This document shows, piece by piece, positions 1-64,000 of a stretch of 64,000 nucleotides of DNA. Numbering within the stretch: the first letter of the stretch is position 1; each line of letters starts with the position of its first letter. Position numbers and translations under genes: made by a program. The notes beneath the pieces are model-generated. The model saw only the letters and a list, made by a program, of their open reading frames with translations. It did not search any database and was not told the DNA's origin. The DNA comes from Polynucleobacter sp. AP-Latsch-80-C2 (GTDB lineage Bacteria; Pseudomonadota; Gammaproteobacteria; Burkholderiales; Burkholderiaceae). The stretch covers positions 62,001 to 126,000 of the forward strand of contig NZ_JACVOY010000005.1 in NCBI RefSeq assembly GCF_018882185.1, in the 5' to 3' direction.

Positions 1-622
1 AACTCAAATCACTCCAGTTATCGGATGTAAGACCTCGTAGGGGGAATATTTGCAAGAAACTCCCGCCCCCAAAGACCACTAAGAGCAAAACTCCTAAAAC
101 AAACCCTGGAATGGCATAGCCCACCAATATAAAACTGCTAGTGACGACATCAAAGCGAGAACCATCACGAACGGCTTTTGCAATACCCAAGGGAATGGAC
201 ACTAAGTACGTAATGAAAAAAGTCCATAAACCGATGCTAATCGATACGGGCAACTTAGAAACGACGAGGCCCCAAACACTTTGATGCTGGTAATAACTTT
301 GCCCCAAATCAAATCTAGCGAATCGACCTAACATCATGAAGTAGCGCTCTATTGGGGGTTTATCAAAGCCATAAAGTGCTTTAACCTCCTCCAAGCGCTG
401 TGCATCAACACCTTGACGTCCACGATATGTGGAGCCAGCACCTGATGATTCTGATCCCCCAGTTGCGGCGCTACCCTTCCCCTTTAACTCCAGTACCATC
501 TGTTCAACCGGGCCGCCTGGTACAAACTGCACCACTGCAAAGGTCAATGTCAGAACGCCCAATAAGGTTGGGATCATCAAGAGCAGGCGTTTAAAGATGT
601 AAGTGCGTATTTGTCCTTGCAT
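1..622 (-). CDS. yejB: Oligopeptide/microcin-C-type ABC transporter permease (YejB-like), 3' end cut by window
   Basis: Inner-membrane permease of a peptide-type (family 5) ABC importer. About 207 N-terminal residues are visible. They start with a basic segment and a first membrane helix, followed by the periplasmic stretch with an R-x-G-R-Q-G-V element and then further hydrophobic helices of the BPD_transp_1 fold. The ATG (620-622) overlaps the yejA stop by one base (TAATG), so the two genes are translationally coupled. The long periplasmic loop after helix 1 favours YejB over DppB, but the C-terminus is missing, so the subfamily is inferred from size, loop and the neighbouring YejA-like receptor. 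Confidence 0.85.
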   Translation of the reverse strand, partial: MQGQIRTYIFKRLLLMIPTLLGVLTLTFAVVQFVPGGPVEQMVLELKGKGSAATGGSESSGAGSTYRGRQGVDAQRLEEVKALYGFDKPPIERYFMMLGRFARFDLGQSYYQHQSVWGLVVSKLPVSISIGLWTFFITYLVSIPLGIAKAVRDGSRFDVVTSSFILVGYAIPGFVLGVLLLVVFGGGSFLQIFPLRGLTSDNWSDLS

Positions 623-2490
623 TATTTAGACTCCTCTTTCCACCAATTTTGCATAATCCAGGGCTCAGCTGAATAATACAAAGGAGGCTCGGGGTAACGC
701 ATCTCTTTACGATAGGCCACACGATGGGTTGGGTTGTACCACTGCGGAACTACAAAGTAGCTATTCCATAGAACTCGATCTAACGCCCTTGTAGCAGCAC
801 GCAACTCTTCTCGATCCTGCGCTTTAGTAATTTCTTCAACGAGCGCATCTACCACCGGTGATTGCACCCCGATCACATTGTCGGAACCTTTCTCCTTGGC
901 AGCCTGACTGCCAAAACGATCTCGTAACTCATTGCCTGGATTTTGTGAGTCTGGAAAACGAATGGTCGTCATATCAAAGTCATACTCATCCATCCGTTTT
1001 TGGTGAAGAGCGAAATCGCTTGTCCGAATATCCACCTGAACCCCCAACTTTTCCAGATTGCGGATATAAGCTGAAATTACTCTTAAAAAGAATCCACCAT
1101 CCTCGACAATTTCAAACCGAAATGGTTCGCCCTGTTCATTGCGAAGTGCACCGTCGCGATACTGCCAGCCTGCATGCATCAAGAGCTCTCTTGCTTTGCG
1201 TAAATTTTGACGTAAGCTACTAGGTGATTTAGTGGATGGGGCAGAAGGCATGGGCCCAAATACTGCATCAGGAACCCACTGCGGATATTTAGCCTTTAAT
1301 GGTCTCAAGAGTTTTAATTCGGCTTCAGTGGGTCTTCTTGGCCCATCAAAGTTTGCACTTAAATCGCTATTCGTAAAATAACTATTAATGCGACTGTATT
1401 GATCAAAAAATATTTGGCGATTAAGCCATTCAAAATCCAAGGCATAACCTAAGGCTTCACGTACACGCACATCCTTGAACAGTGGGCGACGCAGATTCAT
1501 AGCAAAACCTTGCATGCCTGCGCCATTGTGATTTAAGAACGCTTTCTTTAATAAAGTGCCGTTATCAAACTTAGATCCCACATAGCCTTTGGCCCAAATC
1601 TTGGCGCGGTATTCCACGATGGCGTCAAACTCGCCCGCCTTAAATGCCTCTAAGCGAACCGCATCATCGCTATAAAGTTTGTAGAGAATGCGATCAAAGT
1701 TATAGAAACCCACACGGACATTCAGGGGTTTGCTAAGTTGATCAGCCCAGTATTGCGGATTACGCTTTAAGACAATGGATTTACCCGCTTTAAATGATTC
1801 GATCAAATATGGCCCGCTACCTAAAGGGACTTCGAATGCAAGCTTATCAAACGGAACCGTAGAGCCGTCAGCTTGCTTTCCCCAGTTACGAGAAAAGATG
1901 GGGAGAGTTCCAGCTAGGATTGGCAGCTCAGCATTGTTGTTTTTAAAATCGAAACGTACTGATCTATCCGACAACACTACTGCTTCTTTAATATCGGCAA
2001 AAGTTGTTTTGTATCTTGGATGTGCTTTAGTACTCATCAAAATATCAAAACTGTGTTTAACATCTGCGGCCAGGACTGGTGTGCCATCGGAAAATTTTGC
2101 CTCAGGACGAATTCGAAATGTGACAGACTTATGATCACTTGCCACTGCAATATCCTCAGCAAGTAAACCATAAATACTGGATACCTCATCCGCACTACCC
2201 TCTGCTAAAGATTCAAACATCAACTCAATGCCTGGCGCAGTCACGCCTCGCAAAGTAAAAGGATTGAACTTATCAAAACTGGTTCTTTGCCCTGGATTGG
2301 GCAAAGTAAGGGTGCCACCCCTAGGCGCATTGGGATTGACGTAGTCAAAGTGACTAAACCCATCGGGATATTTTGGCTTTCCATATTGCGCAATCCCCTG
2401 AGTAGCCTCTGCCGAACTGAGTCCAAACCCTGCTAAGAGGGCCAGTAGACAAAAAACGGTCATTTGGCGAATGGAGATCAGTCTGGGCAT
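622..2490 (-). CDS. yejA: Periplasmic oligopeptide-binding protein, family 5 (YejA-like)
   Basis: Soluble receptor for the YejB-type importer; in relatives it binds peptides or microcin C. The product is about 622 residues, usual for YejA. It has an export signal (MTVFCLLALLAGFGL then a small-residue cleavage region) followed by an SBP_bac_5 fold with the typical start G-x-P-K-Y-P-x-x-F-x-H-F and an N-terminal F-x-x-x-N-P-F-T-L-R-G segment. I chose the ATG at 2490. A TTG at 2514 would lengthen it by eight residues, and the ATG at 2466 is also possible. Neither start has a clear ribosome site. It is divergent from fabI across a very short promoter gap. Confidence 0.85.
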   Translation of the reverse strand: MPRLISIRQMTVFCLLALLAGFGLSSAEATQGIAQYGKPKYPDGFSHFDYVNPNAPRGGTLTLPNPGQRTSFDKFNPFTLRGVTAPGIELMFESLAEGSADEVSSIYGLLAEDIAVASDHKSVTFRIRPEAKFSDGTPVLAADVKHSFDILMSTKAHPRYKTTFADIKEAVVLSDRSVRFDFKNNNAELPILAGTLPIFSRNWGKQADGSTVPFDKLAFEVPLGSGPYLIESFKAGKSIVLKRNPQYWADQLSKPLNVRVGFYNFDRILYKLYSDDAVRLEAFKAGEFDAIVEYRAKIWAKGYVGSKFDNGTLLKKAFLNHNGAGMQGFAMNLRRPLFKDVRVREALGYALDFEWLNRQIFFDQYSRINSYFTNSDLSANFDGPRRPTEAELKLLRPLKAKYPQWVPDAVFGPMPSAPSTKSPSSLRQNLRKARELLMHAGWQYRDGALRNEQGEPFRFEIVEDGGFFLRVISAYIRNLEKLGVQVDIRTSDFALHQKRMDEYDFDMTTIRFPDSQNPGNELRDRFGSQAAKEKGSDNVIGVQSPVVDALVEEITKAQDREELRAATRALDRVLWNSYFVVPQWYNPTHRVAYRKEMRYPEPPLYYSAEPWIMQNWWKEESK

Positions 2491-2540
2491 ATATGCAACA
2501 ATTGTAGTTAGCAAATCATATTTGACGCAAAGGACACATC

Positions 2541-3326
2541 ATGGGTTTTCTCTCCGGCAAAAAAATTCTTATTACCGGCCTACTTTCGAACCGCTCTATT
2601 GCCTATGGCATCGCTAAAGCCTGCCACCGCGAAGGTGCAGAACTGGCATTTACCTATGTCGGCGAGCGCTTTAAGGGCCGAATCGTTGATTTTGCTAAAG
2701 AATTCAATACCGAGTTGATTTTTGACTGTGATGTTGGCAGTGATGAGCAAATTTCCGCCCTATTTAAGGACTTGGCCAAAACCTGGCCCCAGTTCGATGG
2801 TTTTGTACACGCGATCGGCTTTGCTCCTCGCGAGGCGATTGCCGGTGACTTCTTGGAAGGTTTATCCCGCGAGGGCTTCAAAATTGCCCACGACATTTCT
2901 GCGTATAGCTTTCCCGCGATGGCTAAGGAAGCGCTTCCGATGTTGCGTGATAAATCCGCATTGCTGACCCTGACTTATTTAGGCTCTATGCGCAATATAC
3001 CGAACTACAACACAATGGGATTGGCGAAAGCCTCCTTAGAGGCATCCGTTCGCTACCTTGCAGGCTCCGTTGGACCTAAAGGTATTCGCGTGAATGGTAT
3101 CTCTGCTGGTCCAATTAAAACCCTCGCCGCTTCTGGTATTAAAGGTTTTGGCAAGATCCTTGAAGCGGTTGAGCAGACTGCACCTTTACGTCGCAATGTG
3201 ACGATTGATGATGTTGGTAACTCTGCTGCCTTTCTCATGTCTGATCTAGCAAACGGCATTACCGCTGAAATCATCTATGTTGATAACGGCTTTAGCCAAG
3301 TCGTTGGCGGAATGGAAGACGCTTGA
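2541..3326 (+). CDS. fabI: Enoyl-[acyl-carrier-protein] reductase (NADH)
   Basis: Catalyses the last reduction of each fatty-acid elongation cycle in the cytoplasm. It has 261 residues, the normal FabI length. Visible are the N-terminal G-x-x-x-x-x-S-I-A-Y-G-I nucleotide-binding loop, the D-C-D-V-G segment, and the catalytic pair in A-Y-S-F followed by Y-N-x-M-G-x-A-K near residues 156-163, which is the FabI form of the SDR Tyr-x6-Lys motif. An AAAGGA ribosome site precedes the ATG. The stop overlaps the next gene's TTG start (TTGA), so fabI and the chromate-transporter gene are co-transcribed. Confidence 0.95.
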
Positions 3327-4651
3327 GCGTTCCGCTTCGTGAGGCTCTGAAGTTTTGGGCCAAACTGGGTTTCATTAGTTTTGGCGGGCCCGCAGGACAG
3401 ATTGCTGTCTTGCATCAGGAGTTAGTCGAGAAGCGTCGCTGGATTTCGGAGCGGCGCTTTTTACATGCGCTGAACTACTGCATGCTACTGCCTGGGCCAG
3501 AGGCACAACAATTAGTGACCTATATTGGCTGGCTGATGCATCGCAGTTGGGGTGGCATTCTTGCTGGCACGCTTTTTATACTCCCCTCTCTTTTTATCTT
3601 GATTGCTCTCTCTTGGATATATCTGAGTTTTGGGCAGGTACCCTGGATTGCCGCAATCTTTTTTGGCATCAAACCGGCAGTCACCGCCATTGTTTTGCAT
3701 GCTGCGGTTCGTATTGGTAAGCGCACTCTCCATAACCAAGCGCTGCAATGGATTGCCCTTGGATCCTTTCTTGCCATCTTTATTCTGAATCTGGCTTTTC
3801 CCATAATTGTGTTGATTGCTGCGGCGATTGGCTTTTGGGGTGGCAAACGCTATCCCGAATATTTTCAAAAAAACAATTCCCATGGAAAAGCTGCTGATCA
3901 ATCTTATGGTGCCGCCATCATTGATGACAACACGCCAACACCAGCACACGCTCTATTTAGTTATCAAAAAACAATTCGTCACAGCATCATTGCATTAACG
4001 TGCTGGCTGCTGCCCATGCTTGGACTGCTCTTCATTTTTGGTTGGAAAACCTTATATCCGCAGCTCGCGTGGTTCTTTACCAAAGCAGCACTTCTTACCT
4101 TTGGTGGCGCCTATGCGGTACTGCCTTATGTTTACCAGGGTGCGGTAGATCACTTTCATTGGCTAAGCGCAAATCAAATGATCGATGGCTTAGCACTTGG
4201 TGAGACAACCCCTGGACCACTCATCATGGTGGTTGCCTTTGTTGGGTATCTTGCCGGCCACATCCAGCACCTGATTGGTAGCAGCAATCCATTTTGGTTT
4301 GGCGTCATTGGTGCCTGCGTTGCTACCTGGTTTACTTTTTTACCCTCTTTCTTTTTTATCTTGGTAGGCGGCCCCCTCATTGAGTCGACTCATGGCAAGC
4401 TTGAATTTACTGCGCCATTAACCGCGATCACCGCAGCCGTTGTGGGCGTCATTGCTAACTTAGGTCTCTTTTTTGCCTATCATGTGTTTCTACCCAGGGG
4501 TATTGGCGGCTCTATTTCTTGGATCTCCATGGTCATCTGCCTCATGGCAGCAATCGCCTTGTTTAGGTTCCAAAAAGGGGTAATGAGTGTGCTGGGTGGC
4601 TGTGCACTAGCTGGCCTATTGATTTATTTTGTCACCACCTTAATGGCATAA
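3323..4651 (+). CDS. chrA: CHR-family chromate/anion transporter (ChrA-like)
   Basis: Integral membrane protein of 442 residues made of two homologous CHR domains, roughly residues 1-190 and 220-440. Each begins with the family signature F-x-x-F-G-G-P/A (residues 18-24: F-I-S-F-G-G-P; second copy: L-L-T-F-G-G-A-Y). P-G-P elements (L-L-P-G-P-E and T-T-P-G-P) follow, as expected in ChrA. The start is TTG at 3323, inside the fabI stop (TTGA overlap); no closer in-frame ATG keeps the first helix. The family exports chromate, but the physiological substrate here is not proven, and a fabI-linked copy may have a housekeeping role. Confidence 0.88.
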
Positions 4652-4673
4652 GCGTTTCTCTAAGATTGGCATA

Positions 4674-5558
4674 ATGGGACTTATGCGAATCGAACCCCAA
4701 ACTATTACTCACTTACAAGAGTGGCTCGGTAAATCTGAGTTACTAACTGACACCATTACGGCCGTTCCAGTTCGCGCCTTATCGGCCACCTTAGATCGCG
4801 ATGATCCAAGGCCAGCGACAGGAAGCTTCTTACCTGAGTTGTGGCACTGGCTCTATTTTCTACCTCACGCACGAGAATCAGAAATTGGCCCTGATGGTCA
4901 CCCGAAGCGTGGTGGCTTTTTGCCTCCAGTTCCGCTTCCGCGCCGCATGTGGGCCGGTAGCCGAATTCAATGGCTAGCGCCATTGTCTGTTGGTGACGAA
5001 ATCGAACGTGTGTCTACAATTAAATCGATTACCCATAAAGCTGGACGAACTGGTGACTTGATTTTTGTTTTGGTGGAGCACCAAATCTCCAACCAACATG
5101 GCCTTGCGATTATTGAAGAACATGACATTGTGTATCGCGATGCTCCAGGGCCAGATGACAAACCGGTTGCCCCAACTGCAGCACCAAGCGATGCCAAGTG
5201 GAGCAAAACGATTGCACCCGATGATGTTCTCTTGTTTCGCTACTCTGCACTGACTTTTAATGGTCATCGCATTCATTACGATCGTAAATATGTGACTGAG
5301 GTTGAAGGATATCCAGGACTCATTGTTCATGGACCGCTCATCGCCACCTTGCTGGTAGATCTTGTGCGGCAAAGTATTCCGGGATGCAAATTAAAAAGTT
5401 TTGAGTTCCGCGCTATTCGCCCAACTTTTGACATCAATATATTTAAAGTCTCCGCTAAGCCAGATCTAGACAAAGATCCTTCAGGAAACACCATTACCAT
5501 CTGGGCGCAAGACCATGAAGGCTGGCTTACCATGCAGGCTACTGCAGTACTAGCCTAA
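4674..5558 (+). CDS. MaoC/FAS1-like hotdog hydratase (mesaconyl-C4-CoA / itaconyl-CoA hydratase type)
   Basis: Cytoplasmic double-hotdog enzyme of 294 residues. The N-terminal half (about 1-160) resembles the FAS1-like dehydratase domain of mesaconyl-C4-CoA hydratase, with W-x-x-F-L-P and the P-L-P-R-R-M-W-A-G motif. The C-terminal half carries the MaoC active-site-like stretch F-R-Y-S-A-L-T-F-N-x-H-R-I-H-Y-D (about 188-203) and the G-L-x-V-H-G-P segment. The family hydrates unsaturated dicarboxyl-CoA esters. It is followed 11 bases later by an MmgE/PrpD gene and then a CitE-type lyase, matching a hydratase-then-lyase route to acetyl-CoA plus a keto acid. An alternative start is ATG 4683. Confidence 0.8.
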   Translation: MGLMRIEPQTITHLQEWLGKSELLTDTITAVPVRALSATLDRDDPRPATGSFLPELWHWLYFLPHARESEIGPDGHPKRGGFLPPVPLPRRMWAGSRIQWLAPLSVGDEIERVSTIKSITHKAGRTGDLIFVLVEHQISNQHGLAIIEEHDIVYRDAPGPDDKPVAPTAAPSDAKWSKTIAPDDVLLFRYSALTFNGHRIHYDRKYVTEVEGYPGLIVHGPLIATLLVDLVRQSIPGCKLKSFEFRAIRPTFDINIFKVSAKPDLDKDPSGNTITIWAQDHEGWLTMQATAVLA

Positions 5559-5569
5559 GGAACGACTCT

Positions 5570-6946
5570 ATGACAACTCAACATTTATCCCAAGAATTGG
5601 CGAGCTTTGCTTCTAAGCTTCAAGCGAAAGATATTCCTACAGACGTGATGAGTCGCGCTGAAGACTTATTAGTAGATTGGTTTGGTTCGGCCATCGCAGG
5701 TAAAGGGTCTCGCCCAGTTGAAATCATTACGCAGTTTGCACAAGATATGGGTGGCTTCACCGCTACTCACTCTGGCCCCTCCGAGATTCTCATTGCACGC
5801 AAAAACTCTAGTCCTTTTTTAGCAGCTATGGCCAATGCAGCTGCATCTCATGTTGCAGAACAAGATGATGTCCATAACGGCTCAGTCTTTCATCCAGCTA
5901 CCGTCGTTTTTCCTCCAGCACTCGCCTGCGCTCAAGCAATCGGTGCGTCAGGTGAGGATTTATTGGTGGCGGCAGTTGCAGGATATGAAGTGGGTATTCG
6001 CGTCGGCGAATTTTTAGGTCGCTCGCATTACAAAGTCTTTCACACTACGGGCACTGCCGGAACAATTGCCGCTGCCGCTGCCGTTGGTCGCTTACTAAAA
6101 CTCAATCCCAGTCAAATGCTCAATGCTTTTGGTTCTGCAGGTACGCAATCCGCAGGACTTTGGGAATTCTTACGCGATGCTGCTGACTCTAAACAATTGC
6201 ATACGGCACATGCTGCCTCTACCGGCTTAATGTCAGCCTACATTGCGCTGGCTGGCTTCACTGGTGCCCAACATATCTTAGAAGGCAAGCAAGGTCTGGC
6301 AGCGGGAATGTCTAGCGATGCCGATCCAAGCAAATTGGTGGATCAACTTGGAAGTCGTTGGACGCTTGCAGAGACTAGCTTTAAATATCACGCCTCTTGC
6401 AGGCATACTCACCCTGCTGCTGATGCCCTCTTGCAAGTGATGCTGTCACATCAACTCAAGCCTAGCGATATTACTAGCGTTGAAACTCTAGTTCATCAAG
6501 GAGCGATTGACGTATTAGGACCCGTTACTGATCCTGCAACTGTTCATCAATCGAAGTTTTCGATGGGCACGGTTCTGGCATTAATTGCCCACTACCAATT
6601 TGCGGGACTGCAAGAATTTGATCAGCATTTTCATGATGACGCTATTTGTCTATTTCGTGATCGCGTGACAATGACACTTGATCCTGAAGTAGATAGCGCC
6701 TATCCTCAGCGCTGGATCGGAAAAGTGAAAGTGTATTTGAACAATGGTCAAGTATTGGAAGGTCGCGTTGATGAACCCAAAGGCGATCCCGGTAATACTC
6801 TGAGCCGATCTGAGATCACCGATAAGGCCATGCGCTTAGCAGCATTTAGTGGCGGAGCCAATCCCGCTGAAATGCGTCATGCGATTGATGTCTTGTGGAA
6901 TATCCGTAAACAGGCCAAGATAGGCTTATTGCTACCCAACTTTTAA
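5570..6946 (+). CDS. MmgE/PrpD family protein
   Basis: A 458-residue cytoplasmic protein of the family that includes 2-methylcitrate dehydratase, cis-aconitate decarboxylase and iminodisuccinate epimerase. Family landmarks are present: D-D-V-H-N-x-S-V-F-H-P-A near residue 100, H-T-T-G-T-A-G-T near 160, S-K-Q-L-H near 207, and F-K-Y-H-A-S-C-R-H-T-H-P-A-x-D-A near 270. An AAGGA ribosome site precedes the ATG. Its place between a hydratase and a CitE-type lyase suggests work on a small di- or tricarboxylate. The residues seen do not distinguish dehydratase from decarboxylase or epimerase. Confidence 0.88.
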   Translation: MTTQHLSQELASFASKLQAKDIPTDVMSRAEDLLVDWFGSAIAGKGSRPVEIITQFAQDMGGFTATHSGPSEILIARKNSSPFLAAMANAAASHVAEQDDVHNGSVFHPATVVFPPALACAQAIGASGEDLLVAAVAGYEVGIRVGEFLGRSHYKVFHTTGTAGTIAAAAAVGRLLKLNPSQMLNAFGSAGTQSAGLWEFLRDAADSKQLHTAHAASTGLMSAYIALAGFTGAQHILEGKQGLAAGMSSDADPSKLVDQLGSRWTLAETSFKYHASCRHTHPAADALLQVMLSHQLKPSDITSVETLVHQGAIDVLGPVTDPATVHQSKFSMGTVLALIAHYQFAGLQEFDQHFHDDAICLFRDRVTMTLDPEVDSAYPQRWIGKVKVYLNNGQVLEGRVDEPKGDPGNTLSRSEITDKAMRLAAFSGGANPAEMRHAIDVLWNIRKQAKIGLLLPNF

Positions 6947-6957
6947 TACCCTCCCTT

Positions 6958-7812
6958 ATGAACCCTCTTGAAAAATCACTCACATCCCTAGCTTTCAGTA
7001 GTAACTTTTTATTTGTACCAGGTACACGCCCTGAGCGCTTTTCTAAAGCATTAGATAGTGGCGCTACTGCAGTAGTACTGGACCTTGAGGATGCGGTGCC
7101 AGAGGAGAATAAAGAAGATGCACGTAATGCCATCCGTTCAGCTTGGCCAAACTTTACTGATGAACAAAAACAGCGCCTAGTAATACGCACCAATGCGCCG
7201 GGTAGCCGATTCTATTCAGCGGATCTGATTTTGGCGCAAGAACTAAATGTCCCTTGTATTTTGATTCCTAAAAGTGAATTGGCAGATGAAGTAAATGGTG
7301 CAGCCCTCATCTTGCCTAATACCGCCATCATTCCGATGATTGAGACTGCACTGGGCTTAGACCATCTTCGCGAAATTGCAAATTCCAATCAAGTCATTCG
7401 TTTGGCATTAGGCAATCTCGATTTACAGGCAGACCTCGGCATGGTGTGCGACCAAGATGAAACCGAACTTCAAACTGCTCGCTACCAAATTGTTTTGGCC
7501 TCACGTCTTGCCAAAATCGCCCCTCCCATTGATGGGGTTACTCCATCAACAGATGACAGCGCTCGGATTAGCAATGATGCGCAGCGGGCAAAAAGAATGG
7601 GGTTTGGAGCAAAACTATGCATACACCCTAAGCAAGTCAGCATCGTAAAAGCAGCCTTTATGCCCACAGATGACGAATTGGCCTGGGCGCATCGGGTTAT
7701 TGAAGCGGACCAGAACTCCAATGGCGGCGCTGTCAAACTGGATGGGCGCATGATTGACCGCCCGGTGGTTTTATTGGCCCAAAGAACCATTGCACTTGCT
7801 GGTAAATACTAG
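6958..7812 (+). CDS. CitE-like CoA-ester lyase (HpcH/HpaI aldolase family)
   Basis: A TIM-barrel lyase of 284 residues. It shows the family start F-V-P-G-T-R-P-E-R-F-x-K-A, the V-L-D-L-E-D-A-V motif (about residues 42-49), an arginine strand I-R-T-N, the metal-binding glutamate in P-M-I-E-T-A, the second acid in L-G-N-L-D-L-x-A-D-L-G, and the G-A-K-L-C-I-H-P-K-Q-V segment near the end. The best-known relatives are citramalyl-CoA, malyl-CoA and beta-methylmalyl-CoA lyases, and stand-alone CitE paralogues. Gene order suggests it cleaves the product of the upstream hydratase. It starts 11 bases after the previous stop without a good ribosome site. Confidence 0.85.
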   Translation: MNPLEKSLTSLAFSSNFLFVPGTRPERFSKALDSGATAVVLDLEDAVPEENKEDARNAIRSAWPNFTDEQKQRLVIRTNAPGSRFYSADLILAQELNVPCILIPKSELADEVNGAALILPNTAIIPMIETALGLDHLREIANSNQVIRLALGNLDLQADLGMVCDQDETELQTARYQIVLASRLAKIAPPIDGVTPSTDDSARISNDAQRAKRMGFGAKLCIHPKQVSIVKAAFMPTDDELAWAHRVIEADQNSNGGAVKLDGRMIDRPVVLLAQRTIALAGKY

Positions 7813-7880
7813 GTAATTACCAGCCCATTAAAGCCTTAAAAATGGCAAAATCAAACATATAGCAAAACATGGAGACTGTT

Positions 7881-8873
7881 ATGAAATTCAAGAAATCCCT
7901 CATTACGGGAATTGTAGCTAGCGTTGCCGCTAGTGCTTTGCTAATCAGCAATACTGCGATGGCCCAAAAAGATTGGCCTACCAAATCGATTACCCTGATT
8001 GTTCCATTTGCTGCTGGCGGCCCAACTGATTCAGTTGCTCGTTTGATTGCAGTGCCAATGGGGCAGTCCCTTGGCCAAACCATTGTTGTTGAAAACGTCA
8101 ATGGTGCTGGTGGCACGATTGCCTCAACTAAGGTTGCACGTGCTGCACCTGATGGCTATACGATTTATTTACATCATATGGGCATGGCTACTGCGAATGC
8201 ACTCTATGACAAACTCCCTTACGATCCACTCACCAGTTTTGAGCCTATTGGTCAGGTAGCAGATGTACCAATGGTGCTCTTGGCTAAAAAAGATTTGCCT
8301 CCTAAGACCTTTAAAGAACTGGAAGCCTATATCAAAGCCAATGGTGCAAAAATCACTATGGCGAACGCTGGTCCTGGTGCCGTTTCACAACTTTGTGGCT
8401 TGCTTTTTCAGAGTCGTCTAGGCGTCAAGCTCACTAACGTTCCTTACAAAGGTACTGGGCCTGCTTTGACAGATCTCTTGGGCGGTCAAGTAGATTTACT
8501 CTGCGATCAAACTACCCAAACCATTCCTTACATCAAAGATGGTAGCGTGAAAGCCTACGGCACCACCACTCTCAAGCGCCTCCCAGCAATTCCAAATGTA
8601 CCTACATTGGATGAGCAAGGTCTCAAAGGTTTTGAGGTCAAGGTATGGCATGGCCTCTATGCGCCTAAGGGCACTCCAAAACCAATCTTGGATAAATTGA
8701 ATGCCGCCCTCGTTAAGGCACTCAACTCCCCTGACGTACAAAAACGCTTAGCTGATTCGAACATTGATATCGTGCCAGCTCAAAAGATGACTCCAGCCGG
8801 ATTAAAAGCCCATCTTGAAGCAGAGATTAATAAATGGGGTCCAGTGATTCGCAAGTCAAATATTGCAGACTAA
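7881..8873 (+). CDS. Bug/TctC-family periplasmic solute-binding protein (1 of 5)
   Basis: Periplasmic carboxylate receptor of about 330 residues. It has a signal peptide (basic start, hydrophobic run, A-M-A cleavage region) and the Bug signature W-P-T-K-S-I-T-L-I-V-P-F-A-A-G-G-P-T-D, followed by V-E-N-V-N-G-A-G-G-T and P-D-G-Y-T. I chose ATG 7881 because GGAGA lies at 7871-7875; a start at 7869 would add four residues. It probably binds the substrate for the upstream catabolic genes. No TctA/TctB membrane subunits are in the window, so it would need a distant partner. The bidirectional hairpin at 8904-8929 ends the run. Confidence 0.9.
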   Translation: MKFKKSLITGIVASVAASALLISNTAMAQKDWPTKSITLIVPFAAGGPTDSVARLIAVPMGQSLGQTIVVENVNGAGGTIASTKVARAAPDGYTIYLHHMGMATANALYDKLPYDPLTSFEPIGQVADVPMVLLAKKDLPPKTFKELEAYIKANGAKITMANAGPGAVSQLCGLLFQSRLGVKLTNVPYKGTGPALTDLLGGQVDLLCDQTTQTIPYIKDGSVKAYGTTTLKRLPAIPNVPTLDEQGLKGFEVKVWHGLYAPKGTPKPILDKLNAALVKALNSPDVQKRLADSNIDIVPAQKMTPAGLKAHLEAEINKWGPVIRKSNIAD

Positions 8874-8903
8874 GCATCACTCATCTTTATAGATGCACTA
8901 TGT

Positions 8904-8929
8904 AAAAAGCCACCCTCGGGTGGCTTTTT
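8904..8929. terminator. Bidirectional rho-independent terminator
   Basis: Perfect hairpin GCCACC-CTCG-GGTGGC flanked by A and T runs on both sides. It lies between convergent genes (Bug receptor and exported aldolase). The same stem and loop recur at 11784-11808. Confidence 0.92.
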
Positions 8930-8950
8930 ATTTTGGGGAACAAAAAGCGC

Positions 8951-9766
8951 CTAAGGCTTTTTGACCCGCTCACTCCACAGTTGCCATGGCCTACCAATAG
9001 TCTTTTCAATTGTTTCTTGAGAATTGACAGTTTCGCCAACAGTCAAATACTGTACCTGCCCCATCTTCATCGCTTCAGACTGAATACTGGCATTTTGAAT
9101 GGCATAAACCGCTCTGAATACTGCCTTCTTAATCGAGTCAGCTCCTGCTGCGTATCCATGCCCGCGCATCAACACAAAGTATTGAATCCCCATTGTCTTA
9201 GATAGCGCATCACCTAGCTCTGGGCTACTCACGAACATATCAGTATCAGGGCTTGGCTTGGCAAAGTTCCGAATCTCAAAAATAGGCGCGCCCTCACCTA
9301 AAAATGCACTCATGTGATAAACAGGCTTTAGCGTGGTACCCGTTAGTCCATAGGGCAGAATCGGCGCAGCATGTCCATGGATTACCGAATTAATATCAGG
9401 GCGATTACGCATTACCCCACTGTGAATAAAACGCTCACCATAAGCCACTCGAGTGTCGCCATTCAAGGCCTTGCCATTCAGATCAAACTCCATGATGTCC
9501 TCAACCTGCACTACTGAAGGGGCAACACTTCTGGCTAAAAAGAATGTATTCGGATTGCTGGGATTACGAACGCTAATATGACCATAACCATCAACTGCAT
9601 TTTGGTCATACAAAATATGATTGGCGATGACCAACTCTTCCACCGCTGTTTTGACAGTGGGGTTTTGCTCCATCTGTTCCTGAACACTTGCCGCACTTAA
9701 GGTGGTGGTGATTGAGGCAGACAGTAAAAAACTGGTTACGCTAAAAATGAAGGATCTTTTCATCAT
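8951..9766 (-). CDS. Exported class II aldolase/adducin-family protein
   Basis: A 271-residue class II aldolase fold with an N-terminal export signal (M-M-K-R-S then a hydrophobic stretch, A-A-S cleavage region). This is unusual, because the family normally works in the cytoplasm. The metal-binding histidines look intact: S-V-I-H-G-H-A-A-P near residue 135 and M-R-G-H-G-Y-A-A-G near 200. The I-S-V-R-N-P segment and F-I-H-S also fit the family. The start overlaps the upstream Bug receptor's stop (ATGA), so receptor and enzyme are made together. A periplasmic aldol cleavage, decarboxylation or epimerisation of a hydroxy acid or sugar acid is possible, but the substrate cannot be read from sequence. 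Confidence 0.8.
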   Translation of the reverse strand: MMKRSFIFSVTSFLLSASITTTLSAASVQEQMEQNPTVKTAVEELVIANHILYDQNAVDGYGHISVRNPSNPNTFFLARSVAPSVVQVEDIMEFDLNGKALNGDTRVAYGERFIHSGVMRNRPDINSVIHGHAAPILPYGLTGTTLKPVYHMSAFLGEGAPIFEIRNFAKPSPDTDMFVSSPELGDALSKTMGIQYFVLMRGHGYAAGADSIKKAVFRAVYAIQNASIQSEAMKMGQVQYLTVGETVNSQETIEKTIGRPWQLWSERVKKP

Positions 9767-10749
9767 TCAACCTTGCCAATTTTTTTCACTATCTCACCCA
9801 TCTGTGCAGACTCTTTATCCCAGTAAACTTTGAACTCCGGTGCATCGAGATATTGGATCGGACTACCAGCGCCGTTAATCACTGCGCGAACACGATCATC
9901 ATTAGCAGCTTGTTTAGCCGCATCACGTAACTTATTGGTGATGGCATCGGGTGTAGCACTAGGAACAAAGAGGCCGGCCCATTGTGAAAACTCAACCTTG
10001 ACACCCATTTCTTTGAAGCTAGGTACGTCCGGCATGCTAGCCAATCTGCCATCACCCCAATGGGCTAGCGCACGAACTTTACCGGCTTTGATTTGCTGAA
10101 CGATAGAAGATGGTCCGGTTGCAATCGCATCCACTTGACCGCCTAGTAGACCCACAATTGCAGGACCAGCTCCTGTGTATGGAATGTGCACCATGTAAAA
10201 CTTTTCAGAGGACTTCAACATTTCCATAGGCACATGCATCGTGCCGTAATTGCCCGAAGAACCAAAGTTGTATTTACCAGGATTTGCTCGCATTGCCGCC
10301 ACAAAGGATTTGTAATCCTTCCAAGGGCTATCAGCCCGCACCACTAAAACGGTTGGGTCTGCTGTAAAACGGGCAATTGGCTTGAGCTGGTTTAACTGAA
10401 ATGATTGCTCCCGCCCCACAATTTTGTCAGCCTCAGGAATAATCGAAATGGAAGATAAGGCCATCAATATGGTGTAGCCATCGGGCTTAGATTTAGCAAC
10501 CGCCGCCATACCGATGCCGCCTCCAGCACCCGCCTTGTTTTCGACAATCACCGGCTGACCTAGAATTCTGGATAAGGCCTCGGCAACCGGCCTACCAACG
10601 GCATCTGCTACCCCGCCCGGCGGAAATGGGACCACCATCGTGATCGATTTTGTGGGCCAAACTTCCGGTGTTTGTGCAAATGTAGTACCAAATAGCAAAG
10701 AAGCGGCTATTAAGGTCAGTAAACGACTAGCATTCATTTTTTGTCTCAT
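9763..10749 (-). CDS. Bug/TctC-family periplasmic solute-binding protein (2 of 5)
   Basis: Receptor of about 328 residues with a signal peptide ending near F-A-Q-T. It carries the Bug hallmark W-P-T-K-S-I-T-M-V-V-P-F-P-P-G-G-V-A-D-A, then V-E-N-K-A-G-A-G-G-G-I-G and K-P-D-G-Y-T. It forms a two-gene unit with the exported aldolase (4-base overlap), which is an uncommon partner for a Bug receptor. ATG 10737, preceded by GAGA, is an alternative start. The 101-base gap to the divergent FAH-family gene is AT-rich and is framed by a 7-base inverted repeat at 10748-10754 and 10784-10790. Confidence 0.9.
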   Translation of the reverse strand: MRQKMNASRLLTLIAASLLFGTTFAQTPEVWPTKSITMVVPFPPGGVADAVGRPVAEALSRILGQPVIVENKAGAGGGIGMAAVAKSKPDGYTILMALSSISIIPEADKIVGREQSFQLNQLKPIARFTADPTVLVVRADSPWKDYKSFVAAMRANPGKYNFGSSGNYGTMHVPMEMLKSSEKFYMVHIPYTGAGPAIVGLLGGQVDAIATGPSSIVQQIKAGKVRALAHWGDGRLASMPDVPSFKEMGVKVEFSQWAGLFVPSATPDAITNKLRDAAKQAANDDRVRAVINGAGSPIQYLDAPEFKVYWDKESAQMGEIVKKIGKVE

Positions 10750-10850
10750 AGTAGTTATTTAGTTATTATTTATATTCTTTATCCTACTATAAGATTCATC
10801 ACAATAAACAGGGGTTTTCCCATACAAGAACCCCAACGGAGATAGCAATC

Positions 10851-11738
10851 ATGAAATATGCAGCATTTTCTTTAAAGAGTGAGCCAGGCAAAACCCGTGT
10901 GGGCTCTATTTCAGCCGATGGCGCATCGATAGATGAGTTCGACCTAGGAGTGGATGTTAGCGAGGATGGCATCGTTGCGATTTTGCGCGCTGATTTAAAT
11001 GGCAAATTACCTAAGCCCGTAGCAAAACATGCTTTTGCGGATATTCGCTTACTAGCGCCAGTTCCACGGCCTCGCAGAAATATTTTCTGTGTAGGAAAAA
11101 ATTATCATGAGCACGCTAAAGAATTCTCCAATAGCGGATTTGATGCTAGCGCCAAGCCAGGTGAAGATATTCCAAGTCACGCTATTTTCTTTACTAAACC
11201 ACCCGAGTCTGTCACAGGGCCTAATACCAATGTCATCATCCCTACTGCCGTTTCAACTGCAATTGATTACGAAGCGGAATTAACGATTGTTATTGGTAAG
11301 GGCGGCAAAGGTATTAGCGAAGCAGATGCAATGAAGCATGTCTGGGGCTACACGGCCATAAACGACGTTACTGCGCGCGATTGGCAGCAGCGCCATAAAC
11401 AGTGGTTCTTGGGCAAGAGCTTTGATACTTTTTGCCCAATGGGTCCATGGGTCGTCACCGCCGACCAAGTTGATGCCAATGATATTTCTGTGAAATGCTG
11501 GGTCAATGGGGAGTTACGCCAAAACTCCAATACCAAAGATTTGATTTTTGATATTCCCAATATGATCGCTACTGTTTCTGCGGGCATCACACTTTATCCT
11601 GGTGATCTCATTGCTACTGGTACACCGGTAGGCGTAGGTATTGGATTTAAGCCGCCAAAATATTTAGTGAATGGCGATGTCGTCGTTGTTGAGATGGGTG
11701 GCATTGGCAAACTCGAAAATACTTTTATTGCCGAATAA
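10851..11738 (+). CDS. Fumarylacetoacetate hydrolase (FAH) family protein, cytoplasmic
   Basis: A 295-residue hydrolase or decarboxylase of the FAH/MhpD superfamily, without a signal peptide. Seen are F-C-V-G-K-N-Y-x-E-H (about residues 81-90), the metal-binding D-Y-E-A-E-L-T-I-V-I-G-K-G-G, the N-D-V-T-A-R-D-W-Q motif, K-S-F-D-T-F-C-P-M-G-P-W-V-V, and P-G-D-L-I-A-T-G-T-P-x-G-V-G. Family members cleave acylpyruvates or 2-keto-3-deoxy sugar acids, or decarboxylate ring-cleavage products. Divergence from the Bug-aldolase pair hints at a shared substrate pathway. Good GGAGA ribosome site. A bidirectional terminator follows. Confidence 0.88.
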   Translation: MKYAAFSLKSEPGKTRVGSISADGASIDEFDLGVDVSEDGIVAILRADLNGKLPKPVAKHAFADIRLLAPVPRPRRNIFCVGKNYHEHAKEFSNSGFDASAKPGEDIPSHAIFFTKPPESVTGPNTNVIIPTAVSTAIDYEAELTIVIGKGGKGISEADAMKHVWGYTAINDVTARDWQQRHKQWFLGKSFDTFCPMGPWVVTADQVDANDISVKCWVNGELRQNSNTKDLIFDIPNMIATVSAGITLYPGDLIATGTPVGVGIGFKPPKYLVNGDVVVVEMGGIGKLENTFIAE

Positions 11739-11783
11739 GGATTTCATTTACGGATTGACTGTATTTAAATACTTCGCCAAATC

Positions 11784-11808
11784 AAAAGCCACCCTCGGGT
11801 GGCTTTTT
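11784..11808. terminator. Bidirectional rho-independent terminator
   Basis: Hairpin AAAAGCCACC-CTCG-GGTGGCTTTTT between the convergent FAH-family gene and feoB. The core is identical to the terminator at 8904-8929. Confidence 0.92.
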
Positions 11809-13722
11809 CTATCCTAGGCCAAAGAAGCAGGCGACTCGATAGGTAATGAAGGCGGCTAAATACGCCAAGCCAAATAGGTAACTGAGCATGATGATAGGAA
11901 TTTTCCAACCACCAGTCTCCCGCTTTACCGCAGCAATCGTAGAGAGGCACTGAGGTGCAAATACAAACCAAGCTAAAAGCGACAATGCAGTTGCTAGAGT
12001 CCAACTTGCAGAAATTAATGGCACTAAAGCATCTGCAGCATCGGCACTAGAGCTCGATAAAGCGTAGACCGTTGCCAAGGAACTAACTACCACTTCACGA
12101 GCAGCCATACCAGGAACTAAGGCAATACTAATCTGCCAATTAAATCCAATGGGCGCAAAGATGTGAGCCAAAGCCTGCCCTAACATGCCAGCAAAACTGT
12201 ATTGAATAGCCGATCCAGTAGCACCCTCGGGTGGAAATGGGAAACTAGAGAGCACCCACAGAGCAATCGTCATGATCAAAATGATTCCACCTACCCGACG
12301 CATAAATATCTCTGCGCGTTGCCAAAGGCTAATTGCTAAATTACTGATGCGAGGCAGATGGTAGCTTGGAAGCTCCATCATGAGTGCATTCATTTTGAAC
12401 TGCTCACTTGTAAAGCGTTTTAATATCCAGGCCACGCCCATGGCACCTAAGATGCCAGACAGGTAAAGCAAAAATAAGACTAAGCCTTGCAAATCAATGC
12501 CTACCCAAAGCTTTTGCTCTGGAATGAATGCCGAAATTAATAATGCATACACCGGCAAGCGTGCAGAACAGGTCATCATGGGTGCAATTAAAATGGTGAC
12601 CAAGCGATCACGTGTATTTGAAATACTGCGCGTCGCCATGATGCCGGGAATAGCGCAAGCAAAACTGGATAAGAGTGGGATAAAAGATCTGCCAGACAAG
12701 CCAACTGAGCCCATCACTCGATCCAATAAATACGCAGCACGCGGCAAGTAACCCGACTCTTCCAACAAAAGAATAAAGAAGAACAAAATTAAGATTTGGG
12801 GAAGGAAGATGATGACGCCGCCCAAGCCTGCCAATATTCCATCAATCAGAAGACTACGAACCCAGGTATCTGGCAGCAAGGCTCCAATTTGGGCGCCCAA
12901 GATCTCAATAGCACCTTTAATAAGCTCCATCGGTAAGGTTGCCCAACTAAATACCGCCTGAAATATACAAAACAGTAATGCCACCAAAATGATAGGGCCA
13001 ATGACTGGATGCAACAGCACGGAATCTAGGCGATCACTCAATTGGTCCGGAATAATCTTATCCAAGCCCAAGCGCTGCAAGATTTTTTGCACTTGAATAT
13101 TGTCTGACTCAGTATGCGCAATGTGAGAGGCCACGTTTTCTAATGTGGCATCACCCGTACCAGTCTGCATAGCACTTAAGTTGCGCCAATCAAGCTTGGA
13201 TAAAAATGCCTTGATGTCATCTGCACCGCTTGCCTCAATTCCCACGCTAGTTAATACGGGCAAACCGAGCTCATCCGATAGAGCTGCTGTATCAATGCTT
13301 AAGCCTTGGCGCTGAGCAATGTCGAGCATATTCAACACCACAACACAAGGAAGGCCTAGGCGCTTAGCCGCAAGCACCAAGCGCAAGTTTCTTCTGAGGT
13401 TCATCGCACTTAAAACACAAATGACGAGATCAGGTCGCTTTTCACCCTGCGCCCTACCTAAGAGGACATTGCAAGTTACCTTCTCGTCTAAGGAGCGAGG
13501 ATACAAACTATAAGCACCAGGCAAATCTAAGATACGAATATTTTTTCCAGAATCTAAGGGGAGGCGCCCTTCTTTTCTTTCAACCGTTACACCAGAGTAG
13601 TTGGCGACTTTTTGTCGGCTGCCAGTCAATAGATTAAATAAAGCAGTCTTCCCACAGTTGGGGTTGCCCAGCAAAGCTACAACAGGTTCATTTGAGAAAA
13701 AATGAATTTTGGATTCAGACAT
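11809..13722 (-). CDS. feoB: Ferrous iron transporter B
   Basis: Inner-membrane Fe(II) importer of about 637 residues with an N-terminal G-protein domain: G1 G-N-P-N-C-G-K-T, G3 D-L-P-G-A-Y-S-L, G4 N-M-L-D. The helical insertion is followed by two Gate-type membrane halves with the conserved S-F-A-C-A-I-P-G-I-M-A-T-R segment. It is shorter than the E. coli protein (773) but within the range for betaproteobacteria. I chose ATG 13722, which overlaps the feoA end by eight bases; a TTG at 13737 would add five residues. Co-transcribed with feoA. No feoC-like gene follows; a terminator ends the unit. Confidence 0.95.
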   Translation of the reverse strand: MSESKIHFFSNEPVVALLGNPNCGKTALFNLLTGSRQKVANYSGVTVERKEGRLPLDSGKNIRILDLPGAYSLYPRSLDEKVTCNVLLGRAQGEKRPDLVICVLSAMNLRRNLRLVLAAKRLGLPCVVVLNMLDIAQRQGLSIDTAALSDELGLPVLTSVGIEASGADDIKAFLSKLDWRNLSAMQTGTGDATLENVASHIAHTESDNIQVQKILQRLGLDKIIPDQLSDRLDSVLLHPVIGPIILVALLFCIFQAVFSWATLPMELIKGAIEILGAQIGALLPDTWVRSLLIDGILAGLGGVIIFLPQILILFFFILLLEESGYLPRAAYLLDRVMGSVGLSGRSFIPLLSSFACAIPGIMATRSISNTRDRLVTILIAPMMTCSARLPVYALLISAFIPEQKLWVGIDLQGLVLFLLYLSGILGAMGVAWILKRFTSEQFKMNALMMELPSYHLPRISNLAISLWQRAEIFMRRVGGIILIMTIALWVLSSFPFPPEGATGSAIQYSFAGMLGQALAHIFAPIGFNWQISIALVPGMAAREVVVSSLATVYALSSSSADAADALVPLISASWTLATALSLLAWFVFAPQCLSTIAAVKRETGGWKIPIIMLSYLFGLAYLAAFITYRVACFFGLG

Positions 13723-13960
13723 GCGCAATACATTCAACAGAAATCATGCGCGCTTCAGATTGGCGCAGCGCAAAAGTGGAGGCCCCCACGCGGACCATAT
13801 AAGGACCTTTTCCCAATAATCCCTTACGGAGCACGCTGACCTGCTCGCCAGGCAAAAATCCAATGTCTTCCAGCTGCCCTTTAATTTGCGGAGCACCCTT
13901 TGGAGCAATAATTTCGCTAACGCGATACAAACTACCCAAATCGACCTGGTCTAAATTCAT
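13715..13960 (-). CDS. feoA: Ferrous iron transport protein A
   Basis: An 81-residue cytoplasmic SH3-like protein that supports FeoB. Typical features are the L-E-D-I-G-F-L-P-G-E-Q-V segment and V-R-V-G-A-S-T-F-A-L-R near the end. It is the first gene of the feoAB unit. A Fur-box-like palindrome lies about 50 bases upstream (14010-14024), consistent with iron repression. Confidence 0.93.
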   Translation of the reverse strand: MNLDQVDLGSLYRVSEIIAPKGAPQIKGQLEDIGFLPGEQVSVLRKGLLGKGPYMVRVGASTFALRQSEARMISVECIAHV

Positions 13961-14009
13961 TCAATACGCTTTTTGATGAGCTAATAAGCCATTATATCCA
14001 TTAATGAAA

Positions 14010-14024
14010 ATGAATATCATTCAT
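14010..14024. promoter_or_regulatory. Fur-box-like palindrome upstream of feoA
   Basis: ATGAAT-ATC-ATTCAT, a perfect 6-3-6 inverted repeat in an AT-rich region containing further GAAAATGAAT-type half sites. Its resemblance to the Fur consensus and its place before feoAB support iron-dependent repression. It could also affect the divergent paiB-like gene. Confidence 0.65.
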
Positions 14025-14146
14025 AAAAGATGCTCATCCCATGCTGAATAATGGTCTATTTACGCCCTTTAGTGCTTGATCCATGACAAAAACTCGAGGC
14101 TTAAGGCATAGTGTTATTTATTCCTATAGCCTCGGAGACGCTGTTC

Positions 14147-14770
14147 ATGTATTTGCCCAAACACTTCCAAGTTGATGATCTAGAGATCTTGGCTAAGCTC
14201 ATCAAAGAATATCCATTAGCCACCCTCTTTGGTGTGCTTGATGGCCAAACGGAAATTAATCATCTCCCTTTAATGCTTAGCGAGGACAAGACTCGCTTAT
14301 TTGGGCATGTTGCCAAGACCAATCCCCTGCTCCGCATTGCTGAACAAACAGTACCGCAACTGACTGCGGTATTTAATGGTCCCAATGCCTATGTGACACC
14401 ATCTTGGTATCCATCCAAACAAGAGGCTGGAAAAGTGGTCCCCACCTGGAATTACGCAGTAGTTCATGCACAAGGCAATCTTCGCGTTATTCATGATGCC
14501 GACTGGTTGCGAAGCCATGTTGCCCAAATGACCAATATCCATGAGCCAACTTATCAATCTCACTGGAAATTAGATGATGCTCCCGAGGAATACGTTCAGA
14601 TGATGCTCAAGGCAATCGTCGGAATTGAAATTGAGATCAGCAGCTTAGTGGGCAAATTTAAATTAAGTCAAAACCGTCCTGCCCAAGATTATGCAGCGGT
14701 ACTTTCTGAGCTTAATAATTCTCCTGATAAGACACTGCAAGAGATGGCTAAATATATGAAGCCCGATTAA
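14147..14770 (+). CDS. FMN-binding negative transcriptional regulator family protein (PaiB-like)
   Basis: A 207-residue split-barrel flavin-binding protein of the PaiB family. It opens with the family's M-Y-L-P-K-H-F signature and contains N-P-L-L, F-N-G-P-N-A-Y-V-T-P-S-W-Y near residue 80, the V-P-T-W-N-Y-A-V-V-H-A motif, and a conserved C-terminal K-L-S-Q-N-R-P segment. GGAGA at 14134-14138 fixes the ATG at 14147 over an upstream GTG at 14111. In Bacillus, PaiB affects sporulation and protease genes; in proteobacteria the role is undefined. Its stop overlaps the convergent modA stop by four bases. Confidence 0.87.
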   Translation: MYLPKHFQVDDLEILAKLIKEYPLATLFGVLDGQTEINHLPLMLSEDKTRLFGHVAKTNPLLRIAEQTVPQLTAVFNGPNAYVTPSWYPSKQEAGKVVPTWNYAVVHAQGNLRVIHDADWLRSHVAQMTNIHEPTYQSHWKLDDAPEEYVQMMLKAIVGIEIEISSLVGKFKLSQNRPAQDYAAVLSELNNSPDKTLQEMAKYMKPD

Positions 14771-15513
14771 GGGGTGATGTAGCCATACTTTTGCAAGATG
14801 CCCTTAGCTTGTGGGCTTTGCATAAATTGATATAGCTCGATCGCCTCTTTAGGTGCGCGCTTCATTAAGACCATACGCTGAGCAATGGGCTGGTATTGCT
14901 TGCTATCAAGCACGGTATAGGAAGTTTCTTTTGCAACATCGGCAGAGCTTGCAAGCGATAGCGCAGTAAAACCCACGTCGGCAGCACCAGAAACAACATA
15001 CATCGTGGCAACGCCGATATTGTCACCATAGATCAACTTATCTTTTGCCAGCTCCCAAAGCCCTTCTGCTTTCAGGTACTCGATAGCCGCTTTGCCGTAT
15101 GGAGCTAGATCCGGTTTCGCAATTGCAACCTTGTTTGCGTTGCCAATTAACTTAGCGAGATCAGCCTTATTTTTTAGTGATGAGGCATTAAATGATTTTT
15201 TAGAAATGAATGTCAATTTACCAATGGCATAGACAGTACCCTCATTAATCGTTTTTCCCTGCCTGTATAGCTCAAGTGGAAAATGCTCATCTGCTGATAT
15301 AAAGAGTTTGAATGGAGCGCCATTCATGATTTGGGCGGTAAAGTTTCCTGAAGATCCGTAAACCACTCTAAAGTCAGATTGATTATTAGTCTTATATGCA
15401 GCAGCAATTTCCGTAAATGCCTCTTTCATATTGGCCGCAACTGCAACCATCACCGGCTGAGCGCCGAGGCTTTGAGAACATAGCAAGATGAGACTTACGA
15501 TCAGAGTGCGCAA
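14767..15513 (-). CDS. modA: Molybdate ABC transporter periplasmic binding protein (ModA)
   Basis: Periplasmic oxyanion receptor of 248 residues with a signal peptide ending near L-G-A-Q-P. The ModA pattern is clear: V-A-V-A-A-N-M-K-E-A-F, the Y-G-S-S-G-N-F-T-A-Q-I motif that wraps the anion, G-A-P-F-K-L-F-I-S-A-D, and a late D-V-G-F-T-A-L-S segment. No modB or modC permease or ATPase gene is adjacent, so the membrane partners must be elsewhere. It lies 33 bases downstream of a ModE-type regulator in the same direction and is probably co-transcribed with it. Confidence 0.88.
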   Translation of the reverse strand: MRTLIVSLILLCSQSLGAQPVMVAVAANMKEAFTEIAAAYKTNNQSDFRVVYGSSGNFTAQIMNGAPFKLFISADEHFPLELYRQGKTINEGTVYAIGKLTFISKKSFNASSLKNKADLAKLIGNANKVAIAKPDLAPYGKAAIEYLKAEGLWELAKDKLIYGDNIGVATMYVVSGAADVGFTALSLASSADVAKETSYTVLDSKQYQPIAQRMVLMKRAPKEAIELYQFMQSPQAKGILQKYGYITP

Positions 15514-15546
15514 AATGGGTCCTTGTTGGATAAGATCAGTTTAAGC

Positions 15547-16572
15547 TTAAATCCATCCGGTGATTTGCCGCTTTAAACCCACGGACTTATAGCCCGCGAA
15601 CTCTTCCGATAGCTGACGAATACGACGCACCAGCTTCATCACATCCTTGTTAAGAGTTAGCTCCTCAGACATGGCCAAGAAAAATAACTCATCTTTCAGC
15701 TGAATAAAATCTAGACCATTCTCGATCGCAACGCTCTTCACGCCCACTCCAACATCTGCCTTTTTGGCAAGAATAGCGTTAGCAATAGCGGAATGGGTGA
15801 ACTCTTCTCGCTCGTAACCATTAATTTGTTTGGGATCTATTTTTTCTTTTGTCAAAAGCGTATCTAACAACAGTCTTGTACCTGAGCTTTTTTGTCTATT
15901 CATGAAACGAATTTTGGGACGCACTAAATCCTTGATCCCTAAAATATTGAGTGGATTCCCCTTAGCAACCATTAAGCCCTGAACTCGTTTCATAACTGGA
16001 AATATCTCCATACCCTCTTTTTGCAAACGCTTGGCAATGGTCTTCGAGGCTTGAGGCTCTGAAACATGGTATCCGGCAATATCTACTTCGTAGTTGAACA
16101 AACGCTCTAGAGCTTCACCAGAACCTGCAGTGCTTAATTCGAATTTTTCAAAATCACCTACAGCAGCCTGAATAATGGGATCACTACTGCTGGCAAATTT
16201 CCACTGTTTCTCAGACTTATCACGAAAGAGTGCAAAGCCTTCTTCTAAGTGTGCAAGACTGGTTTGACCAAGACGCCGAGTCTTATCATCAAAGTCATCT
16301 GTAAATTGAATGAGATATTGAGCGTATTCAGAAAGTTGGGAGCCATGCCCACGGACACGATCCATCAGCTTAAAGCCCAATGCAGTTTCTACTTCATTGA
16401 CCTTTTGCCAAACATTGCGATAAGACAGGCCAGCCTTTTTACATGCTGCCATCAAGGTTTTGCCCTGATCTATATCCTTTAATAAGCCCGTCAGCCATAC
16501 CAAATCAATGACTGCAGGATCTTTGCTTGCCTTGCTGCCAAAGACTAAGGTTGGCCTAATCTGAATTCGCAT
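15547..16572 (-). CDS. ModE-type regulator with C-terminal periplasmic-binding-protein-like domain
   Basis: A 341-residue cytoplasmic regulator. The N-terminal 90 residues form a ModE/LysR-like winged helix (G-K-T-L-M-A-A-C-K-K-A-G-L-S-Y-R-N-V-W followed by L-G-F-K-L-M-D-R-V-R-G). Instead of the TOBE domains of classic ModE, the rest resembles the PBP-like ligand domain (COG1910 type), with K-G-N-P-L-N-I and R-F-M-N-R-Q-K-S-S-G-T-R. The layout suggests an oxyanion-sensing repressor or activator of the divergent tupA gene. Inverted repeats overlap and follow its start (16571-16607). The ligand, molybdate or tungstate, is inferred from neighbours. Confidence 0.82.
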   Translation of the reverse strand: MRIQIRPTLVFGSKASKDPAVIDLVWLTGLLKDIDQGKTLMAACKKAGLSYRNVWQKVNEVETALGFKLMDRVRGHGSQLSEYAQYLIQFTDDFDDKTRRLGQTSLAHLEEGFALFRDKSEKQWKFASSSDPIIQAAVGDFEKFELSTAGSGEALERLFNYEVDIAGYHVSEPQASKTIAKRLQKEGMEIFPVMKRVQGLMVAKGNPLNILGIKDLVRPKIRFMNRQKSSGTRLLLDTLLTKEKIDPKQINGYEREEFTHSAIANAILAKKADVGVGVKSVAIENGLDFIQLKDELFFLAMSEELTLNKDVMKLVRRIRQLSEEFAGYKSVGLKRQITGWI

Positions 16573-16585
16573 ATGTAATTTATTG

Positions 16586-16607
16586 CATATTGATATTTTG
16601 TAATATG
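16586..16607. promoter_or_regulatory. Candidate operator between the ModE-type regulator and tupA
   Basis: CATATT-N10-AATATG, a perfect 6-base inverted repeat with a nested ATATT-TTGT-AATAT. A second imperfect palindrome (ATATGTAATT/TATTGCATAT, 16571-16590) overlaps the regulator's start codon. The position in a 68-base divergent gap suits autoregulation and control of tupA. Confidence 0.5.
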
Positions 16608-16640
16608 ACAGATATTAACTGAACACCTTAGGGACAACAA

Positions 16641-17465
16641 ATGAAAGCTTTATTGATGCGCTTCCTTGCACTCGCAATCACAACCATCAGCCTCATGATC
16701 CAGCCTGTAAATGCTCAGGAAAAAAGCATCGTCGTTTCCTCGACCACTTCTACAGAGCAATCTGGTTTATTTGGATTCATTTTGCCTATTTTTAAAATGA
16801 AGACCGGCATTGATGTCAAGGTTGTTGCCGTTGGCACAGGACAAGCCCTTGATATTGGACGCCGTGGTGATGCTGACGTAGTTTTTGTTCATGACAAACC
16901 AGCGGAAGAGAAATTTGTTGCTGAAGGCTATGCTACCCAGCGCAATGAAGTGATGTACAACGATTTCGTCCTCATTGGACCAAAGTCTGACCCAGCAAAA
17001 ATTAGTGGAGGCAAAGATATTCAAGCAGCCTTTAAAAAGATTGCTAGCTCACAAGCACCTTTTGTATCTCGCGGCGATAAGAGTGGCACCCATGCAGCTG
17101 AGCTGCGCTATTGGAAGGATGCCGGAATTACCATCGCCCCAGGAACAAATTGGTACAAAGAAACTGGTTCAGGGATTGGGCCTGCCCTCAATACCGCCTC
17201 CGCCATGAACGGTTACATCCTGGCAGATCGTGCTACCTGGCTCACCTTTAAAAATCGTGGCGATCTTGCAATCCTTGTTCAAGGCGATCCCAAGCTCTTT
17301 AATCAGTACGGTGTAATGTTAGTGAATCCCGCAAAATTTCCCAATGTTAAAAAGGCAGAAGGACAAGCATTCATTGACTGGCTTCTGTCAAAGAATGGTC
17401 AAGACGTTATCGCCAGTTATCAAGTTGGTGGGGAACAACTTTTCTTCCCAAATGCTAAGAAATAA
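16641..17465 (+). CDS. tupA: Tungstate-type ABC transporter periplasmic binding protein (TupA-like)
   Basis: Periplasmic oxyanion receptor of 274 residues with a signal peptide ending V-N-A-Q-E. The TupA signature V-S-S-T-T-S-T-E-Q-S-G-L-F near residues 31-43 and V-A-V-G-T-G-Q-A-L-D-I-G-R-R-G-D-A-D-V-V-F-V-H follow, with the conserved S-R-G-D-K-S-G-T-H element in the middle. These are the usual TupA anion-contact regions. No tupB or tupC follows; the next gene is a molbindin. The G-T-W-L-T-like segment and T-F-K-N-R-G-D-L are also typical. High-affinity tungstate binding is known for the family but is not proven here. Confidence 0.9.
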   Translation: MKALLMRFLALAITTISLMIQPVNAQEKSIVVSSTTSTEQSGLFGFILPIFKMKTGIDVKVVAVGTGQALDIGRRGDADVVFVHDKPAEEKFVAEGYATQRNEVMYNDFVLIGPKSDPAKISGGKDIQAAFKKIASSQAPFVSRGDKSGTHAAELRYWKDAGITIAPGTNWYKETGSGIGPALNTASAMNGYILADRATWLTFKNRGDLAILVQGDPKLFNQYGVMLVNPAKFPNVKKAEGQAFIDWLLSKNGQDVIASYQVGGEQLFFPNAKK

Positions 17466-17483
17466 ATTTAACTAGGAGAAATC

Positions 17484-17708
17484 ATGGAACTAAAAGTTAA
17501 ACTCAGCGCACGCAATACGCTCAATGGAAAAGTTGTTGAGCTCAAGATGGGCCAAACGACTTCACATGTGAAGATAGATATTGGCGCCGGTCATATTGTC
17601 ACTGCATCTATCACCAATGAGGCGGTCGATGAGCTCAACCTCAAGGTAGGCGATGAAGCATGGGCGGTTATTAAAGCCTCTGATGTGATGGTAGCCAAAA
17701 GCGCTTAA
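17484..17708 (+). CDS. mop: Molbindin (single-Mop/TOBE-domain molybdate-binding protein)
   Basis: A 74-residue cytoplasmic protein consisting of one TOBE/Mop domain: L-S-A-R-N-T-L-N-G-K-V, V-K-I-D-I-G-A-G-H-I-V-T-A-S-I-T-N-E-A-V-D-E-L-N-L-K-V-G-D, and a closing V-I-K-A-S-D-V-M-V-A. Relatives assemble into hexamers that store molybdate or tungstate. It starts 18 bases after tupA behind an AGGAG ribosome site, so it is co-transcribed with tupA and presumably buffers the imported anion. A strong terminator follows. Confidence 0.92.
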   Translation: MELKVKLSARNTLNGKVVELKMGQTTSHVKIDIGAGHIVTASITNEAVDELNLKVGDEAWAVIKASDVMVAKSA

Positions 17709-17725
17709 GTGATGCAAGGCTAATG

Positions 17726-17751
17726 AAAAAGCCCGCAATTGCGGGCTTTTT
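17726..17751. terminator. Bidirectional rho-independent terminator
   Basis: GCCCGC-AATT-GCGGGC hairpin flanked by A5 and T5, between the convergent molbindin gene and the exported two-repeat protein. Confidence 0.93.
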
Positions 17752-17790
17752 ACATCCATAAACTACTGGATCTCATACTGATTTACTGAT

Positions 17791-18372
17791 TTATTTCTTA
17801 GGCGTTACGAAACCAATCGCAGTGTCGTCTACGAACTCAATCATCACGTCATCGCCTGCTTTAAATTTCTCAAGTCCAAGAACGCTTGGATCCACTTTAA
17901 CTTTTTGCTTCTCACCACTAGGCATAGTGAAAGTCACAATACGTGTTTTTGCATCGATCGTAGAAATCTTGACGGTGGCATAAATAGTATCTGTAGTTTC
18001 TTCAAATGGCTTGGCAGAACCTTTGCCAGCAATAGTGACTGAGCGCACTCCAGAAACGCCTGGTTTTGCATCCTTCACTGCGGCAGTAAGACCAACAGCA
18101 ACAGCTTGCGCATGCTCAACCAAAAATACATCTCCCTTTTTAACTTTTTCTAAATCTTTAATCTGTTTTGATACATTCATTTGCGCCAAATTACCGTTTG
18201 CGTCCTTTAGAACGATGATGCGCTTTTTAACGTCAACAGAATCAACCGTAGCATTTAATACAACTGCATCCGCTGCCAATGGCACCATTTTGGCTGGCAC
18301 TTGGGCGATTGCAGAGGCTGCGAAAACAAGACCTGCCGATGCAAATAAACTAGCAATGAGTGTTTTTTTCAA
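17791..18372 (-). CDS. Exported protein with two tandem beta-rich repeats (unknown function)
   Basis: A 193-residue secreted or periplasmic protein with a clear signal peptide ending near S-A-I-A-Q. The mature part is an internal duplication. Copy 1 (about residues 40-95) has the pattern A-T-V-x-x-V-D-x-K-x-R-I-I-V-L then K-K-G-D-V-F-L-V-E and A-V-A-V-G. Copy 2 (about 130-190) has A-T-V-K-I-S-T-I-D-A-K-T-R-I-V-T-F then K-A-G-D-D-V-M-I-E and A-I-G-F-V. The repeats look like small beta barrels. Similar proteins are scattered in proteobacteria without assigned function. It has its own 180-base upstream region and a convergent terminator downstream. Confidence 0.75.
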   Translation of the reverse strand: MKKTLIASLFASAGLVFAASAIAQVPAKMVPLAADAVVLNATVDSVDVKKRIIVLKDANGNLAQMNVSKQIKDLEKVKKGDVFLVEHAQAVAVGLTAAVKDAKPGVSGVRSVTIAGKGSAKPFEETTDTIYATVKISTIDAKTRIVTFTMPSGEKQKVKVDPSVLGLEKFKAGDDVMIEFVDDTAIGFVTPKK

Positions 18373-18556
18373 GATAACTCCTAATAAGGGGTGAAGGTTA
18401 AATGTGCATCCAAAGGGAGGTCACACATTCATTGTACCCATGCCACCTTAAATTCCTAGTCCTAGTGCCATTCTCCCTTTAGACCCTGTTTTGGCAAGTT
18501 TGGTAAATTAGCTTAGGAATTCAACCCAAGCGCATAACTTAGAGAACTGGACCTTA

Positions 18557-19417
18557 GTGATCTTGATTCAATCCTGGCAAGAAGCTGCAAAGGCAGCATT
18601 TGCCATTCGTCAAAAAGTCTTTATCGAAGAGCAAGGGGTTCCAGAAGATCTGGAGTTAGATGAATTCGACCCACTGGCAACCCATGCCCTCGCTTTTCAG
18701 AAATCTGAGTGCATAGGCACAGGCCGACTAGTGCCCCTTAAGGATAAATGCGGCCAAATCGGCCGAATGGCCGTGCTTCCTGACTATAGAAATACTGGGG
18801 TTGGACGAGCCCTATTAGAGCAACTCATTGAACATGCACGATCCCTTGGCATACAGAGCCTCGTCCTACATTCTCAAGTCGTAGCTATTCCCTTTTATGA
18901 AAAACACGGTTTTCGGGTACAGGGGGATATTTACGATGAAGCAGGTATTCCACATCGTAATATGATTCTTCTATTACCGAAATTAAATTCAGTTCAAATG
19001 CCTACGACCCCTACCCCCTATTTACATCGCGTTTGTTACTCCGATACTGATGCAGCTGGCTTTGTCTACCATGGTCGCTATCTTGAGATTTTTGAACGCA
19101 GCCGAGCTGAATGGCTCTATCAACACGACCTCAGCCCCACCAAGTTAGTGAATGAGTTTGGCATTCTATTGCCCGTTCGCGAGCTCACGATGAACTTTTA
19201 TAAACCGGGTCGACTAGACGATCTTCTCTATATTGATCAAGTAATTGAACATCGCGGCCGAACCCAGGTTGCAGTAAAGCAAACCGCTAGTCGCATGATT
19301 CATGAAGGCAATGCCGATGACTTACAAATTATTGCAAGCGCTCTACTTCACATTGTTTGTGTCGACACCACGACGCTAAAACCTAAAGCAATACCTGACT
19401 GGCTTTTTATTGATTGA
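18557..19417 (+). CDS. Fusion of GNAT acetyltransferase and YbgC-type acyl-CoA thioesterase
   Basis: A single 286-residue frame encodes two enzymes. Residues 1-145 form an ElaA-like GNAT domain with the acetyl-CoA loop G-R-M-A-V-L-P-D-Y-R-N-T-G-V-G-R-A-L-L and F-Y-E-K-H-G-F. Residues 153-286 form a 4-hydroxybenzoyl-CoA-type hotdog thioesterase with the YbgC signature Y-S-D-T-D-A-A-G-F-V-Y-H-x-R-Y-L-E-I-F-E. A short T/P-rich linker joins them, so the fusion seems genuine rather than a lost stop codon. The start is GTG 18557; an internal ATG begins the hotdog part. Eight bases separate it from the thiol dioxygenase gene. Substrates are unknown. Confidence 0.82.
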   Translation: MILIQSWQEAAKAAFAIRQKVFIEEQGVPEDLELDEFDPLATHALAFQKSECIGTGRLVPLKDKCGQIGRMAVLPDYRNTGVGRALLEQLIEHARSLGIQSLVLHSQVVAIPFYEKHGFRVQGDIYDEAGIPHRNMILLLPKLNSVQMPTTPTPYLHRVCYSDTDAAGFVYHGRYLEIFERSRAEWLYQHDLSPTKLVNEFGILLPVRELTMNFYKPGRLDDLLYIDQVIEHRGRTQVAVKQTASRMIHEGNADDLQIIASALLHIVCVDTTTLKPKAIPDWLFID

Positions 19418-19424
19418 TTGAAAT

Positions 19425-20006
19425 ATGGCTGATGGAAAATTACTGACTTTTGTCAAAGGACTCACTGTTTTGCTAGAACAACACGCTAGCGAAGAAGTGA
19501 TATTCACCCAAGGAAAAAAGCTGCTCGAGAATTTAATCTCGGTTGATGACTGGCTTCCTAATGAATTCGCTCAGCCGCACCCTCAGTATTACCAGCAATA
19601 TTTACTGTATGCAGATCCCTTTGATCGATTTTCAATCCTCAGCTTTGTATGGGGCCCTGGTCAAAAAACGCCAGTACATAACCATACTGTTTGGGGCATG
19701 ATTGGCCAATTACGCGGTCAAGAGAAAGGTACTCTCTACTACCAACAAGCGGATGGAAGCTATAAGCCTGGATCACCCACGATCTGTTCACCAGGCCATG
19801 TCGATACCGTCTCCCCCAATACACATGACATTCATGAAGTTGCCAATAACCATCAAGACCAAACTTCAATCAGCATTCATGTTTATGGCGGAAATATGGT
19901 CAAAGTTGAGCGCGCCGTATTTGATCCTATTACGGGTAGCGAGAAAGTCTTTATTTCCGGCTATGCCAATAGGCTTGTGCCTAACCTCTGGAGCCAGTCT
20001 CAATAA
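19425..20006 (+). CDS. Cysteine dioxygenase-family thiol dioxygenase
   Basis: A cupin-fold iron enzyme of 193 residues that adds oxygen to a small thiol such as cysteine or 3-mercaptopropionate. The metal-binding pair is in P-V-H-N-H-T-V-W-G-M near residue 88 and the third histidine in I-S-I-H-V-Y-G-G near 150. The late S-x-H-x-x-H-E-V-type segment (N-T-H-D-I-H-E-V) supplies the active-site His/Tyr region. The W-x-P-G-Q-x-T-P-V-H-N-H layout is standard for bacterial members. Cysteine and 3-mercaptopropionate preference cannot be separated by eye. It is probably co-transcribed with the upstream fusion gene. Confidence 0.87.
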   Translation: MADGKLLTFVKGLTVLLEQHASEEVIFTQGKKLLENLISVDDWLPNEFAQPHPQYYQQYLLYADPFDRFSILSFVWGPGQKTPVHNHTVWGMIGQLRGQEKGTLYYQQADGSYKPGSPTICSPGHVDTVSPNTHDIHEVANNHQDQTSISIHVYGGNMVKVERAVFDPITGSEKVFISGYANRLVPNLWSQSQ

Positions 20007-20130
20007 ATTGGCACACGGAGCTAATGGCTTAAAATAGAGATTCTTACTGCAAATGCTTTAGCGTGGCAGTTCACCCCATTGGCCGGGATAGTCTTTTAAT
20101 TGAATACGGGCCAATATTTCTTTGGTCCCT

Positions 20131-21423
20131 ATGTTATTTACAGAACTCGGTTTATCCGAACCCATTCTTCGCGCTATCGCAGAAGAAGGCTACACCAGCC
20201 CTACCCCTATTCAAGCCAAATCTATTCCCGCTGTTTTAAAAGGGGGGGATCTACTTGCTGCAGCTCAAACCGGCACGGGTAAAACCGCTGGATTTACGCT
20301 TCCTATTCTGCAACGGCTTAGTAGCAGCAAAACAAGCGGCGGTAAGCGTTTATTGCGTGTATTGATTCTGACCCCTACCCGTGAATTAGCCGCTCAAGTT
20401 CAAGAGTCTGTAATGACTTATGGCAGATATACCGACCTCAAGTCCACCGTCATCTTTGGCGGTGTTGGTGCCAATCCACAAATCAAAGCGATTGCTGCTG
20501 GCCTAGATATCTTGGTGGCAACGCCAGGTCGACTTTTAGATTTAATGTCACAGAAATGCGTCTCTTTGGATGCGGTTGAGATTTTGGTTTTAGATGAAGC
20601 AGATCGCATGCTGGATATGGGCTTTTTACGGGATATTAAAAAAGTCTTGGCAGCCTTGCCCAAAAAGCGTCAGAACCTGTTATTTTCTGCAACCTTTTCA
20701 GATGAAATCAAATCCCTCGCTGACGGCTTATTGAATTCTCCTGAGTTAATTGAAGTAGCGCGTAGCAATAGCACCAATGAGGCAATTGCCCAATTAATCC
20801 ATCCTGTGGATCGCACTAAGAAGCAGGCTTTGCTTGCTCACCTCATTAAAGGCAACGATTGGAAACAAGTCCTAGTCTTTACGCGCACAAAGCATGGTGC
20901 CAATAAGCTGGTAACTCAATTAGAAAAAGATGGCATTACTTGTATGGCTATTCATGGCAATAAAAGCCAGTCAGCACGTACCAAAGCCTTGGCTGACTTT
21001 AAAGCTGGGAAACTCACAGCATTAGTTGCAACCGATATTGCTGCACGCGGTATTGATATTGATCAACTACCCCATGTGGTGAACTTTGATCTGCCAAATG
21101 TTTCAGAAGACTATGTTCACCGCATCGGCAGAACGGGCCGTGCTGGCTCAAATGGTGTGGCAGTTTCTTTGGTATGTGTCGATGAACACCAAATGCTTCG
21201 AGATATTGAGAGGCTGATTAAGCAAAAACTGCCGCAAGAAATTATTGCTGGATTTGAACCAGATCCAAATGCTGTGGCACAACCGATCCAATTACGCAGC
21301 CAGCAGCACCAACAATCTAGAAAACCGAGTACTCAAAAACCTGGTGGCGGTAACGCGAACTCAGGACGAGGTAAACCTGCAGCCAAGCGCAGCAGCCCAC
21401 CAAAGAAGAGCTTTAGCAGATAA
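20131..21423 (+). CDS. rhlE: DEAD-box ATP-dependent RNA helicase (RhlE-like)
   Basis: A cytoplasmic RNA helicase of about 430 residues. It has the Q motif (F-x-x-L-G-L then G-Y-T-S-P-T-P-I-Q), motif [10 protein letters not shown], Ia [32 protein letters not shown] and [12 protein letters not shown]. The last 60 residues are a Q/S/K/R-rich basic tail that likely binds RNA. ATG 20131 is preferred to the TTG at 20122. RhlE-type enzymes act in ribosome assembly and cold adaptation. Confidence 0.93.
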
Positions 21424-21473
21424 CTCATCCTATAAAATAGAACTTTAATTGACCACAGCATAAGCAAAAACAT

Positions 21474-22583
21474 ATGACCTTTAATCGCCGTTCAGTCCTC
21501 AAAACTCTCGCTGGCGCTTTCGTGCTGCCAGTATTCAACCCAATCTCGAATGCTTTGTCTCAAACTACATCCGAGTGGACTACTTACGAAATAGTGACGG
21601 AAGTTAACTTAGAGTCCCCAAAAGGCTTTGCAGAAACTTGGATTCCTCTGCCACTGGTTCTCGATACTGACTACTTTAAAACGCTAGCCATTAGATCTGA
21701 AGCGAGCGATCCAAAAGCAATCAGTCAAGTCTACGAAACCCCAAACAGGCAAGCTCGCATGCTTTGGACTAAATGGGATAAGTCAGCAGATAGTCATACC
21801 GTCAAGGTATCTATGTTGATAAGCACACGCAATCGTAATCAAACGTTTTCTACTCCTAACCCCGCCATCAAATTAAGCAAGGGTGAGCAAAAGTTTTGGA
21901 CTCGTGGAACCCACTACCTACCTGTAGATGGCATCGTTAAATCCAAATCTATAGAAGCCCTTGCCAAGCTACCAAATAACGCTAGTGATATCGATAAAGC
22001 AAAAGCTATATACAACTGGGTTGTTGACAATACCTATCGCAACGCCAGCACTCGTGGTTGCGGTCAAGGCGATGTGAAGCTCATGCTTGAAACCAATAAT
22101 CTTGGTGGTAAGTGCGCTGATATCAATGCCGTATTTGTGGCATTAGCACGATCCGCCGGCCTTCCTGCGCGTGATGTCTACGGTATTCGTGTCGCGGACT
22201 CTGCTCGTGGCTATAAGAGCTTGGGTAAGGCTGGCGATATCACCAAAGCTCAACATTGCCGTGCAGAATTCTATGCAGCTGGCTATGGTTGGATCCCCGT
22301 TGATCCTGCCGATGTGCGTAAAGTCATCCTAGAAGAAACTGGCGGTTTAGCAGTCACCGATCCCAGGGTAGTGGCAATTCGTGATTATCTTTTCGGCAAC
22401 TGGGAAATGAATTGGATGGCCTATAACTACGACCATGATTTATCCCTGCCTGGATCTAAATTAGGTAAAAATGGAGACATTCCTTTCTTGATGTATCCGC
22501 AAGCCGAAAATACAGAAGGTCGCTTCGACTCCTTGGATCCAGACAACTTTAAATACAAAATCACTAGCAGACGTATTGGGTAA
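21474..22583 (+). CDS. Tat-exported transglutaminase-like (cysteine peptidase fold) protein
   Basis: A 369-residue protein with a twin-arginine signal (N-R-R-S-V-L-K, then a hydrophobic stretch) and so probably exported folded to the periplasm. The central domain has the transglutaminase-like triad region: G-G-K-C-A-D-I-N-A-V-F-V-A-L-A-R near residue 210 (Cys), Q-H-C-R-A-E-F-Y near 260 (His) and W-I-P-V-D-P-A-D (Asp). Family members act as peptidases or amide-forming enzymes. It slightly precedes a TlpA-like thioredoxin gene, which might keep its cysteines reduced. No substrate can be named. Confidence 0.85.
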   Translation: MTFNRRSVLKTLAGAFVLPVFNPISNALSQTTSEWTTYEIVTEVNLESPKGFAETWIPLPLVLDTDYFKTLAIRSEASDPKAISQVYETPNRQARMLWTKWDKSADSHTVKVSMLISTRNRNQTFSTPNPAIKLSKGEQKFWTRGTHYLPVDGIVKSKSIEALAKLPNNASDIDKAKAIYNWVVDNTYRNASTRGCGQGDVKLMLETNNLGGKCADINAVFVALARSAGLPARDVYGIRVADSARGYKSLGKAGDITKAQHCRAEFYAAGYGWIPVDPADVRKVILEETGGLAVTDPRVVAIRDYLFGNWEMNWMAYNYDHDLSLPGSKLGKNGDIPFLMYPQAENTEGRFDSLDPDNFKYKITSRRIG

Positions 22584-22614
22584 GCATTTCCTTTCCTATT
22601 ACTCTTTTCTTCTA

Positions 22615-23151
22615 ATGGATATGCCAGCCAAGACTTCAATTTTTTCGCTGGCATTTTCTTGTCTAGTGCTTTTGAGCAGCCATTCACATGCAGAATGGAA
22701 GTCGCCCTCCCAAATAGGAGTAAATCAAACTCCTAGCTTGCAGCTAAAGAATTTATCAGGCCAAACAATTGACCTGAACGCCTATAAAGGCAAAGTTGTC
22801 GTTGTCAATTTCTGGGCAAGCTGGTGTGAACCCTGCAGAGAAGAATTCAATGAACTCATTCAACTGCAGGAAGACTATCGATCCAAAGGCTTGGTTGTTC
22901 TTGCAGTAAATCTTGCAGAAATGCAGCCTCGTATTACCCAGTTCTTGAAGGGTAATGGGATTTCAGAGAATAAGCTTGAAATTTTGCTAGACCGAAATAG
23001 CATTGCCTACAAATCCTGGAAAGCTAGAGGCATTCCAACTACTTTCCTCATTGGTAAAAATGCTAAGGTTGAGGGTGTGTGGATAGGCGCCATAGATAAT
23101 GTTGATTCCGATGCGGTCAAAGGAAAAATTGAGTCCCTTTTACGTCAATAG
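22615..23151 (+). CDS. TlpA/ResA-like periplasmic thioredoxin
   Basis: A thiol-disulfide protein of about 178 residues with an N-terminal signal or anchor (S-I-F-S-L-A-F-S-C-L-V-L-L then H-S-H-A-E). Its fold carries the redox motif W-A-S-W-C-E-P-C and the cis-proline G-I-P-T-T-F-L-I. It probably reduces periplasmic cysteines, for example in cytochrome c maturation or in the neighbouring exported enzyme. ATG 22615 (or 22621) is preferred; an upstream TTG at 22576 would overlap the previous gene by eight bases. Confidence 0.88.
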   Translation: MDMPAKTSIFSLAFSCLVLLSSHSHAEWKSPSQIGVNQTPSLQLKNLSGQTIDLNAYKGKVVVVNFWASWCEPCREEFNELIQLQEDYRSKGLVVLAVNLAEMQPRITQFLKGNGISENKLEILLDRNSIAYKSWKARGIPTTFLIGKNAKVEGVWIGAIDNVDSDAVKGKIESLLRQ

Positions 23152-23175
23152 ATTGAAGTCTGATACTGTTCTGCT

Positions 23176-24237
23176 ATGAATTTACCCACTACCCCCACTG
23201 AACCCCGCCTAACCTCCCTATCGCATGGAGGCGGCTGTGGCTGCAAAATTGCACCAGGTGTTCTTTCTGAGATTTTGAAGAATGTTCCGCAACTGCCCTT
23301 TCCGAAAGAACTACTCATCGGCATTGAGACATCCGATGACGCGGCGGTTTATCAAATTAATGAATCCCAGGCAATCGTAGCAACAACCGATTTCTTCATG
23401 CCGATTGTGGATGACCCATTTGATTTTGGGAAAATTGCGGCTACCAATGCCATCAGCGATATCTATGCAATGGGCGGCACCCCTTTGTTTGCTCTGGCAT
23501 TAGTGGGTATGCCCATTAAAGTCTTATCCAACAAAACGATTGCTCGCATCCTGGAAGGTGGCGCTGAAGCATGTCGTAGCGCAGGCATTCCCATTGCTGG
23601 CGGACACACGATTGATTCTGTTGAACCAATTTATGGACTAGTGGCCATTGGAATCGTTGATCCTAAGCGCGTTAAAAGTAATGCTTCCGCACAGGCAGGT
23701 GATGTTCTCATTCTCGGCAAACCACTAGGTGTTGGCGTCTTGTCAGCAGCGCTAAAAAAAGATGTGCTCGGACCAGATGGTTACAAAGAGATGATTGCCA
23801 ACACCACCAAACTCAATTCTGCAGGCCCCGACCTTGCAAAGCTTCCAGGTGTTCATGCCCTCACCGATGTCACTGGCTTTGGTTTGGCGGGGCACATGTT
23901 AGAGCTAGCAAGAGGGTCTCATTGCACGGCGCACATTGACTGGAGCCAAGTGCCCCTTCTTTCGAATGTTGAGCAATTTGCTGAGGATGGAATAGTGACT
24001 GGCGCCTCTGGTCGCAACTGGGAGAGTTATGGGCATGATGTTGCCATCCCTGCAAACTTTAGCGCAGCACAGTTAGCACTATTAACCGATCCTCAAACTA
24101 GTGGCGGACTCTTAGTATCGTGCAGCCCTGAAACTGTTAAGACGGTACTAGAAATTTTCAATCAACACCACTTTTTAGGCGCTCGCGTCATTGGGCAGAT
24201 GAGTAAATCTCAAGATAAACCGGTGGTGGTTTCTTAA
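23176..24237 (+). CDS. selD: Selenide, water dikinase
   Basis: Makes selenophosphate from selenide and ATP for selenocysteine and/or 2-selenouridine tRNA. It has 353 residues, the usual length. The N-terminal G-G-G-C-G-C-K-I motif gives the catalytic cysteine and lysine (a Cys form, not Sec). Next come S-D-D-A-A-V-Y, T-T-D-F-F-M-P-I-V-D-D-P-F-D-F-G-K-I-A-A-T-N-A, and G-G-H-T-I-D. No selA, selB, tRNA-Sec or 2-selenouridine synthase gene is in the window. It overlaps the convergent gene's stop by four bases. Confidence 0.95.
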   Translation: MNLPTTPTEPRLTSLSHGGGCGCKIAPGVLSEILKNVPQLPFPKELLIGIETSDDAAVYQINESQAIVATTDFFMPIVDDPFDFGKIAATNAISDIYAMGGTPLFALALVGMPIKVLSNKTIARILEGGAEACRSAGIPIAGGHTIDSVEPIYGLVAIGIVDPKRVKSNASAQAGDVLILGKPLGVGVLSAALKKDVLGPDGYKEMIANTTKLNSAGPDLAKLPGVHALTDVTGFGLAGHMLELARGSHCTAHIDWSQVPLLSNVEQFAEDGIVTGASGRNWESYGHDVAIPANFSAAQLALLTDPQTSGGLLVSCSPETVKTVLEIFNQHHFLGARVIGQMSKSQDKPVVVS

Positions 24238-25118
24238 TCGGCTTTCTGTAGATTGAAGACACTCGAGAAATCGAGCTGTCCATTGCCGGCTTTGCTATGG
24301 CTTTCATATAAGTATTGCGCCAATTTACCCAGCGGAATATTAGCTTCTAGATTTTCAGCATTTTCTACAGCCAGCCCCAAATCTTTCAGCATTAAATCAA
24401 CGCCAAAGCCACCAGCGTAGCCTTTAGATGAGGGTACATTTTCCATTACACCTGGACAAGGGTTGTACAACTCTAATGCCCAATTGCGACCCGAACTTTT
24501 AGACATAATGTCCGATAGCACTTTGGGATCCATGCCATTGGCAATTCCTAAACGGAGAGCCTCACTAGTGCCCAGCATCTGGATACCCAACAACATGTTG
24601 TTACAGACCTTCACCGTTTGGCCGGCACCACTGTTACCTGCGTGAAAAATATTCTTACCCATTTTTTCCAGTAAGGGACGAGCACGCTCTACATCCACCC
24701 CTTCTCCGCCAACCATAAAGGTCAAGGTGCCCGCTTGCGCGCCAGCAGTTCCACCGGAAACCGGCGCATCAATCATAGCGAGACCTTTTTCTTTTGCGGC
24801 GGCTGCTACGGCCTGGGCAACCTTAGGTGAAATTGTTGAGCAATCAACTAATAAAGTCTTGGGATTTGCATGTACTAATAAACCATCAACCCCAAGATAT
24901 AGGCCTTCAACATGCCGTGAGGCCGGCAGCATGGTAATCACAATATCGGCATCTTTGGCGGTGGCATTTGCATTGGATGCAATAGCACCACCAGCACCAG
25001 AGAATGCCTCCAACTGACTCTGGACTAAATCAAAACCCATCACTTCATGACCTACTTTTAGCAAGTTGAGCGCCATTGGCAAACCCATATTGCCTAAACC
25101 AATAAATCCGACTTTCAT
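24234..25118 (-). CDS. 3-hydroxyisobutyrate/2-hydroxy-3-oxopropionate-type dehydrogenase
   Basis: NAD(P)-dependent beta-hydroxyacid dehydrogenase of 294 residues. It has the N-terminal Rossmann motif G-F-I-G-L-G-N-M-G-L-P-M-A, the substrate loop D-A-P-V-S-G-G-T-A-G-A-Q-A-G-T-L near residue 118, and the catalytic lysine region G-A-G-Q-T-V-K-V-C-N-N. These fit MmsB, GarR or a related enzyme. Hydroxyisobutyrate (valine breakdown) and tartronate semialdehyde are both possible substrates, and sequence alone does not decide. A cupin gene lies 11 bases upstream in the same direction. Confidence 0.85.
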   Translation of the reverse strand: MKVGFIGLGNMGLPMALNLLKVGHEVMGFDLVQSQLEAFSGAGGAIASNANATAKDADIVITMLPASRHVEGLYLGVDGLLVHANPKTLLVDCSTISPKVAQAVAAAAKEKGLAMIDAPVSGGTAGAQAGTLTFMVGGEGVDVERARPLLEKMGKNIFHAGNSGAGQTVKVCNNMLLGIQMLGTSEALRLGIANGMDPKVLSDIMSKSSGRNWALELYNPCPGVMENVPSSKGYAGGFGVDLMLKDLGLAVENAENLEANIPLGKLAQYLYESHSKAGNGQLDFSSVFNLQKAD

Positions 25119-25129
25119 ATCGCCCCCAA

Positions 25130-25408
25130 TTAAATAACGGATTGCTTTCTAGCGGCTAAATATTTCACGCCCTGTAAGCCATAGGATTCTGCATGCAACT
25201 CTTCGTAACTCAAATGAAAAATATCACCCGGCCCAAAGGTTTGACTCTGATGGTCAATGACCAAATCAATACTGCCACTTAAGACAAGCGCTTTAACCTC
25301 AAATGGATGCGTATGCAGATCTAAATGCCCATTAGGTTCACGCTGCACCTCCACGGGATCAGGATAAGCCTCTCGTTTTAGTAATTGGATAAATTCTTCA
25401 CGGTTCAT
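25130..25408 (-). CDS. Small cupin-domain protein
   Basis: A 92-residue single cupin barrel with the motif H-L-D-L-H-T-H-P-F-E-V-K-A-L-V-L-S-G and a closing F-G-P-G-D-I-F-H-L. The histidines could bind a metal. It precedes the hydroxyacid dehydrogenase gene by 11 bases and is probably in one operon with it. Function unknown; such proteins often act as isomerases or sensors. Confidence 0.78.
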   Translation of the reverse strand: MNREEFIQLLKREAYPDPVEVQREPNGHLDLHTHPFEVKALVLSGSIDLVIDHQSQTFGPGDIFHLSYEELHAESYGLQGVKYLAARKQSVI

Positions 25409-25465
25409 TCCTTTACTATAGCGCGGATATACACTCCTATCATTGCGCTAATTTCACGAGGTGAT

Positions 25466-25759
25466 ATGTCATTCAAAGTTATAGGTTTAATTGAATTAAC
25501 GGATCAAGGTGCTTTTGAGCAATACCGCAATCAGGTCAGTCAAACAGTAGAGCTATATAGAGGCCACATCCATGTGCGCGGAACGATAACTGAACTCTTT
25601 TGGAATGAGCTAGGCTGTGCACCCTTTCATGCTTATGTTGAACTTGAGTTTCCCAGCACGGAAGATGCCTATGCATGGGCGCATAGTCCCGACTACCAAG
25701 CTTTAGTTCCCATTCGAAATAAAGCCATGAAGCTAACCCTGTTTGGGGTAGCTATTTAA
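25466..25759 (+). CDS. DUF1330-like small ferredoxin-fold protein
   Basis: A 97-residue cytoplasmic protein resembling DUF1330 (dimeric alpha-beta barrel): V-I-G-L-I-E-L-T, F-E-Q-Y-R-N-Q-V-S-Q-T-V-E-L-Y, R-G, and E-F-P-S-x-E-D-A-Y-A-W-A-H-S-P-D-Y-Q-A-L-V-P-I-R. GAGGTG at 25458-25463 fixes the ATG at 25466; a longer frame upstream would overlap the cupin gene. The related fold is used in small oxygenases and isomerases, but no activity is known here. Confidence 0.78.
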   Translation: MSFKVIGLIELTDQGAFEQYRNQVSQTVELYRGHIHVRGTITELFWNELGCAPFHAYVELEFPSTEDAYAWAHSPDYQALVPIRNKAMKLTLFGVAI

Positions 25760-25773
25760 CGCACCCAAAAAAG

Positions 25774-25799
25774 AAGCCTAGCGTTTGAAGGCTAGGCTT
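25774..25799 (-). terminator. Rho-independent terminator (mainly minus strand)
   Basis: AAGCCTAGC-N8-GCTAGGCTT hairpin. On the minus strand it is followed by CTTCTTTTTT-like sequence, serving the small basic protein gene at 25821. It also separates the convergent DUF1330 gene. Confidence 0.8.
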
Positions 25800-25820
25800 G
25801 CTATGACATTGGGGAAAGAA

Positions 25821-26009
25821 TTACTTCTTAGCTTCCATCGCCTCTTTTGCAGCAGTAATTTCTTTGCGACGCTCTTTGCATGCACCAGCAATTTCTTGCA
25901 AGGCTTTACGAGCACGCGCTGCTGATGCCTTAATTCCTTTTTCAATAAATTTTTCGTTTTCGGCTTTGTAAGTTTCAAAAGCAGCTAACAATGTATCGTG
26001 TTGTGACAT
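25821..26009 (-). CDS. Small basic helical protein (histone-H1-like / nucleoid family of Burkholderiales)
   Basis: A 62-residue, highly charged, all-helical protein with the core K-A-S-A-A-R-A-R-K-A-L-Q-E-I and a C-terminal R-R-K-E-I-T-A-A-K. Proteins of this pattern are common in Burkholderiales and are sometimes labelled histone H1-like, though DNA binding is not shown here. An AGGAG ribosome site eight bases before the ATG and a terminator after the stop make a stand-alone, probably well expressed gene. Confidence 0.75.
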   Translation of the reverse strand: MSQHDTLLAAFETYKAENEKFIEKGIKASAARARKALQEIAGACKERRKEITAAKEAMEAKK

Positions 26010-26171
26010 CGTGTCTCCTATTAATCTAAAAAATATTCATTCCAACAACGCAGTCAGTATATCCCTATAAAAACTATAGAAATTAGCCCATTTCATCAGG
26101 GATAACGCTTAGAAAGCAGGGTTCAGCCAAAATGGGTACATTGGATAAAAATATACTCGGAGACTTAAGAG

Positions 26172-27146
26172 ATGCTAAAAAAGTGGATTCTATTGGCGGT
26201 AACAAGCCTAATTGCCCTCACGGCAGGCGCCCAAACGAGCTCCTGGCCCAACCCAGGAAAGCCGATCACCTTTATTAACCCCTTTCCTCCAGGTGGCGCC
26301 GTAGATGCCTTTGGGCGTCCTTTGGCGAGACAACTCTCCACTCAGCTTGGCACTTCCATCGTAGTCGATAACCGCGGTGGCGCCGGAGGCACTCTTGGTG
26401 CTGCAGTTGCAGCAAAAATGGCACCCGATGGATATACCTGGCTACTTGGTGCAGTGCACCACTCGATTGCTCCAAGCATGTACCCCAGTCTTCCTTATGA
26501 CATCACCAAAGATTTTGAGCCGATTGCAATTATCGGCAGTGTTCCGCATGTGATTGTTGTTAACCCCACTAAGTTTCCAAAGAATGATCTCAAATCCATC
26601 ATTGAAGAGATTCGTAAGCATCCAGGTAAATATAATTACGCCTCCACTGGCAACGGCACCTCACAGCATTTGACAGGTGAATTATTTAAGATGCAAAACA
26701 AGTTATTCATCACCCACATTCCCTATCGCGGCACAGGACCGGCACTCCAAGATGTAGTGGCAGGACAAGTAGATATGATGTTTGACACATTGGCAGGTGC
26801 TGCACCATTTATTAAAAATGGCCAGCTCACAGCGATTGCTATCGCCAGCAGCAAACGAAGCGATGCATTTCCGAATGTTCCAACAGCGCAAGAATTAGGC
26901 ATCTCCAATTTCGTTGTCTCTAGCTGGTATGCTCTTTGGGCAATTAAAGGGACGCCAAAAGATATTGTTGAAAAGATGAGTGCCGAAGTGCAAACAGCCC
27001 TAGCCTCTCCCGATATCAAGGAGCGCTGGGCAGGCATGGGTGCAAGCGTTCCCAAAATGTCACGCTCTGAGCTTTCTACCTATATCAACCAAGAAGTAGT
27101 GCGCTGGAGTGAAGTGGTTAAAAAATCCAACGCCAAATTAGATTAA
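26172..27146 (+). CDS. Bug/TctC-family periplasmic solute-binding protein (3 of 5)
   Basis: Periplasmic receptor of 324 residues; signal peptide ends near T-A-G-A-Q. It carries the Bug motif P-I-T-F-I-N-P-F-P-P-G-G-A-V-D-A-F-G-R-P, V-D-N-R-G-G-A-G-G-T and A-P-D-G-Y-T. It stands 20 bases before the four-domain rhodanese gene in the same direction, so the two may be co-transcribed. The ligand is unknown. Confidence 0.9.
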   Translation: MLKKWILLAVTSLIALTAGAQTSSWPNPGKPITFINPFPPGGAVDAFGRPLARQLSTQLGTSIVVDNRGGAGGTLGAAVAAKMAPDGYTWLLGAVHHSIAPSMYPSLPYDITKDFEPIAIIGSVPHVIVVNPTKFPKNDLKSIIEEIRKHPGKYNYASTGNGTSQHLTGELFKMQNKLFITHIPYRGTGPALQDVVAGQVDMMFDTLAGAAPFIKNGQLTAIAIASSKRSDAFPNVPTAQELGISNFVVSSWYALWAIKGTPKDIVEKMSAEVQTALASPDIKERWAGMGASVPKMSRSELSTYINQEVVRWSEVVKKSNAKLD

Positions 27147-27166
27147 TTTAAATCATTAGAGGCAAT

Positions 27167-28750
27167 ATGAGCATCAACACTAAAGACTACACATTTATTC
27201 GTAACAAACTTCTCAATAAAGAGGAGATTGCTTTCTTAGACGTACGCGAAGAAGATCCCCATGCACAAGAGCATCCACTATTTGCCGCTAATCTTCCTCT
27301 ATCTCACATTGAAATAGATGCCTTTAGCAAACTACCGCGCAATGATATTCCAGTGGTTACTTTGGATGATGGCGAAGGTTATGCACAACTTGCTGCGGAA
27401 CGTTTAATTGCTCTAGGTTATAGCGACGTGTCCGTCTTTTCTGGTGGGGTTTCCAACTGGAAATCTGCTGGTGGTGAAGTATTTAAGGACGTCAATGTAC
27501 CAAGCAAGTCCTTTGGTGAGTTTGTTGAATCAAAAAGACATACCCCTTCCCTCTCTGCTCAGGAGGTGAAGCAGATGCTAGATGCCAAAGAAGATGTAGT
27601 GGTAGTTGATGTCCGCCGCTTTGATGAATACAACACCATGAGTATTCCAACTGGCATTAGTGTCCCTGGTGCAGAGTTAGTACTACGGGTACCAGAGCTT
27701 GCGCCCAATCCTAAAACGAAAATTATTGTCAATTGCGCCGGGAGAACCCGTAGCATTATCGGCACACAATCCTTGATTAATGCGGGTATCCCTAATGAGG
27801 TCAACGCTCTGCGCAACGGGACTATTGGCTGGACCTTGGCAGGACAGGATCTCGATAAAGGACAAACGCGTCGCTTTACCGAAGTGAGCGAAGGCACAGC
27901 AAATACTGCCGCAGATCGTGCACGTAGTGTTGCCGATCGCACTGGAGTTAAAAGAGCTACCCTAGCCGATATCGAGAATTGGAAAACACAAACAGACCGC
28001 ACTACTTACTTCTTTGATACCCGTACACCAGAAGAATATGAAGCGGGTCATCTTCCAGGCTTTCGATCAGTGCCAGGGGGCCAACTAGTTCAAGAAACTG
28101 AAATGGTGGCTCCTGTTCGGGGTGCACGGATTGTGCTTGCCGATCCAAGTGGCGTGAGAGCCAATATGCCAGCATCCTGGTTAGCTCAAATGGCTTGGGA
28201 TGTTTATGTACTGGATGGCATGCAAAAAGAAATGCTTACTGAAAAAGGTATTTGGAGGGCTGCTTTGCCCTCACTCCCTCGAGTAAAAACCGTTGATGCT
28301 AAAACGGTTTCTTCATGGCTAAAGACTGATAGCAATACGATCGCCATTGATTTCAGTACCCATGCTAATTACGTTAAGGGACACGTTCCCGGTAGTTGGT
28401 ATGCCCTTCGCTCACAACTGAAGGAAGCGCTAAAAAGCATTCCTCAAGTCGACCGCTACGTACTGACTAGTACCCCTAGTGAATTAGCCTTTTTTGCAGC
28501 CCCTGAATTTGCAGCGCTCAGCAATGCAGAGGTCTACGTATTAGAGGGCGGCACTAAAGCCTGGATGGATGCAGGTTTAGAGGTAGAAAAGGGGCCTACC
28601 CATTTAGCCTCCCCAGCCTTAGACCGATATAAGCGCCCCTATGAGGGGACCAGCGTTGATCCAAAAGCGATGCAAGCCTACTTGGATTGGGAGTTTGGTC
28701 TTGTGGAGCAGCTAGGCAAGGATGGCACTCACCACTTTTGGGTACTGTGA
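27167..28750 (+). CDS. Four-domain rhodanese-like sulfurtransferase
   Basis: A 527-residue protein built from four rhodanese domains, at roughly 1-105, 125-235, 255-360 and 372-470. Only domain 2 keeps a complete active-site loop (N-C-A-G-R-T-R, Cys190). Domain 1 has D-D-G-E-G, domain 3 A-D-P-S-G, and domain 4 S-T-P-S-E where the cysteine should be. Each retains the D-x-R-type strand and the closing W-x-x-A-G helix. One active and three degenerate domains suggest a sulfur-relay scaffold. An upstream Bug receptor may be in the same unit. No export signal is visible, so it is cytoplasmic. Confidence 0.87.
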   Translation: MSINTKDYTFIRNKLLNKEEIAFLDVREEDPHAQEHPLFAANLPLSHIEIDAFSKLPRNDIPVVTLDDGEGYAQLAAERLIALGYSDVSVFSGGVSNWKSAGGEVFKDVNVPSKSFGEFVESKRHTPSLSAQEVKQMLDAKEDVVVVDVRRFDEYNTMSIPTGISVPGAELVLRVPELAPNPKTKIIVNCAGRTRSIIGTQSLINAGIPNEVNALRNGTIGWTLAGQDLDKGQTRRFTEVSEGTANTAADRARSVADRTGVKRATLADIENWKTQTDRTTYFFDTRTPEEYEAGHLPGFRSVPGGQLVQETEMVAPVRGARIVLADPSGVRANMPASWLAQMAWDVYVLDGMQKEMLTEKGIWRAALPSLPRVKTVDAKTVSSWLKTDSNTIAIDFSTHANYVKGHVPGSWYALRSQLKEALKSIPQVDRYVLTSTPSELAFFAAPEFAALSNAEVYVLEGGTKAWMDAGLEVEKGPTHLASPALDRYKRPYEGTSVDPKAMQAYLDWEFGLVEQLGKDGTHHFWVL

Positions 28751-28764
28751 GTTTTAGCCATAAA

Positions 28765-28796
28765 AAAATGCCGGAGCCTTTAAGCTCCGGCATTTT
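28765..28796. terminator. Bidirectional rho-independent terminator
   Basis: Thirteen-base-pair stem (AAAATGCCGGAGC / GCTCCGGCATTTT) with a six-base loop, between the convergent rhodanese and Tat-FAH genes. The minus strand has the better T run. Confidence 0.92.
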
Positions 28797-28806
28797 CATT
28801 TTGCAA

Positions 28807-29856
28807 TTAAGCAATCTTGTTGCGGATGATGCCGACCCCGGTAATTTCAGTTTCCATCATATCGCCTGGCTTCAAAAACTCTGGAGGCTTTCTACTATTG
28901 CCAACGCCTGATGGCGTTCCAGTGGCAATGATGTCGCCCGGCAATAGAGTGAGGCTGCGAGAAAGCTCGGCAATCACTACTGGAATTTTGAAGAACATCT
29001 GTTTGTAACTGGCGTTTTGCTTCTCCACGCCATTCACACGACAAATAATCCGCGTGTCATCCAAGTTAACACCGCCTGCAGTCACGATCCAAGGCCCCAT
29101 AGGCCCATGGCCATCCAAGCTCTTACCTTTAAACCATTGGCCAGAATGGCGCTTTTGTTGGACATCACGAGCCGTAGTATCGTTATAAGCCGCGTATCCA
29201 AAAACATAATCCATGGCATTTTCCTCAGAGATATTTTTACCCTTCTTCCCAATCACCACAGCGAGTTCCGCCTCCCAATCAATCATGGTGGAATAACTTC
29301 CATCATAAGGAATGGTGTCAAACGGACCGTTCATGGTTTGCGTTCCCTTAGTGAAGAGCACCGGCACCGTTGGATATTCTTTTACACCCTGATCAGCACG
29401 TCTATCTTTACCCTCTTCAAAATGATCTAGATAGTTCCAGCCGACGCAATAAATATTGCTACTAGGATTAGGGATGGGAGAAAGTAAGGCTACTTGATTT
29501 ACATTAGCTAGCTTAGTGCTACGCCCCTTAAAGATCGCAGCTAAATCTAATAGCCCTTGATTTCCAGCGGCTGCCAATGAAACCATGGAAGTCGGATCAA
29601 AAGAAAGTTTGATTTTTTGACGCGTAGCTTCTGCGGGTATATCCACCACAAAGCCATCATTGGTAACAAGACCCAATCTTGATGAAGCGCCCATTTTTGG
29701 AATGTAATTAGCAACCCGGAAGCCCGCCTTACCAGTCAGCGGTTCAACAACGATATTTTGGGAGTCACCTGGGGCTGCGATTGCACTAGAAATAAACATA
29801 CTGCCCATAGCGGCTGAAGCACCTAATTTAAGGGCATCTCTTCGATTTGTATCCAC
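28807..29856 (-). CDS. Tat-exported fumarylacetoacetate hydrolase (FAH) family protein
   Basis: A 349-residue FAH-fold hydrolase or decarboxylase with a twin-arginine signal (T-N-R-R-D-A-L-K-L-G, then a hydrophobic A/G-rich run and A-I-A-A-P), so it is predicted to act in the periplasm. FAH landmarks are Y-C-V-G-W-N-Y, D-W-E-A-E-L-A-V-V-I-G-K-K-G-K, N-D-T-T-A-R-D-V-Q, K-S-L-D-G-H-G-P-M-G-P-W, and P-G-D-I-I-A-T-G-T-P-S-G-V-G. AAGGAGA before the GTG at 29856 fixes the start; the frame continues upstream to 29991 without a ribosome site. Export of this enzyme class is unusual. Confidence 0.83.
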   Translation of the reverse strand: MDTNRRDALKLGASAAMGSMFISSAIAAPGDSQNIVVEPLTGKAGFRVANYIPKMGASSRLGLVTNDGFVVDIPAEATRQKIKLSFDPTSMVSLAAAGNQGLLDLAAIFKGRSTKLANVNQVALLSPIPNPSSNIYCVGWNYLDHFEEGKDRRADQGVKEYPTVPVLFTKGTQTMNGPFDTIPYDGSYSTMIDWEAELAVVIGKKGKNISEENAMDYVFGYAAYNDTTARDVQQKRHSGQWFKGKSLDGHGPMGPWIVTAGGVNLDDTRIICRVNGVEKQNASYKQMFFKIPVVIAELSRSLTLLPGDIIATGTPSGVGNSRKPPEFLKPGDMMETEITGVGIIRNKIA

Positions 29857-29970
29857 TTCGTCTCCTTGATCTATTTGGTTAGTCGTTGTTTTAGCAAACA
29901 ATCTGCTGTAAATATTAATCCTAAAAAGAGTTCTAGGGCAGAAAATTGAAAACTTCGCTATGCTTGGTCC

Positions 29971-30276
29971 ATGATTAGCCAAAAGCCTCAACTCCTAGTA
30001 ATTTTGATTGCCCTTATGTCCCTTACTGCATGTGAGCGAGATAACTACACCACCTGGACCTGCACATCATCAACGGAGACAAAGATATCTATGGTGCTTA
30101 AAAAAGCACAAATGCAATTTAAGGATCTTCAGCTCGATTATTGTGGCAGCTTAGGTGAGCGCAGCTACTTTGCACAAAAGTGCCCGGCTGATATTCAAGA
30201 ATCCACTTATACCTTCACCTCTTCAACAGGGGCGCTCCTAGGCAATCGTCAGCAATATCAATGCAACGCACTTTAA
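29971..30276 (+). CDS. Small putative lipoprotein
   Basis: A 101-residue protein with a lipoprotein signal: hydrophobic run then L-T-A-C (Cys about residue 21). Five cysteines in total, including pairs able to form disulfides, fit a periplasm-facing domain. No family recognised. A small conserved gene follows four bases after its stop, so they likely share a transcript. Confidence 0.65.
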   Translation: MISQKPQLLVILIALMSLTACERDNYTTWTCTSSTETKISMVLKKAQMQFKDLQLDYCGSLGERSYFAQKCPADIQESTYTFTSSTGALLGNRQQYQCNAL

Positions 30277-30280
30277 GCCC

Positions 30281-30502
30281 ATGAACCGCATCAGCCCCAA
30301 GAAATTACTACTCAGCAAATGGACTGCGGTTCAGCCCATTGCTAAACAAAAGCACTTCTTAGTAAGCAAAGTCATCCTACCTGAAGAGCCTGAGCAAGCC
30401 ATTGAATTCGTCGAGATTGAAGCGGTTTACAGCAAGAAAACTTCGCAGATTCCTTGGCGCGATCTCACGAATTCTGAAAAATGGTTACAGGGCTGGAAAT
30501 AA
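30281..30502 (+). CDS. TIGR02450-type small tryptophan-rich protein (DUF2389-like)
   Basis: A 73-residue cytoplasmic protein matching the small Trp-rich family: L-L-L-S-K-W-T-A-V-x-P, K-H-F-L-V-S-K-V, E-I-E-A-V-Y-S-K, I-P-W-R-D-L, and a terminal W-L-Q-G-W. The family is widespread in proteobacteria and has no assigned role. Confidence 0.82.
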   Translation: MNRISPKKLLLSKWTAVQPIAKQKHFLVSKVILPEEPEQAIEFVEIEAVYSKKTSQIPWRDLTNSEKWLQGWK

Positions 30503-30504
30503 AA

Positions 30505-30534
30505 AAGCCGCCACTTATTTGCTAAGGGCGGCTT
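30505..30534 (-). terminator. Rho-independent terminator (minus strand)
   Basis: Stem GCCGCC/GGCGGC with an inner CTTA/TAAG pair and TTTGC loop. The T-rich side (TTTTTTATTT) faces the minus strand, ending the phasin-like gene. It also sits just after the plus-strand TIGR02450 gene. Confidence 0.82.
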
Positions 30535-30555
30535 GATTGATTGAAGTAACGCGCT

Positions 30556-31074
30556 TTACTTTTTTCCGCCAGAAGATTTATTCACGAGATCATCAATTTT
30601 ATTTTCAGCAGCTTCCGCCACTTGATTGACAATTTTTCTACCTTCTTTAAACATATTCTGCCCCGTAGTGGACATTTCATTCACGACCTTAGATAACCGA
30701 TCTGCCTGAGCCGGCATTTTATTTTCAGCATCCTCCAGCCAACTTACTAATGAACTTCGAACTTGCTCAAGATGCTTCTCAGTCTCATCAGCCGCGCCTT
30801 CGCTGATATCCTTAAGCACTGACTTAACTTTCTTTTGGTATGAAGCTGCACGCTTAGCAGCCTCTTTCGCAGCTTCTTCTTGTAAGTCTTTTAGCTTCGA
30901 CAAGTCATTCTTAGCTGCTGATTTAGCGCTATCCAAGGCATTTTTCATACCCCATTCCATCTCGGCAATATGATGCTCACTTAATTTTTTAGCGGCATCT
31001 AATAGCTTATGCGAATATTCAAAAAGCTCTTTTGCTTTTTCTCTTTGCCATTTTTGTAGATCTTTTGTATCCAT
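30556..31074 (-). CDS. Phasin-like coiled-coil protein
   Basis: A 172-residue, almost entirely helical and highly charged protein, with heptad-like patterns throughout and a K/G-rich tail. It resembles phasin family proteins (coating of polyhydroxyalkanoate granules) more than a DNA-binding protein, but no diagnostic motif is present. A GGGAG ribosome site favours ATG 31074 over the GTG two codons earlier. Confidence 0.6.
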   Translation of the reverse strand: MDTKDLQKWQREKAKELFEYSHKLLDAAKKLSEHHIAEMEWGMKNALDSAKSAAKNDLSKLKDLQEEAAKEAAKRAASYQKKVKSVLKDISEGAADETEKHLEQVRSSLVSWLEDAENKMPAQADRLSKVVNEMSTTGQNMFKEGRKIVNQVAEAAENKIDDLVNKSSGGKK

Positions 31075-31189
31075 CTTCACTCTCCCTTGTTTTAAAGTTT
31101 ATGAAACTGCCCTATCTGACTCTGATTCCACTCTATACCGAAAAAGGAAAACTGCCAATTGTCCCGTTTCCAGGCATTAAAATAAAGGT

Positions 31190-31579
31190 ATGAGTGAACG
31201 AAAAAACCTTTATGACTGTATTGGTGGGGTCGATAAGATCGATGAATTGGTTGATCGCTTCTATGACCTCATGGCTCTTGAGCCTAGCTTGGTGGAGCTA
31301 AGGGAAATGCATCCTCAGGACCTCTCAAACTCACGAGAGAAGCTGAAATTTTTCCTCACTGGCTGGATGGGTGGACCTGATATCTACTCACCAAAGTATG
31401 GCCACCCAATGCTACGCGCACGACATTTACCTTTTAAGATTGGCCTTAAAGAGCGCAATCAATGGTTAACTTGTATGTATCAAGCGTTAGAGGATTGTGG
31501 TATCGAGGGCGATGTGGCCAAGCAATTAGAGGAATCTTTTTTTAATACTGCAGACTGGATGCGCAACCAGCCTAATTAA
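31190..31579 (+). CDS. Group II truncated haemoglobin
   Basis: A 129-residue 2-over-2 globin. The phenylalanine-rich start (Y-D-C-I-G-G-V-D-K), B-helix tyrosine (R-F-Y-D), G-G-P-D-I-Y loop, and proximal histidine in R-A-R-H-L-P-F are clear, with the group II tryptophan in Q-W-L-T-C-M. It likely binds oxygen or NO in the cytoplasm, for detoxification or oxygen delivery. Confidence 0.92.
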   Translation: MSERKNLYDCIGGVDKIDELVDRFYDLMALEPSLVELREMHPQDLSNSREKLKFFLTGWMGGPDIYSPKYGHPMLRARHLPFKIGLKERNQWLTCMYQALEDCGIEGDVAKQLEESFFNTADWMRNQPN

Positions 31580-31594
31580 GCAACAAGTCTTGCT

Positions 31595-32572
31595 CTAATC
31601 CACTTTTGCCCCTGCTTGCTTGACCGCCTTAGCCCAACGTGGCATTTCGTTATTTAAAAACTTTGTAAATTGCTCGGCGTTTAAATAAGCGGGATCTGCA
31701 CCCTGATCAATCATCTTCTTTTGTATATCAGGAGATTCAAGAGTTTCCTTAAATGCCTGACTCAGCTTGTTAGTAATTTCAGGAGGAGTGGCTTTAGGTG
31801 CCAAGATTCCATAAAAACCAACTACCTCAAGATTAGCTACACCCGTCTCTAGGACGGTTGGTGTATTGGGCAATGCAGGGTTACGCTTTGCGCTAGTAAC
31901 CGCAAGGGCCTTCACCTTTCCTTGTTTGGCATAGTTTGCAGCTTGAGGAACGGATTCCGCCATAAATTGCACATGCCCAGCAATCAAATCGGTAAACGCA
32001 GGCGCACTCCCCTTAAATGGAATGTGCACCATGAATATGCCCGTTTCATTTTTCAACATCTCAGGAACTAAATGTGAAATGCCGCCATTACCAGCAGAGC
32101 CGTAATTTATTAGACCTGGGTTTGCTTTGGCATAAGCAACAAACTCTTTTAAAGAATTTGCGGCGACATCCTTATTCACAATTAACGCTAATGGTTGTTG
32201 GGCAGTCCGCGCTATCGGCTGAAAGTCCTTCAGAGTGTCATAGGGTGATTTTGTATAAATCGCTGGATTGATCACCATTGTGCCGGTATTCGCCAATAGC
32301 AATGTGTAGCCATCCGGCGGAGATTGCGCGACGAATTGAGCGCCCACAGCACCACCCGCACCAACCTTGTAATCCACAATAATAGGTTGCCCCAGTGAAG
32401 CTTGCAATTTTTCAATCAACAGGCGGATATGGGCATCTAGAGGTCCGCCCGCCGGAAATCCAATGATGATTTTGATTGGTTTATCGGGGTAAGCAGCATG
32501 CACAGCGCCAAAAGCTAACAGAAGCAAGGCCCCAAGCAAGAATGTCCTGATGATTTGTGTGGGCTTAACCAT
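31595..32572 (-). CDS. Bug/TctC-family periplasmic solute-binding protein (4 of 5)
   Basis: Periplasmic receptor of 325 residues with a signal peptide ending A-V-H-A-A. Motifs are P-I-K-I-I-I-G-F-P-A-G-G-P-L-D-A-H-I-R, V-D-Y-K-V-G-A-G-G-A and P-P-D-G-Y-T. It stands alone, with its stop 15 bases from the globin gene's stop and no metabolic genes beside it, so the ligand cannot be inferred. Confidence 0.9.
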   Translation of the reverse strand: MVKPTQIIRTFLLGALLLLAFGAVHAAYPDKPIKIIIGFPAGGPLDAHIRLLIEKLQASLGQPIIVDYKVGAGGAVGAQFVAQSPPDGYTLLLANTGTMVINPAIYTKSPYDTLKDFQPIARTAQQPLALIVNKDVAANSLKEFVAYAKANPGLINYGSAGNGGISHLVPEMLKNETGIFMVHIPFKGSAPAFTDLIAGHVQFMAESVPQAANYAKQGKVKALAVTSAKRNPALPNTPTVLETGVANLEVVGFYGILAPKATPPEITNKLSQAFKETLESPDIQKKMIDQGADPAYLNAEQFTKFLNNEMPRWAKAVKQAGAKVD

Positions 32573-32636
32573 AGAAATTACACCTTCAATTTACTTAGAT
32601 ACACTTTACCTTAAGTAAAACCCTGCAAAAGCAAAC

Positions 32637-33392
32637 ATGATCGATAGCCTTCTACAGCTAGTGAGCGACCCCAATGCCTGGATCGCTTTTTTAACACTCT
32701 CTGCCTTGGAAATTATTCTGGGCATTGATAACATTATTTTTATTAGCGTCATAGCCAATCGCCTTCCTCTAGAGATTCGTGAAAAGGTGCGTCGTTTTGG
32801 TTTGATATTTGCGCTGGTAACCCGCATTCTTTTATTGCTCAGCCTATCTTGGGTCATGAGCTTAACCAACCCGCTGTTGATCATTCTGGATCACTCCATT
32901 AGCGGAAGAGATTTAATTTTATTACTGGGCGGCTTCTTTCTAATTTGGAAAGCTTCAAAAGAAATTTATACAGAGGTAGAAGTTGGCGATCATGCGGATG
33001 GTGACAGCGCTAGCAGTAGTTCGAATGCTAATAAATCGATGTTTACTTTATTTATAGGCTCTGTCATTCAGATTGGACTACTCGATATCATTTTCTCACT
33101 TGATAGCGTGATTACTGCCGTCGGTATGGTGGATCAAATTAGCGTCATGATTGCGGCAGTACTTGTCTCTGTGATGATCATGCTCATTGCAGCAAAACCC
33201 ATCGGAGACTTTGTACATCGTCACCCCTCGATCAAAGTATTGGCACTTTCTTTTTTGACGGTCGTAGGTGTGGTTCTGATTGCCGAAGGTATGGGCGTTC
33301 ACATACCCAAGGGATATGTGTATGTGGCTATGGCCTTTTCTTTATCTGTAGAGTTGCTCAATATCCGCTCTCGAGAAAAGAAGAAAAAATAA
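32637..33392 (+). CDS. TerC-family integral membrane protein
   Basis: A 251-residue protein with about seven membrane helices and the TerC/YgdQ signature L-E-I-I-L-G-I-D-N-I-I-F-I (residues 22-34) and F-S-L-D-S-V-I-T-A-V-G in the second half. The two acidic helices are thought to handle metal ions such as manganese in relatives. A Gly/Ser-rich loop (about residues 120-135) separates the halves. A basic tail (R-S-R-E-K-K-K-K) faces the cytoplasm. Confidence 0.9.
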   Translation: MIDSLLQLVSDPNAWIAFLTLSALEIILGIDNIIFISVIANRLPLEIREKVRRFGLIFALVTRILLLLSLSWVMSLTNPLLIILDHSISGRDLILLLGGFFLIWKASKEIYTEVEVGDHADGDSASSSSNANKSMFTLFIGSVIQIGLLDIIFSLDSVITAVGMVDQISVMIAAVLVSVMIMLIAAKPIGDFVHRHPSIKVLALSFLTVVGVVLIAEGMGVHIPKGYVYVAMAFSLSVELLNIRSREKKKK

Positions 33393-33419
33393 GCGGTTAG
33401 GTAAGGCTACCTTGCTAGC

Positions 33420-34637
33420 CTAAAGTGCTTGCGCACAGGCAAAACCGCTTGCCCAGGCCCACTGAAAATTATGCCCGCCTAAATGGCCGGTGACGTCCAC
33501 GCATTCGCCGATAAAGAATAGTCCCCGATGCTTACGAGACATCATCGTTTGACCATCTAAGTCTTTAGTATCGACTCCACCTAACATCACTTCTGCTTTT
33601 TTCCAGCCCAAGGTTCCGGCTGGTTTAACTGACCAGTTGGTGAGCAATTCTTTGAGTGACTGTCGATCCTTTTTTGAAACTTCAGCCCACTTCTTTCCGA
33701 GTAGATTTTTTTGCTCAGCAAATGCTTTGGCTAGGCGCTGAGGCAAGACAGATGCCAGTATTGTTTCCGTGAGCTTTAAATGATTATCTTCATGATTAAA
33801 TAACGCATCACAATTAAAACCGCCAGGGCGCTCAATTGCACCCAACCAATCTACATGTATAGGTTCACCCTCGACCCAATAACTACTTGCTTGCAGCACT
33901 GCTGGACCAGAAAGCCCCTTGTGCGTTAGTAGCAGATCTTCATTAAAGCGGCAGGCACCATAGCGCTGGCCTTTAGAGCCCGAGGCAATCCTGACTGGGA
34001 CAGCCAGTCCCGCTAAGTCATTCAGATTTCCGAAAGTTTCGGCCGTAAAGGACAAAGGTACTAATGCCGGCCTTGGCTCAATCACATTCAAACCAAGCTG
34101 CTTAGCAATATCCAAAGAATAGGCGCTGGCTCCAATAGCCGGAACTGGTAATCCGCCAGTGGCCATGACAACTGCCTTTGCCTTCTCGACACCTTGCTGA
34201 GTTTGCACGAGCCATTCATCACCTTCATGTCCGATGGACTGCACAGAGACAGGATGACGTATCGTCACCTTTCCCTTAGCGCACTCTGCCATCAACATCG
34301 CAATAATTTGCATAGCAGAGTCATCGCAAAATAATTGTCCTTGATGTTTCTCGTGATAATCGATTCCATATGCAGTGACAAGCTTGATGAAATCCTTCGA
34401 GGAATATCGGGCTAATGCACTTTTAACAAAATGGGGATTTAAAGAAAGAAAATTGGCTGGGCTACTATGCACATTAGTGAAATTACAGCGGCCTCCGCCA
34501 CTAATGCGAATCTTTTCACCCAATACTTCAGCATGGTCAAGCACTAAAACGTTTTTACCCAACTGCCCCGCAACACCAGCGCAAAATAAACCTGCAGCAC
34601 CACCGCCAATAATGACGGCATCCCATATTTTGCTCAT
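33420..34637 (-). CDS. NAD(P)/FAD-dependent oxidoreductase, HI0933/YhiN family
   Basis: A 405-residue flavoprotein with G-G-G-A-A-G-L-F-C-A at the start, the G-G-G-R-C-N-F-T-N motif of the HI0933 (BaiN/aminoacetone-oxidase-like) family, A-T-G-G-L-P-V-P mid-protein, and the closing F-F-I-G-E-C-V-D-V-T-G-H-L-G-G-H-N-F-Q-W-A-W-A-S-G. The exact reaction is not established for the family. Followed closely (gap of three bases) by the upstream channel-like gene in the same direction. Confidence 0.88.
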   Translation of the reverse strand: MSKIWDAVIIGGGAAGLFCAGVAGQLGKNVLVLDHAEVLGEKIRISGGGRCNFTNVHSSPANFLSLNPHFVKSALARYSSKDFIKLVTAYGIDYHEKHQGQLFCDDSAMQIIAMLMAECAKGKVTIRHPVSVQSIGHEGDEWLVQTQQGVEKAKAVVMATGGLPVPAIGASAYSLDIAKQLGLNVIEPRPALVPLSFTAETFGNLNDLAGLAVPVRIASGSKGQRYGACRFNEDLLLTHKGLSGPAVLQASSYWVEGEPIHVDWLGAIERPGGFNCDALFNHEDNHLKLTETILASVLPQRLAKAFAEQKNLLGKKWAEVSKKDRQSLKELLTNWSVKPAGTLGWKKAEVMLGGVDTKDLDGQTMMSRKHRGLFFIGECVDVTGHLGGHNFQWAWASGFACAQAL

Positions 34638-34640
34638 GGA

Positions 34641-35150
34641 TCAATGAAAGCGATCAATGATTTCCGAAGAAATATTGAGTTTTTCCATGTGCAGTTTGGT
34701 GTAAGCCTGACGAAAATTTTTCGTCATAGAAATCATGACAGATGCTGTCCAAGCAAAAGCAAACATGCCAGAGAACGCAATAATGACTGCCAGCATCTTC
34801 CAGCCGTTTGGCAGGATATCTTCCATAAAGCCCATGGCGGTATAAGTGCTGCCAGCAAAAAGAATGCTATCCCCAAGATTAGGTAATAAGCGGAATAGAT
34901 ATAAAGCAAATCCCCAGATCACAATCTCAGCGATATGGGCTAAGAACAAACCAAATACGCTGATATAAAAACAAATGGCAACTGATGAATATCTCTTTTC
35001 AGAGAGATATAAGAATGTTCTCACTTCGTAGCGCTTAGCAATTTGCAGCAGCGCGATACCGTGAAAGATGATCACCACGATCAAGATGCTTGCACCTAGC
35101 AAATAGGCTGGCAAGTCTAGTTCGGTAGCGAGGCTGAGATGTGTATTCAT
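34641..35150 (-). CDS. Ion-channel-like membrane protein with atypical pore filter
   Basis: A 169-residue protein with about four hydrophobic segments. The last two flank a re-entrant loop (G-S-T-Y-T-A-M-G-F then P-N-G-W-K-M-L), laid out like the pore-forming part of two-TM potassium channels (Ion_trans_2). The usual T-V-G-Y-G filter is replaced by T-A-M-G-F, so potassium selectivity is doubtful. It ends four bases before the flavoprotein gene begins, suggesting one transcript. Confidence 0.65.
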   Translation of the reverse strand: MNTHLSLATELDLPAYLLGASILIVVIIFHGIALLQIAKRYEVRTFLYLSEKRYSSVAICFYISVFGLFLAHIAEIVIWGFALYLFRLLPNLGDSILFAGSTYTAMGFMEDILPNGWKMLAVIIAFSGMFAFAWTASVMISMTKNFRQAYTKLHMEKLNISSEIIDRFH

Positions 35151-35184
35151 GGTCTGAGATATTTAGGCCATTTTACAGGGGCTG

Positions 35185-36042
35185 TTAAGCCAGGCTGTAC
35201 CAATCACGAATGATGTTCCATGCCTCTTGAGCAGTTTCGACAAAATATACCCCCTCGAGGTCCGTTTCATCTATCACACCAAATTCAATCATTTGCTTGA
35301 AATTCACCATCTCCATCCAAAAAGACTTACTCACCAAAATGACTGGGAAGCGAGCCACCTTCTTGGTCTGCATTAAAGTTAGCACTTCAAACAACTCATC
35401 AAAGGATCCAAATCCACCTGGGAAAGCCACAATTGCTCTTGCCCTGAGCATGAAGTGCATCTTGCGTAGCGCAAAGTAATGAAACCGAAAACTTAAACCC
35501 TCGCTGATATAAGGATTCGGATGCTGCTCTCTTGGCAGACTGATATTAAATCCGATTGTTTCATCACCCGCCTCAAAAGCGCCGCGATTCGCAGCCTCCA
35601 TAATTCCAGGGCCACCACCGGTACAGATATAAAGCTTATTGCTTCCCTCGGATTGTGTGGCGTTGTATTGCGCTACGATGCCACCAAACTCTCTGGCCGA
35701 TTCATAATATTTACTGTGCAATACGGCTTTTTTAGCAATCTCTAAAGCCTCAGGCGTAGTAGCTTTAGCTTCCATGTCTAGCGCATGGTCGTAACTGACA
35801 AAACGGGTCGAACCAAACACAGTAATAGTGTGCTCAATGCCATGCTCATTTAACAGAATTTCTGGCTTGAGTAATTCGAGCTCAAAACGAATTCCAATGG
35901 TTTCTCGACGCGCTAGAAATGCCTCATCGTCAAAGGCAAATTTATAGGAATCGCTAGAACTTTCCTCTGAAATCTGACTCTTCTTCAGGTTTAGAAAATC
36001 CGTGATTGTTTGAGAATTATTGGTTGGAAGCTTGGAGTTCAT
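35185..36042 (-). CDS. LOG-family protein (nucleotide 5'-monophosphate phosphoribohydrolase-like)
   Basis: A 285-residue Rossmann-like protein of the LOG/lysine-decarboxylase-like family. G-G-G-P-G-I-M-E-A-A-N-R-G-A (about residue 146) and F-P-G-G-F-G-S-F-D-E-L-F-E (about 210) are its two diagnostic motifs (P-G-G-x-G-T-x-x-E, with Ser replacing Thr). An extra N-terminal region of about 75 residues marks the larger LOG subgroup. The related enzymes cleave nucleotide monophosphates to release a base. Confidence 0.88.
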   Translation of the reverse strand: MNSKLPTNNSQTITDFLNLKKSQISEESSSDSYKFAFDDEAFLARRETIGIRFELELLKPEILLNEHGIEHTITVFGSTRFVSYDHALDMEAKATTPEALEIAKKAVLHSKYYESAREFGGIVAQYNATQSEGSNKLYICTGGGPGIMEAANRGAFEAGDETIGFNISLPREQHPNPYISEGLSFRFHYFALRKMHFMLRARAIVAFPGGFGSFDELFEVLTLMQTKKVARFPVILVSKSFWMEMVNFKQMIEFGVIDETDLEGVYFVETAQEAWNIIRDWYSLA

Positions 36043-36218
36043 AAGGCTATCTTTGATGTAGACAATGTTTCATATTAGCGCTTGAATACCAAGCCTTCCA
36101 TTTATTGGCTTTGAGCCAAAAACTAGTATTAACACCTAGCCTAGGGCTTATATGGATTTACCCAGGTTCGAAGAAAGGTTAATATTGTCACAATTTCAAC
36201 CAAATCGAAGGAAAAGCA

Positions 36219-36410
36219 ATGAGCAACCGTTCAATCATCATCATGGTACTAGTATTAGTTGGTGCCACAGCCTATTTACTCCTTAAGGGTGACGGTAATA
36301 TTGATATGGGTGGCGAGAAGCACGGTGCTGAAGCTACTCACGTTGAAGAGGCTAAAAAAGATGCTCCAGCCGCAGCTCCAGCTGCCCCTGCAGCAGACGC
36401 TAAGAAATAA
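36219..36410 (+). CDS. Small membrane-anchored Ala/Pro-rich protein
   Basis: A 63-residue protein: one N-terminal helix (I-I-I-M-V-L-V-L-V-G-A-T-A-Y-L-L-L), then a His/Glu segment and an Ala/Pro-rich tail. An AAGGAAA-type ribosome site precedes the ATG and a strong terminator follows. No family recognised. Confidence 0.65.
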   Translation: MSNRSIIIMVLVLVGATAYLLLKGDGNIDMGGEKHGAEATHVEEAKKDAPAAAPAAPAADAKK

Positions 36411-36430
36411 TTCTTTTTCAAGGAAAATTA

Positions 36431-36455
36431 AACCGCGGTTCGCCGCGGTTTTTTT
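36431..36455 (+). terminator. Rho-independent terminator
   Basis: AACCGCGG-TTCG-CCGCGGTT hairpin followed by a T run, ending the small Ala/Pro-rich protein gene. It lies 14 bases before the next gene's start. Confidence 0.93.
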
Positions 36456-36468
36456 ATATCATTACCTG

Positions 36469-37266
36469 ATGAAAATCATCGCCGCCCTGCTCTTCCTATT
36501 AATTTCACCAGCAAGCTTTTGCCAGCCCATGAACCAAATCGACCCCAAAATGATTCAATCCTTTGCCCCTACAGGAACCCTACGAGTCGGCATTAATCTT
36601 GGTAACCCAGTATTAGCGGGTCTTGATACTGCTACCCAAAAACCAAAAGGGGTCACGATTGATATTGCCAATGAAATTGGTAAGCGCTCAGGCATTCCAG
36701 TCGAGTTGATTCCTTTTCAAACTGCTGGATCAACTGTGGATGCTATCAAGACAGGCAATATCGATATGATTTTTGTTGCCATTGATCCTGTGCGAGGAGC
36801 TGATGTCAGCTATACCCCACCTTATATACAAATAGAGGGTGCCTATATGGTGAAAGCAAATTCTTCATTAAAGACCAATGAAGAAGTGGATCGCTCGGGA
36901 GTAGAAATCGTCGTTGGTAAAGGGAGCGCCTACGATTTATATCTGACACGTGAAATCAAAAATGCTGCTTTATTACGTGCCGCCAGCTCCCAAGCGGTGA
37001 TTGATGACTTTATGGCCGGTAAAGGTAATGTTGCCGCTGGAGTAAAGCAGCAATTAGAAAGCGATGCAAAACGCTACCAAGGGTTACGTATGTTGCCTGG
37101 TCGATTCATGGTCATTAATCAAGCCATCGGCATTCCGAAAGCACGTCCCGATTATGAAAAGACAACGACATACTTAAGTAGCATCATTACTGACTTGAAG
37201 TCTTCTGGTTTTGTCGCTGAAGCAATGAAACGTCATAACATTCAAGGTGCTAAGGTGGCTGAATAA
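36469..37266 (+). CDS. Family 3 extracellular solute-binding protein (amino-acid type)
   Basis: A 265-residue periplasmic receptor with a signal peptide (M-K-I-I-A-A-L-L-F-L-L-I, cleavage near F-C-Q-P). Typical elements are T-L-R-V-G-I-N-L-G-N, K-G-V-T-I-D-I-A-N-E-I-G-K-R, I-K-T-G-N-I-D-M-I-F-V-A-I-D-P-x-R, and V-V-G-K-G-S-A-Y-D-L. The frame is open upstream to 36259, through the terminator and small gene; ATG 36469 is the real start. No permease is adjacent. Confidence 0.87.
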   Translation: MKIIAALLFLLISPASFCQPMNQIDPKMIQSFAPTGTLRVGINLGNPVLAGLDTATQKPKGVTIDIANEIGKRSGIPVELIPFQTAGSTVDAIKTGNIDMIFVAIDPVRGADVSYTPPYIQIEGAYMVKANSSLKTNEEVDRSGVEIVVGKGSAYDLYLTREIKNAALLRAASSQAVIDDFMAGKGNVAAGVKQQLESDAKRYQGLRMLPGRFMVINQAIGIPKARPDYEKTTTYLSSIITDLKSSGFVAEAMKRHNIQGAKVAE

Positions 37267-37277
37267 GCCAATTTACT

Positions 37278-38693
37278 TTAGCACTGATAGGTATGCAATC
37301 TCTCAGGGATGATGACCTGCTGCCAACCCAATTCCTCGCGGATGGTCGCAGCAAATACAGAAGAAGACTCAGGCTCACCATGCACCACGAATACTGTTTT
37401 TGGTGATGCAGTAAAGCCTTTAAGCCAATCCAACAAGCCCGCTTGATCAGCATGCGCTGATAAACCGCCGATAGTATGCACAGAGGCTCTTACCAGCACC
37501 TCCTCTCCGAATAGACGTACCTTCTTAGCTTTATCCACCAAACGTCTACCTAAGCTGCCGTAGGCTTGAAAGCCCGTAATCACAATCGAGCTCTGAGCTC
37601 GCGGTAAATTATTAAACAAATGATGCACAATCCGTCCAGCATCACACATGCCACTTGCAGAAATAATAATTGCACCGCCCTTAATTCTATTGAGGGCCTT
37701 AGACTCTTCCACGTCTGCAATAAAGCGCAGATCTACTGCTGCTGGATGGTCCTTAAACCAGGCGAAAGTCTCTTGAGATTGCGTATCAAGCTGAGAGAAA
37801 AAATGCTGAGTCAAATGGGTTGCTGCTGTGGCCATTGGGGAATCTACCCAGATACTCAGATGTGGCAGTAAACCTCTTTTCACTAAGTCAATTAATAAAA
37901 ATAAGATTTCTTGTGTACGCCCCACTGCAAATGCAGGGATAACGACATTGCCATGTCCCTGCAGGGTTGAGGAAACTACTTCAATAAATTCTTTCTCGGT
38001 ATCTTGCAAGCTACGATGCAATCGATCGCCATAAGTAGATTCAACTACCAGAACATCTGCATTGGAAATAAGATCGGGATCGGGCATTAGCACTTTACCC
38101 TTCATGCCAATATCACCAGAAAATACACAGCGTTTTTTCTGCTGCCCATCCTCCTCAATATCAAGAACTGCAATAGCTGAACCTAAGATGTGCCCAGCAT
38201 TATGAAACTCTAAATGGATGCCTGGCAAAGGGCTTATCACTTGACCATAATCTAGCACCTCAAGTTGTGCCAGAGCCATCTCAACTTCTTCACGAGAATA
38301 GAGTGCGACGGGCATCTCACCATGCCACTTTCCTGCCTTTTGTTTTCTTTCAGCTCTATCTACATCTGAGCGCTGCAAATAGGCGCTATCGGGCAATAAG
38401 ATTTTTAGTAATTCAAAAGTAGCGCTAGTGCAATAGATGGGGCCACTAAATCCTTGCGCACACAGCCGAGGCAATAAGCCGCTATGGTCAATATGCGCAT
38501 GAGTCAGCACGACAAAATCTAAATCTTTAGCAGCAAATGGTAATGGCTCTAGATTTTTGTTGGTGGCCTCACGACCCCCTTGAAACATCCCAAAATCAAC
38601 CATGAAACGACGCGATCTTCCGGAGAGGAAAACCTCTATCGAATGACGTGAGCCGGTTACCTCGCCTGCCGCACCCAGAAATTGAATCTTCAT
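37278..38693 (-). CDS. Metallo-beta-lactamase/beta-CASP RNA nuclease-like protein
   Basis: A 471-residue cytoplasmic protein. The MBL part holds L-T-H-A-H-I-D-H-S-G (zinc site) and S-G-D-I-G; the beta-CASP part holds V-E-S-T-Y-G-D-R and the final H-T-I-G-G-L-S-A-H-A-D-Q motif near residue 400. These are the marks of the CPSF73/Ysh1-like nuclease subgroup of bacteria. It likely processes or degrades RNA. Confidence 0.9.
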   Translation of the reverse strand: MKIQFLGAAGEVTGSRHSIEVFLSGRSRRFMVDFGMFQGGREATNKNLEPLPFAAKDLDFVVLTHAHIDHSGLLPRLCAQGFSGPIYCTSATFELLKILLPDSAYLQRSDVDRAERKQKAGKWHGEMPVALYSREEVEMALAQLEVLDYGQVISPLPGIHLEFHNAGHILGSAIAVLDIEEDGQQKKRCVFSGDIGMKGKVLMPDPDLISNADVLVVESTYGDRLHRSLQDTEKEFIEVVSSTLQGHGNVVIPAFAVGRTQEILFLLIDLVKRGLLPHLSIWVDSPMATAATHLTQHFFSQLDTQSQETFAWFKDHPAAVDLRFIADVEESKALNRIKGGAIIISASGMCDAGRIVHHLFNNLPRAQSSIVITGFQAYGSLGRRLVDKAKKVRLFGEEVLVRASVHTIGGLSAHADQAGLLDWLKGFTASPKTVFVVHGEPESSSVFAATIREELGWQQVIIPERLHTYQC

Positions 38694-38758
38694 TCTTCCA
38701 GCATACTCCGCCTTACAATAAGAAAACAGCCTAGATATCTATCCGATCCCCTAGAAAG

Positions 38759-39643
38759 ATGACCCAAACTCCAACTCAACTCAATGCGCTTTCCTTAGCT
38801 GTTCACCTTAAGCGAGACCCCGCTGAGCACAAAGGAGATGCCGGCAAAGTTGTACTCATTGGTGGTGCACCAGGGATGGCGGGCGCACTTTTACTAGCAG
38901 GTAATGCTTGTATGCATTTGGGTGCGGGATGGACTATTTTAGAAATGCTTGACCCTAGCTCAGCCCATGCCTGCATGGATCATCCCGAACTCATGATTCG
39001 ACTGGCCAATATGGAAGTAGTGAATGGTCTTGAGCATATCAAGTCTGATGTCATCGCCATTGGACCTGGGCTCGGAAATTCAACCTTAGCCCTGACTAGT
39101 CTTGAGAAGGCACTGAGCATACCTAAGATCCCTTTGGTAATCGATGCAGATGCTATTAACCAAATAGCGTCCTCGAAAGAATTACTAAAAACTCTGCAAG
39201 GCCGCAATCAACAATTTCCAGGTCAAACTGTTCTGACCCCTCACCCCGGTGAAGCCGCTCAGCTACTGAAATGTAGTGGAGCAGAAATTCAGTCGGACAG
39301 ATTGGGCTCTATAGAGAAACTCGTTGAGTTGACAGGTTCAATAGTGGTTCTGAAGGGTCAACACACCCTACTCTCTTCCCCAGTAAACCCCATTACCGTT
39401 TGTCAAGAAGGAAATCCCGGTATGGGTACCGGTGGGATGGGCGATGTTCTCACTGGGAGCATTGCTGCAATTGCTGCCCAAGGGGTGAAGCATCACCTTA
39501 GTCTTTGGGAGTCTACTGAAATTGCCGTTCAACTCCATGCTCTTGCAGCGGATAGCTTGGTGAGCAAAGGGGTGGGTCCCATTGGACTCACGCCATCCGA
39601 AACTATTTTGGAGATGAGAAGCTTACTGAATAAGCTTCTATAA
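38759..39643 (+). CDS. nnrD: ADP/ATP-dependent NAD(P)H-hydrate dehydratase
   Basis: A 294-residue ribokinase-like enzyme that repairs damaged NAD(P)H hydrates. The family motifs are K-G-D-A-G-K-V-V-L-I-G-G (N-terminal), G-P-G-L-G near residue 101, T-P-H-P-G-E-A-A-Q-L-L (about 160) and N-P-G-M-G-T-G-G-M-G-D-V-L-T-G (about 220). The N-terminal YjeF epimerase domain is absent, so the epimerase must be separate. Six bases separate it from the EamA gene that follows. Confidence 0.93.
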   Translation: MTQTPTQLNALSLAVHLKRDPAEHKGDAGKVVLIGGAPGMAGALLLAGNACMHLGAGWTILEMLDPSSAHACMDHPELMIRLANMEVVNGLEHIKSDVIAIGPGLGNSTLALTSLEKALSIPKIPLVIDADAINQIASSKELLKTLQGRNQQFPGQTVLTPHPGEAAQLLKCSGAEIQSDRLGSIEKLVELTGSIVVLKGQHTLLSSPVNPITVCQEGNPGMGTGGMGDVLTGSIAAIAAQGVKHHLSLWESTEIAVQLHALAADSLVSKGVGPIGLTPSETILEMRSLLNKLL

Positions 39644-39649
39644 ATCTTT

Positions 39650-40624
39650 ATGCATTCAGTAAGCGCAGCACATCATCGACGTTATGTGTACGGCATCCTT
39701 ATGGCCGCGATTGGGTCGATGCTGTTTTCCGGAAAAGCGGTTCTGATTAAGTTTGCCTATGCTGATGGGGCTAATGCTGAGACCCTCATTGCCCTCCGGA
39801 TGCTGATGGCATTTCCCATGTTTTGTGGAATCTACTGGTGGCACTCACGCAAGAGCGTAATGAGCCCTCTTACTTGGCTTGATCGAGGCAAGTTAATTGG
39901 CCTAGGCTTTCTGGGCTACTTTCTTTCTAGTTACGTTGATTTCTTAGGCTTGCAATATATTTCAGTAGGACTAGAGAGAATCGTTTTATATCTCACCCCA
40001 ACGATTGTGCTGCTCATCTCCTACTTTGTTTTACAAAAACCGATCTCACGTTTGCAATGGTATGCCTTAGTAGTCGGCTACCTAGGGGTCATCATTGTCT
40101 TCATTCAAGATGCTAGCTCCAGCGGGATACGCGCGTGGCTTGGAATGATTCTCGTATTTTCCAGTGCATGCTTCTACGCTATCTATATGATTGGCGCCGG
40201 AGAAATGGTCAAACGCATTGGTAGCGTACGTTTAGTGTTCTATGCCAGCTCTGCATCTGCAGTATTTAGCATCACGCAATCACTCCTCTATAACCCAAGC
40301 GCAATATTTGAACAGCTACCTCAAATCTATTGGCTAAGCTTATTGAATGCCAGCCTATGTACCGTCATTCCCATGCTCATGATTATGGTGTCGATTAATC
40401 GGATTGGGTCGCCTTTGGTTGCACAGGCCGGAATACTAGGCCCAGTCTCCACTATTTTTATGGGCTATCTCTTTTTAGCTGAACCCATTACCTGGATGCA
40501 GATTAGCGGAATGTCCCTAGTGATTGCAGCAATGTGGTTATTGGTGCGGAACAACCCAGAAAGCAAAAAGTCATCAGATAAAAATAAATCTGATGACTTT
40601 GACGGTGCTGAACCCCTCAACTGA
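39650..40624 (+). CDS. EamA/DMT-family transporter
   Basis: A 324-residue inner-membrane protein with about ten helices and two EamA repeats (A-I-G-S-M-L-F-S-G-K-A-V-L-I-K-F and the second near P-M-L-M-I-M-V-S-I-N-R-I-G). The family exports small metabolites. Its polar C-terminal tail is encoded by a 13-base perfect inverted repeat (40567-40600), and the stop codon lies inside a second hairpin (40611-40633), so its 3' end doubles as RNA structure. Confidence 0.88.
   Translation: MHSVSAAHHRRYVYGILMAAIGSMLFSGKAVLIKFAYADGANAETLIALRMLMAFPMFCGIYWWHSRKSVMSPLTWLDRGKLIGLGFLGYFLSSYVDFLGLQYISVGLERIVLYLTPTIVLLISYFVLQKPISRLQWYALVVGYLGVIIVFIQDASSSGIRAWLGMILVFSSACFYAIYMIGAGEMVKRIGSVRLVFYASSASAVFSITQSLLYNPSAIFEQLPQIYWLSLLNASLCTVIPMLMIMVSINRIGSPLVAQAGILGPVSTIFMGYLFLAEPITWMQISGMSLVIAAMWLLVRNNPESKKSSDKNKSDDFDGAEPLN
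40567..40600. repeat. 13-base perfect inverted repeat inside the EamA coding end
   Basis: AAAGTCATCAGAT, an eight-base A-rich loop, then ATCTGATGACTTT. It looks like a terminator stem with a T3 tail but is translated into the Ser/Lys/Asp-rich tail of the EamA protein. Confidence 0.85.
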
Positions 40625-40633
40625 GGAGGGGTT
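40611..40633. terminator. Hairpin spanning the EamA stop codon
   Basis: AACCCCTC-N7-GAGGGGTT, eight base pairs, with only a short T run. It separates EamA from the convergent small basic exported protein. Confidence 0.65.
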
Positions 40634-40640
40634 TACCAAG

Positions 40641-40943
40641 CTACTGTGCAGCAGGTGCTGGCGCTGGAGCAGCGGCAGGTGCAGCAGGTTGACTAACAGA
40701 TTTAGCCTTTTTCTTAGACTTCTTCTTTGCTTTTTTCTCCGCTTTTTTATCTTTCTTTGATTTCTTAGTCTTTTTCTCCACCGTCTGCTCAACAGGTGCA
40801 GGAGCTGGAGCGGCGGCAGGTGCAGCAACAGGCGCCGGCGCTGGGGCTGGAGCAGGATCAGCCGCCATGACTGATAAAGGGGATAGGCCAATAGCAGCCG
40901 AGATCAAGGAGGTAATACTTAAGCGAGCAAAACGAGAAATCAT
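40641..40943 (-). CDS. Exported Ala/Pro- and Lys-rich low-complexity protein
   Basis: A 100-residue product with a signal peptide (S-L-I-S-A-A-I-G-L-S-P-L-S-V-M-A-A) and three low-complexity blocks: an A-P repeat, a block of about 30 residues mostly K, then another A-P block. GGAGAA before ATG 40943 fixes the start. The pattern resembles DNA-compacting or surface-bridging tails. No family recognised. Confidence 0.65.
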   Translation of the reverse strand: MISRFARLSITSLISAAIGLSPLSVMAADPAPAPAPAPVAAPAAAPAPAPVEQTVEKKTKKSKKDKKAEKKAKKKSKKKAKSVSQPAAPAAAPAPAPAAQ

Positions 40944-41024
40944 GAAATTCTCCATTAATGTTTGTGGATAATTTGATAATACTCAAAAATTTGACTTAAA
41001 TGCTTCATTTTTAGAAAGTTGTCT

Positions 41025-41657
41025 ATGAACGATTTTCCCAGTGATATTTTTACTGAGCCTCAAGGCTACTCAGTTGATACCCTCAGCATGCTGGGACCCT
41101 TGACTGGTATGGCCGGAATTTGGGAGGGGGTACGAGGTCTTGATGTCAAACCCAAGGCAGACGGACCAAAGAAGCAAGCCTATGTTGAGCGCATTGAGTT
41201 GCAACCCATTGACCCCCAGACTAATGGCCCCCAATTATTTTATGGACTGCGTTATCACACCCACATCACCAAGCCAGATCAAGTCAAAACCTATCATGAT
41301 CAAGTGGGTTATTGGTTATGGGAACCTGCAACAGGTAACGTCATTCACACGCTCACCATTCCACGCGGAATGACAACAATGGCGTGTGGAACAGCAAAGA
41401 TGGATGCGAGACAGTTTGAGCTCTATGCAAAAGAAGGAGATCCTAATGCCGGCATCTCCTCTAATCCATTTTTAGAATACGCCTTTAGAACGGTTGAATA
41501 TCGTATTCAGGTTAATATTCATGACAATGGAACCTGGTCGTATGAGCAAGATACCGTGATGAAGATTAAAGATCAGGATGCCTTATTCCATCATGTAGAC
41601 AACAATACACTTCATAAAATTGGTGAAGCTACTCCCAACCCACTCGCCCGTAAATAA
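41025..41657 (+). CDS. FABP/nitrobindin-like heme-binding barrel protein
   Basis: A 210-residue cytoplasmic beta-barrel. The L-T-G-M-A-G-I-W-E-G-V-R-G-L-D start and L-x-Y-G-L-R-Y-H-T-H, W-L-W-E-P-A-T-G-N-V-I-H-T-L-T-I-P-R-G segments match the nitrobindin/DUF1794 (FABP-like) group. It might bind heme or a hydrophobic ligand. ATG 41025 is preferred to TTG 41019. Confidence 0.78.
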   Translation: MNDFPSDIFTEPQGYSVDTLSMLGPLTGMAGIWEGVRGLDVKPKADGPKKQAYVERIELQPIDPQTNGPQLFYGLRYHTHITKPDQVKTYHDQVGYWLWEPATGNVIHTLTIPRGMTTMACGTAKMDARQFELYAKEGDPNAGISSNPFLEYAFRTVEYRIQVNIHDNGTWSYEQDTVMKIKDQDALFHHVDNNTLHKIGEATPNPLARK

Positions 41658-41683
41658 AAAAGGCCATCAACTGATGGCCTTTT
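41658..41683. terminator. Bidirectional rho-independent terminator
   Basis: AAAAGGCCATCA-AC-TGATGGCCTTTT, 12 base pairs, between the convergent heme-barrel and aminotransferase genes. Confidence 0.92.
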
Positions 41684-41703
41684 AAATCTATAACTACTGT
41701 AAC

Positions 41704-42852
41704 TTAAGCTGGCTGAGCTTCTGCTTCAGTAATTTTCTCCAACGCATTTGCAAGACTCTGCACGGTACGATCTACATTGGCCAATTTTTCTAGGCCGAAC
41801 AAACCGATACGGAATGTGCGGAAATCTGGTCTTTCATCGCATTGCAGTGGAACACCTGCAGCAGTCTGTAGGCCAAGAGCAATAAATTTCTTACCAGATT
41901 GAATGTCCGGATCCTTGGTGTAACTCACCACCACGCCTGGGGCTTGGAAGCCTTTAGCTGAAACGGAGTCATAACCCTGAGAGACTAGCAATTGACGCAC
42001 CTTATTGCCCAACTCAATCTGCTTCTCTTTTAGAGCAGCAAAACCAAGCGCTTGAGTTTCTTTCATCACATTGCGCAAGATCTTCAAGGCATCAGTAGGC
42101 ATCGTGGTGTGATACACATGGCCACCCTTTTCATAGGCCTCCATAATTTGGAGCCATTTTTTGAGATCCATTGAGAAGCTGCTACTTTGAGTTGCATCAA
42201 TACGCTCACGAGCTCTATCGCCGAGGGCAATTAATGCGCAGCATGGTGAACTACTCCAACCTTTTTGTGGTGCTGTAATTAATACATCGACATTACATGC
42301 CTTCATATCAACCCACATCGCGCCAGAGGCGATGCAATCCAAAACAAACAAACCATTCACCGAGCGAACTGCTTCGCCTACCGCTTTAAGGTAATCATCC
42401 GGCAAAATAATTCCGGCAGAAGTTTCCACGTGAGGAGCAAAGACTACAGCTGGCTTTTCTTTTTTAATGAAAGCAACCACCTCTTCGATTGGCGCAGGAG
42501 CAAAGACACCCTGTGTCGTATCTTCTAATTGCTTGCCCTTCAAAACCGAAATGTCATTCGTAATGTTGGCCATATCAAAAATCTGGGTCCAGCGATAACT
42601 AAACCAACCATTACGCAAGATCAAACACTTCTGCTGGTTTGCAAATTGGCGCGCAACCGCTTCCATACCAAAAGTGCCGCTACCGGGAACAATGACCGCG
42701 GAGCTTGCGTTGTAGGCGTCCTTGAGGACGCTTGAAATATCAACCATTACACGCTTGAATTCTTCAGACATGTGATTGAGGGAGCGGTCGGTATAAACGA
42801 CTGAGAACTCCAATAATCCATCTGGATCAACGTTTGGTAATAAGCCTGGCAT
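41704..42852 (-). CDS. Class V aminotransferase (alanine/serine-glyoxylate type)
   Basis: A 382-residue PLP enzyme. The N-terminal P-G-S-G-T-F-G-M-E-A cofactor segment, V-D-C-I-A-S-type strand, and the Schiff-base lysine in I-T-A-P-Q-K-G-W-S-S-S-P (about residue 197) are visible. The fold best fits alanine- or serine-glyoxylate aminotransferases, but 2-aminoethylphosphonate-type relatives exist. The FMN alpha-hydroxyacid oxidase at 46654 could make glyoxylate nearby. Confidence 0.87.
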   Translation of the reverse strand: MPGLLPNVDPDGLLEFSVVYTDRSLNHMSEEFKRVMVDISSVLKDAYNASSAVIVPGSGTFGMEAVARQFANQQKCLILRNGWFSYRWTQIFDMANITNDISVLKGKQLEDTTQGVFAPAPIEEVVAFIKKEKPAVVFAPHVETSAGIILPDDYLKAVGEAVRSVNGLFVLDCIASGAMWVDMKACNVDVLITAPQKGWSSSPCCALIALGDRARERIDATQSSSFSMDLKKWLQIMEAYEKGGHVYHTTMPTDALKILRNVMKETQALGFAALKEKQIELGNKVRQLLVSQGYDSVSAKGFQAPGVVVSYTKDPDIQSGKKFIALGLQTAAGVPLQCDERPDFRTFRIGLFGLEKLANVDRTVQSLANALEKITEAEAQPA

Positions 42853-42984
42853 AGTAGTTTCCTAAGAATTTCTGAGGTGAGCCCTAAATGATACTGATTT
42901 AAGGCTATTTATGGGGATCGAAAATAAAAAGGGATTTACGACCCCTATTGGAGGCATCCCATGTTGGGTTTTGGATGCATTAAC

Positions 42985-44133
42985 TTAATCGGCACCAAGT
43001 TGAAGCGTACTTTTTTGCCTTTTTTCAACTGCATTCTTTAATAATGCTGCAGTGCGGAAAATGCCATGGGCAAACTTGCCATAAGGCATCGTCAAAAAGA
43101 AACCCATCACAAAACCTAGGTGTACCGCTAACCAAACTGACATCCAAGCGGTATCGCGATATACCAATAGCAATAATCCAGAAGCGCTGATAAGCAAGAG
43201 CAGCAAAATAAACGCCCTATCCATTGGCTTTTGATCGATATCGCCATGCGCCTTATCGCGCTTGAAATTGAGATAGAGCAAACCAGACGGGCCAACAAGC
43301 AAACCAATACCGCCAAGTGTTCCCAAGATCACCGGCAAGCTATTCAAAGCATAAGGTGCTGACAATCCTAAAAGGTAGTGATACAAAGTGGCCACACTAG
43401 TTGCAGCAAAGCACAGCATAAAACCATAAAAAGTGAAGTGATGAAAACGCTTTCTCCAAAGGGAGAATGCATCATTCTCATTGTTGCAACCCTCACCGTG
43501 TCCACCACCGAGATACTTCAGTGTTAAGACATCATGCGTAGCTTCAGCAGCAGCCGCACCGGAAATAGATCCAGAGGAAATTTGACTCCAAAAACGGGTA
43601 ACGCCAATCCCTAAAGCCAGAATAGCAAATAAGAATACTGCGCCAAACATCAACGCTAAAGTGTTGTGCGAGAAGATGGCATAAAAGTTTCCGCCATTGG
43701 GAGTGATCATCAAGTTGCCATTGATCGCTAGAGTTAACAGCAAGAATGCAATGAGAGAAAGCGAACTTGCCAGTGCAACCGTAATGCCATTCTTTTTATA
43801 GAGTTTTCCAAAGGCATGTGGCCATGCAAAATCAATGTAAGTTTCCTGACGGACCTTCGCCATCGCTAAAGGGACATTGACCGCGAAGTCATGTGGAGGT
43901 GCATATTGGCATGAATGCAAACAAGCGCCGCAGTTATGACAGAGGTTTGCAAGGTAATGCACATCTGCTGTATTAAATTCAATCCGTCTTGTCATCGCTG
44001 GAAAGACAGCGCAAAAACCTTCGCAATAGCGACAAGCATTACAAATCTGCATGATGCGTGCGACCTCTTGGTCTGCGCTTCCGCCACCAAGATTAGATGC
44101 TTCCTTGATTAAAGAATTAAGCTGCTGCATCAT
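42985..44133 (-). CDS. tcuB: Tricarballylate utilisation protein B (TcuB/CitB-like)
   Basis: A 382-residue membrane electron-transfer protein. The N-terminal third has two 4Fe-4S cysteine clusters ([11 protein letters not shown] and [12 protein letters not shown]), then about six membrane helices. In Salmonella TcuB reoxidises the flavin of TcuA. Start overlaps the tcuA stop by 17 bases, so the two are tightly coupled. No tcuC transporter or tcuR regulator is adjacent. Confidence 0.9.
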
Positions 44134-45526
44134 TTAACTCCGCTTTTAAGCCAATTGATTTTGCAGCACTCACACCAGCAATCCTGCCAAACACCGTACC
44201 AATAGTCATGCCAATTCCTGCTGTATAGCCCTTACCCAGCACATTACCGGCCATCATCTCGCCTGCAACAAAAAGGTTTTTGCTGGGCTTACCATCGAAG
44301 TAAACGGTGGCATCGTGATCAGTCTTTAGGCCTAAGTAAGTAAACGTCACTCCTGGCTTCACGGCATAACCATAAAAAGGGCCCACATTAATCTTTCTTG
44401 CCCAATGGGTTTTCGGAGGGCTTAAGTTTTCGGTATGACAATCATCTAAAGAAGTATGGTCAAAACTGCCATCAACGCATGCATCATTAAAATCCTGAAT
44501 CGTTTTCAAAAAAGTGGCGCGATCAAGACCTAGCTTATCCGCCAATTCTTCTAAGGTATCTGCCTTCTCTCCAGGAAAGACGGGTGGCATAAAACGCCCA
44601 AGGGCTTTGGAGTCAATAATGGAGTAAGCAGTTTGACCAGGCTGTTGTGCAACTAATCGACCCCAAATAGCGTAACGCTTGGGCCAAAAGTCTTCACCCT
44701 CATCATAAAAACGCTCTGCATTTTTATTCACCACTACGCCCAAAGATACGCAATCAATGCGGGTGCAGATGCCACCGTCATACAGAGGTGCTCGCGCATC
44801 AATAGCAACCATATGTGCCTGGGTTGGATCGCCAATGGAATCTGCTCCAGCCCCAATCATGTATTTGAGAAGAACACCCATATTAAATTTAGTACCGCGA
44901 ATCAAGAAATTATCTGCTGGGAACTCACCAATATCATTTTTTCCCCACGCCTCTTTCAACCACTCACGGTTGGACTCAAATCCACCAGCAGCTAATACGC
45001 ACGACTTTGCTTCGATACGCTCTTTGCCAACATAGGCCGCTATAAATTGTCCGTCTTTAATTTCAAGAGAATCTACTGGGGAATCGTAGCGAATCTGAAT
45101 GCCCAATTTCTCGGCACTACGGTAATAGGCATTCACCAACGCTTTGCCACCACCCATAAAGAATGCATTGGTTCGTGAGAGATGTAGGGTTCCCGACAAA
45201 GGCGCTTGAAAGTGGACACCATGCTTCATCATCCATGCACGACAACTGGATGAAGATCGAATGACCATCCTAGCAAGCGCTTCATTCGTTAGGCCACCCG
45301 TTACTTTGAGCAAGTCTTCCCAATACTCTTCTTCAGAATAGGTTCCCAACAAGACGTCCTGAGGACCATCATGCATCGCACGCAAATTTCGAGTGTGGCT
45401 AGAGTTTCCGCCCCGCCACTCTTTGGGGGCTGACTCCAGGATTGTTACGCTAGCACCAGCTTCACGCGCCATCAAGGCGGCGCAAAGAGCAGCATTGCCG
45501 CCACCAATTACGAGAACATCGACCAT
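44117..45526 (-). CDS. tcuA: FAD-dependent tricarballylate dehydrogenase (TcuA-like)
   Basis: A 469-residue flavoprotein of the succinate-dehydrogenase/fumarate-reductase family. It has the N-terminal [20 protein letters not shown] motif, G-G-F-E-S-N mid-protein, and a final [22 protein letters not shown] segment. The known enzyme turns tricarballylate into cis-aconitate. It precedes tcuB in one unit. Confidence 0.9.
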
Positions 45527-45605
45527 ACATTCCGAAAAATCAAAAAAGCTAAAGGAGTAACTGTACTATTTTTTTGCGTTTCTTACCTGGACCAGGGCCA
45601 AGCTC

Positions 45606-46520
45606 TCAAGACTTGGGAGGGCGCCCTTTTGGCGATGAGACCCAGATGCCAGCCACAATTAATGCAAAGGCAGCGCCGTGGAATAAGCGAGGTGGTTCGC
45701 CCAGGATGGCTGCTGATAAAAGTGCCGTGAACAAAGGAATGAAATTAGCAAAAAAGGCAGCAACCGTAGGTCCAGCCCCATTAACGCCCAAGCCCCAGCA
45801 ACGATAAGCAATCAATGAGGGGCCAATAGCCACAAATAGGATCAATGATCCCGTCCATAAGTTAAGGTCAACATAGGCATGTCCAGTAGCAATTTCAAAG
45901 CTATCAAAAAAACCTGTCCAAACAAGACCTACTAAAACTTGAGCCATCAAGAAATCTGCCCATGGCCACTGACGCTCAGTACTGGCTCCAGGACGACTGA
46001 TCATCCAACTGTAAAAAGCCCAAAGGATTGTGGCGATCATGATTAATAGATCCCCTGCCACCATCTCCATTGACATCAAAGCGCTGAGATCGCCCCTGGT
46101 CAATACAACTGAGACGCCGACAAGAGAGACGGCCGCTCCAATCATCTGCAAGAAACTGGGTTTGACTTGATAAAAGACTGCGCCAATGATCAGCATCCAA
46201 ATCGGCATGCTTGCTCCAATCAGCGTCACATTAATAGCTGAAGAAGTCTGTAGTGCAAGGTAGAGCAGCACGTTATAGCTTCCCACCCCAAATAATCCGA
46301 GCAGTAAAAAGCGAACTTTATTCTTCCATAATGGGCTGCTGGGCTTAAATACACGCCAACCAAAAGGCAGCAGCAATAAGGCAGCCAAACCCCAGCGTAA
46401 AGCGCTTAAGGTAATCGGAGAAACACTTCCAACCAATGCGCGTCCTGCAATAGCGTTTCCAGCCCATAAGGCCGTGGCAGTGAGGAGGTAGAAAACGGTT
46501 GCAAGATTAAGCTGGGGCAT
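45606..46520 (-). CDS. EamA/DMT-family transporter
   Basis: A 304-residue inner-membrane transporter with about ten helices and two EamA repeats (L-W-A-G-N-A-I-A-G-R-A and Y-R-C-W-G-L-G-V-N-G-A-G-P-T-V-A-A-F). The tail P-K-G-R-P-P-K-S is basic. It lies 79 bases downstream of tcuA in the opposite reading arrangement and is divergent from the FMN oxidase. Confidence 0.87.
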   Translation of the reverse strand: MPQLNLATVFYLLTATALWAGNAIAGRALVGSVSPITLSALRWGLAALLLLPFGWRVFKPSSPLWKNKVRFLLLGLFGVGSYNVLLYLALQTSSAINVTLIGASMPIWMLIIGAVFYQVKPSFLQMIGAAVSLVGVSVVLTRGDLSALMSMEMVAGDLLIMIATILWAFYSWMISRPGASTERQWPWADFLMAQVLVGLVWTGFFDSFEIATGHAYVDLNLWTGSLILFVAIGPSLIAYRCWGLGVNGAGPTVAAFFANFIPLFTALLSAAILGEPPRLFHGAAFALIVAGIWVSSPKGRPPKS

Positions 46521-46653
46521 TTAGGAGGTTCAAGGATGAATAGGTATTCAGGGGCCCCAAGCAAGGGATACCCCACCATTGTAGAAACAAATCCTCGGTA
46601 TTGCTAAGATAGAGCATAAATAAGGCAATACTCAATTAATTGAAGGACAAATA

Positions 46654-47799
46654 GTGGCAATCATCACCAATATTGAAGACTTACGAGTACTTCATAAAAA
46701 ACGCACTCCCAAGATGTTTTATGACTATGCCGATTCAGGCTCTTGGACAGAGTCCACCTATCGAGCGAATGAGTCTGATTTTCAAAAAATTAAATTCCGT
46801 CAACGCGTAGCCGTTGATATGAATAACCGCACGACCAAAACCACCATGGTTGGCCAAGAAGTTACCATGCCAGTTGCTTTAGCACCTACCGGCCTCACTG
46901 GCATGCAACACGCTGATGGAGAAATTTTGGCGGCGATTGCTGCAGAAAAATTTGGCGTTCCCTTCTGCTTATCCACCATGAGTATTTGCTCAATTGAAGA
47001 TGTGGCCGAGAGAACTACTAAACCATTTTGGTTTCAGCTCTACGTGATGAAAGACCGCGGCTTTATAGAACGACTCATTGAGCGCGCTAAAGCCGCAAAA
47101 TGCTCAGCCTTAGTACTCACGCTTGATCTACAAATTCTGGGGCAACGACATAAGGATTTAAAAAACGGTTTAACAGCGCCTCCTAAACTCACCATTGCCA
47201 ATATGATCAATATGGCCACCAAGCCGCGCTGGTGTATGGGTATGGCGATGACGCCACGTAGAACTTTTCGCAATATTGTTGGTCATGCATCCGGTGTAGG
47301 TGACATGTCTTCGCTTTCTTCTTGGACCGCAGAGCAATTTGATCCTAGCTTGAGCTGGGCAGATGTGGAGTGGATTAAAAAACTCTGGGGCGGAAAACTC
47401 ATCATCAAAGGTATTTTGGATGAAGAAGATGCTCGCATGGCAGCAAATTCTGGCGCCGATGCTTTGGTAGTTTCGAATCATGGTGGACGTCAATTAGATG
47501 GCGCCATCTCTAGCATCGCCGCGCTCCCTGGCATCGTAAATGCAGTTGGAAACGATATTGAAGTATGGATGGACGGCGGCATTCGTTCAGGTCAAGATGT
47601 ATTGAAAGCTTGGGCTCTAGGTGCACGGGGCACCATGATCGGACGTCCATTTCTTTATGGCTTGGGCGCTATGGGTGAAGCAGGCGTCACCAAATGTCTT
47701 GAGATCATTCAAAATGAATTAGATATCACTATGGCACACGTTGGCCATCGCGATATTCAAAATGTAACGACCGATATTTTGTACCCAGGAACTTTTTAA
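46654..47799 (+). CDS. FMN-dependent alpha-hydroxyacid oxidase/dehydrogenase (LldD-like)
   Basis: A 381-residue TIM-barrel flavoenzyme oxidising L-lactate, glycolate or a similar hydroxyacid. Motifs are P-V-A-L-A-P-T-G-L-T-G, S-T-M-S-I-C-S-I-E-D-V, F-Q-L-Y-V-M-K-D-R, the catalytic S-N-H-G-G-R-Q-L-D-G and D-G-G-I-R-S-G-Q-D-V. The start is GTG 46654 behind AAGGA. The DUF4239 gene follows at once in the same frame. Confidence 0.9.
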   Translation: MAIITNIEDLRVLHKKRTPKMFYDYADSGSWTESTYRANESDFQKIKFRQRVAVDMNNRTTKTTMVGQEVTMPVALAPTGLTGMQHADGEILAAIAAEKFGVPFCLSTMSICSIEDVAERTTKPFWFQLYVMKDRGFIERLIERAKAAKCSALVLTLDLQILGQRHKDLKNGLTAPPKLTIANMINMATKPRWCMGMAMTPRRTFRNIVGHASGVGDMSSLSSWTAEQFDPSLSWADVEWIKKLWGGKLIIKGILDEEDARMAANSGADALVVSNHGGRQLDGAISSIAALPGIVNAVGNDIEVWMDGGIRSGQDVLKAWALGARGTMIGRPFLYGLGAMGEAGVTKCLEIIQNELDITMAHVGHRDIQNVTTDILYPGTF

Positions 47800-47802
47800 A
47801 TT
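47787..47802 (+). promoter_or_regulatory. Ribosome site and probable ATT start of the DUF4239 gene
   Basis: AGGA at 47787-47790, nine bases before ATT at 47800-47802. No ATG, GTG or TTG occurs in this frame before 47992, yet the intervening codons encode the conserved first helix and loop. Confidence 0.55.
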
Positions 47803-48591
47803 AAATATTTACTAAACCACCCTATCATCCTATTTGGGGTTTCCTTTGTCGTATTTACCCTAGCGGTTTGGATTGGCAACATCTTTCTCAGCCGCTATCG
47901 CACGAAAGACAGTGAAACCTCGCAGGATCTGGGAGTTATTCAAACAGCAACCCTCACCCTGCTAGCCCTCATCATCGGCTTTACCTTCTCCATGGCGATC
48001 AATCGCCATGATCAACGTGAGGTATTAGAGGAGGCCGAAGCCAATGCGATTGGTACCGAGTACCTTAGGGCTGACCTCTTACCCTCAAGCTCTGCGGCCA
48101 AAACTAAAGATTTACTTAATCAATATTTAGATCTTCGTATTTTGTTTTATTCCAAACAACCTCATGAAGTCGTGATCAATATTCGCCAACAGACTGATGA
48201 GTTACAAGAAGCTTTATGGAATGAGGTGCTTCCACAAGCTCGCACTCACAATACTCCCATGATGATGTTAGTAGTTTCAGGCATGAATGATGTTCTGAAT
48301 GCTCAGGGCTTTGTTCAAGCGGCTTGGTGGAATCGCATTCCCAATACGGCCTGGACTTTGATGGGTGCTATTGCAATCTGCGCTAGTCTATTGATTGGTT
48401 TTGGTGCACGCAACTTCAAAAAGAATGTTGGCTTATTCATCATCTTCCCCTTTGTGATTGCCATCTCTTTTTTCTTGATTGCAGATATTGATAGCCCTAG
48501 AGGCGGAGTCATTCGCATTCAACCAAAGAATTTAATTACACTCAAAGAGTCTTTAAAGACTCATTTACCCGCAGCAATTCAGCGTCCATAA
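47800..48591 (+). CDS. DUF4239 membrane protein, apparently initiated at ATT
   Basis: A 263-residue membrane protein. The N-terminal helix (N-H-P-I-I-L-F-G-V-S-F-V-V-F), the loop, and the second helix T-L-T-L-L-A-L-I-I-G-F-T-F-S-M-A followed by E-A-N-A-I-G-T-E-Y-L-R-A-D-L-L-P are the family's hallmark. The last is split if translation started at ATG 47992, so the true start is upstream, and only ATT at 47800 fits with a ribosome site. The C-terminal half has two more helices. Function unknown. Confidence 0.75.
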   Translation: MKYLLNHPIILFGVSFVVFTLAVWIGNIFLSRYRTKDSETSQDLGVIQTATLTLLALIIGFTFSMAINRHDQREVLEEAEANAIGTEYLRADLLPSSSAAKTKDLLNQYLDLRILFYSKQPHEVVINIRQQTDELQEALWNEVLPQARTHNTPMMMLVVSGMNDVLNAQGFVQAAWWNRIPNTAWTLMGAIAICASLLIGFGARNFKKNVGLFIIFPFVIAISFFLIADIDSPRGGVIRIQPKNLITLKESLKTHLPAAIQRP

Positions 48592-48604
48592 ATAGGCGGT
48601 ATAC

Positions 48605-48796
48605 ATGAAACGAGTAGTAGATGTTTTTAAGAACCGCGGCCGCGAACTCATCTGGACATACGTCATTGACCTGAGAAATGATGAAGAATTTCATCCTGGC
48701 CAAGCAGACTTTGAAATCGAGGCTTTGAGGCTCTCGCAACTCGATAAGCGAGGCGCTGTAAACGAGTTGAGCGCCAAAGTTAGACTCAATAACTAA
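48605..48796 (+). CDS. Small hypothetical protein
   Basis: A 63-residue soluble protein following DUF4239 by 13 bases, with a regular mix of charged residues (R-G-R-E-L-I-W-T-Y-V-I-D-L) and no family recognised. An overlapping frame on the other strand is less likely because it would run into the DUF4239 gene end. Confidence 0.5.
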   Translation: MKRVVDVFKNRGRELIWTYVIDLRNDEEFHPGQADFEIEALRLSQLDKRGAVNELSAKVRLNN

Positions 48797-48861
48797 GATC
48801 ATCCCCACCCTCAGGGGGTAATTAGAGATGAATTAACCCTATAAGATGTATTGGTAATAAG

Positions 48862-48874
48862 AATGATTATCATT
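48862..48874. promoter_or_regulatory. Fur-box palindrome upstream of cytochrome b561
   Basis: AATGAT-T-ATCATT, a perfect 13-base palindrome matching the core of the Fur consensus, 34 bases before the cytochrome start. Suggests iron repression. Confidence 0.75.
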
Positions 48875-48907
48875 TATATTAATGAATAAATTATTCACAT
48901 CCAATGT

Positions 48908-49450
48908 ATGCAAACCAAACACTATCACCCTGCTTCCATCTTCCTACATTGGCTCGTTTTCCTCCTATTCATAGCGGCCTTCATTGCCATCGAATTAAAA
49001 GGGCAATTCCCAAAGGGTAGCGAGCCTCGTGAGCTTTGTAAAACTGTTCACGGTGTCTTTGGACAACTCATCTTTATAGCAATGGCTCTCAGACTGATAA
49101 TTCGTTTAGTTTATGGCGTTCCTAAGCCCAGCAACCCAAAACCTGTATTCATCTCTTTAGCTAAAGCAATGCATTGGTTACTGTACGCCCTGCTTTTAAT
49201 AGCGCCTATCTTTGGCGTACTGTATTTTCAGTATGGTGGCAAAGAAATCCATTTCTTTGGATTGGTATGGCCTCAACTGCTCACCCCTAATCCAGAGATG
49301 AAAAAGACAGTAGAAGGAATTCATGAATTCTTAGGAAACTCGCTGTATTTCTTAATTGGAATACATGCCTTAGCCGGCTTATGGCAACATTACGTACTGA
49401 AAGACGATACACTTCGTCGCATGTTAAATAAGATTAAAGCGCACGCTTAA
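48908..49450 (+). CDS. Cytochrome b561-family protein
   Basis: A 180-residue, four-helix membrane cytochrome of the bacterial b561 type, with heme-binding histidines in H-W-L-V-F (residue about 14), V-H-G-V-F-G (about 48), H-W-L-L-Y-A-L and I-H-A-L-A-G-L-W-Q-H-Y. Bacterial members exchange electrons with quinone or superoxide. The Fur-box-like palindrome upstream suggests a role under iron limitation. A small membrane protein gene follows 12 bases later. Confidence 0.9.
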   Translation: MQTKHYHPASIFLHWLVFLLFIAAFIAIELKGQFPKGSEPRELCKTVHGVFGQLIFIAMALRLIIRLVYGVPKPSNPKPVFISLAKAMHWLLYALLLIAPIFGVLYFQYGGKEIHFFGLVWPQLLTPNPEMKKTVEGIHEFLGNSLYFLIGIHALAGLWQHYVLKDDTLRRMLNKIKAHA

Positions 49451-49462
49451 GGATTACACAGG

Positions 49463-49639
49463 ATGAAACCACTCTCTAAAAAAGCTAAAGTGGCAATTGG
49501 CTGGACTGTATTAATGACCGTTGTAGGCACTGCCATGTTGCATCAATGGCAATTCTTTGCAATGGGCTGCGCCTCTCTCGCATTGCTGCTTGTAGCCAAT
49601 CATTACGATCTTCTCAAAGATCCTGAAGATAAAAAATAA
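49463..49639 (+). CDS. Small two-helix membrane protein
   Basis: A 58-residue protein with a basic start and two hydrophobic segments (V-A-I-G-W-T-V-L-M-T-V-V-G-T-A and F-A-M-G-C-A-S-L-A-L-L-L-V-A). It begins 12 bases after the cytochrome b561 stop and precedes a terminator, so it is probably the second gene of the Fur-linked unit. No family recognised. Confidence 0.65.
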   Translation: MKPLSKKAKVAIGWTVLMTVVGTAMLHQWQFFAMGCASLALLLVANHYDLLKDPEDKK

Positions 49640-49669
49640 GACCTCTATTCCCGAAAGAATGAGGTCTTA
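49637..49669 (-). terminator. Rho-independent terminator (stronger on minus strand)
   Basis: TAAGACCTC/GAGGTCTTA stem with an inner ATTC/GAAT pair and CCGAAA loop. The T-rich tail (TTATTTTTTATC) is on the minus strand, ending nemA. It also covers the stop of the small membrane gene. Confidence 0.82.
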
Positions 49670-49694
49670 TATTCTGCGTTAAGCAGAAGTGACA

Positions 49695-50795
49695 TTAGAG
49701 CGTTGGGTAGTCGGTATAACCAGCCTCTTGTCCGCCATAAAAGGTAGCTCGGTTATAAGGATTTAACGGTGCATTTTTCTGGAAACGCTCCGCTAAATCT
49801 GGATTCGAAATATACAAACGTCCGTAAGCTACTGCATCCGCTAAACCATCTTCCAAAACCTTCTCACCCATCGCCTGATCATATCCACCCGCAGTCATAA
49901 ATTTTCCTTGATAGGCGGAGCGGAACATTTCTGAGGTAATAGGAGCATCTTCAAGTACTTGGTCACCACCACCAGCACTGGTTGAGCGCGGCTCAATCAT
50001 ATGCACATAGGCCAAGTTATAGCCATTCAACTTCTGAATAGCGGCAGTAAATAATGCTACTGGATCGCTGTCACCCATATCATTAAAGGTGCCATAAGGT
50101 GAAAGACGAATACCAATGCGATCGCTTGGGAAAACTTTAGCAACCGCTTCAATAACCTCGCCCAAAATACGCAAGCGATTTTCTATTGATCCGCCATATT
50201 GATCCTGACGTTGATTGGTTTTGTCTTGTAAAAATTGATCCAATAAGTATCCATTGGCCGCATGAATCTCAACACCGTCAAAACCCGCTGCTTTGGCATT
50301 TTGTGCCGCCAACTCATACTCCTTGAGTAAGCGAGCAATATCTTCAACACTCATTGCTTTTGGTGTTTCATAATCTTGCAGCTGCCAATCAGCCCCATAA
50401 GTTTGACCTGCAGGAGCAATTGCTGAAGGCGCTTCTGGAACGCCATGCTCTGGATGCAATGAAGAATGAGAAATACGTCCGACGTGCCATAGCTGCGCAA
50501 CGATCGCTCCACCCTTAGCATGTACTGCCTCAACAATTTCTTTCCATCCCGCAGTTTGCTCTGGTGTGTAAATTCCAGGAGTCGCGGGATAGCCCATACC
50601 CAGCGGTGAAATTTGAGTGGCTTCAGTGATGATCAAACCAGCACCGGCACGCTGTGAATAGTAGGTTTTAGCGAGTGGATTAGGAACATGTCCAGCGATA
50701 GCACGCATTCTTGTGAGAGGTGCCATAACGAGACGATTCTTCAATTGAATTGCACCGAGACTAACGGGGGTAAACATAATTTCTTTGCCGGACAT
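49695..50795 (-). CDS. nemA: Old-yellow-enzyme alkene reductase (NemA-like)
   Basis: A 366-residue FMN enzyme reducing activated C=C bonds or nitro groups. It has L-V-M-A-P-L-T-R-M-R-A near the N-terminus, Q-L-W-H-V-G-R-I-S-H, the catalytic-tyrosine and histidine region E-I-H-A-A-N-G-Y-L-L-D-Q-F-L, and Y-G-G-S-I-E-N-R. It lies 74 bases downstream of oxyR in the same direction and may belong to the peroxide/electrophile response. Confidence 0.92.
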   Translation of the reverse strand: MSGKEIMFTPVSLGAIQLKNRLVMAPLTRMRAIAGHVPNPLAKTYYSQRAGAGLIITEATQISPLGMGYPATPGIYTPEQTAGWKEIVEAVHAKGGAIVAQLWHVGRISHSSLHPEHGVPEAPSAIAPAGQTYGADWQLQDYETPKAMSVEDIARLLKEYELAAQNAKAAGFDGVEIHAANGYLLDQFLQDKTNQRQDQYGGSIENRLRILGEVIEAVAKVFPSDRIGIRLSPYGTFNDMGDSDPVALFTAAIQKLNGYNLAYVHMIEPRSTSAGGGDQVLEDAPITSEMFRSAYQGKFMTAGGYDQAMGEKVLEDGLADAVAYGRLYISNPDLAERFQKNAPLNPYNRATFYGGQEAGYTDYPTL

Positions 50796-50869
50796 ATAAC
50801 TCTTTCTATTTTCTGAAAATGATTCGAATGGATGACTGTAACAAGTTTTACTCTAGAGCGCAGGAGAGT

Positions 50870-51808
50870 CTATTTAGAAATGCCTCGGGTACGCTTCAGG
50901 CCCTGGCTCATTTCTGAGCATTCTTTTATGCAGCTTGATAAAGCTAAAAACTCTTCTTGGTGTGCAGTAGATGCTCTAGCTACCAAGGCAATGACCCTTT
51001 TAGGAGCTGGCGTTGCTAGTGGACGTGCCTCGAGATCAGAATGATTGAGCAGGCCACTCTTAATGGCCATCTCCGGCAACAAGGCTATGCCTAGCCCTGA
51101 CTCCACCATCTGAATCAAAGTTAATAAGCTAGTTGCCTCATAGCCATCGACATTCCGGATATCGGATTTTTTGCAAGCTTGCATACTGTGTTCACGGATG
51201 CAATGACCCTCTTCCAGTAATAACAAACGATCCGCCATCTTGATGGGTAGCGTGATTTCTTTTGCCTTTAAGGCGGGATCATCACTTCTGGCAACCAACC
51301 AAAACTCATCGCTAAATAATTCTTCCACTAGAAGATTACCAAGCTCATAGGGCAAAGCAATTAATGCAAAGTCCAACTGGTGATCTGCAAGTCTGGTTAA
51401 GAGATTGGCCGTCAAATCCTCGCGCAAGGTAATTTTGAGATTAGGAAAACGCTTGCGGATCTTGGGCATTACCAAAGGCAATAAAAATGGGGCAATCGTT
51501 GGAATTACACCCAAGCGTATCGTTGCCGACATCGGCTTGCCCAGTGACTCGGCCCGCTGAACCAAATCTTCGGAGGCAGCCAAAATAGTCTTAGCGCGCC
51601 CTAGTACTTCTAAGCCAGCAGGCGTAATGGAGACATTTTGACGATCACGCTCAAATAACTGAACCCCAAGACTCTCCTCGAGCTCCTTTAATCCCGCACT
51701 CAGAGTGGATTGCCCAACAAAGCAAGCCTCGGCAGCCCGCGTGAAATTGAGCTCCTTAGCGAGCGCCACCAGATAGCTCAACTGCCTTAAAGAGGGTAAA
51801 TAAGCCAT
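50870..51808 (-). CDS. oxyR: Hydrogen-peroxide-sensing LysR regulator OxyR
   Basis: A 312-residue regulator. The N-terminal LysR helix-turn-helix is followed by the ligand domain with the two redox cysteines Cys203 and Cys212 in G-H-C-I-R-E-H-S-M-Q-A-C, the same nine-residue spacing as E. coli Cys199/Cys208. It starts behind AGGAGG. It is divergent from rubrerythrin, making that operon a likely target. Confidence 0.94.
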   Translation of the reverse strand: MAYLPSLRQLSYLVALAKELNFTRAAEACFVGQSTLSAGLKELEESLGVQLFERDRQNVSITPAGLEVLGRAKTILAASEDLVQRAESLGKPMSATIRLGVIPTIAPFLLPLVMPKIRKRFPNLKITLREDLTANLLTRLADHQLDFALIALPYELGNLLVEELFSDEFWLVARSDDPALKAKEITLPIKMADRLLLLEEGHCIREHSMQACKKSDIRNVDGYEATSLLTLIQMVESGLGIALLPEMAIKSGLLNHSDLEARPLATPAPKRVIALVARASTAHQEEFLALSSCIKECSEMSQGLKRTRGISK

Positions 51809-51831
51809 ATGGCCTCCTTATCGATTTATTA

Positions 51832-51844
51832 GATAAATAATATC
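51832..51844. promoter_or_regulatory. Palindrome in the oxyR-rubrerythrin promoter region
   Basis: GATA-AATAA-TATC in the 149-base AT-rich divergent gap. It could be part of an OxyR binding site, but it does not match the ATAG-N7-CTAT consensus well. Confidence 0.35.
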
Positions 51845-51957
51845 ATTACTATTCATTGGACTGATTAATCAATTCAGCGCAAACTTCATCCCATGGTGAA
51901 GGAAGCATGAATACCTAAACCCCTAACACTGTTAATCATTGAAGAAAGAGGAGCAAG

Positions 51958-52443
51958 ATGGCACGTCCTGAAATTAAAACCTTCCAAAATTTGGAGTCTG
52001 CATTTGCTGGTGAATCTATGGCTCATATTAAGTATCGCTATTTTGCAAAACTGGCTCGTGCTGCTGGCGACGAAGAAACAGCTAAGATTTTTGAAGCCAC
52101 TGCCGATCAAGAAATCATGCATGCTTTTGGTCATTTAGATTTGCTCTACCCTGCGCAAACAATCACGCCAGCGCATGCCTTAGAGATCGCTATTGAAGGT
52201 GAAACCTATGAATACACAGAAATGTATCCAAGCTTTCGCAAGACTGCTGTAGAAGAAGGCAATGCCGCTGCAGTAACAGAGATTGATGAGCAAATTGCAG
52301 AATCTAAAGAGCATGCTGAGCAATTTAAAGCAGTCTTAGAAAAGGCAGCAAAACGCTTTGCAGCCCTCGCAAATGTAGAAGAACGTCATGCGAATCACTA
52401 TAAACAGGCCTTAGAGAAGGCAAAGATATTTGCAGCCGGTTGA
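51958..52443 (+). CDS. Rubrerythrin lacking the rubredoxin domain
   Basis: A 161-residue di-iron peroxidase of the rubrerythrin family. The ligand pattern F-A-G-E-S-M-A, A-D-Q-E-I-M-H-A, G-E-T-Y-E-Y-T-E-M-Y and E-E-R-H-A-N-H-Y is complete. The usual C-terminal rubredoxin domain is missing and is instead supplied by the separate rubredoxin gene 50 bases downstream. Strong AGGAG ribosome site. It likely reduces hydrogen peroxide with electrons from rubredoxin. Confidence 0.92.
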   Translation: MARPEIKTFQNLESAFAGESMAHIKYRYFAKLARAAGDEETAKIFEATADQEIMHAFGHLDLLYPAQTITPAHALEIAIEGETYEYTEMYPSFRKTAVEEGNAAAVTEIDEQIAESKEHAEQFKAVLEKAAKRFAALANVEERHANHYKQALEKAKIFAAG

Positions 52444-52493
52444 GCAGCAATGAGTAATTAAATTTAAAATGAATGATCTATTAAGGAAATCAG

Positions 52494-52661
52494 ATGAAAA
52501 CTTGGCAATGTATCGTGTGTGGTTTTATTTATGACGAAGCAAAAGGCTTGCCGGAAGATGGTATTGCTCCTGGCACCGCATGGGCTGATATTCCGGAAGA
52601 CTGGGAATGTCCAGACTGCGGAGTAGCCAAGTCTGATTTTGAAATGGTTCAGGTAAGCTAA
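52494..52661 (+). CDS. Rubredoxin
   Basis: A 55-residue electron carrier binding one iron through four cysteines: [11 protein letters not shown] near the start and W-E-C-P-D-C-G-V near the end, with the P-E-D-G-I-A-P-G-T motif between. AAGGAAA precedes the ATG. It sits between rubrerythrin and the reductase and surely links them. Confidence 0.95.
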
Positions 52662-52699
52662 GTCTTTCATCTAATAACGCAGCACTAGGGAGCTCAGCT

Positions 52700-53869
52700 T
52701 TGGAACAAAAAACATCATTACCCCAATCTGCCATCACCATTATTGGTAGCGGATTGGCTGGGTACACAGTGATTCGTGAAATACGAAAATTAGATAAAAC
52801 GATTCCAATCACCCTCATTACCAAAGAGCCTGGATACTTTTATTCCAAGCCTATGCTCTCGACTGCCCTCGCCAGCAAAAAGGATGCTGCCCAACTAGTA
52901 TCCACACCGCAAGATGGCATGGCTACCCAATTAGAAATTACCATTCTTTCACACACTGAAGTCAATGCCATTGACGTGACTGGTCAGACAGTAGTAACCA
53001 ATCAAGGCTCATTCCCTTATGGGAAATTGGTTCTTGCATTAGGTGCAGATCAAATTCGCTTACCTCTACAAGGCGATGCTGCGGATGAAGTTATCACCGT
53101 CAATGACTTAGAGGATTATGCAAAATTTCGCCAGCTGATTGATGGCAAAAAAAGAATTGCCATTTTGGGAGCGGGACTGATCGGCTGCGAATTCGCCAAT
53201 GACTTGGTGATTGGCGGCTACGAAGTGGATGTCATCGATCTAGCACCTCAAGCCTTAGGGCGCCTTCTGCCTGCCGAAGCTGCAACAGCGCTTCAAGAAA
53301 AATTAAGTGCTGCTGGCGTTCGCTGGCACTTTGCGACAACCTTACAAAGCATTGACCACAAGAATGATGCCCTTGAAATTGCCCTTGCTAATGGCGCCTG
53401 CTTGAGCAGTGATGTTGTGCTGTCAGCAGTGGGACTTAGACCACGGCTAGACTTAGCGAAAGCTGCTGGTTTGCAAACGAACTTGGGTATTGTGGTGAAT
53501 CGCGAACTGGAAACGAGCGTAAAAAATATCTTTGCGATTGGTGATTGTGCCGAAGTTGATGGGCTAGTTCTCCCCTATGTAATGCCAATCATGCAAGCAG
53601 CCAGAGCGTTAGCACCAACACTCACCGGCCAAACCACCGCCCTAATCTATCCCGCAATGCCAGTCATGGTCAAGACACCCGCATTACCGACAGTAGTTTC
53701 TCCGCCGGCCAAAGGAGTGTCTGGCCATTGGAAAACAATCATGGTAGATGGTGGAGTAGAGGCACGCTTTGAATCACCTGAAGGCAGGTTGCTAGGCTTT
53801 GCCTTAATGGGAAGCGCTACCACCCAACGTGCAGCACTTACTAAAGAATTGCCGCCGATACTGGAATAA
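52700..53869 (+). CDS. NADH:rubredoxin reductase (FAD)
   Basis: A 389-residue flavoprotein with I-I-G-S-G-L-A-G-Y-T, the G-A-G-L-I-G-C-E-F-A-N-D-L NADH motif near residue 155, and I-F-A-I-G-D-C-A-E-V-D near 275. GGGAG eight bases upstream supports the TTG start at 52700. It passes NADH electrons to the adjacent rubredoxin. Family resemblance is to AlkT- and NorW-type reductases. Confidence 0.9.
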   Translation: MEQKTSLPQSAITIIGSGLAGYTVIREIRKLDKTIPITLITKEPGYFYSKPMLSTALASKKDAAQLVSTPQDGMATQLEITILSHTEVNAIDVTGQTVVTNQGSFPYGKLVLALGADQIRLPLQGDAADEVITVNDLEDYAKFRQLIDGKKRIAILGAGLIGCEFANDLVIGGYEVDVIDLAPQALGRLLPAEAATALQEKLSAAGVRWHFATTLQSIDHKNDALEIALANGACLSSDVVLSAVGLRPRLDLAKAAGLQTNLGIVVNRELETSVKNIFAIGDCAEVDGLVLPYVMPIMQAARALAPTLTGQTTALIYPAMPVMVKTPALPTVVSPPAKGVSGHWKTIMVDGGVEARFESPEGRLLGFALMGSATTQRAALTKELPPILE

Positions 53870-53915
53870 ACGCTGTCTGAGCGCCTACTGGTAGCGGCTT
53901 AAATTCATTGCCAAT

Positions 53916-53942
53916 AAAAAGGCCCGCATGGCGGGCCTTTTT
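53916..53942. terminator. Bidirectional rho-independent terminator
   Basis: AAAAAGGCCCGC-ATG-GCGGGCCTTTTT, between the rubredoxin reductase and the convergent PuuD-like gene. Confidence 0.93.
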
Positions 53943-53972
53943 AACTTCAGAGAATTACTCTCAGAGAGTGAT

Positions 53973-54566
53973 TTATGAAACGATCACAAACCATGTTGTG
54001 TTGTGTGATTGAGCAACCATCAAGAACAACATTGGCACTGAAAGCAATGTGTTTAAACGGGATGTCAACATTGCAACACGTGCAGATTTAGCTTTTACAT
54101 CAGCTTCAACAGTAACCATGCCTAAGGCACGCTTTTGATTTGGCCAAATGATGAACCAAACGTTGAAAGCCATCACTAAAGCAATCCACATACCTAAACC
54201 AATAGCGCGGAATGGCGCTTGCAATGTAAAGGCTTGATGCAAGTAACCGTTTAAAGCGGCAACAATCAAACCAGTTACTACTGTAAACAAAGCAGCGTAG
54301 CGGAACCAGAACAATGCAGCAGGGGCAATGACTTTACCGATGGCTGGTTTTTGTTCATCAGGAATCTTTGGCATAGAAGGAATTTGCACAAAGTTAAAGT
54401 ACCAGAGCAAACCAATCCACATCACACCAAACATCACGTGCAACCAGCGGAAAATGAAAGGCAATTCAGCAGAAGCAAAGTTGCCGCCTAAAGCCAAAAT
54501 AATTAATACGAGAAGCGCAAAACCAGCAAATACGGTGCGCCCTAATGAAGTCAAAATTGAAGCCAT
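53973..54566 (-). CDS. Urate hydroxylase PuuD-type membrane protein, without cytochrome domain
   Basis: A 197-residue membrane protein with about five helices. It has the Urate_ox_N-like features R-W-L-H-V-M-F-G-V-M-W-I-G-L-L-W-Y-F-N, W-F-R-Y-A-A-L-F-T-V, and F-N-V-W-F-I-I-W-P-N-Q-K. The C-terminal cytochrome c domain of full PuuD is missing, so urate oxidation is doubtful. AAGGAGA fixes ATG 54566 against a longer upstream frame to 54635. Confidence 0.78.
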   Translation of the reverse strand: MASILTSLGRTVFAGFALLVLIILALGGNFASAELPFIFRWLHVMFGVMWIGLLWYFNFVQIPSMPKIPDEQKPAIGKVIAPAALFWFRYAALFTVVTGLIVAALNGYLHQAFTLQAPFRAIGLGMWIALVMAFNVWFIIWPNQKRALGMVTVEADVKAKSARVAMLTSRLNTLLSVPMLFLMVAQSHNTTWFVIVS

Positions 54567-54773
54567 GAAAGGATCTCCTTTATATAAGAATGCGGTGTAA
54601 CTATAAACGATTCTAGTGAATTTGTTTAAGTTCACCCAAATGGGGAATTCTTACTCAAAATTGCCCAAAAACCGGAATCTGCCCCTCCCCCACTAGAGAA
54701 CCATGAATTACTAGAAAAATAGATAAACTATGAATATTGATTTGCACAGATTAAAACCCAAATATATAGAGAC

Positions 54774-55760
54774 ATGAAGATGCAGTTAAGCCACCTCACT
54801 AAAGCAGTTGTACTATTAAGCTTTGCCATCTTGGGCTGCCTACAGCATGCCCAAGCACAGGAATTTCCACCCAAGAAAACAATCACTATTGTGGTTGGTT
54901 TTGCCCCCGGTGGATCTGCTGATAGCGCTGCCCGCATCATTGCGAAAAAACTCAGCGAAGATCTTGGTCAAAATGTGATCGTCGATAACAAGCCAGGGGC
55001 TGGCGGCAATATTGCTCATGCCTATACTGCCAATGCGACACCTGATGGTTCCGTTATTTTGTTTGGCTCCATTGGCCCACTGTCTATCGCACCTCATTTA
55101 ATGAAGTTGCCTTATGACCCTCAAAAGGATTTGGCACCGATTACGATGGGCGTTACCTTTCCTAACGTTTTAGTCGTCATCCCTGAGTTAGGCGTAAAGA
55201 ATTTCAAAGAGTATGTTGCGATGGCCAAGAAAAACCCTGGCAAGATTACTTTTGCTTCGACTGGCAGCGGATCAGCCTCCCATCTACAGGGTGAGCTTTT
55301 AAACGATAGAGCAGATATAGATACTGTTCACGTTCCTTATAAAGGTGGCAGCCCTGCAATGGTTGACCTCCTTGGTGGCCGGGTCTCATCCTACTATTCC
55401 GCTTTAGCTACCGCTGATCCCTACATCAAGAATGGCAAACTCATTCCGATCGCTACTACTGGCTTAAAGCGCGCGCCAACCCTACCAAACGTTCCTACGA
55501 TTGCAGAATCTGGCTATCCAGGATTTGATGCTGTGAATTGGTATGCGTTTGTAGCGCCAGGCAAAACACCTGATGTCATTCTAGAAAAATGGAATAAAGC
55601 ATTGGTTGCTGTACTCAGCGATAAGGCCACTAACAAACAGTTAGCAGAACATGGCTTAACGCCGAATCCTAGTAGTCGTCAGGATCTTGCTAAATATATT
55701 GCTAGTCAATCTGCCACTTGGGGCAAGATTATTTCTGATAGAAAAATTACAGCCGAGTAA
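54774..55760 (+). CDS. Bug/TctC-family periplasmic solute-binding protein (5 of 5)
   Basis: A 328-residue periplasmic receptor with a signal peptide ending A-Q-A-Q-E. Motifs are K-T-I-T-I-V-V-G-F-A-P-G-G-S-A-D-S-A-A-R, V-D-N-K-P-G-A-G-G-N-I-A and T-P-D-G-S. It faces the 3-hydroxybutyrate dehydrogenase-like gene convergently. Its link to the molybdenum hydroxylase locus beyond is only by nearness. Confidence 0.9.
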   Translation: MKMQLSHLTKAVVLLSFAILGCLQHAQAQEFPPKKTITIVVGFAPGGSADSAARIIAKKLSEDLGQNVIVDNKPGAGGNIAHAYTANATPDGSVILFGSIGPLSIAPHLMKLPYDPQKDLAPITMGVTFPNVLVVIPELGVKNFKEYVAMAKKNPGKITFASTGSGSASHLQGELLNDRADIDTVHVPYKGGSPAMVDLLGGRVSSYYSALATADPYIKNGKLIPIATTGLKRAPTLPNVPTIAESGYPGFDAVNWYAFVAPGKTPDVILEKWNKALVAVLSDKATNKQLAEHGLTPNPSSRQDLAKYIASQSATWGKIISDRKITAE

Positions 55761-55771
55761 TCACTCGGCTG
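55750..55771 (+). terminator. Hairpin overlapping the Bug receptor stop
   Basis: CAGCCGAGT-AATC-ACTCGGCTG, nine base pairs including the TAA stop, with a weak T tail. Probably the terminator of the receptor gene. Confidence 0.65.
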
Positions 55772-55800
55772 TATTGATATGCGGCAGGGCTGCTAGCGAT

Positions 55801-56577
55801 TTACTGAGCAGTCCAACCCCCATCCATATTCCAGGCTACGCCCCGAACTTCAGAGGCATCTGGTCCACAGAGAAATACCGCTAAAGCTGCCAACTGCTCA
55901 GGAGTTACAAATTCTCCTGAAGGCTGCTTCTCAGAAACCAGCGCTTGCTTTGCTGCCTCGTTAGAGATCCCCTCACGTTCAGCACGAGCGTCTACCTGTT
56001 TTTGGACCAAGGGTGTCAAAACCCAACCAGGGCAAATAGCATTACAAGTAATGCCAGTGCGCGCATTTTCCAAGGCGGTGACTTTTGTTAATCCGACAAT
56101 ACCGTGCTTGGCTGCGACATAGGCTGCTTTTTGTGTAGATGCGACCAGACCATGAACTGAAGCAATATTGATGATGCGACCCCAATTGCGTTTCTTCATT
56201 CCAGGCAAGGCGTGATGCGTCGTATGAAAAGCAGAGCTTAAGTTAATCGCAATGATGGCATCCCACTTATCAGTAGGAAAATCTTCAATATTGGCGGTGT
56301 GTTGAATGCCGGCATTGTTCACCAAGATATCCAAGGAACCAAAACGTTTTTCAGTTTGCTTGATGAGATCTTCAATCTCAGCAGGCTTACTCATATCTGC
56401 GCCGTGATAATCTACCTCAACGCCGCAAGCTTTAATTTTTGCTAAGGCTTCCTCTTTTTCGCCAAAGCCATTCACCATAATATTGACGCCCTGCTTTGCC
56501 AATGCAATTGCCATTCCCAAGCCAATACCGCTAGTAGAACCTGTTACCAGGGCTGTTTTACCTTTTAATGTGGACAT
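55801..56577 (-). CDS. 3-hydroxybutyrate dehydrogenase-like SDR
   Basis: A 258-residue NAD-dependent short-chain dehydrogenase. It has T-G-S-T-S-G-I-G-L-G-M-A at the start, N-N-A-G-I-Q mid-protein, and the catalytic S-V-H-G-L-V-A-S-T-Q-K-A-A-Y-V-A-A-K. The H-x-x-x-x-W-x-x-I-I-A-x-N-L-S-S-A-F pattern and C-terminal V-x-G-x-x-W-N-M-D-G-G-W fit D-3-hydroxybutyrate dehydrogenase. It is 129 bases downstream of the coxL-like gene in the same direction. Confidence 0.87.
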   Translation of the reverse strand: MSTLKGKTALVTGSTSGIGLGMAIALAKQGVNIMVNGFGEKEEALAKIKACGVEVDYHGADMSKPAEIEDLIKQTEKRFGSLDILVNNAGIQHTANIEDFPTDKWDAIIAINLSSAFHTTHHALPGMKKRNWGRIINIASVHGLVASTQKAAYVAAKHGIVGLTKVTALENARTGITCNAICPGWVLTPLVQKQVDARAEREGISNEAAKQALVSEKQPSGEFVTPEQLAALAVFLCGPDASEVRGVAWNMDGGWTAQ

Positions 56578-56706
56578 ATCTTCAATACCGTATCAAGTTA
56601 ATCAGGGGGGGTCGCAAAATAGCGACCGCTAAAACTTGATGTTACAGGATACCCATACCCCATGAGGATGGGGTATGCACCAAGAAAATAAGGATCAGAG
56701 GAAAAA

Positions 56707-59103
56707 TTAGATCTTTTTGAGGGCCCGCAGGATCTTTTCGCAAGTAATAGGCTGATCAAAGACATTTACCTTGAATGGTGCCAAGGCATCATTGATTGCA
56801 TTTTGTACGGCACCAGGCGCACCCGCAGTACCAGCCTCACCTGCACCTTTTGCACCTAGCTTGGAAGATTGCGTTGGCGTCTCTACGTGCGCTACCTCTA
56901 TGTCCGGCATTTCATTGGCCATAGGTACCAAGTAGTCTGCCATGCTGCCATTGCGTAACAAGCCGCTTTCGTCATAGAGACATTCCTCAAACAATACGCC
57001 ACCAATACCCTGAACAATAGCGCCGCGAACTTGCTCATCGACCAACATAGGATTAATCACTCGACCGCAATCTTCTACCGCCCAATGCTTGAGTAGTTTT
57101 ACAAAACCAGTCTCGGGATCTACCTCAACATAAGAAGCCTGAACGCCATTCGTAAAAATAAATGGGTACTCTTTCTGGGTGTAGTGACGCGTCACCATCA
57201 GGTCAGCTGAAAATCCTGCAGGCAGAGTATCGGTTCGGAAATATCCAATCCGTCCAATCTCACCAAAAGGTAGCAGTGACTCACCACTGGCTTTATCTAG
57301 CACATGACCTCTGCGAACTGATAACTCAGTAGCAGATCTGTTCAAGATTGCCCCTGCTAATCTGAGAATATTTTCTTGTAGAGCTTGGCAAGCTAAAAGC
57401 ACTGCCTCACCGCCAACGCCTGCGCCCCGTGATGCCCAGGTTCCACCCCCATAAGGAGTGACATCGGTATCGCCAGTAACAATGCGTACCTGATTGATGG
57501 CGACTCCAACCGCATCCGCTGCAATTTGGGCATAGATACCCTCAGTACCCTGGCCTTGCTCACCAACACCAATTAATACCGAAACTACTCCACTTGGATC
57601 TAGGCGGACTGTTGCACCATCCTGAGAGGCAATCCGCGCCCCACCGACACCATAAAATGCTGGACTTGGATTAGTCAACTCAATCAAGGTTGCGAAACCA
57701 ATACCGCGATAGATGCCCTGCTTACGCAATTCCTCTTGCTCCTTACGCAAGGCAGGATAGTCCATCATCTTTTCGATTGTGCGTAAGCATTGCTCGTGCG
57801 AAAGAACTTCTAATTTGATTCCTGAAATTCCTGAGCAAGGATAAGCATCATCCGGGATCACATTGCGCTTACGGAACTCCAAAGGATCCATCTGTAACTG
57901 TTGTGCCGCTAAATCTACCAAGCCCTCGGTAACTGCACAGGCAATCGGATGACCCACACCGCGATACTGACAAGTTGGCGTTTTATTCTGAAATACGACA
58001 TTGAGTTTGGCGCGATAGTGTTGATGCTTATAGGGTCCGCCAACTAAATTGACCACCTGGTTACCCTCGATGGCGCTGGTTCTCGGAAACATTGAATAAG
58101 GACCAATGGCAGTTAAATCATCAATCTCAAAGGCCAAGATATCGCCTGCCTTATTAGCAGCAATACGACCCTTGATACGATGCTCACGCGCATGGATATC
58201 GCTCGTAAATGACTCGAGACGATCCGCCACAAACTTCACGGGGCGCTCAAGCATCATTGCTAAGCCAACCGTAGCAAAATCATCAGGATAGGCATGTACT
58301 TTGATGCCAAAGGAACCGCCAACATCTTTGCAGATCACATGCACATCGGATTCGGATAGACCAAACTGACGACAATACAAATCTTGCATCATGTGGGGCG
58401 CTTGCTGGGAGTGATATACCGTTAAGCGCCGCTCACCTGGGTTGTAATCCGCAATCTGACAACGAGGCTCGAGGGTGACGCCAGTATGTCGACCAAAACC
58501 AAAGGTAGCTTCCGCGACTACATCAGCATTAGCAAATACCTCATCTACATTTCCGACATCTAAGCTGCGGGTAAAACATAAATTATCACCAAGCTCAGGA
58601 TGAATTAATGGCGTCTGTGGATCCAAGGCAGTCTCCATAGAGACAACAGCCGGCAACTCTTCCCACTCCACATCAATTAACTGCAAAGCATCTTCAGCTT
58701 GTGCTCGGGTCTCTGCTACTACCGCCACTACCGGCTCACCCTGCCAACATGCGCGATCAATCGCTAAGGCATGTTGTGGCGCAGACTTCATGCCCGCTAA
58801 GTGGCCTAGCGTTGCCACCCAAGGCTTACAAATTTTTGCCATTTCCACGCCATCCACCACTGCGAGTACGCCCGGCATCTTGCTTGCTTCATCTTTATGA
58901 ATCTTACCAATCTTCATGTGCGCCACAGGGGAGCGCCAGTAAACAACATGTCCCATGCGCGGTAACTTAATGTCATCGATATAAGTTCCTTGGCCTTCTA
59001 GAAGGCGTCTTGCACTGTGTCTTGGTTCGCTATTACCAATATAGCGTTGATCATTGGTCACGGGATCCAATACCAGTCCCTTTAAATCACTTGGCTTATT
59101 CAT
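56707..59103 (-). CDS. Molybdenum hydroxylase large subunit (CoxL/xanthine-dehydrogenase family)
   Basis: A 798-residue molybdopterin-binding subunit. Seen are the N-terminal S-E-P-R-H-S-A-R-R-L-L-E-G-Q-G-T-Y, G-G-S-F-G-I-K mid-protein, the A-S-R-G-A-G-V-G-G-E-A loop and the final G-A-K-G-A-G-E-A-G-T-A-G-A with the catalytic glutamate. The CO-dehydrogenase motif A-Y-x-C-S-F-R is absent; the site reads Q-Y-R-G-V-G-H-P instead, so this is a hydroxylase of another substrate. It is the last of coxG-M-S-L-like genes. Confidence 0.92.
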   Translation of the reverse strand: MNKPSDLKGLVLDPVTNDQRYIGNSEPRHSARRLLEGQGTYIDDIKLPRMGHVVYWRSPVAHMKIGKIHKDEASKMPGVLAVVDGVEMAKICKPWVATLGHLAGMKSAPQHALAIDRACWQGEPVVAVVAETRAQAEDALQLIDVEWEELPAVVSMETALDPQTPLIHPELGDNLCFTRSLDVGNVDEVFANADVVAEATFGFGRHTGVTLEPRCQIADYNPGERRLTVYHSQQAPHMMQDLYCRQFGLSESDVHVICKDVGGSFGIKVHAYPDDFATVGLAMMLERPVKFVADRLESFTSDIHAREHRIKGRIAANKAGDILAFEIDDLTAIGPYSMFPRTSAIEGNQVVNLVGGPYKHQHYRAKLNVVFQNKTPTCQYRGVGHPIACAVTEGLVDLAAQQLQMDPLEFRKRNVIPDDAYPCSGISGIKLEVLSHEQCLRTIEKMMDYPALRKEQEELRKQGIYRGIGFATLIELTNPSPAFYGVGGARIASQDGATVRLDPSGVVSVLIGVGEQGQGTEGIYAQIAADAVGVAINQVRIVTGDTDVTPYGGGTWASRGAGVGGEAVLLACQALQENILRLAGAILNRSATELSVRRGHVLDKASGESLLPFGEIGRIGYFRTDTLPAGFSADLMVTRHYTQKEYPFIFTNGVQASYVEVDPETGFVKLLKHWAVEDCGRVINPMLVDEQVRGAIVQGIGGVLFEECLYDESGLLRNGSMADYLVPMANEMPDIEVAHVETPTQSSKLGAKGAGEAGTAGAPGAVQNAINDALAPFKVNVFDQPITCEKILRALKKI

Positions 59104-59123
59104 CTTACGGTTTCCTAATTCGA

Positions 59124-59633
59124 TTAAGCGTGAGCAACAACGGGTTTGATTTTTTGACCCTTAGCACGTGCATCCAATACATCGACAATGGCATCCACAA
59201 TCGAGTGATAACCAGTGCAGCGGCAATAATTTCCCGAGATCCATTCGCGCACTTCTTCACGCGTCGCTTTGGGTCTTAGTTCAATTAATTCGGCTGCAGC
59301 TAACAACATTCCAGAGGAGCAGAACCCACATTGCATCGCGTTATGACGCATGAAAGACTCCTGCAGATCCGACAAGGCACCACTCTTGGTAAGACCTTCA
59401 ATCGTCTCAACCTCGCCACCATCCGCCTGAATCGCGAGATATAAACATCCCCGAATAATTTGACCATTTACCTTCACGGTGCAGGCACCACAGGCGCCCT
59501 GTTCACAGCCAAGATGGGGGCCCTTTAAATGCAGTTCTTCGCGCAAGAAATCTACTAAATGGGTTCGCGGCTCTATCTCTGCTTTTACAGAAACGCCATT
59601 CACGGTCATTGCAATTTTTTTCTTAATGCTCAT
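59124..59633 (-). CDS. Molybdenum hydroxylase iron-sulfur subunit (CoxS-like)
   Basis: A 169-residue protein with two 2Fe-2S clusters: the plant-type C-E-Q-G-A-C-G-A-C-T-V near residue 45 and the second C-G-F-C-S-S-G-M then C-R-C-T-G-Y-H-S-I. It passes electrons from the molybdenum site to FAD. GGAGATTTTG fixes ATG 59633. Twenty bases separate it from the large-subunit gene. Confidence 0.94.
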   Translation of the reverse strand: MSIKKKIAMTVNGVSVKAEIEPRTHLVDFLREELHLKGPHLGCEQGACGACTVKVNGQIIRGCLYLAIQADGGEVETIEGLTKSGALSDLQESFMRHNAMQCGFCSSGMLLAAAELIELRPKATREEVREWISGNYCRCTGYHSIVDAIVDVLDARAKGQKIKPVVAHA

Positions 59634-59663
59634 CAAAATCTCCGAATTCTTTTCTGACGTATT

Positions 59664-60518
59664 TCAGGAAACCAAATGCTTGAGACCACGCTCAAGCAAT
59701 ACCCCGATTAAATGTTGTTTCGCTTCTGCACTATTCGTAATATCGGCAATCGCCTCGATCTCTGAGCGAGCTGCTGCTACCGCTTTACCGATTAAGGCTT
59801 CGTCAAGCTTGTGACCATCAACCAAGTTCTGTGCGCTAGTAGCCATCACTGGAGTAGCGCCCACAGAGAAAAAAGTAAAAGCGCAATCATTTAAGACATC
59901 GCCCTGCTTCTTAGCTACCGCAGCTAAACCTGCAACGGCATAATCGCCATGCCTTCTAGCTAGCTCATGGAAATAAAAAACTTGATCCTGAGTGGCAATT
60001 GGAAATTCGGTTGCCACGAGGATTTCATCTGGCTCAAGTGAGGTGGTGTAAAGATCAATAAAAAAATCTTGAGCGGAAATACGGCGCTCACCTGCAGGAC
60101 CACAAATAATCATGACGGCATTCAAAGTCAAGCTGCATGCTGGCCATTCTGCTGCTGGATCGCCGTACGCCAATGATCCACCCCATGTACCCAGATTACG
60201 AATAGCACGATGCGCAATGTGTGGCACTGCAGCTTTTAATAAGGGCGCATGCTTGGTAATTAACTCTGAATCTTCAATTTCGGTGTGCGTTACTAGCGCA
60301 CCAATTCTGAGCTGGTCGCCAACTACGCTAATGCCCTTTAGCTCAGCGATATCCGTAATATCAATCAGTACGCTTGGCTCTGATAGACGCATATTTAATG
60401 TGGCCAGCAAGGTTTGACCGCCTGCAATTAAACGCGCATCCTCACCTGCCTCAGACAATAGAGATAAGGCCTCAGGCAAGGCCTTTGGCTTTACATAATC
60501 AAATGCTGCGGCTTTCAT
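59664..60518 (-). CDS. Molybdenum hydroxylase FAD subunit (CoxM-like)
   Basis: A 284-residue FAD-binding subunit. A-G-G-Q-T-L-L-A near residue 32 and R-N-L-G-T-W-G-G-S-L-A-Y-G-D-P-A-A-E-W near 107 are the two FAD-contact motifs. Followed within 30 bases by the iron-sulfur subunit gene. The GGAGACAC ribosome site is clear. Confidence 0.93.
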   Translation of the reverse strand: MKAAAFDYVKPKALPEALSLLSEAGEDARLIAGGQTLLATLNMRLSEPSVLIDITDIAELKGISVVGDQLRIGALVTHTEIEDSELITKHAPLLKAAVPHIAHRAIRNLGTWGGSLAYGDPAAEWPACSLTLNAVMIICGPAGERRISAQDFFIDLYTTSLEPDEILVATEFPIATQDQVFYFHELARRHGDYAVAGLAAVAKKQGDVLNDCAFTFFSVGATPVMATSAQNLVDGHKLDEALIGKAVAAARSEIEAIADITNSAEAKQHLIGVLLERGLKHLVS

Positions 60519-60612
60519 TGTGTCTCCTCCACTGCCATTTTTTTAGCCCTTAAGGCTTTATGTTTTTTTGCTAATGCGCTTACTGCAATTTTTATTTTTT
60601 ATGACTGCCTTA

Positions 60613-61089
60613 CTACTCACTACCAGTACCAGACTCCAGCACCACTGTCTCCCCGCCTAATTCTTTTGCAAACTTTTGAAAGAAATCATCTGCAATCTTT
60701 TTTGCTGATGCGCTAATTAAGCGCCCGCCAATTTGTCCTAACTTTCCGCCAATAGAGGCTTCAGTCGTGTATGAAATCAAAGTTCCACCCTCTGCCTGCT
60801 TCAACTCAACGCGGGACTTGCCTTTGGCAAAGCCAGCTGCGCCACCAGATCCCTCAAAAGCCATAGAGCAAGACTGGTCAGGAATAATGTCGCTGAGGAG
60901 CAATTTGCCCGAAAAACGTGCCCTGACAGGGCCAATCTTGAACATCACCTTGGCATGAACCTCCTCTGGAGAGATTCGGCTAATTTCCTCACAACCCGGA
61001 ATGGACTTAGCCAGCACATCAATATCGTTCAATCCCCTCCATACATCTGGGATTGGAGCGGCTATGAGTTGCTCGCCATTGAGTTCCAT
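60613..61089 (-). CDS. CoxG-like SRPBCC protein
   Basis: A 158-residue protein of the CoxG family (START/SRPBCC fold): M-E-L-N-G-E-Q-L-I-A-A-P, V-W-x-x-L-N-D, S-I-P-G-C-E-E, and G-G-K-L-G-Q-I-G-G-R-L-I. In CO-dehydrogenase operons CoxG helps attach the enzyme to the membrane. It is the first gene of the minus-strand unit and is divergent from the TetR regulator. Confidence 0.9.
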   Translation of the reverse strand: MELNGEQLIAAPIPDVWRGLNDIDVLAKSIPGCEEISRISPEEVHAKVMFKIGPVRARFSGKLLLSDIIPDQSCSMAFEGSGGAAGFAKGKSRVELKQAEGGTLISYTTEASIGGKLGQIGGRLISASAKKIADDFFQKFAKELGGETVVLESGTGSE

Positions 61090-61120
61090 TTACTCTCCTT
61101 GGGGTTTGTACGAATAGAGT

Positions 61121-61173
61121 CTTATCGACCAATTGTTCAACAATGTACCATTATTTAACTTTTGGTCAATAAG
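61121..61173. promoter_or_regulatory. Divergent promoter region with two candidate TetR operators
   Basis: An inverted repeat CTTATCGACCAA (61121-61132) / TTGGTCAATAAG (61162-61173), 11 of 12 bases matching, encloses a perfect 13-base palindrome ATTGTT-C-AACAAT (61132-61144). Both lie between the divergent coxG-like and TetR genes. Confidence 0.6.
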
Positions 61174-61201
61174 TCCAAATTCGGATAAACCCTGAGAATC
61201 C

Positions 61202-61894
61202 ATGCGTTTTACTGAAGATAGCGTTTCCAGCCCAAATCAAGCCGAAAATTCGGTAGATGCCATCGCCCCAACGAGGCGTCGGATGAGTACTGCCGAGCGG
61301 AAACGTCAAATTTTGGATCGCGCCATTCAGTTTTTTGCCAAATACGGGATTGACGGTCAGCTCCGAAATCTGACCAAGGAATTAGGTGTCACCCACACCC
61401 TCCTCTATCACTACTTTCCAACTAAAGACGCACTGATACAAGAAGTTTACAAAGAGGTATTTGAATCCAGGTGGAAACCCGAGTGGGAAACACTACTGGA
61501 TGATGAGTCGCTGACTCCTGAAGAAAAGTTCAATGCTTTTTATTTGGATTACACCAATACTGTCCTCACCTATGACTTTGTACGCATCTTAATTTTCTCA
61601 GGCTTGAGTGATCACAGTATTAGCGATCGATTCTTTGCGTTATTGCGCTCGCGCTTATTACCAAGACTTATACGCGAGACTCGCAAGTACTGCAATCAAC
61701 CGACTACACCTAAGCCTACTCAGCGGGAACTGGAGTTCCTCATGGGCTTACATGGTGGTATCTTTTACATTGGCATGCGCCGCTGGATCTATGGTCAAGC
61801 GATATATGCCGCAGAGAGCCCAGACACCGAACAAGAAATTATTCGTGATCGCGTGCAATCCTACCTTCACTCCGCTAAATCTCTATTTGCTTAA
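61202..61894 (+). CDS. TetR-family regulator
   Basis: A 230-residue regulator. The helix-turn-helix lies around residues 50-75 (L-G-V-T-H-T-L-L-Y-H-Y-F-P-T-K-D-A-L), preceded by a polar 30-residue start. The C-terminal ligand domain is unique to the protein. It is divergent from the molybdenum hydroxylase unit and precedes the VOC and monooxygenase genes, so it probably controls the whole locus in answer to the substrate. Confidence 0.9.
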   Translation: MRFTEDSVSSPNQAENSVDAIAPTRRRMSTAERKRQILDRAIQFFAKYGIDGQLRNLTKELGVTHTLLYHYFPTKDALIQEVYKEVFESRWKPEWETLLDDESLTPEEKFNAFYLDYTNTVLTYDFVRILIFSGLSDHSISDRFFALLRSRLLPRLIRETRKYCNQPTTPKPTQRELEFLMGLHGGIFYIGMRRWIYGQAIYAAESPDTEQEIIRDRVQSYLHSAKSLFA

Positions 61895-61908
61895 TTCCAA
61901 AGGTCGAC

Positions 61909-62367
61909 ATGTCCAACTTAAGCCTTAACCACTTCTCCATTCGCAGTCTTGAAATTGAAAAAACGACTGAGTTCTTTACTAAATTATTGGGCTTAACTGT
62001 TGGACCAAGACCAGAATTTCCCTTTCCTGGTGTATGGCTCTATAACGGTGATGAGAGTAGCTGGGCCAATGCCGTACTCCATCTGATTGCGATTGATAAG
62101 AATGATCCCAATGGCTTAAAGAAATATCTTGGAGATCGCGATCCTTCTTCTCTGCACGGCTCAGGTGCAGTTGACCATATTGCCTTCTTTGCAAATGGTC
62201 TCGAAGAAAAAATTGCACTGCTTCAATCCATGAAGGTTCAATACCGCGAGCGTACCGTTCCAGTTCTCAAACTCCATCAGATCTTTCTAGATGATCCCAA
62301 TGGTGTGGTCATCGAATTGAACTATCCAGCAGAAGAAAAAGCTGCTTTAGACGCCAAGGCGGCATAA
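61909..62367 (+). CDS. VOC-superfamily (glyoxalase/dioxygenase-fold) protein
   Basis: A 152-residue single-domain VOC protein with L-N-H-F-S-I-R-S near the N-terminus, G-A-V-D-H-I-A-F-F, and D-P-N-G-V-V-I-E-L-N near the end, giving the His/His/Glu metal pattern. It could be an isomerase, a lyase or an extradiol-type dioxygenase. It sits 14 bases after the TetR gene and 10 before the monooxygenase. Confidence 0.85.
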   Translation: MSNLSLNHFSIRSLEIEKTTEFFTKLLGLTVGPRPEFPFPGVWLYNGDESSWANAVLHLIAIDKNDPNGLKKYLGDRDPSSLHGSGAVDHIAFFANGLEEKIALLQSMKVQYRERTVPVLKLHQIFLDDPNGVVIELNYPAEEKAALDAKAA

Positions 62368-62377
62368 GAAAGCATTC

Positions 62378-63643
62378 ATGGCAAAAATTCTGGTAGTGGG
62401 CGGATCTCTTGGAGGCTTATTTGCAGCGAATATGTTGCTGCGCCAAGGTCATGACGTCACCTTATTGGAGAAAGCCCTAGGTTCACTAGATGGTAGAGGT
62501 GCAGGGATTGTGACGCACGATGCTTTAGCGAATGCGCTGCGTGCTGCCGGTGTAACAGTAGATGACACCCTGGGTGTTCCAGTAACAAAGCGAGTGACGC
62601 TAGGTGAAGATGGGCAAAGCCTGGGTGAAATGGAGTTGTCACAAGTATTAACCTCTTGGAGTCGCTTGTATCAGATGCTTAAAGAAAGCTTTCCTAGCGA
62701 ACGCTATCTACAGGGCAAAACCGTCATTGCAGTCAAGCAAGATAATGATGCTGTGTATGTAAGCTGCGAAGACGGCAGTCAATACGAAGCAGAAGTATTA
62801 ATTGCTTCTGATGGAATCCGCTCTGGGGTCAGAGCACAAGTCGCTCCAGAGATCCAACCTGAATATGCTGGTTACATTGCCTGGCGTGGTGTATGTGATG
62901 AAGCCTGTCTCTCCAAATACACCTTAGATACCTTATTCAATCGTTTTGGCTTTTGCCTACCAAATGGCGAACAAATGCTGGGCTATCCAGTAGCAGGATC
63001 AGGCAATGACACACGTCCAGGAAAGCGCCGTTACAACTTTGTCTGGTATCGCCCCGCCTCTGAAAACGATGAGCTTGTTAGTCTCTTGACGGATGATGAT
63101 GGCCACTACTATCCAGCCGGAATTCCACCTCTGAAAGTTTCCTGGAAACATATTCACAAAATGCGCCAAAAAGCCAAAGAGATTCTGGCGCCGCAATACG
63201 CAGAGATCCTGGAAAAAACGGCAGCGCCATTCTTGCAGGCGATTTACGATGTGCGCTCCGAGGAAATTGTATTTGGGCGCATTGCTTTAATGGGTGATGC
63301 TGCTTTCGTTGGAAGGCCACATGTCGGTATGGGCGTCACTAAGGCAGGCGATGAGGCAATGGTGATTGCTAAACATATTGCCCAACTGGGGGCAACTCCC
63401 GCTGCATTGCAAGCGTATAGAGATGAGCGGCTTCAACTGGGTCAGCAAGTGGTAGCCAGAGCGCAATATTTAGGTCGATATATGCAGGCCCAGGGTAGCA
63501 AAGGTACCCCTAATAGCGAAAACCTGAAACGCAATGCCGACACAGTCATGGCTGAAACTGCAATCGATATCAGTGATTTATTAGCCCAAGGGAAAGCAGT
63601 GCCTGAGTCCACGCATTCATTGGTGCATTCAGTTAAGATTTAG
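62378..63643 (+). CDS. FAD-dependent monooxygenase (2,6-dihydroxypyridine-3-hydroxylase-like)
   Basis: A 421-residue aromatic hydroxylase with V-V-G-G-S-L-G-G-L-F-A-A near the start, L-I-A-S-D-G-I-R-S-G-V-R mid-protein and G-R-I-A-L-M-G-D-A-A-F-V-G-R-P-H-V-G-M-G near residue 310. The early G-R-G-A-G-I-V-T-H and the overall layout recall the DHPH/FAD-binding-domain group of hydroxylases acting on dihydroxypyridines. Together with the molybdenum hydroxylase this suggests N-heteroaromatic hydroxylation. A short VOC gene precedes it. Confidence 0.85.
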   Translation: MAKILVVGGSLGGLFAANMLLRQGHDVTLLEKALGSLDGRGAGIVTHDALANALRAAGVTVDDTLGVPVTKRVTLGEDGQSLGEMELSQVLTSWSRLYQMLKESFPSERYLQGKTVIAVKQDNDAVYVSCEDGSQYEAEVLIASDGIRSGVRAQVAPEIQPEYAGYIAWRGVCDEACLSKYTLDTLFNRFGFCLPNGEQMLGYPVAGSGNDTRPGKRRYNFVWYRPASENDELVSLLTDDDGHYYPAGIPPLKVSWKHIHKMRQKAKEILAPQYAEILEKTAAPFLQAIYDVRSEEIVFGRIALMGDAAFVGRPHVGMGVTKAGDEAMVIAKHIAQLGATPAALQAYRDERLQLGQQVVARAQYLGRYMQAQGSKGTPNSENLKRNADTVMAETAIDISDLLAQGKAVPESTHSLVHSVKI

Positions 63644-63694
63644 AACATAAAAAAGTATTCTTATTTAAACAGGTTTTATATGGAGGAGACAACC

Positions 63695-64000
63695 ATGAAA
63701 CAAAAAGTAACGAATCAATCCAGAAGAAAAGTATTGATCGGTGGAGCTGCCGTAGCGAGCACTCCACTCTGGTTAAACGTAGCAAATGCTCAAGCAGACA
63801 CCATTAAGATTGGTTTTCCAACACCCTTAACCGGCCCCTTCTCTGCAGAAGCACAAGACCAAGTCAAGGCTGCTGAATTGGCTATCAAAGAATTTAATGA
63901 TGCCGGCGGCTTTAATGGACGCAAAGCTGAACTCTTAGTGCGCGATGACAAACTCAACCCAGGTGAAGCTGCAACTCGCACCCTAGAGTTGATTGAAAAA
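63695..64000 (+). CDS. Branched-chain-type (LivK family) ABC receptor, 3' end cut by window
   Basis: The first 102 residues of a periplasmic receptor. A signal with S-R-R-K-V-L-I-G-G (twin-arginine-like) ends near A-N-A-Q-A. Then I-K-I-G-F-P-T-P-L-T-G-P-F-S and A-I-K-E-F-N-D-A-G-G-F-N-G-R-K open the type I fold used for amino acids and aromatic acids. GGAGGAG at 63682-63688 is a strong ribosome site. Last visible gene of the TetR-headed plus-strand run, it may import the locus substrate. Confidence 0.87.
   Translation, partial: MKQKVTNQSRRKVLIGGAAVASTPLWLNVANAQADTIKIGFPTPLTGPFSAEAQDQVKAAELAIKEFNDAGGFNGRKAELLVRDDKLNPGEAATRTLELIEK

Follow-up and report, generated by a model that had tools for sequence, protein, structure and literature searches.

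Twelve genes, together spanning 11.6 kb, form one unit in Polynucleobacter sp. AP-Latsch-80-C2 that is carried or lost mostly whole among the sampled relatives. We tentatively propose, as a possible reading, that the unit is a self-contained catabolic module which imports a small N-containing ring compound, probably of the oxopurine type, and oxidises the ring twice, by a molybdenum (Mo) hydroxylase and then by an FAD monooxygenase (FMO).

Gene content and borders of the block

The genes named in the initial annotation of the window (the whole analysed stretch of 64,000 nucleotides) were all found in the claimed orientation, and Pfam backed the family of each (Table 1). The divergent layout was also confirmed: CoxG and the medium (M), small (S) and large (L) subunits of the Mo hydroxylase face TetR, VOC, FMO and LivK. 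When the contig was extended to the right, the set carried on past the window with LivH, LivM, LivG and LivF. The ring-hydrolysis gene suspected beyond the right edge was not there, and LivHMGF is followed by a DedA-like gene, acyl-CoA dehydrogenase, CaiB and cls, which are retained in most module-less genomes.

Table 1. Features of the module and its left flank (positions in the window)
Feature	Position	Strand	Family or remark
SDR (flank, outside gene set)	55801..56577		
Mo hydroxylase large subunit (L)	56707..59103	-	Pfam MoCoBD_1/2, Ald_Xan_dh_C
[2Fe-2S] small subunit (S)	59124..59636	-	Pfam Fer2/Fer2_2
FAD medium subunit (M)	59664..60518	-	Pfam FAD_binding_5, CO_deh_flav_C
CoxG-type protein	60613..61089	-	PF06240, 94.4 bits, above the gathering cut-off of 22.2
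Palindromic element copy 1, likely TetR operator	61122..61144	+	TTATYGACCAANTGTTCAAYAAT, 0 mismatches
Palindromic element copy 2, likely TetR operator	61150..61172	-	same pattern, 2 mismatches
TetR-family regulator	61202..61894	+	Pfam TetR_N
VOC-superfamily protein, four-ligand metal-site pattern	61909..62367	+	PF00903
FAD monooxygenase (FMO), PRK07236 / PF22607 type	62378..63643	+	PF22607; NF005566 over cut-off
LivK-type substrate-binding protein	63680..64000, on to window-equivalent 64930	+	
LivH, LivM, LivG, LivF	beyond window edge, after LivK, to window-equivalent 68351		

The 12 genes are regarded as one unit because the block is missing, with its flanks close together, in 18/18 FMO-less congeners fetched. 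The distance from SDR to the DedA-like gene is 48-261 bp in these genomes and 11,645 bp when the module is present, and the TetR gene is missing wherever the block is missing. We considered SDR, TctC, acyl-CoA dehydrogenase, CaiB CoA-transferase and the DedA-like and PF06181 genes as pathway parts and dropped them. Of the 18 module-less genomes fetched, all retain SDR and the DedA-like gene, 17 each retain acyl-CoA dehydrogenase, CaiB and the PF06181 gene, and 4 retain TctC. Among 121 Polynucleobacter genomes, L and FMO are both present in 60 and both absent from 56. One alone was found in five: FMO in four genomes, two of these decayed, and L in a single metagenome-assembled genome that is 73% complete.

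Partners of L were counted in those loci (62 of 80) where the FMO side extends for at least 6.5 kb, leaving out the 18 shorter ones. S and M accompany L in all 62, VOC in 58, FMO in 57, TetR in 53, and CoxG and LivK (at least 50% identity) in 46 each. In a plasmid collection, LivK matches at E 1e-60 or better occurred in eight records, and all eight adjoin Mo genes or VOC-FMO. Against the reading as one module stand the relatives of L beside which the stretch read shows neither FMO nor VOC (Hydrogenophaga-type, Neorhizobium, Dinoroseobacter and Loktanella, loci L194 and L196-L202) and two Cupriavidus-type loci with LivKHMGF and VOC-FMO but without L.

The promoter region between TetR and CoxG holds two copies of one conserved palindrome, which judging from the sequence are likely a TetR operator. 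The pattern TTATYGACCAANTGTTCAAYAAT, which was derived from this same region, gave a mean of 0.00 matches in 100 shuffles. One copy was found at 0-2 mismatches in 49/49 intergenic regions, the window counted and 9/57 loci left out whose TetR-CoxG gap was not extractable. This prediction is weakened by 13 further loci, mostly more distant, where the pattern fits only with 3-8 mismatches. A genome search for a regulon outside the locus gave a sole other match, with 3 mismatches, inside a long coding frame that we read as DNA ligase.

The Mo hydroxylase, the FAD monooxygenase and the VOC protein

As the initial annotation had claimed, L does not have the CO-dehydrogenase motif: it reads QYRGVGH where the solved CoxL chain has AYACSFR, the alignment as printed being shifted there by one residue. 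We take AYxCSFR to be the active-site motif of aerobic CO dehydrogenase (CoxLMS form I). Residues C378, Q379, Y380, R381, V383, G384 and H385 of L are invariant across 28 orthologues. L reached neither NCBIfam CO-dehydrogenase cut-off (455.6 bits for a cut-off of 991, and 475.7 for 950) nor that of XdhA (393 bits for 780). By the NCBIfam cut-offs it was not assigned to any of the known groups for isoquinoline, aldehyde or xanthine oxidation, the outcome that the initial annotation had named as contrary to its proposal. Judged by its sequence, L is a member of the CoxL/xanthine-oxidase family and not a CO dehydrogenase. In the tree it lies in a 25-row clade (support 100/100) without NdhL, KdhL and the HmfA-like protein, of which NdhL and KdhL sit on long branches. 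The active-site loops of the Polynucleobacter L are very similar to those of Methylobacterium, unlike those of NdhL, KdhL and the HmfA-like protein.

The FMO scored 459.8 bits with NF005566 (cut-off 333), which places it in the PRK07236 FAD monooxygenase subfamily, and its closest solved structure is DHPH (2vou, E 4e-49). It belongs to a 33-row clade with support 100/99, in which 31 rows carry the signature LP..EQ..GYPV. DHPH, on a long branch, stays outside this clade and does not have the EQ-GYPV signature. The RPH motif of the FMO is also present in DHPH, while HpxO has TPD at the same place, and the HpxO profile NF033623 gave only 98.2 bits for a cut-off of 500.

In the VOC protein, H8, H58, H90 and E136 are invariant in 24/24 sequences. 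In a predicted model (pLDDT 82, pTM 0.66) they lie on four strands (4-13, 55-61, 88-95 and 134-140), so that the putative metal ligands would occupy all four VOC strand positions. The best matches of a fold search were methylmalonyl-CoA epimerases mixed with extradiol dioxygenases, at TM about 0.5-0.6. The structure closest to LivK, 3i09, names no ligand.

A literature search, with most subscription papers outside its reach, recognised no paper on the 12-gene set and found no description of a Mo hydroxylase and FMO unit, in agreement with the initial annotation, which had recognised no set of this gene order. In the available part of PMC4408171, caffeine C-8 oxidation proceeds by cdhABC, then by the flavoprotein TmuM and then by putative TmuH/TmuD, and tmuM is highly similar to hpxO. 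The cdhABC-tmuM-tmuH-tmuD cluster of Pseudomonas sp. CBB1 resembles the module in pairing a Mo enzyme of three subunits with a subsequent FAD monooxygenase (Cdh being likened by that partial description), and its UraH/UraD-type step is shared by the Methylobacterium relative of the module. It differs in that TmuM is HpxO-like and the module FMO is not, and in TmuH/TmuD, in place of which AP-Latsch-80-C2 has VOC and the Liv importer and no homologue. HpxO urate hydroxylase is of the same FAD monooxygenase superfamily and, from the Methylobacterium context, possibly catalyses the same reaction, but the module FMO is far below its cut-off, and uraH/uraD have no match in AP-Latsch-80-C2. Burkholderiaceae VOC-FMO sets, one on a Cupriavidus plasmid, have an FMO of the same clade and a VOC partner of 46-52% identity. 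Two of these, whose FMO stretches are identical, have LivKHMGF at 58-65% without a CoxLMS-type enzyme. Differences from the module are an ActP-type symporter and, in several sets, what reads from rough gene calls as NicB-like Mo proteins and OYE.

Substrate of the module

The reading as an N-heterocycle module, most likely of the oxopurine type, is inferred from the urate-gene locus of Methylobacterium and from PuuE-like C-N hydrolases in two other groups. In Methylobacterium, 11 of the 12 module genes have relatives in one locus (three records, with gene families checked in one). Identities are 65-66% for L, 66-70% for LivK and 58-70% for LivKHMGF, and 41-44% for the CoxG and FMO relatives; TetR, M and S are also present. 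The FMO follows uraH, uraH and uraD in one run, and the locus also holds an NCS1 nucleobase symporter and an Asp/Glu/hydantoin racemase, with puuE annotated in M. oryzae. The available part of PMC10499228 has cdhABC annotated in methylobacteria, at this or another locus. In the two other groups the Mo locus comes with a PuuE-like C-N hydrolase: it was found in 11/62 loci, never alongside a LivK of at least 50% identity, and in another family it lies near M-S-L in at least 4/7 loci, with two candidates scored per genome. High-GC gene calls in the comparison loci, including the PuuE-like and VOC-FMO sets, are partly rough, and some frames were re-read. As a general partner in Polynucleobacter the PuuE-like ring hydrolase was dropped, since only 14/121 genomes have it; the copy of AP-Latsch-80-C2 is on a different contig with an amidase.

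In the proposed pathway, LivKHMGF would import the ring compound. The Mo enzyme, matured with CoxG, would make a C-OH/C=O beside the ring nitrogen with oxygen from water, and FMO would then hydroxylate the now electron-rich ring with oxygen from O2. VOC, by its ligand pattern a putative metal-dependent non-redox enzyme, would convert the unstable FMO product and so stand in for UraH/UraD of the Methylobacterium relative. TetR, bound to the two predicted operators between the arms, would repress both until the compound is present.

Several results argue against an oxopurine. The AP-Latsch-80-C2 genome search gave no UraH/TmuH or UraD/TmuD match, and 58 of the 64 congeners that carry FMO likewise lack a UraD match. 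Allantoicase was found in only 3/41 congeners, all three FMO-bearing, though 22/41 carry FMO. Urate-oxidation genes without urah and urad are very few cases in the available part of PMC4562309. The module FMO is distant from HpxO, and in the FMO tree that of Methylobacterium is sister to Rhizobium/Bosea FMOs of other gene settings. The PuuE-like protein reaches 116-127 bits for a PuuE cut-off of 425, and in one group each genome has several paralogues of it.

CoxLMS-type enzymes act also on furoyl-CoA or aldehydes. We regard an aromatic without nitrogen, or a small carbonyl compound, as a somewhat unlikely substrate. The best NCBIfam match of L, below threshold, is glyceraldehyde dehydrogenase (532/790 bits), and the AP-Latsch-80-C2 genome has another Mo cluster with Liv genes, which we read as furoate-type. 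However, the block has no CoA ligase, and in other groups C-N hydrolases and urate genes are found among the neighbours of L.

We consider it unlikely that the Mo enzyme gives a 2,6-dihydroxypyridine-like compound for hydroxylation by FMO, in the manner of Kdh and DHPH in the degradation of nicotine. The Paenarthrobacter lower pathway (ndhLMS, kdhLMS, dhpH), with kdh and dhpH together on the nicotine plasmid, likewise has a Mo hydroxylase, a PF22607-type flavin monooxygenase and an SRPBCC protein, and DHPH is the closest solved FMO structure with a common RPH motif. According to the available part of PMC8305194, KdhL needs W551 and the catalytic E748, which L retains as W556 and E756, while E345, which binds the amine tail, is faced by R341 in L. 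In the trees both enzymes are apart from their nicotine counterparts, although NdhL, KdhL and DHPH form long branches, and neither the cyclase-family protein nor the carbon-nitrogen hydrolase adjoining dhpH has a counterpart in the module. Of the Mo and flavin ring pathway first proposed for this locus, the single unit stands, with an N-heterocycle as the best reading, and the nicotine/hydroxypyridine link is not supported.

An ordinary urate front end, from xanthine by urate to 5-hydroxyisourate and then to allantoin by the standard enzymes, is improbable. It would agree with uraH, uraD and puuE in the Methylobacterium loci, with allantoicase and ureidoglycolate lyase in the AP-Latsch-80-C2 genome and with UraD matches in 6/121 congeners, all six FMO-bearing. 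These matches are few, as are those of allantoicase, AP-Latsch-80-C2 itself gives no match for UraH or UraD, and one congener (G269) has FMO and UraD and, at a locus apart from these, genes for full-length PuuD, allantoicase and an allantoinase-like protein.

Aerobic CO dehydrogenase, the label given to such genes in Polynucleobacter for their CoxLMS-like subunits and CoxG, can practically be dismissed, as the motif is missing, both profile scores are below their cut-offs and FMO adjoins L in nearly all loci counted. CO dehydrogenase is listed for P. yangtzensis MWH-JaK3 in Table 2 of PMC5018217, in the available part of that paper; this strain carries the block, and the genes listed were probably of the module type. 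The label would misstate the carbon and energy sources of Polynucleobacter.

Returning to the oxopurine reading, it is conceivable but doubtful that the EQ-GYPV clade is a new FAD urate-type hydroxylase family unlike HpxO and VOC an unrecognised replacement of UraH and UraD, in a freshwater betaproteobacterial purine-ring pathway that bypasses the 5-hydroxyisourate/OHCU enzymes. If VOC acts after FMO on a urate-like product, this would fill a gap in the bacterial opening of oxidised N-rings. Polynucleobacter is a dominant free-living lake genus with small genomes, and about half of the 121 sampled genomes carry the module. The module is compact, with its own regulator, likely operators, an importer and a single site, which would make its substrate directly testable.

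Inheritance and surroundings of the twelve-gene module

The 2.53 Mb genome of Polynucleobacter sp. AP-Latsch-80-C2 (G000) carries a module of 11,645 bp, in which the large (L), small (S) and medium (M) molybdenum hydroxylase subunits and CoxG face TetR, a VOC protein, a FAD monooxygenase (FMO) and LivKHMGF. The window corresponds to G000:C50:62001-126000. ORFs and profile searches confirmed all the genes listed in the initial annotation. The ring-hydrolysis gene that it placed perhaps beyond the right edge did not appear: 14 kb were read on that side, with no ring-opening hydrolase or dioxygenase seen among the genes.

Among 121 Polynucleobacter genomes, 64 matched FMO (in two of these as separate pieces) and 61 matched L; both were present in 60 and neither in 56. 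FMO without L occurred in G094, G336, G293 and G323, and L without FMO in G327. G094 holds a decaying module copy (L183) with several genes as fragments, and the FMO of G336 is fragmented. For 18 of the 57 genomes without an FMO match, the chromosomal site was fetched through the neighbouring cls gene. All 12 genes were absent from the site in 18/18, except for one 28% LivF-like match (L181). The SDR and DedA-like genes were kept in 18/18, 48-261 bp apart, and acyl-CoA dehydrogenase and CaiB in 17/18. This joint absence with retained flanks means that the 12 genes are almost certainly one inherited unit. SDR, acyl-CoA dehydrogenase and the CoA-transferase were rejected as module parts since they are still there where the block is missing. 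TctC was found in 4/18 and also varies among module-bearing loci. A short membrane protein gene with a partial Urate_ox_N match was likewise ruled out because 17/18 module-less genomes retain it. The module-less stretches also contained the adjacent old-yellow-enzyme (15/18), LysR (14/18), rubrerythrin (7/18) and rubredoxin-reductase-like (16/18) genes.

The 112 bp divergent promoter holds TTATYGACCAANTGTTCAAYAAT twice. The shuffle mean was 0.00, for a pattern itself derived from the same promoter region. Of 57 loci, 48 yielded an intergenic region, and in each of these and in the window (49/49) a copy with 0-2 mismatches was present; shuffled regions gave 5-12 mismatches. The best fit in 13 further, mostly more distant loci had 3-8 mismatches. 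Elsewhere in the whole genome there was one match only, with three mismatches and within a coding frame. The natural reading of the palindrome pair is that of putative TetR operators serving both arms.

Coordinates of the module surroundings and of other loci mentioned in the text
Feature	Location	Strand	Remark
TTATYGACCAANTGTTCAAYAAT copy 1	window 61122-61144	+	divergent promoter
TTATYGACCAANTGTTCAAYAAT copy 2	window 61150-61172	-	divergent promoter
LivK	ends at window-equivalent 64930		past right edge; from L006, the locus read there (window position equals L006 position plus 58000)
LivH, LivM, LivG, LivF	after LivK, to window-equivalent 68351		from L006
VTT-domain (DedA-like) gene	3' of LivF	-	L006
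Acyl-CoA dehydrogenase, then CaiB-type CoA-transferase	beyond DedA-like gene		L006
Cardiolipin synthase (cls), endonuclease/phosphatase	after CaiB gene		L006; both identities by reading
Short membrane protein	window 53973-54635		partial PF06181 match, 50 bits
Old-yellow-enzyme, LysR, rubrerythrin, rubredoxin-reductase-like gene	window 49695-53869		beside module
Fragmented FMO	G336:C1:506299-507557		
Second Mo-hydroxylase set	L008 (G000:C1:258001-278000), 7090-19998		by reading
PuuE-like hydrolase, then amidase	L159 (G000:C3), 6168-11319		
Allantoicase locus	L191 (G000:C9), 2294-12112		
Allantoinase-like gene locus	L192 (G269:C68)		Polynucleobacter
ndhA/B/C	L185 (NZ_CP068014.1), 18636-22424		
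VOC-FMO pair	L164 (G323:C18:90000-109999), 7600-9300		

Enzyme families and related loci

The solved chains nearest to L are quinoline 2-oxidoreductase and a mycobacterial CoxL, and L passes none of the NCBIfam cut-offs. In a 32-row tree it falls in a 25-row clade (support 100/100), with NdhL, KdhL and the HmfA-like protein of the same genome outside it as long branches. FMO is a PRK07236 member whose nearest solved relative is DHPH. It lies in a 33-row clade of a 42-row tree (support 100/99), together with Burkholderiaceae VOC-linked, Rhizobium/Bosea, Methylobacterium and Pantoea FMOs. The signature L-P...E-Q...G-Y-P-V is carried by 31/33 of these rows (a Variovorax row has AYPV and a Pantoea row lacks EQ) and was not found in DHPH or other paralogues. 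The proposed nicotine/hydroxypyridine link is not supported by the placement of either enzyme. In the VOC protein, H8, H58, H90 and E136 are invariant in 24/24 sequences. A model of fair quality (pLDDT 82, pTM 0.66) places them on four strands, and the folds that match it best are those of methylmalonyl-CoA epimerases and extradiol dioxygenases. For such a four-ligand site an isomerase or hydrolase is the likelier reading.

A scan for close L relatives kept 80 of 125 loci, from Polynucleobacter, Jezberella, Polaromonas, Hydrogenophaga, Rubrivivax, Leptothrix and many MAGs. Where the FMO side extended for at least 6.5 kb (62 loci), VOC was present in 58, FMO in 57, TetR in 53, CoxG in 46 and LivK at ≥50% identity in 46. 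In eleven loci (P. kasalickyi type and L108) a PuuE-like hydrolase is present and LivK at that identity is missing. Four loci of the Hydrogenophaga type contain a TRAP transporter but lack VOC-FMO, and two of them also have XdhC. Within the plasmid collection LivK is specific to these surroundings: it adjoins Mo genes or VOC-FMO in 8/8 records matching at E 1e-60 or better. One Polynucleobacter VOC-FMO pair (L164; 81% and 75%), with no Mo genes found in the stretch read, lies about 10 kb from a PuuE-like gene (L162) with its own VOC neighbour, 34% identical to the window VOC.

Table 2 of PMC5018217 lists a CO dehydrogenase for P. yangtzensis MWH-JaK3. This strain carries the block (L074), so the label in that table probably refers to the module. 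The source genome has, by reading, a second Mo-hydroxylase set (L008) that looks like a furoate (hmfABCDE-type) cluster. It comprises an AraC-type regulator, the FAD and 2Fe-2S subunits and a large subunit to which a CoxG-like domain is fused, together with genes for an AMP ligase, an enoyl-CoA hydratase, TctC and LivKHMGF. The record of L185 names ndhA/B/C as 2,6-dihydroxypyridine 3-hydroxylase subunits; these names look wrong, since nicotine dehydrogenase is expected for ndhA/B/C.

Substrate of the pathway

The strongest substrate clue comes from Methylobacterium. A stretch of about 17 kb in M. radiotolerans, M. oryzae and strain NMS14P contains an NCS1 nucleobase symporter, an Asp/Glu/hydantoin racemase, MFS, uraH, uraH, uraD and FMO, followed by a small gene (cupin-like in the single case examined), TetR, M, S, L, LivKHMGF and CoxG. 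Gene families were checked on M. radiotolerans; M. oryzae additionally has puuE upstream. Identities to the window are 65-66% for L, 54% for S, 46-47% for M, 48-50% for CoxG, 66-70% for LivK, 63-64% for LivH, 58-59% for LivM, 61-62% for LivG, 60-61% for LivF, 41-44% for FMO and 36-37% for TetR, and VOC had no match within these loci. Polynucleobacter and Methylobacterium share very similar active-site loops in L, which differ from their counterparts in NdhL, KdhL and the HmfA-like protein. The related transporter and like Mo pocket argue that the two modules would act on the same or a similar substrate. Since uraH-uraH-uraD-FMO form one run, the Methylobacterium FMO product is arguably 5-hydroxyisourate-like. 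The tail-binding E345 of KdhL is aligned with an invariant arginine of L, which hints that the substrate may be anionic.

In a sample of 398 genomes of the phylum, L was found in at least 11. At four of seven loci from another family, a PuuE-like hydrolase (54-56% identical to that of P. kasalickyi) and a luciferase-like monooxygenase adjoin M-S-L; the other three are TetR-M-S-L-LivKHMGF without FMO. These PuuE-like hydrolases beside M-S-L lend support as a further N-ring clue. The four loci (L196-L199; L 60-61%) represent a variant with other flavin enzymes, three having an HsaA-like two-component hydroxylase with flavin reductase; profile searches covered one representative each. In the source genome itself, a PuuE-like hydrolase and amidase (L159) lie near a cytosine-deaminase-like amidohydrolase and ABC importers, possibly a second N-ring pathway.

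The evidence speaks against a plain urate pathway in the window genome. UraD and UraH had no match in G000, and UraD was found in just 6/121 congeners, each FMO-bearing. Allantoicase was present in only 3/41 congeners, all FMO-bearing and G000 included, where it stands with ureidoglycolate lyase. According to PMC4562309, urate-oxidation genes occur without urah and urad in very few cases. The G000 allantoicase locus (L191) also has an M20 hydrolase and, by reading, phosphoribosyltransferase-like and integrase-like genes. Another Polynucleobacter locus (L192) has full-length PuuD and allantoicase together with an allantoinase-like gene, which shows 52% identity to what is annotated as PuuE in M. 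oryzae; genes for ureidoglycolate lyase and urease were assigned there by reading.

Therefore, either VOC replaces the work of UraH/UraD, or the module acts on some other N-heterocycle. Caffeine C-8 oxidation offers a precedent for a Mo enzyme followed by a flavoprotein (PMC4408171). It is quite likely that the Mo step precedes the FMO step, and on balance the substrate is probably an N-heterocycle; its assignment to the oxopurine type is tentative.
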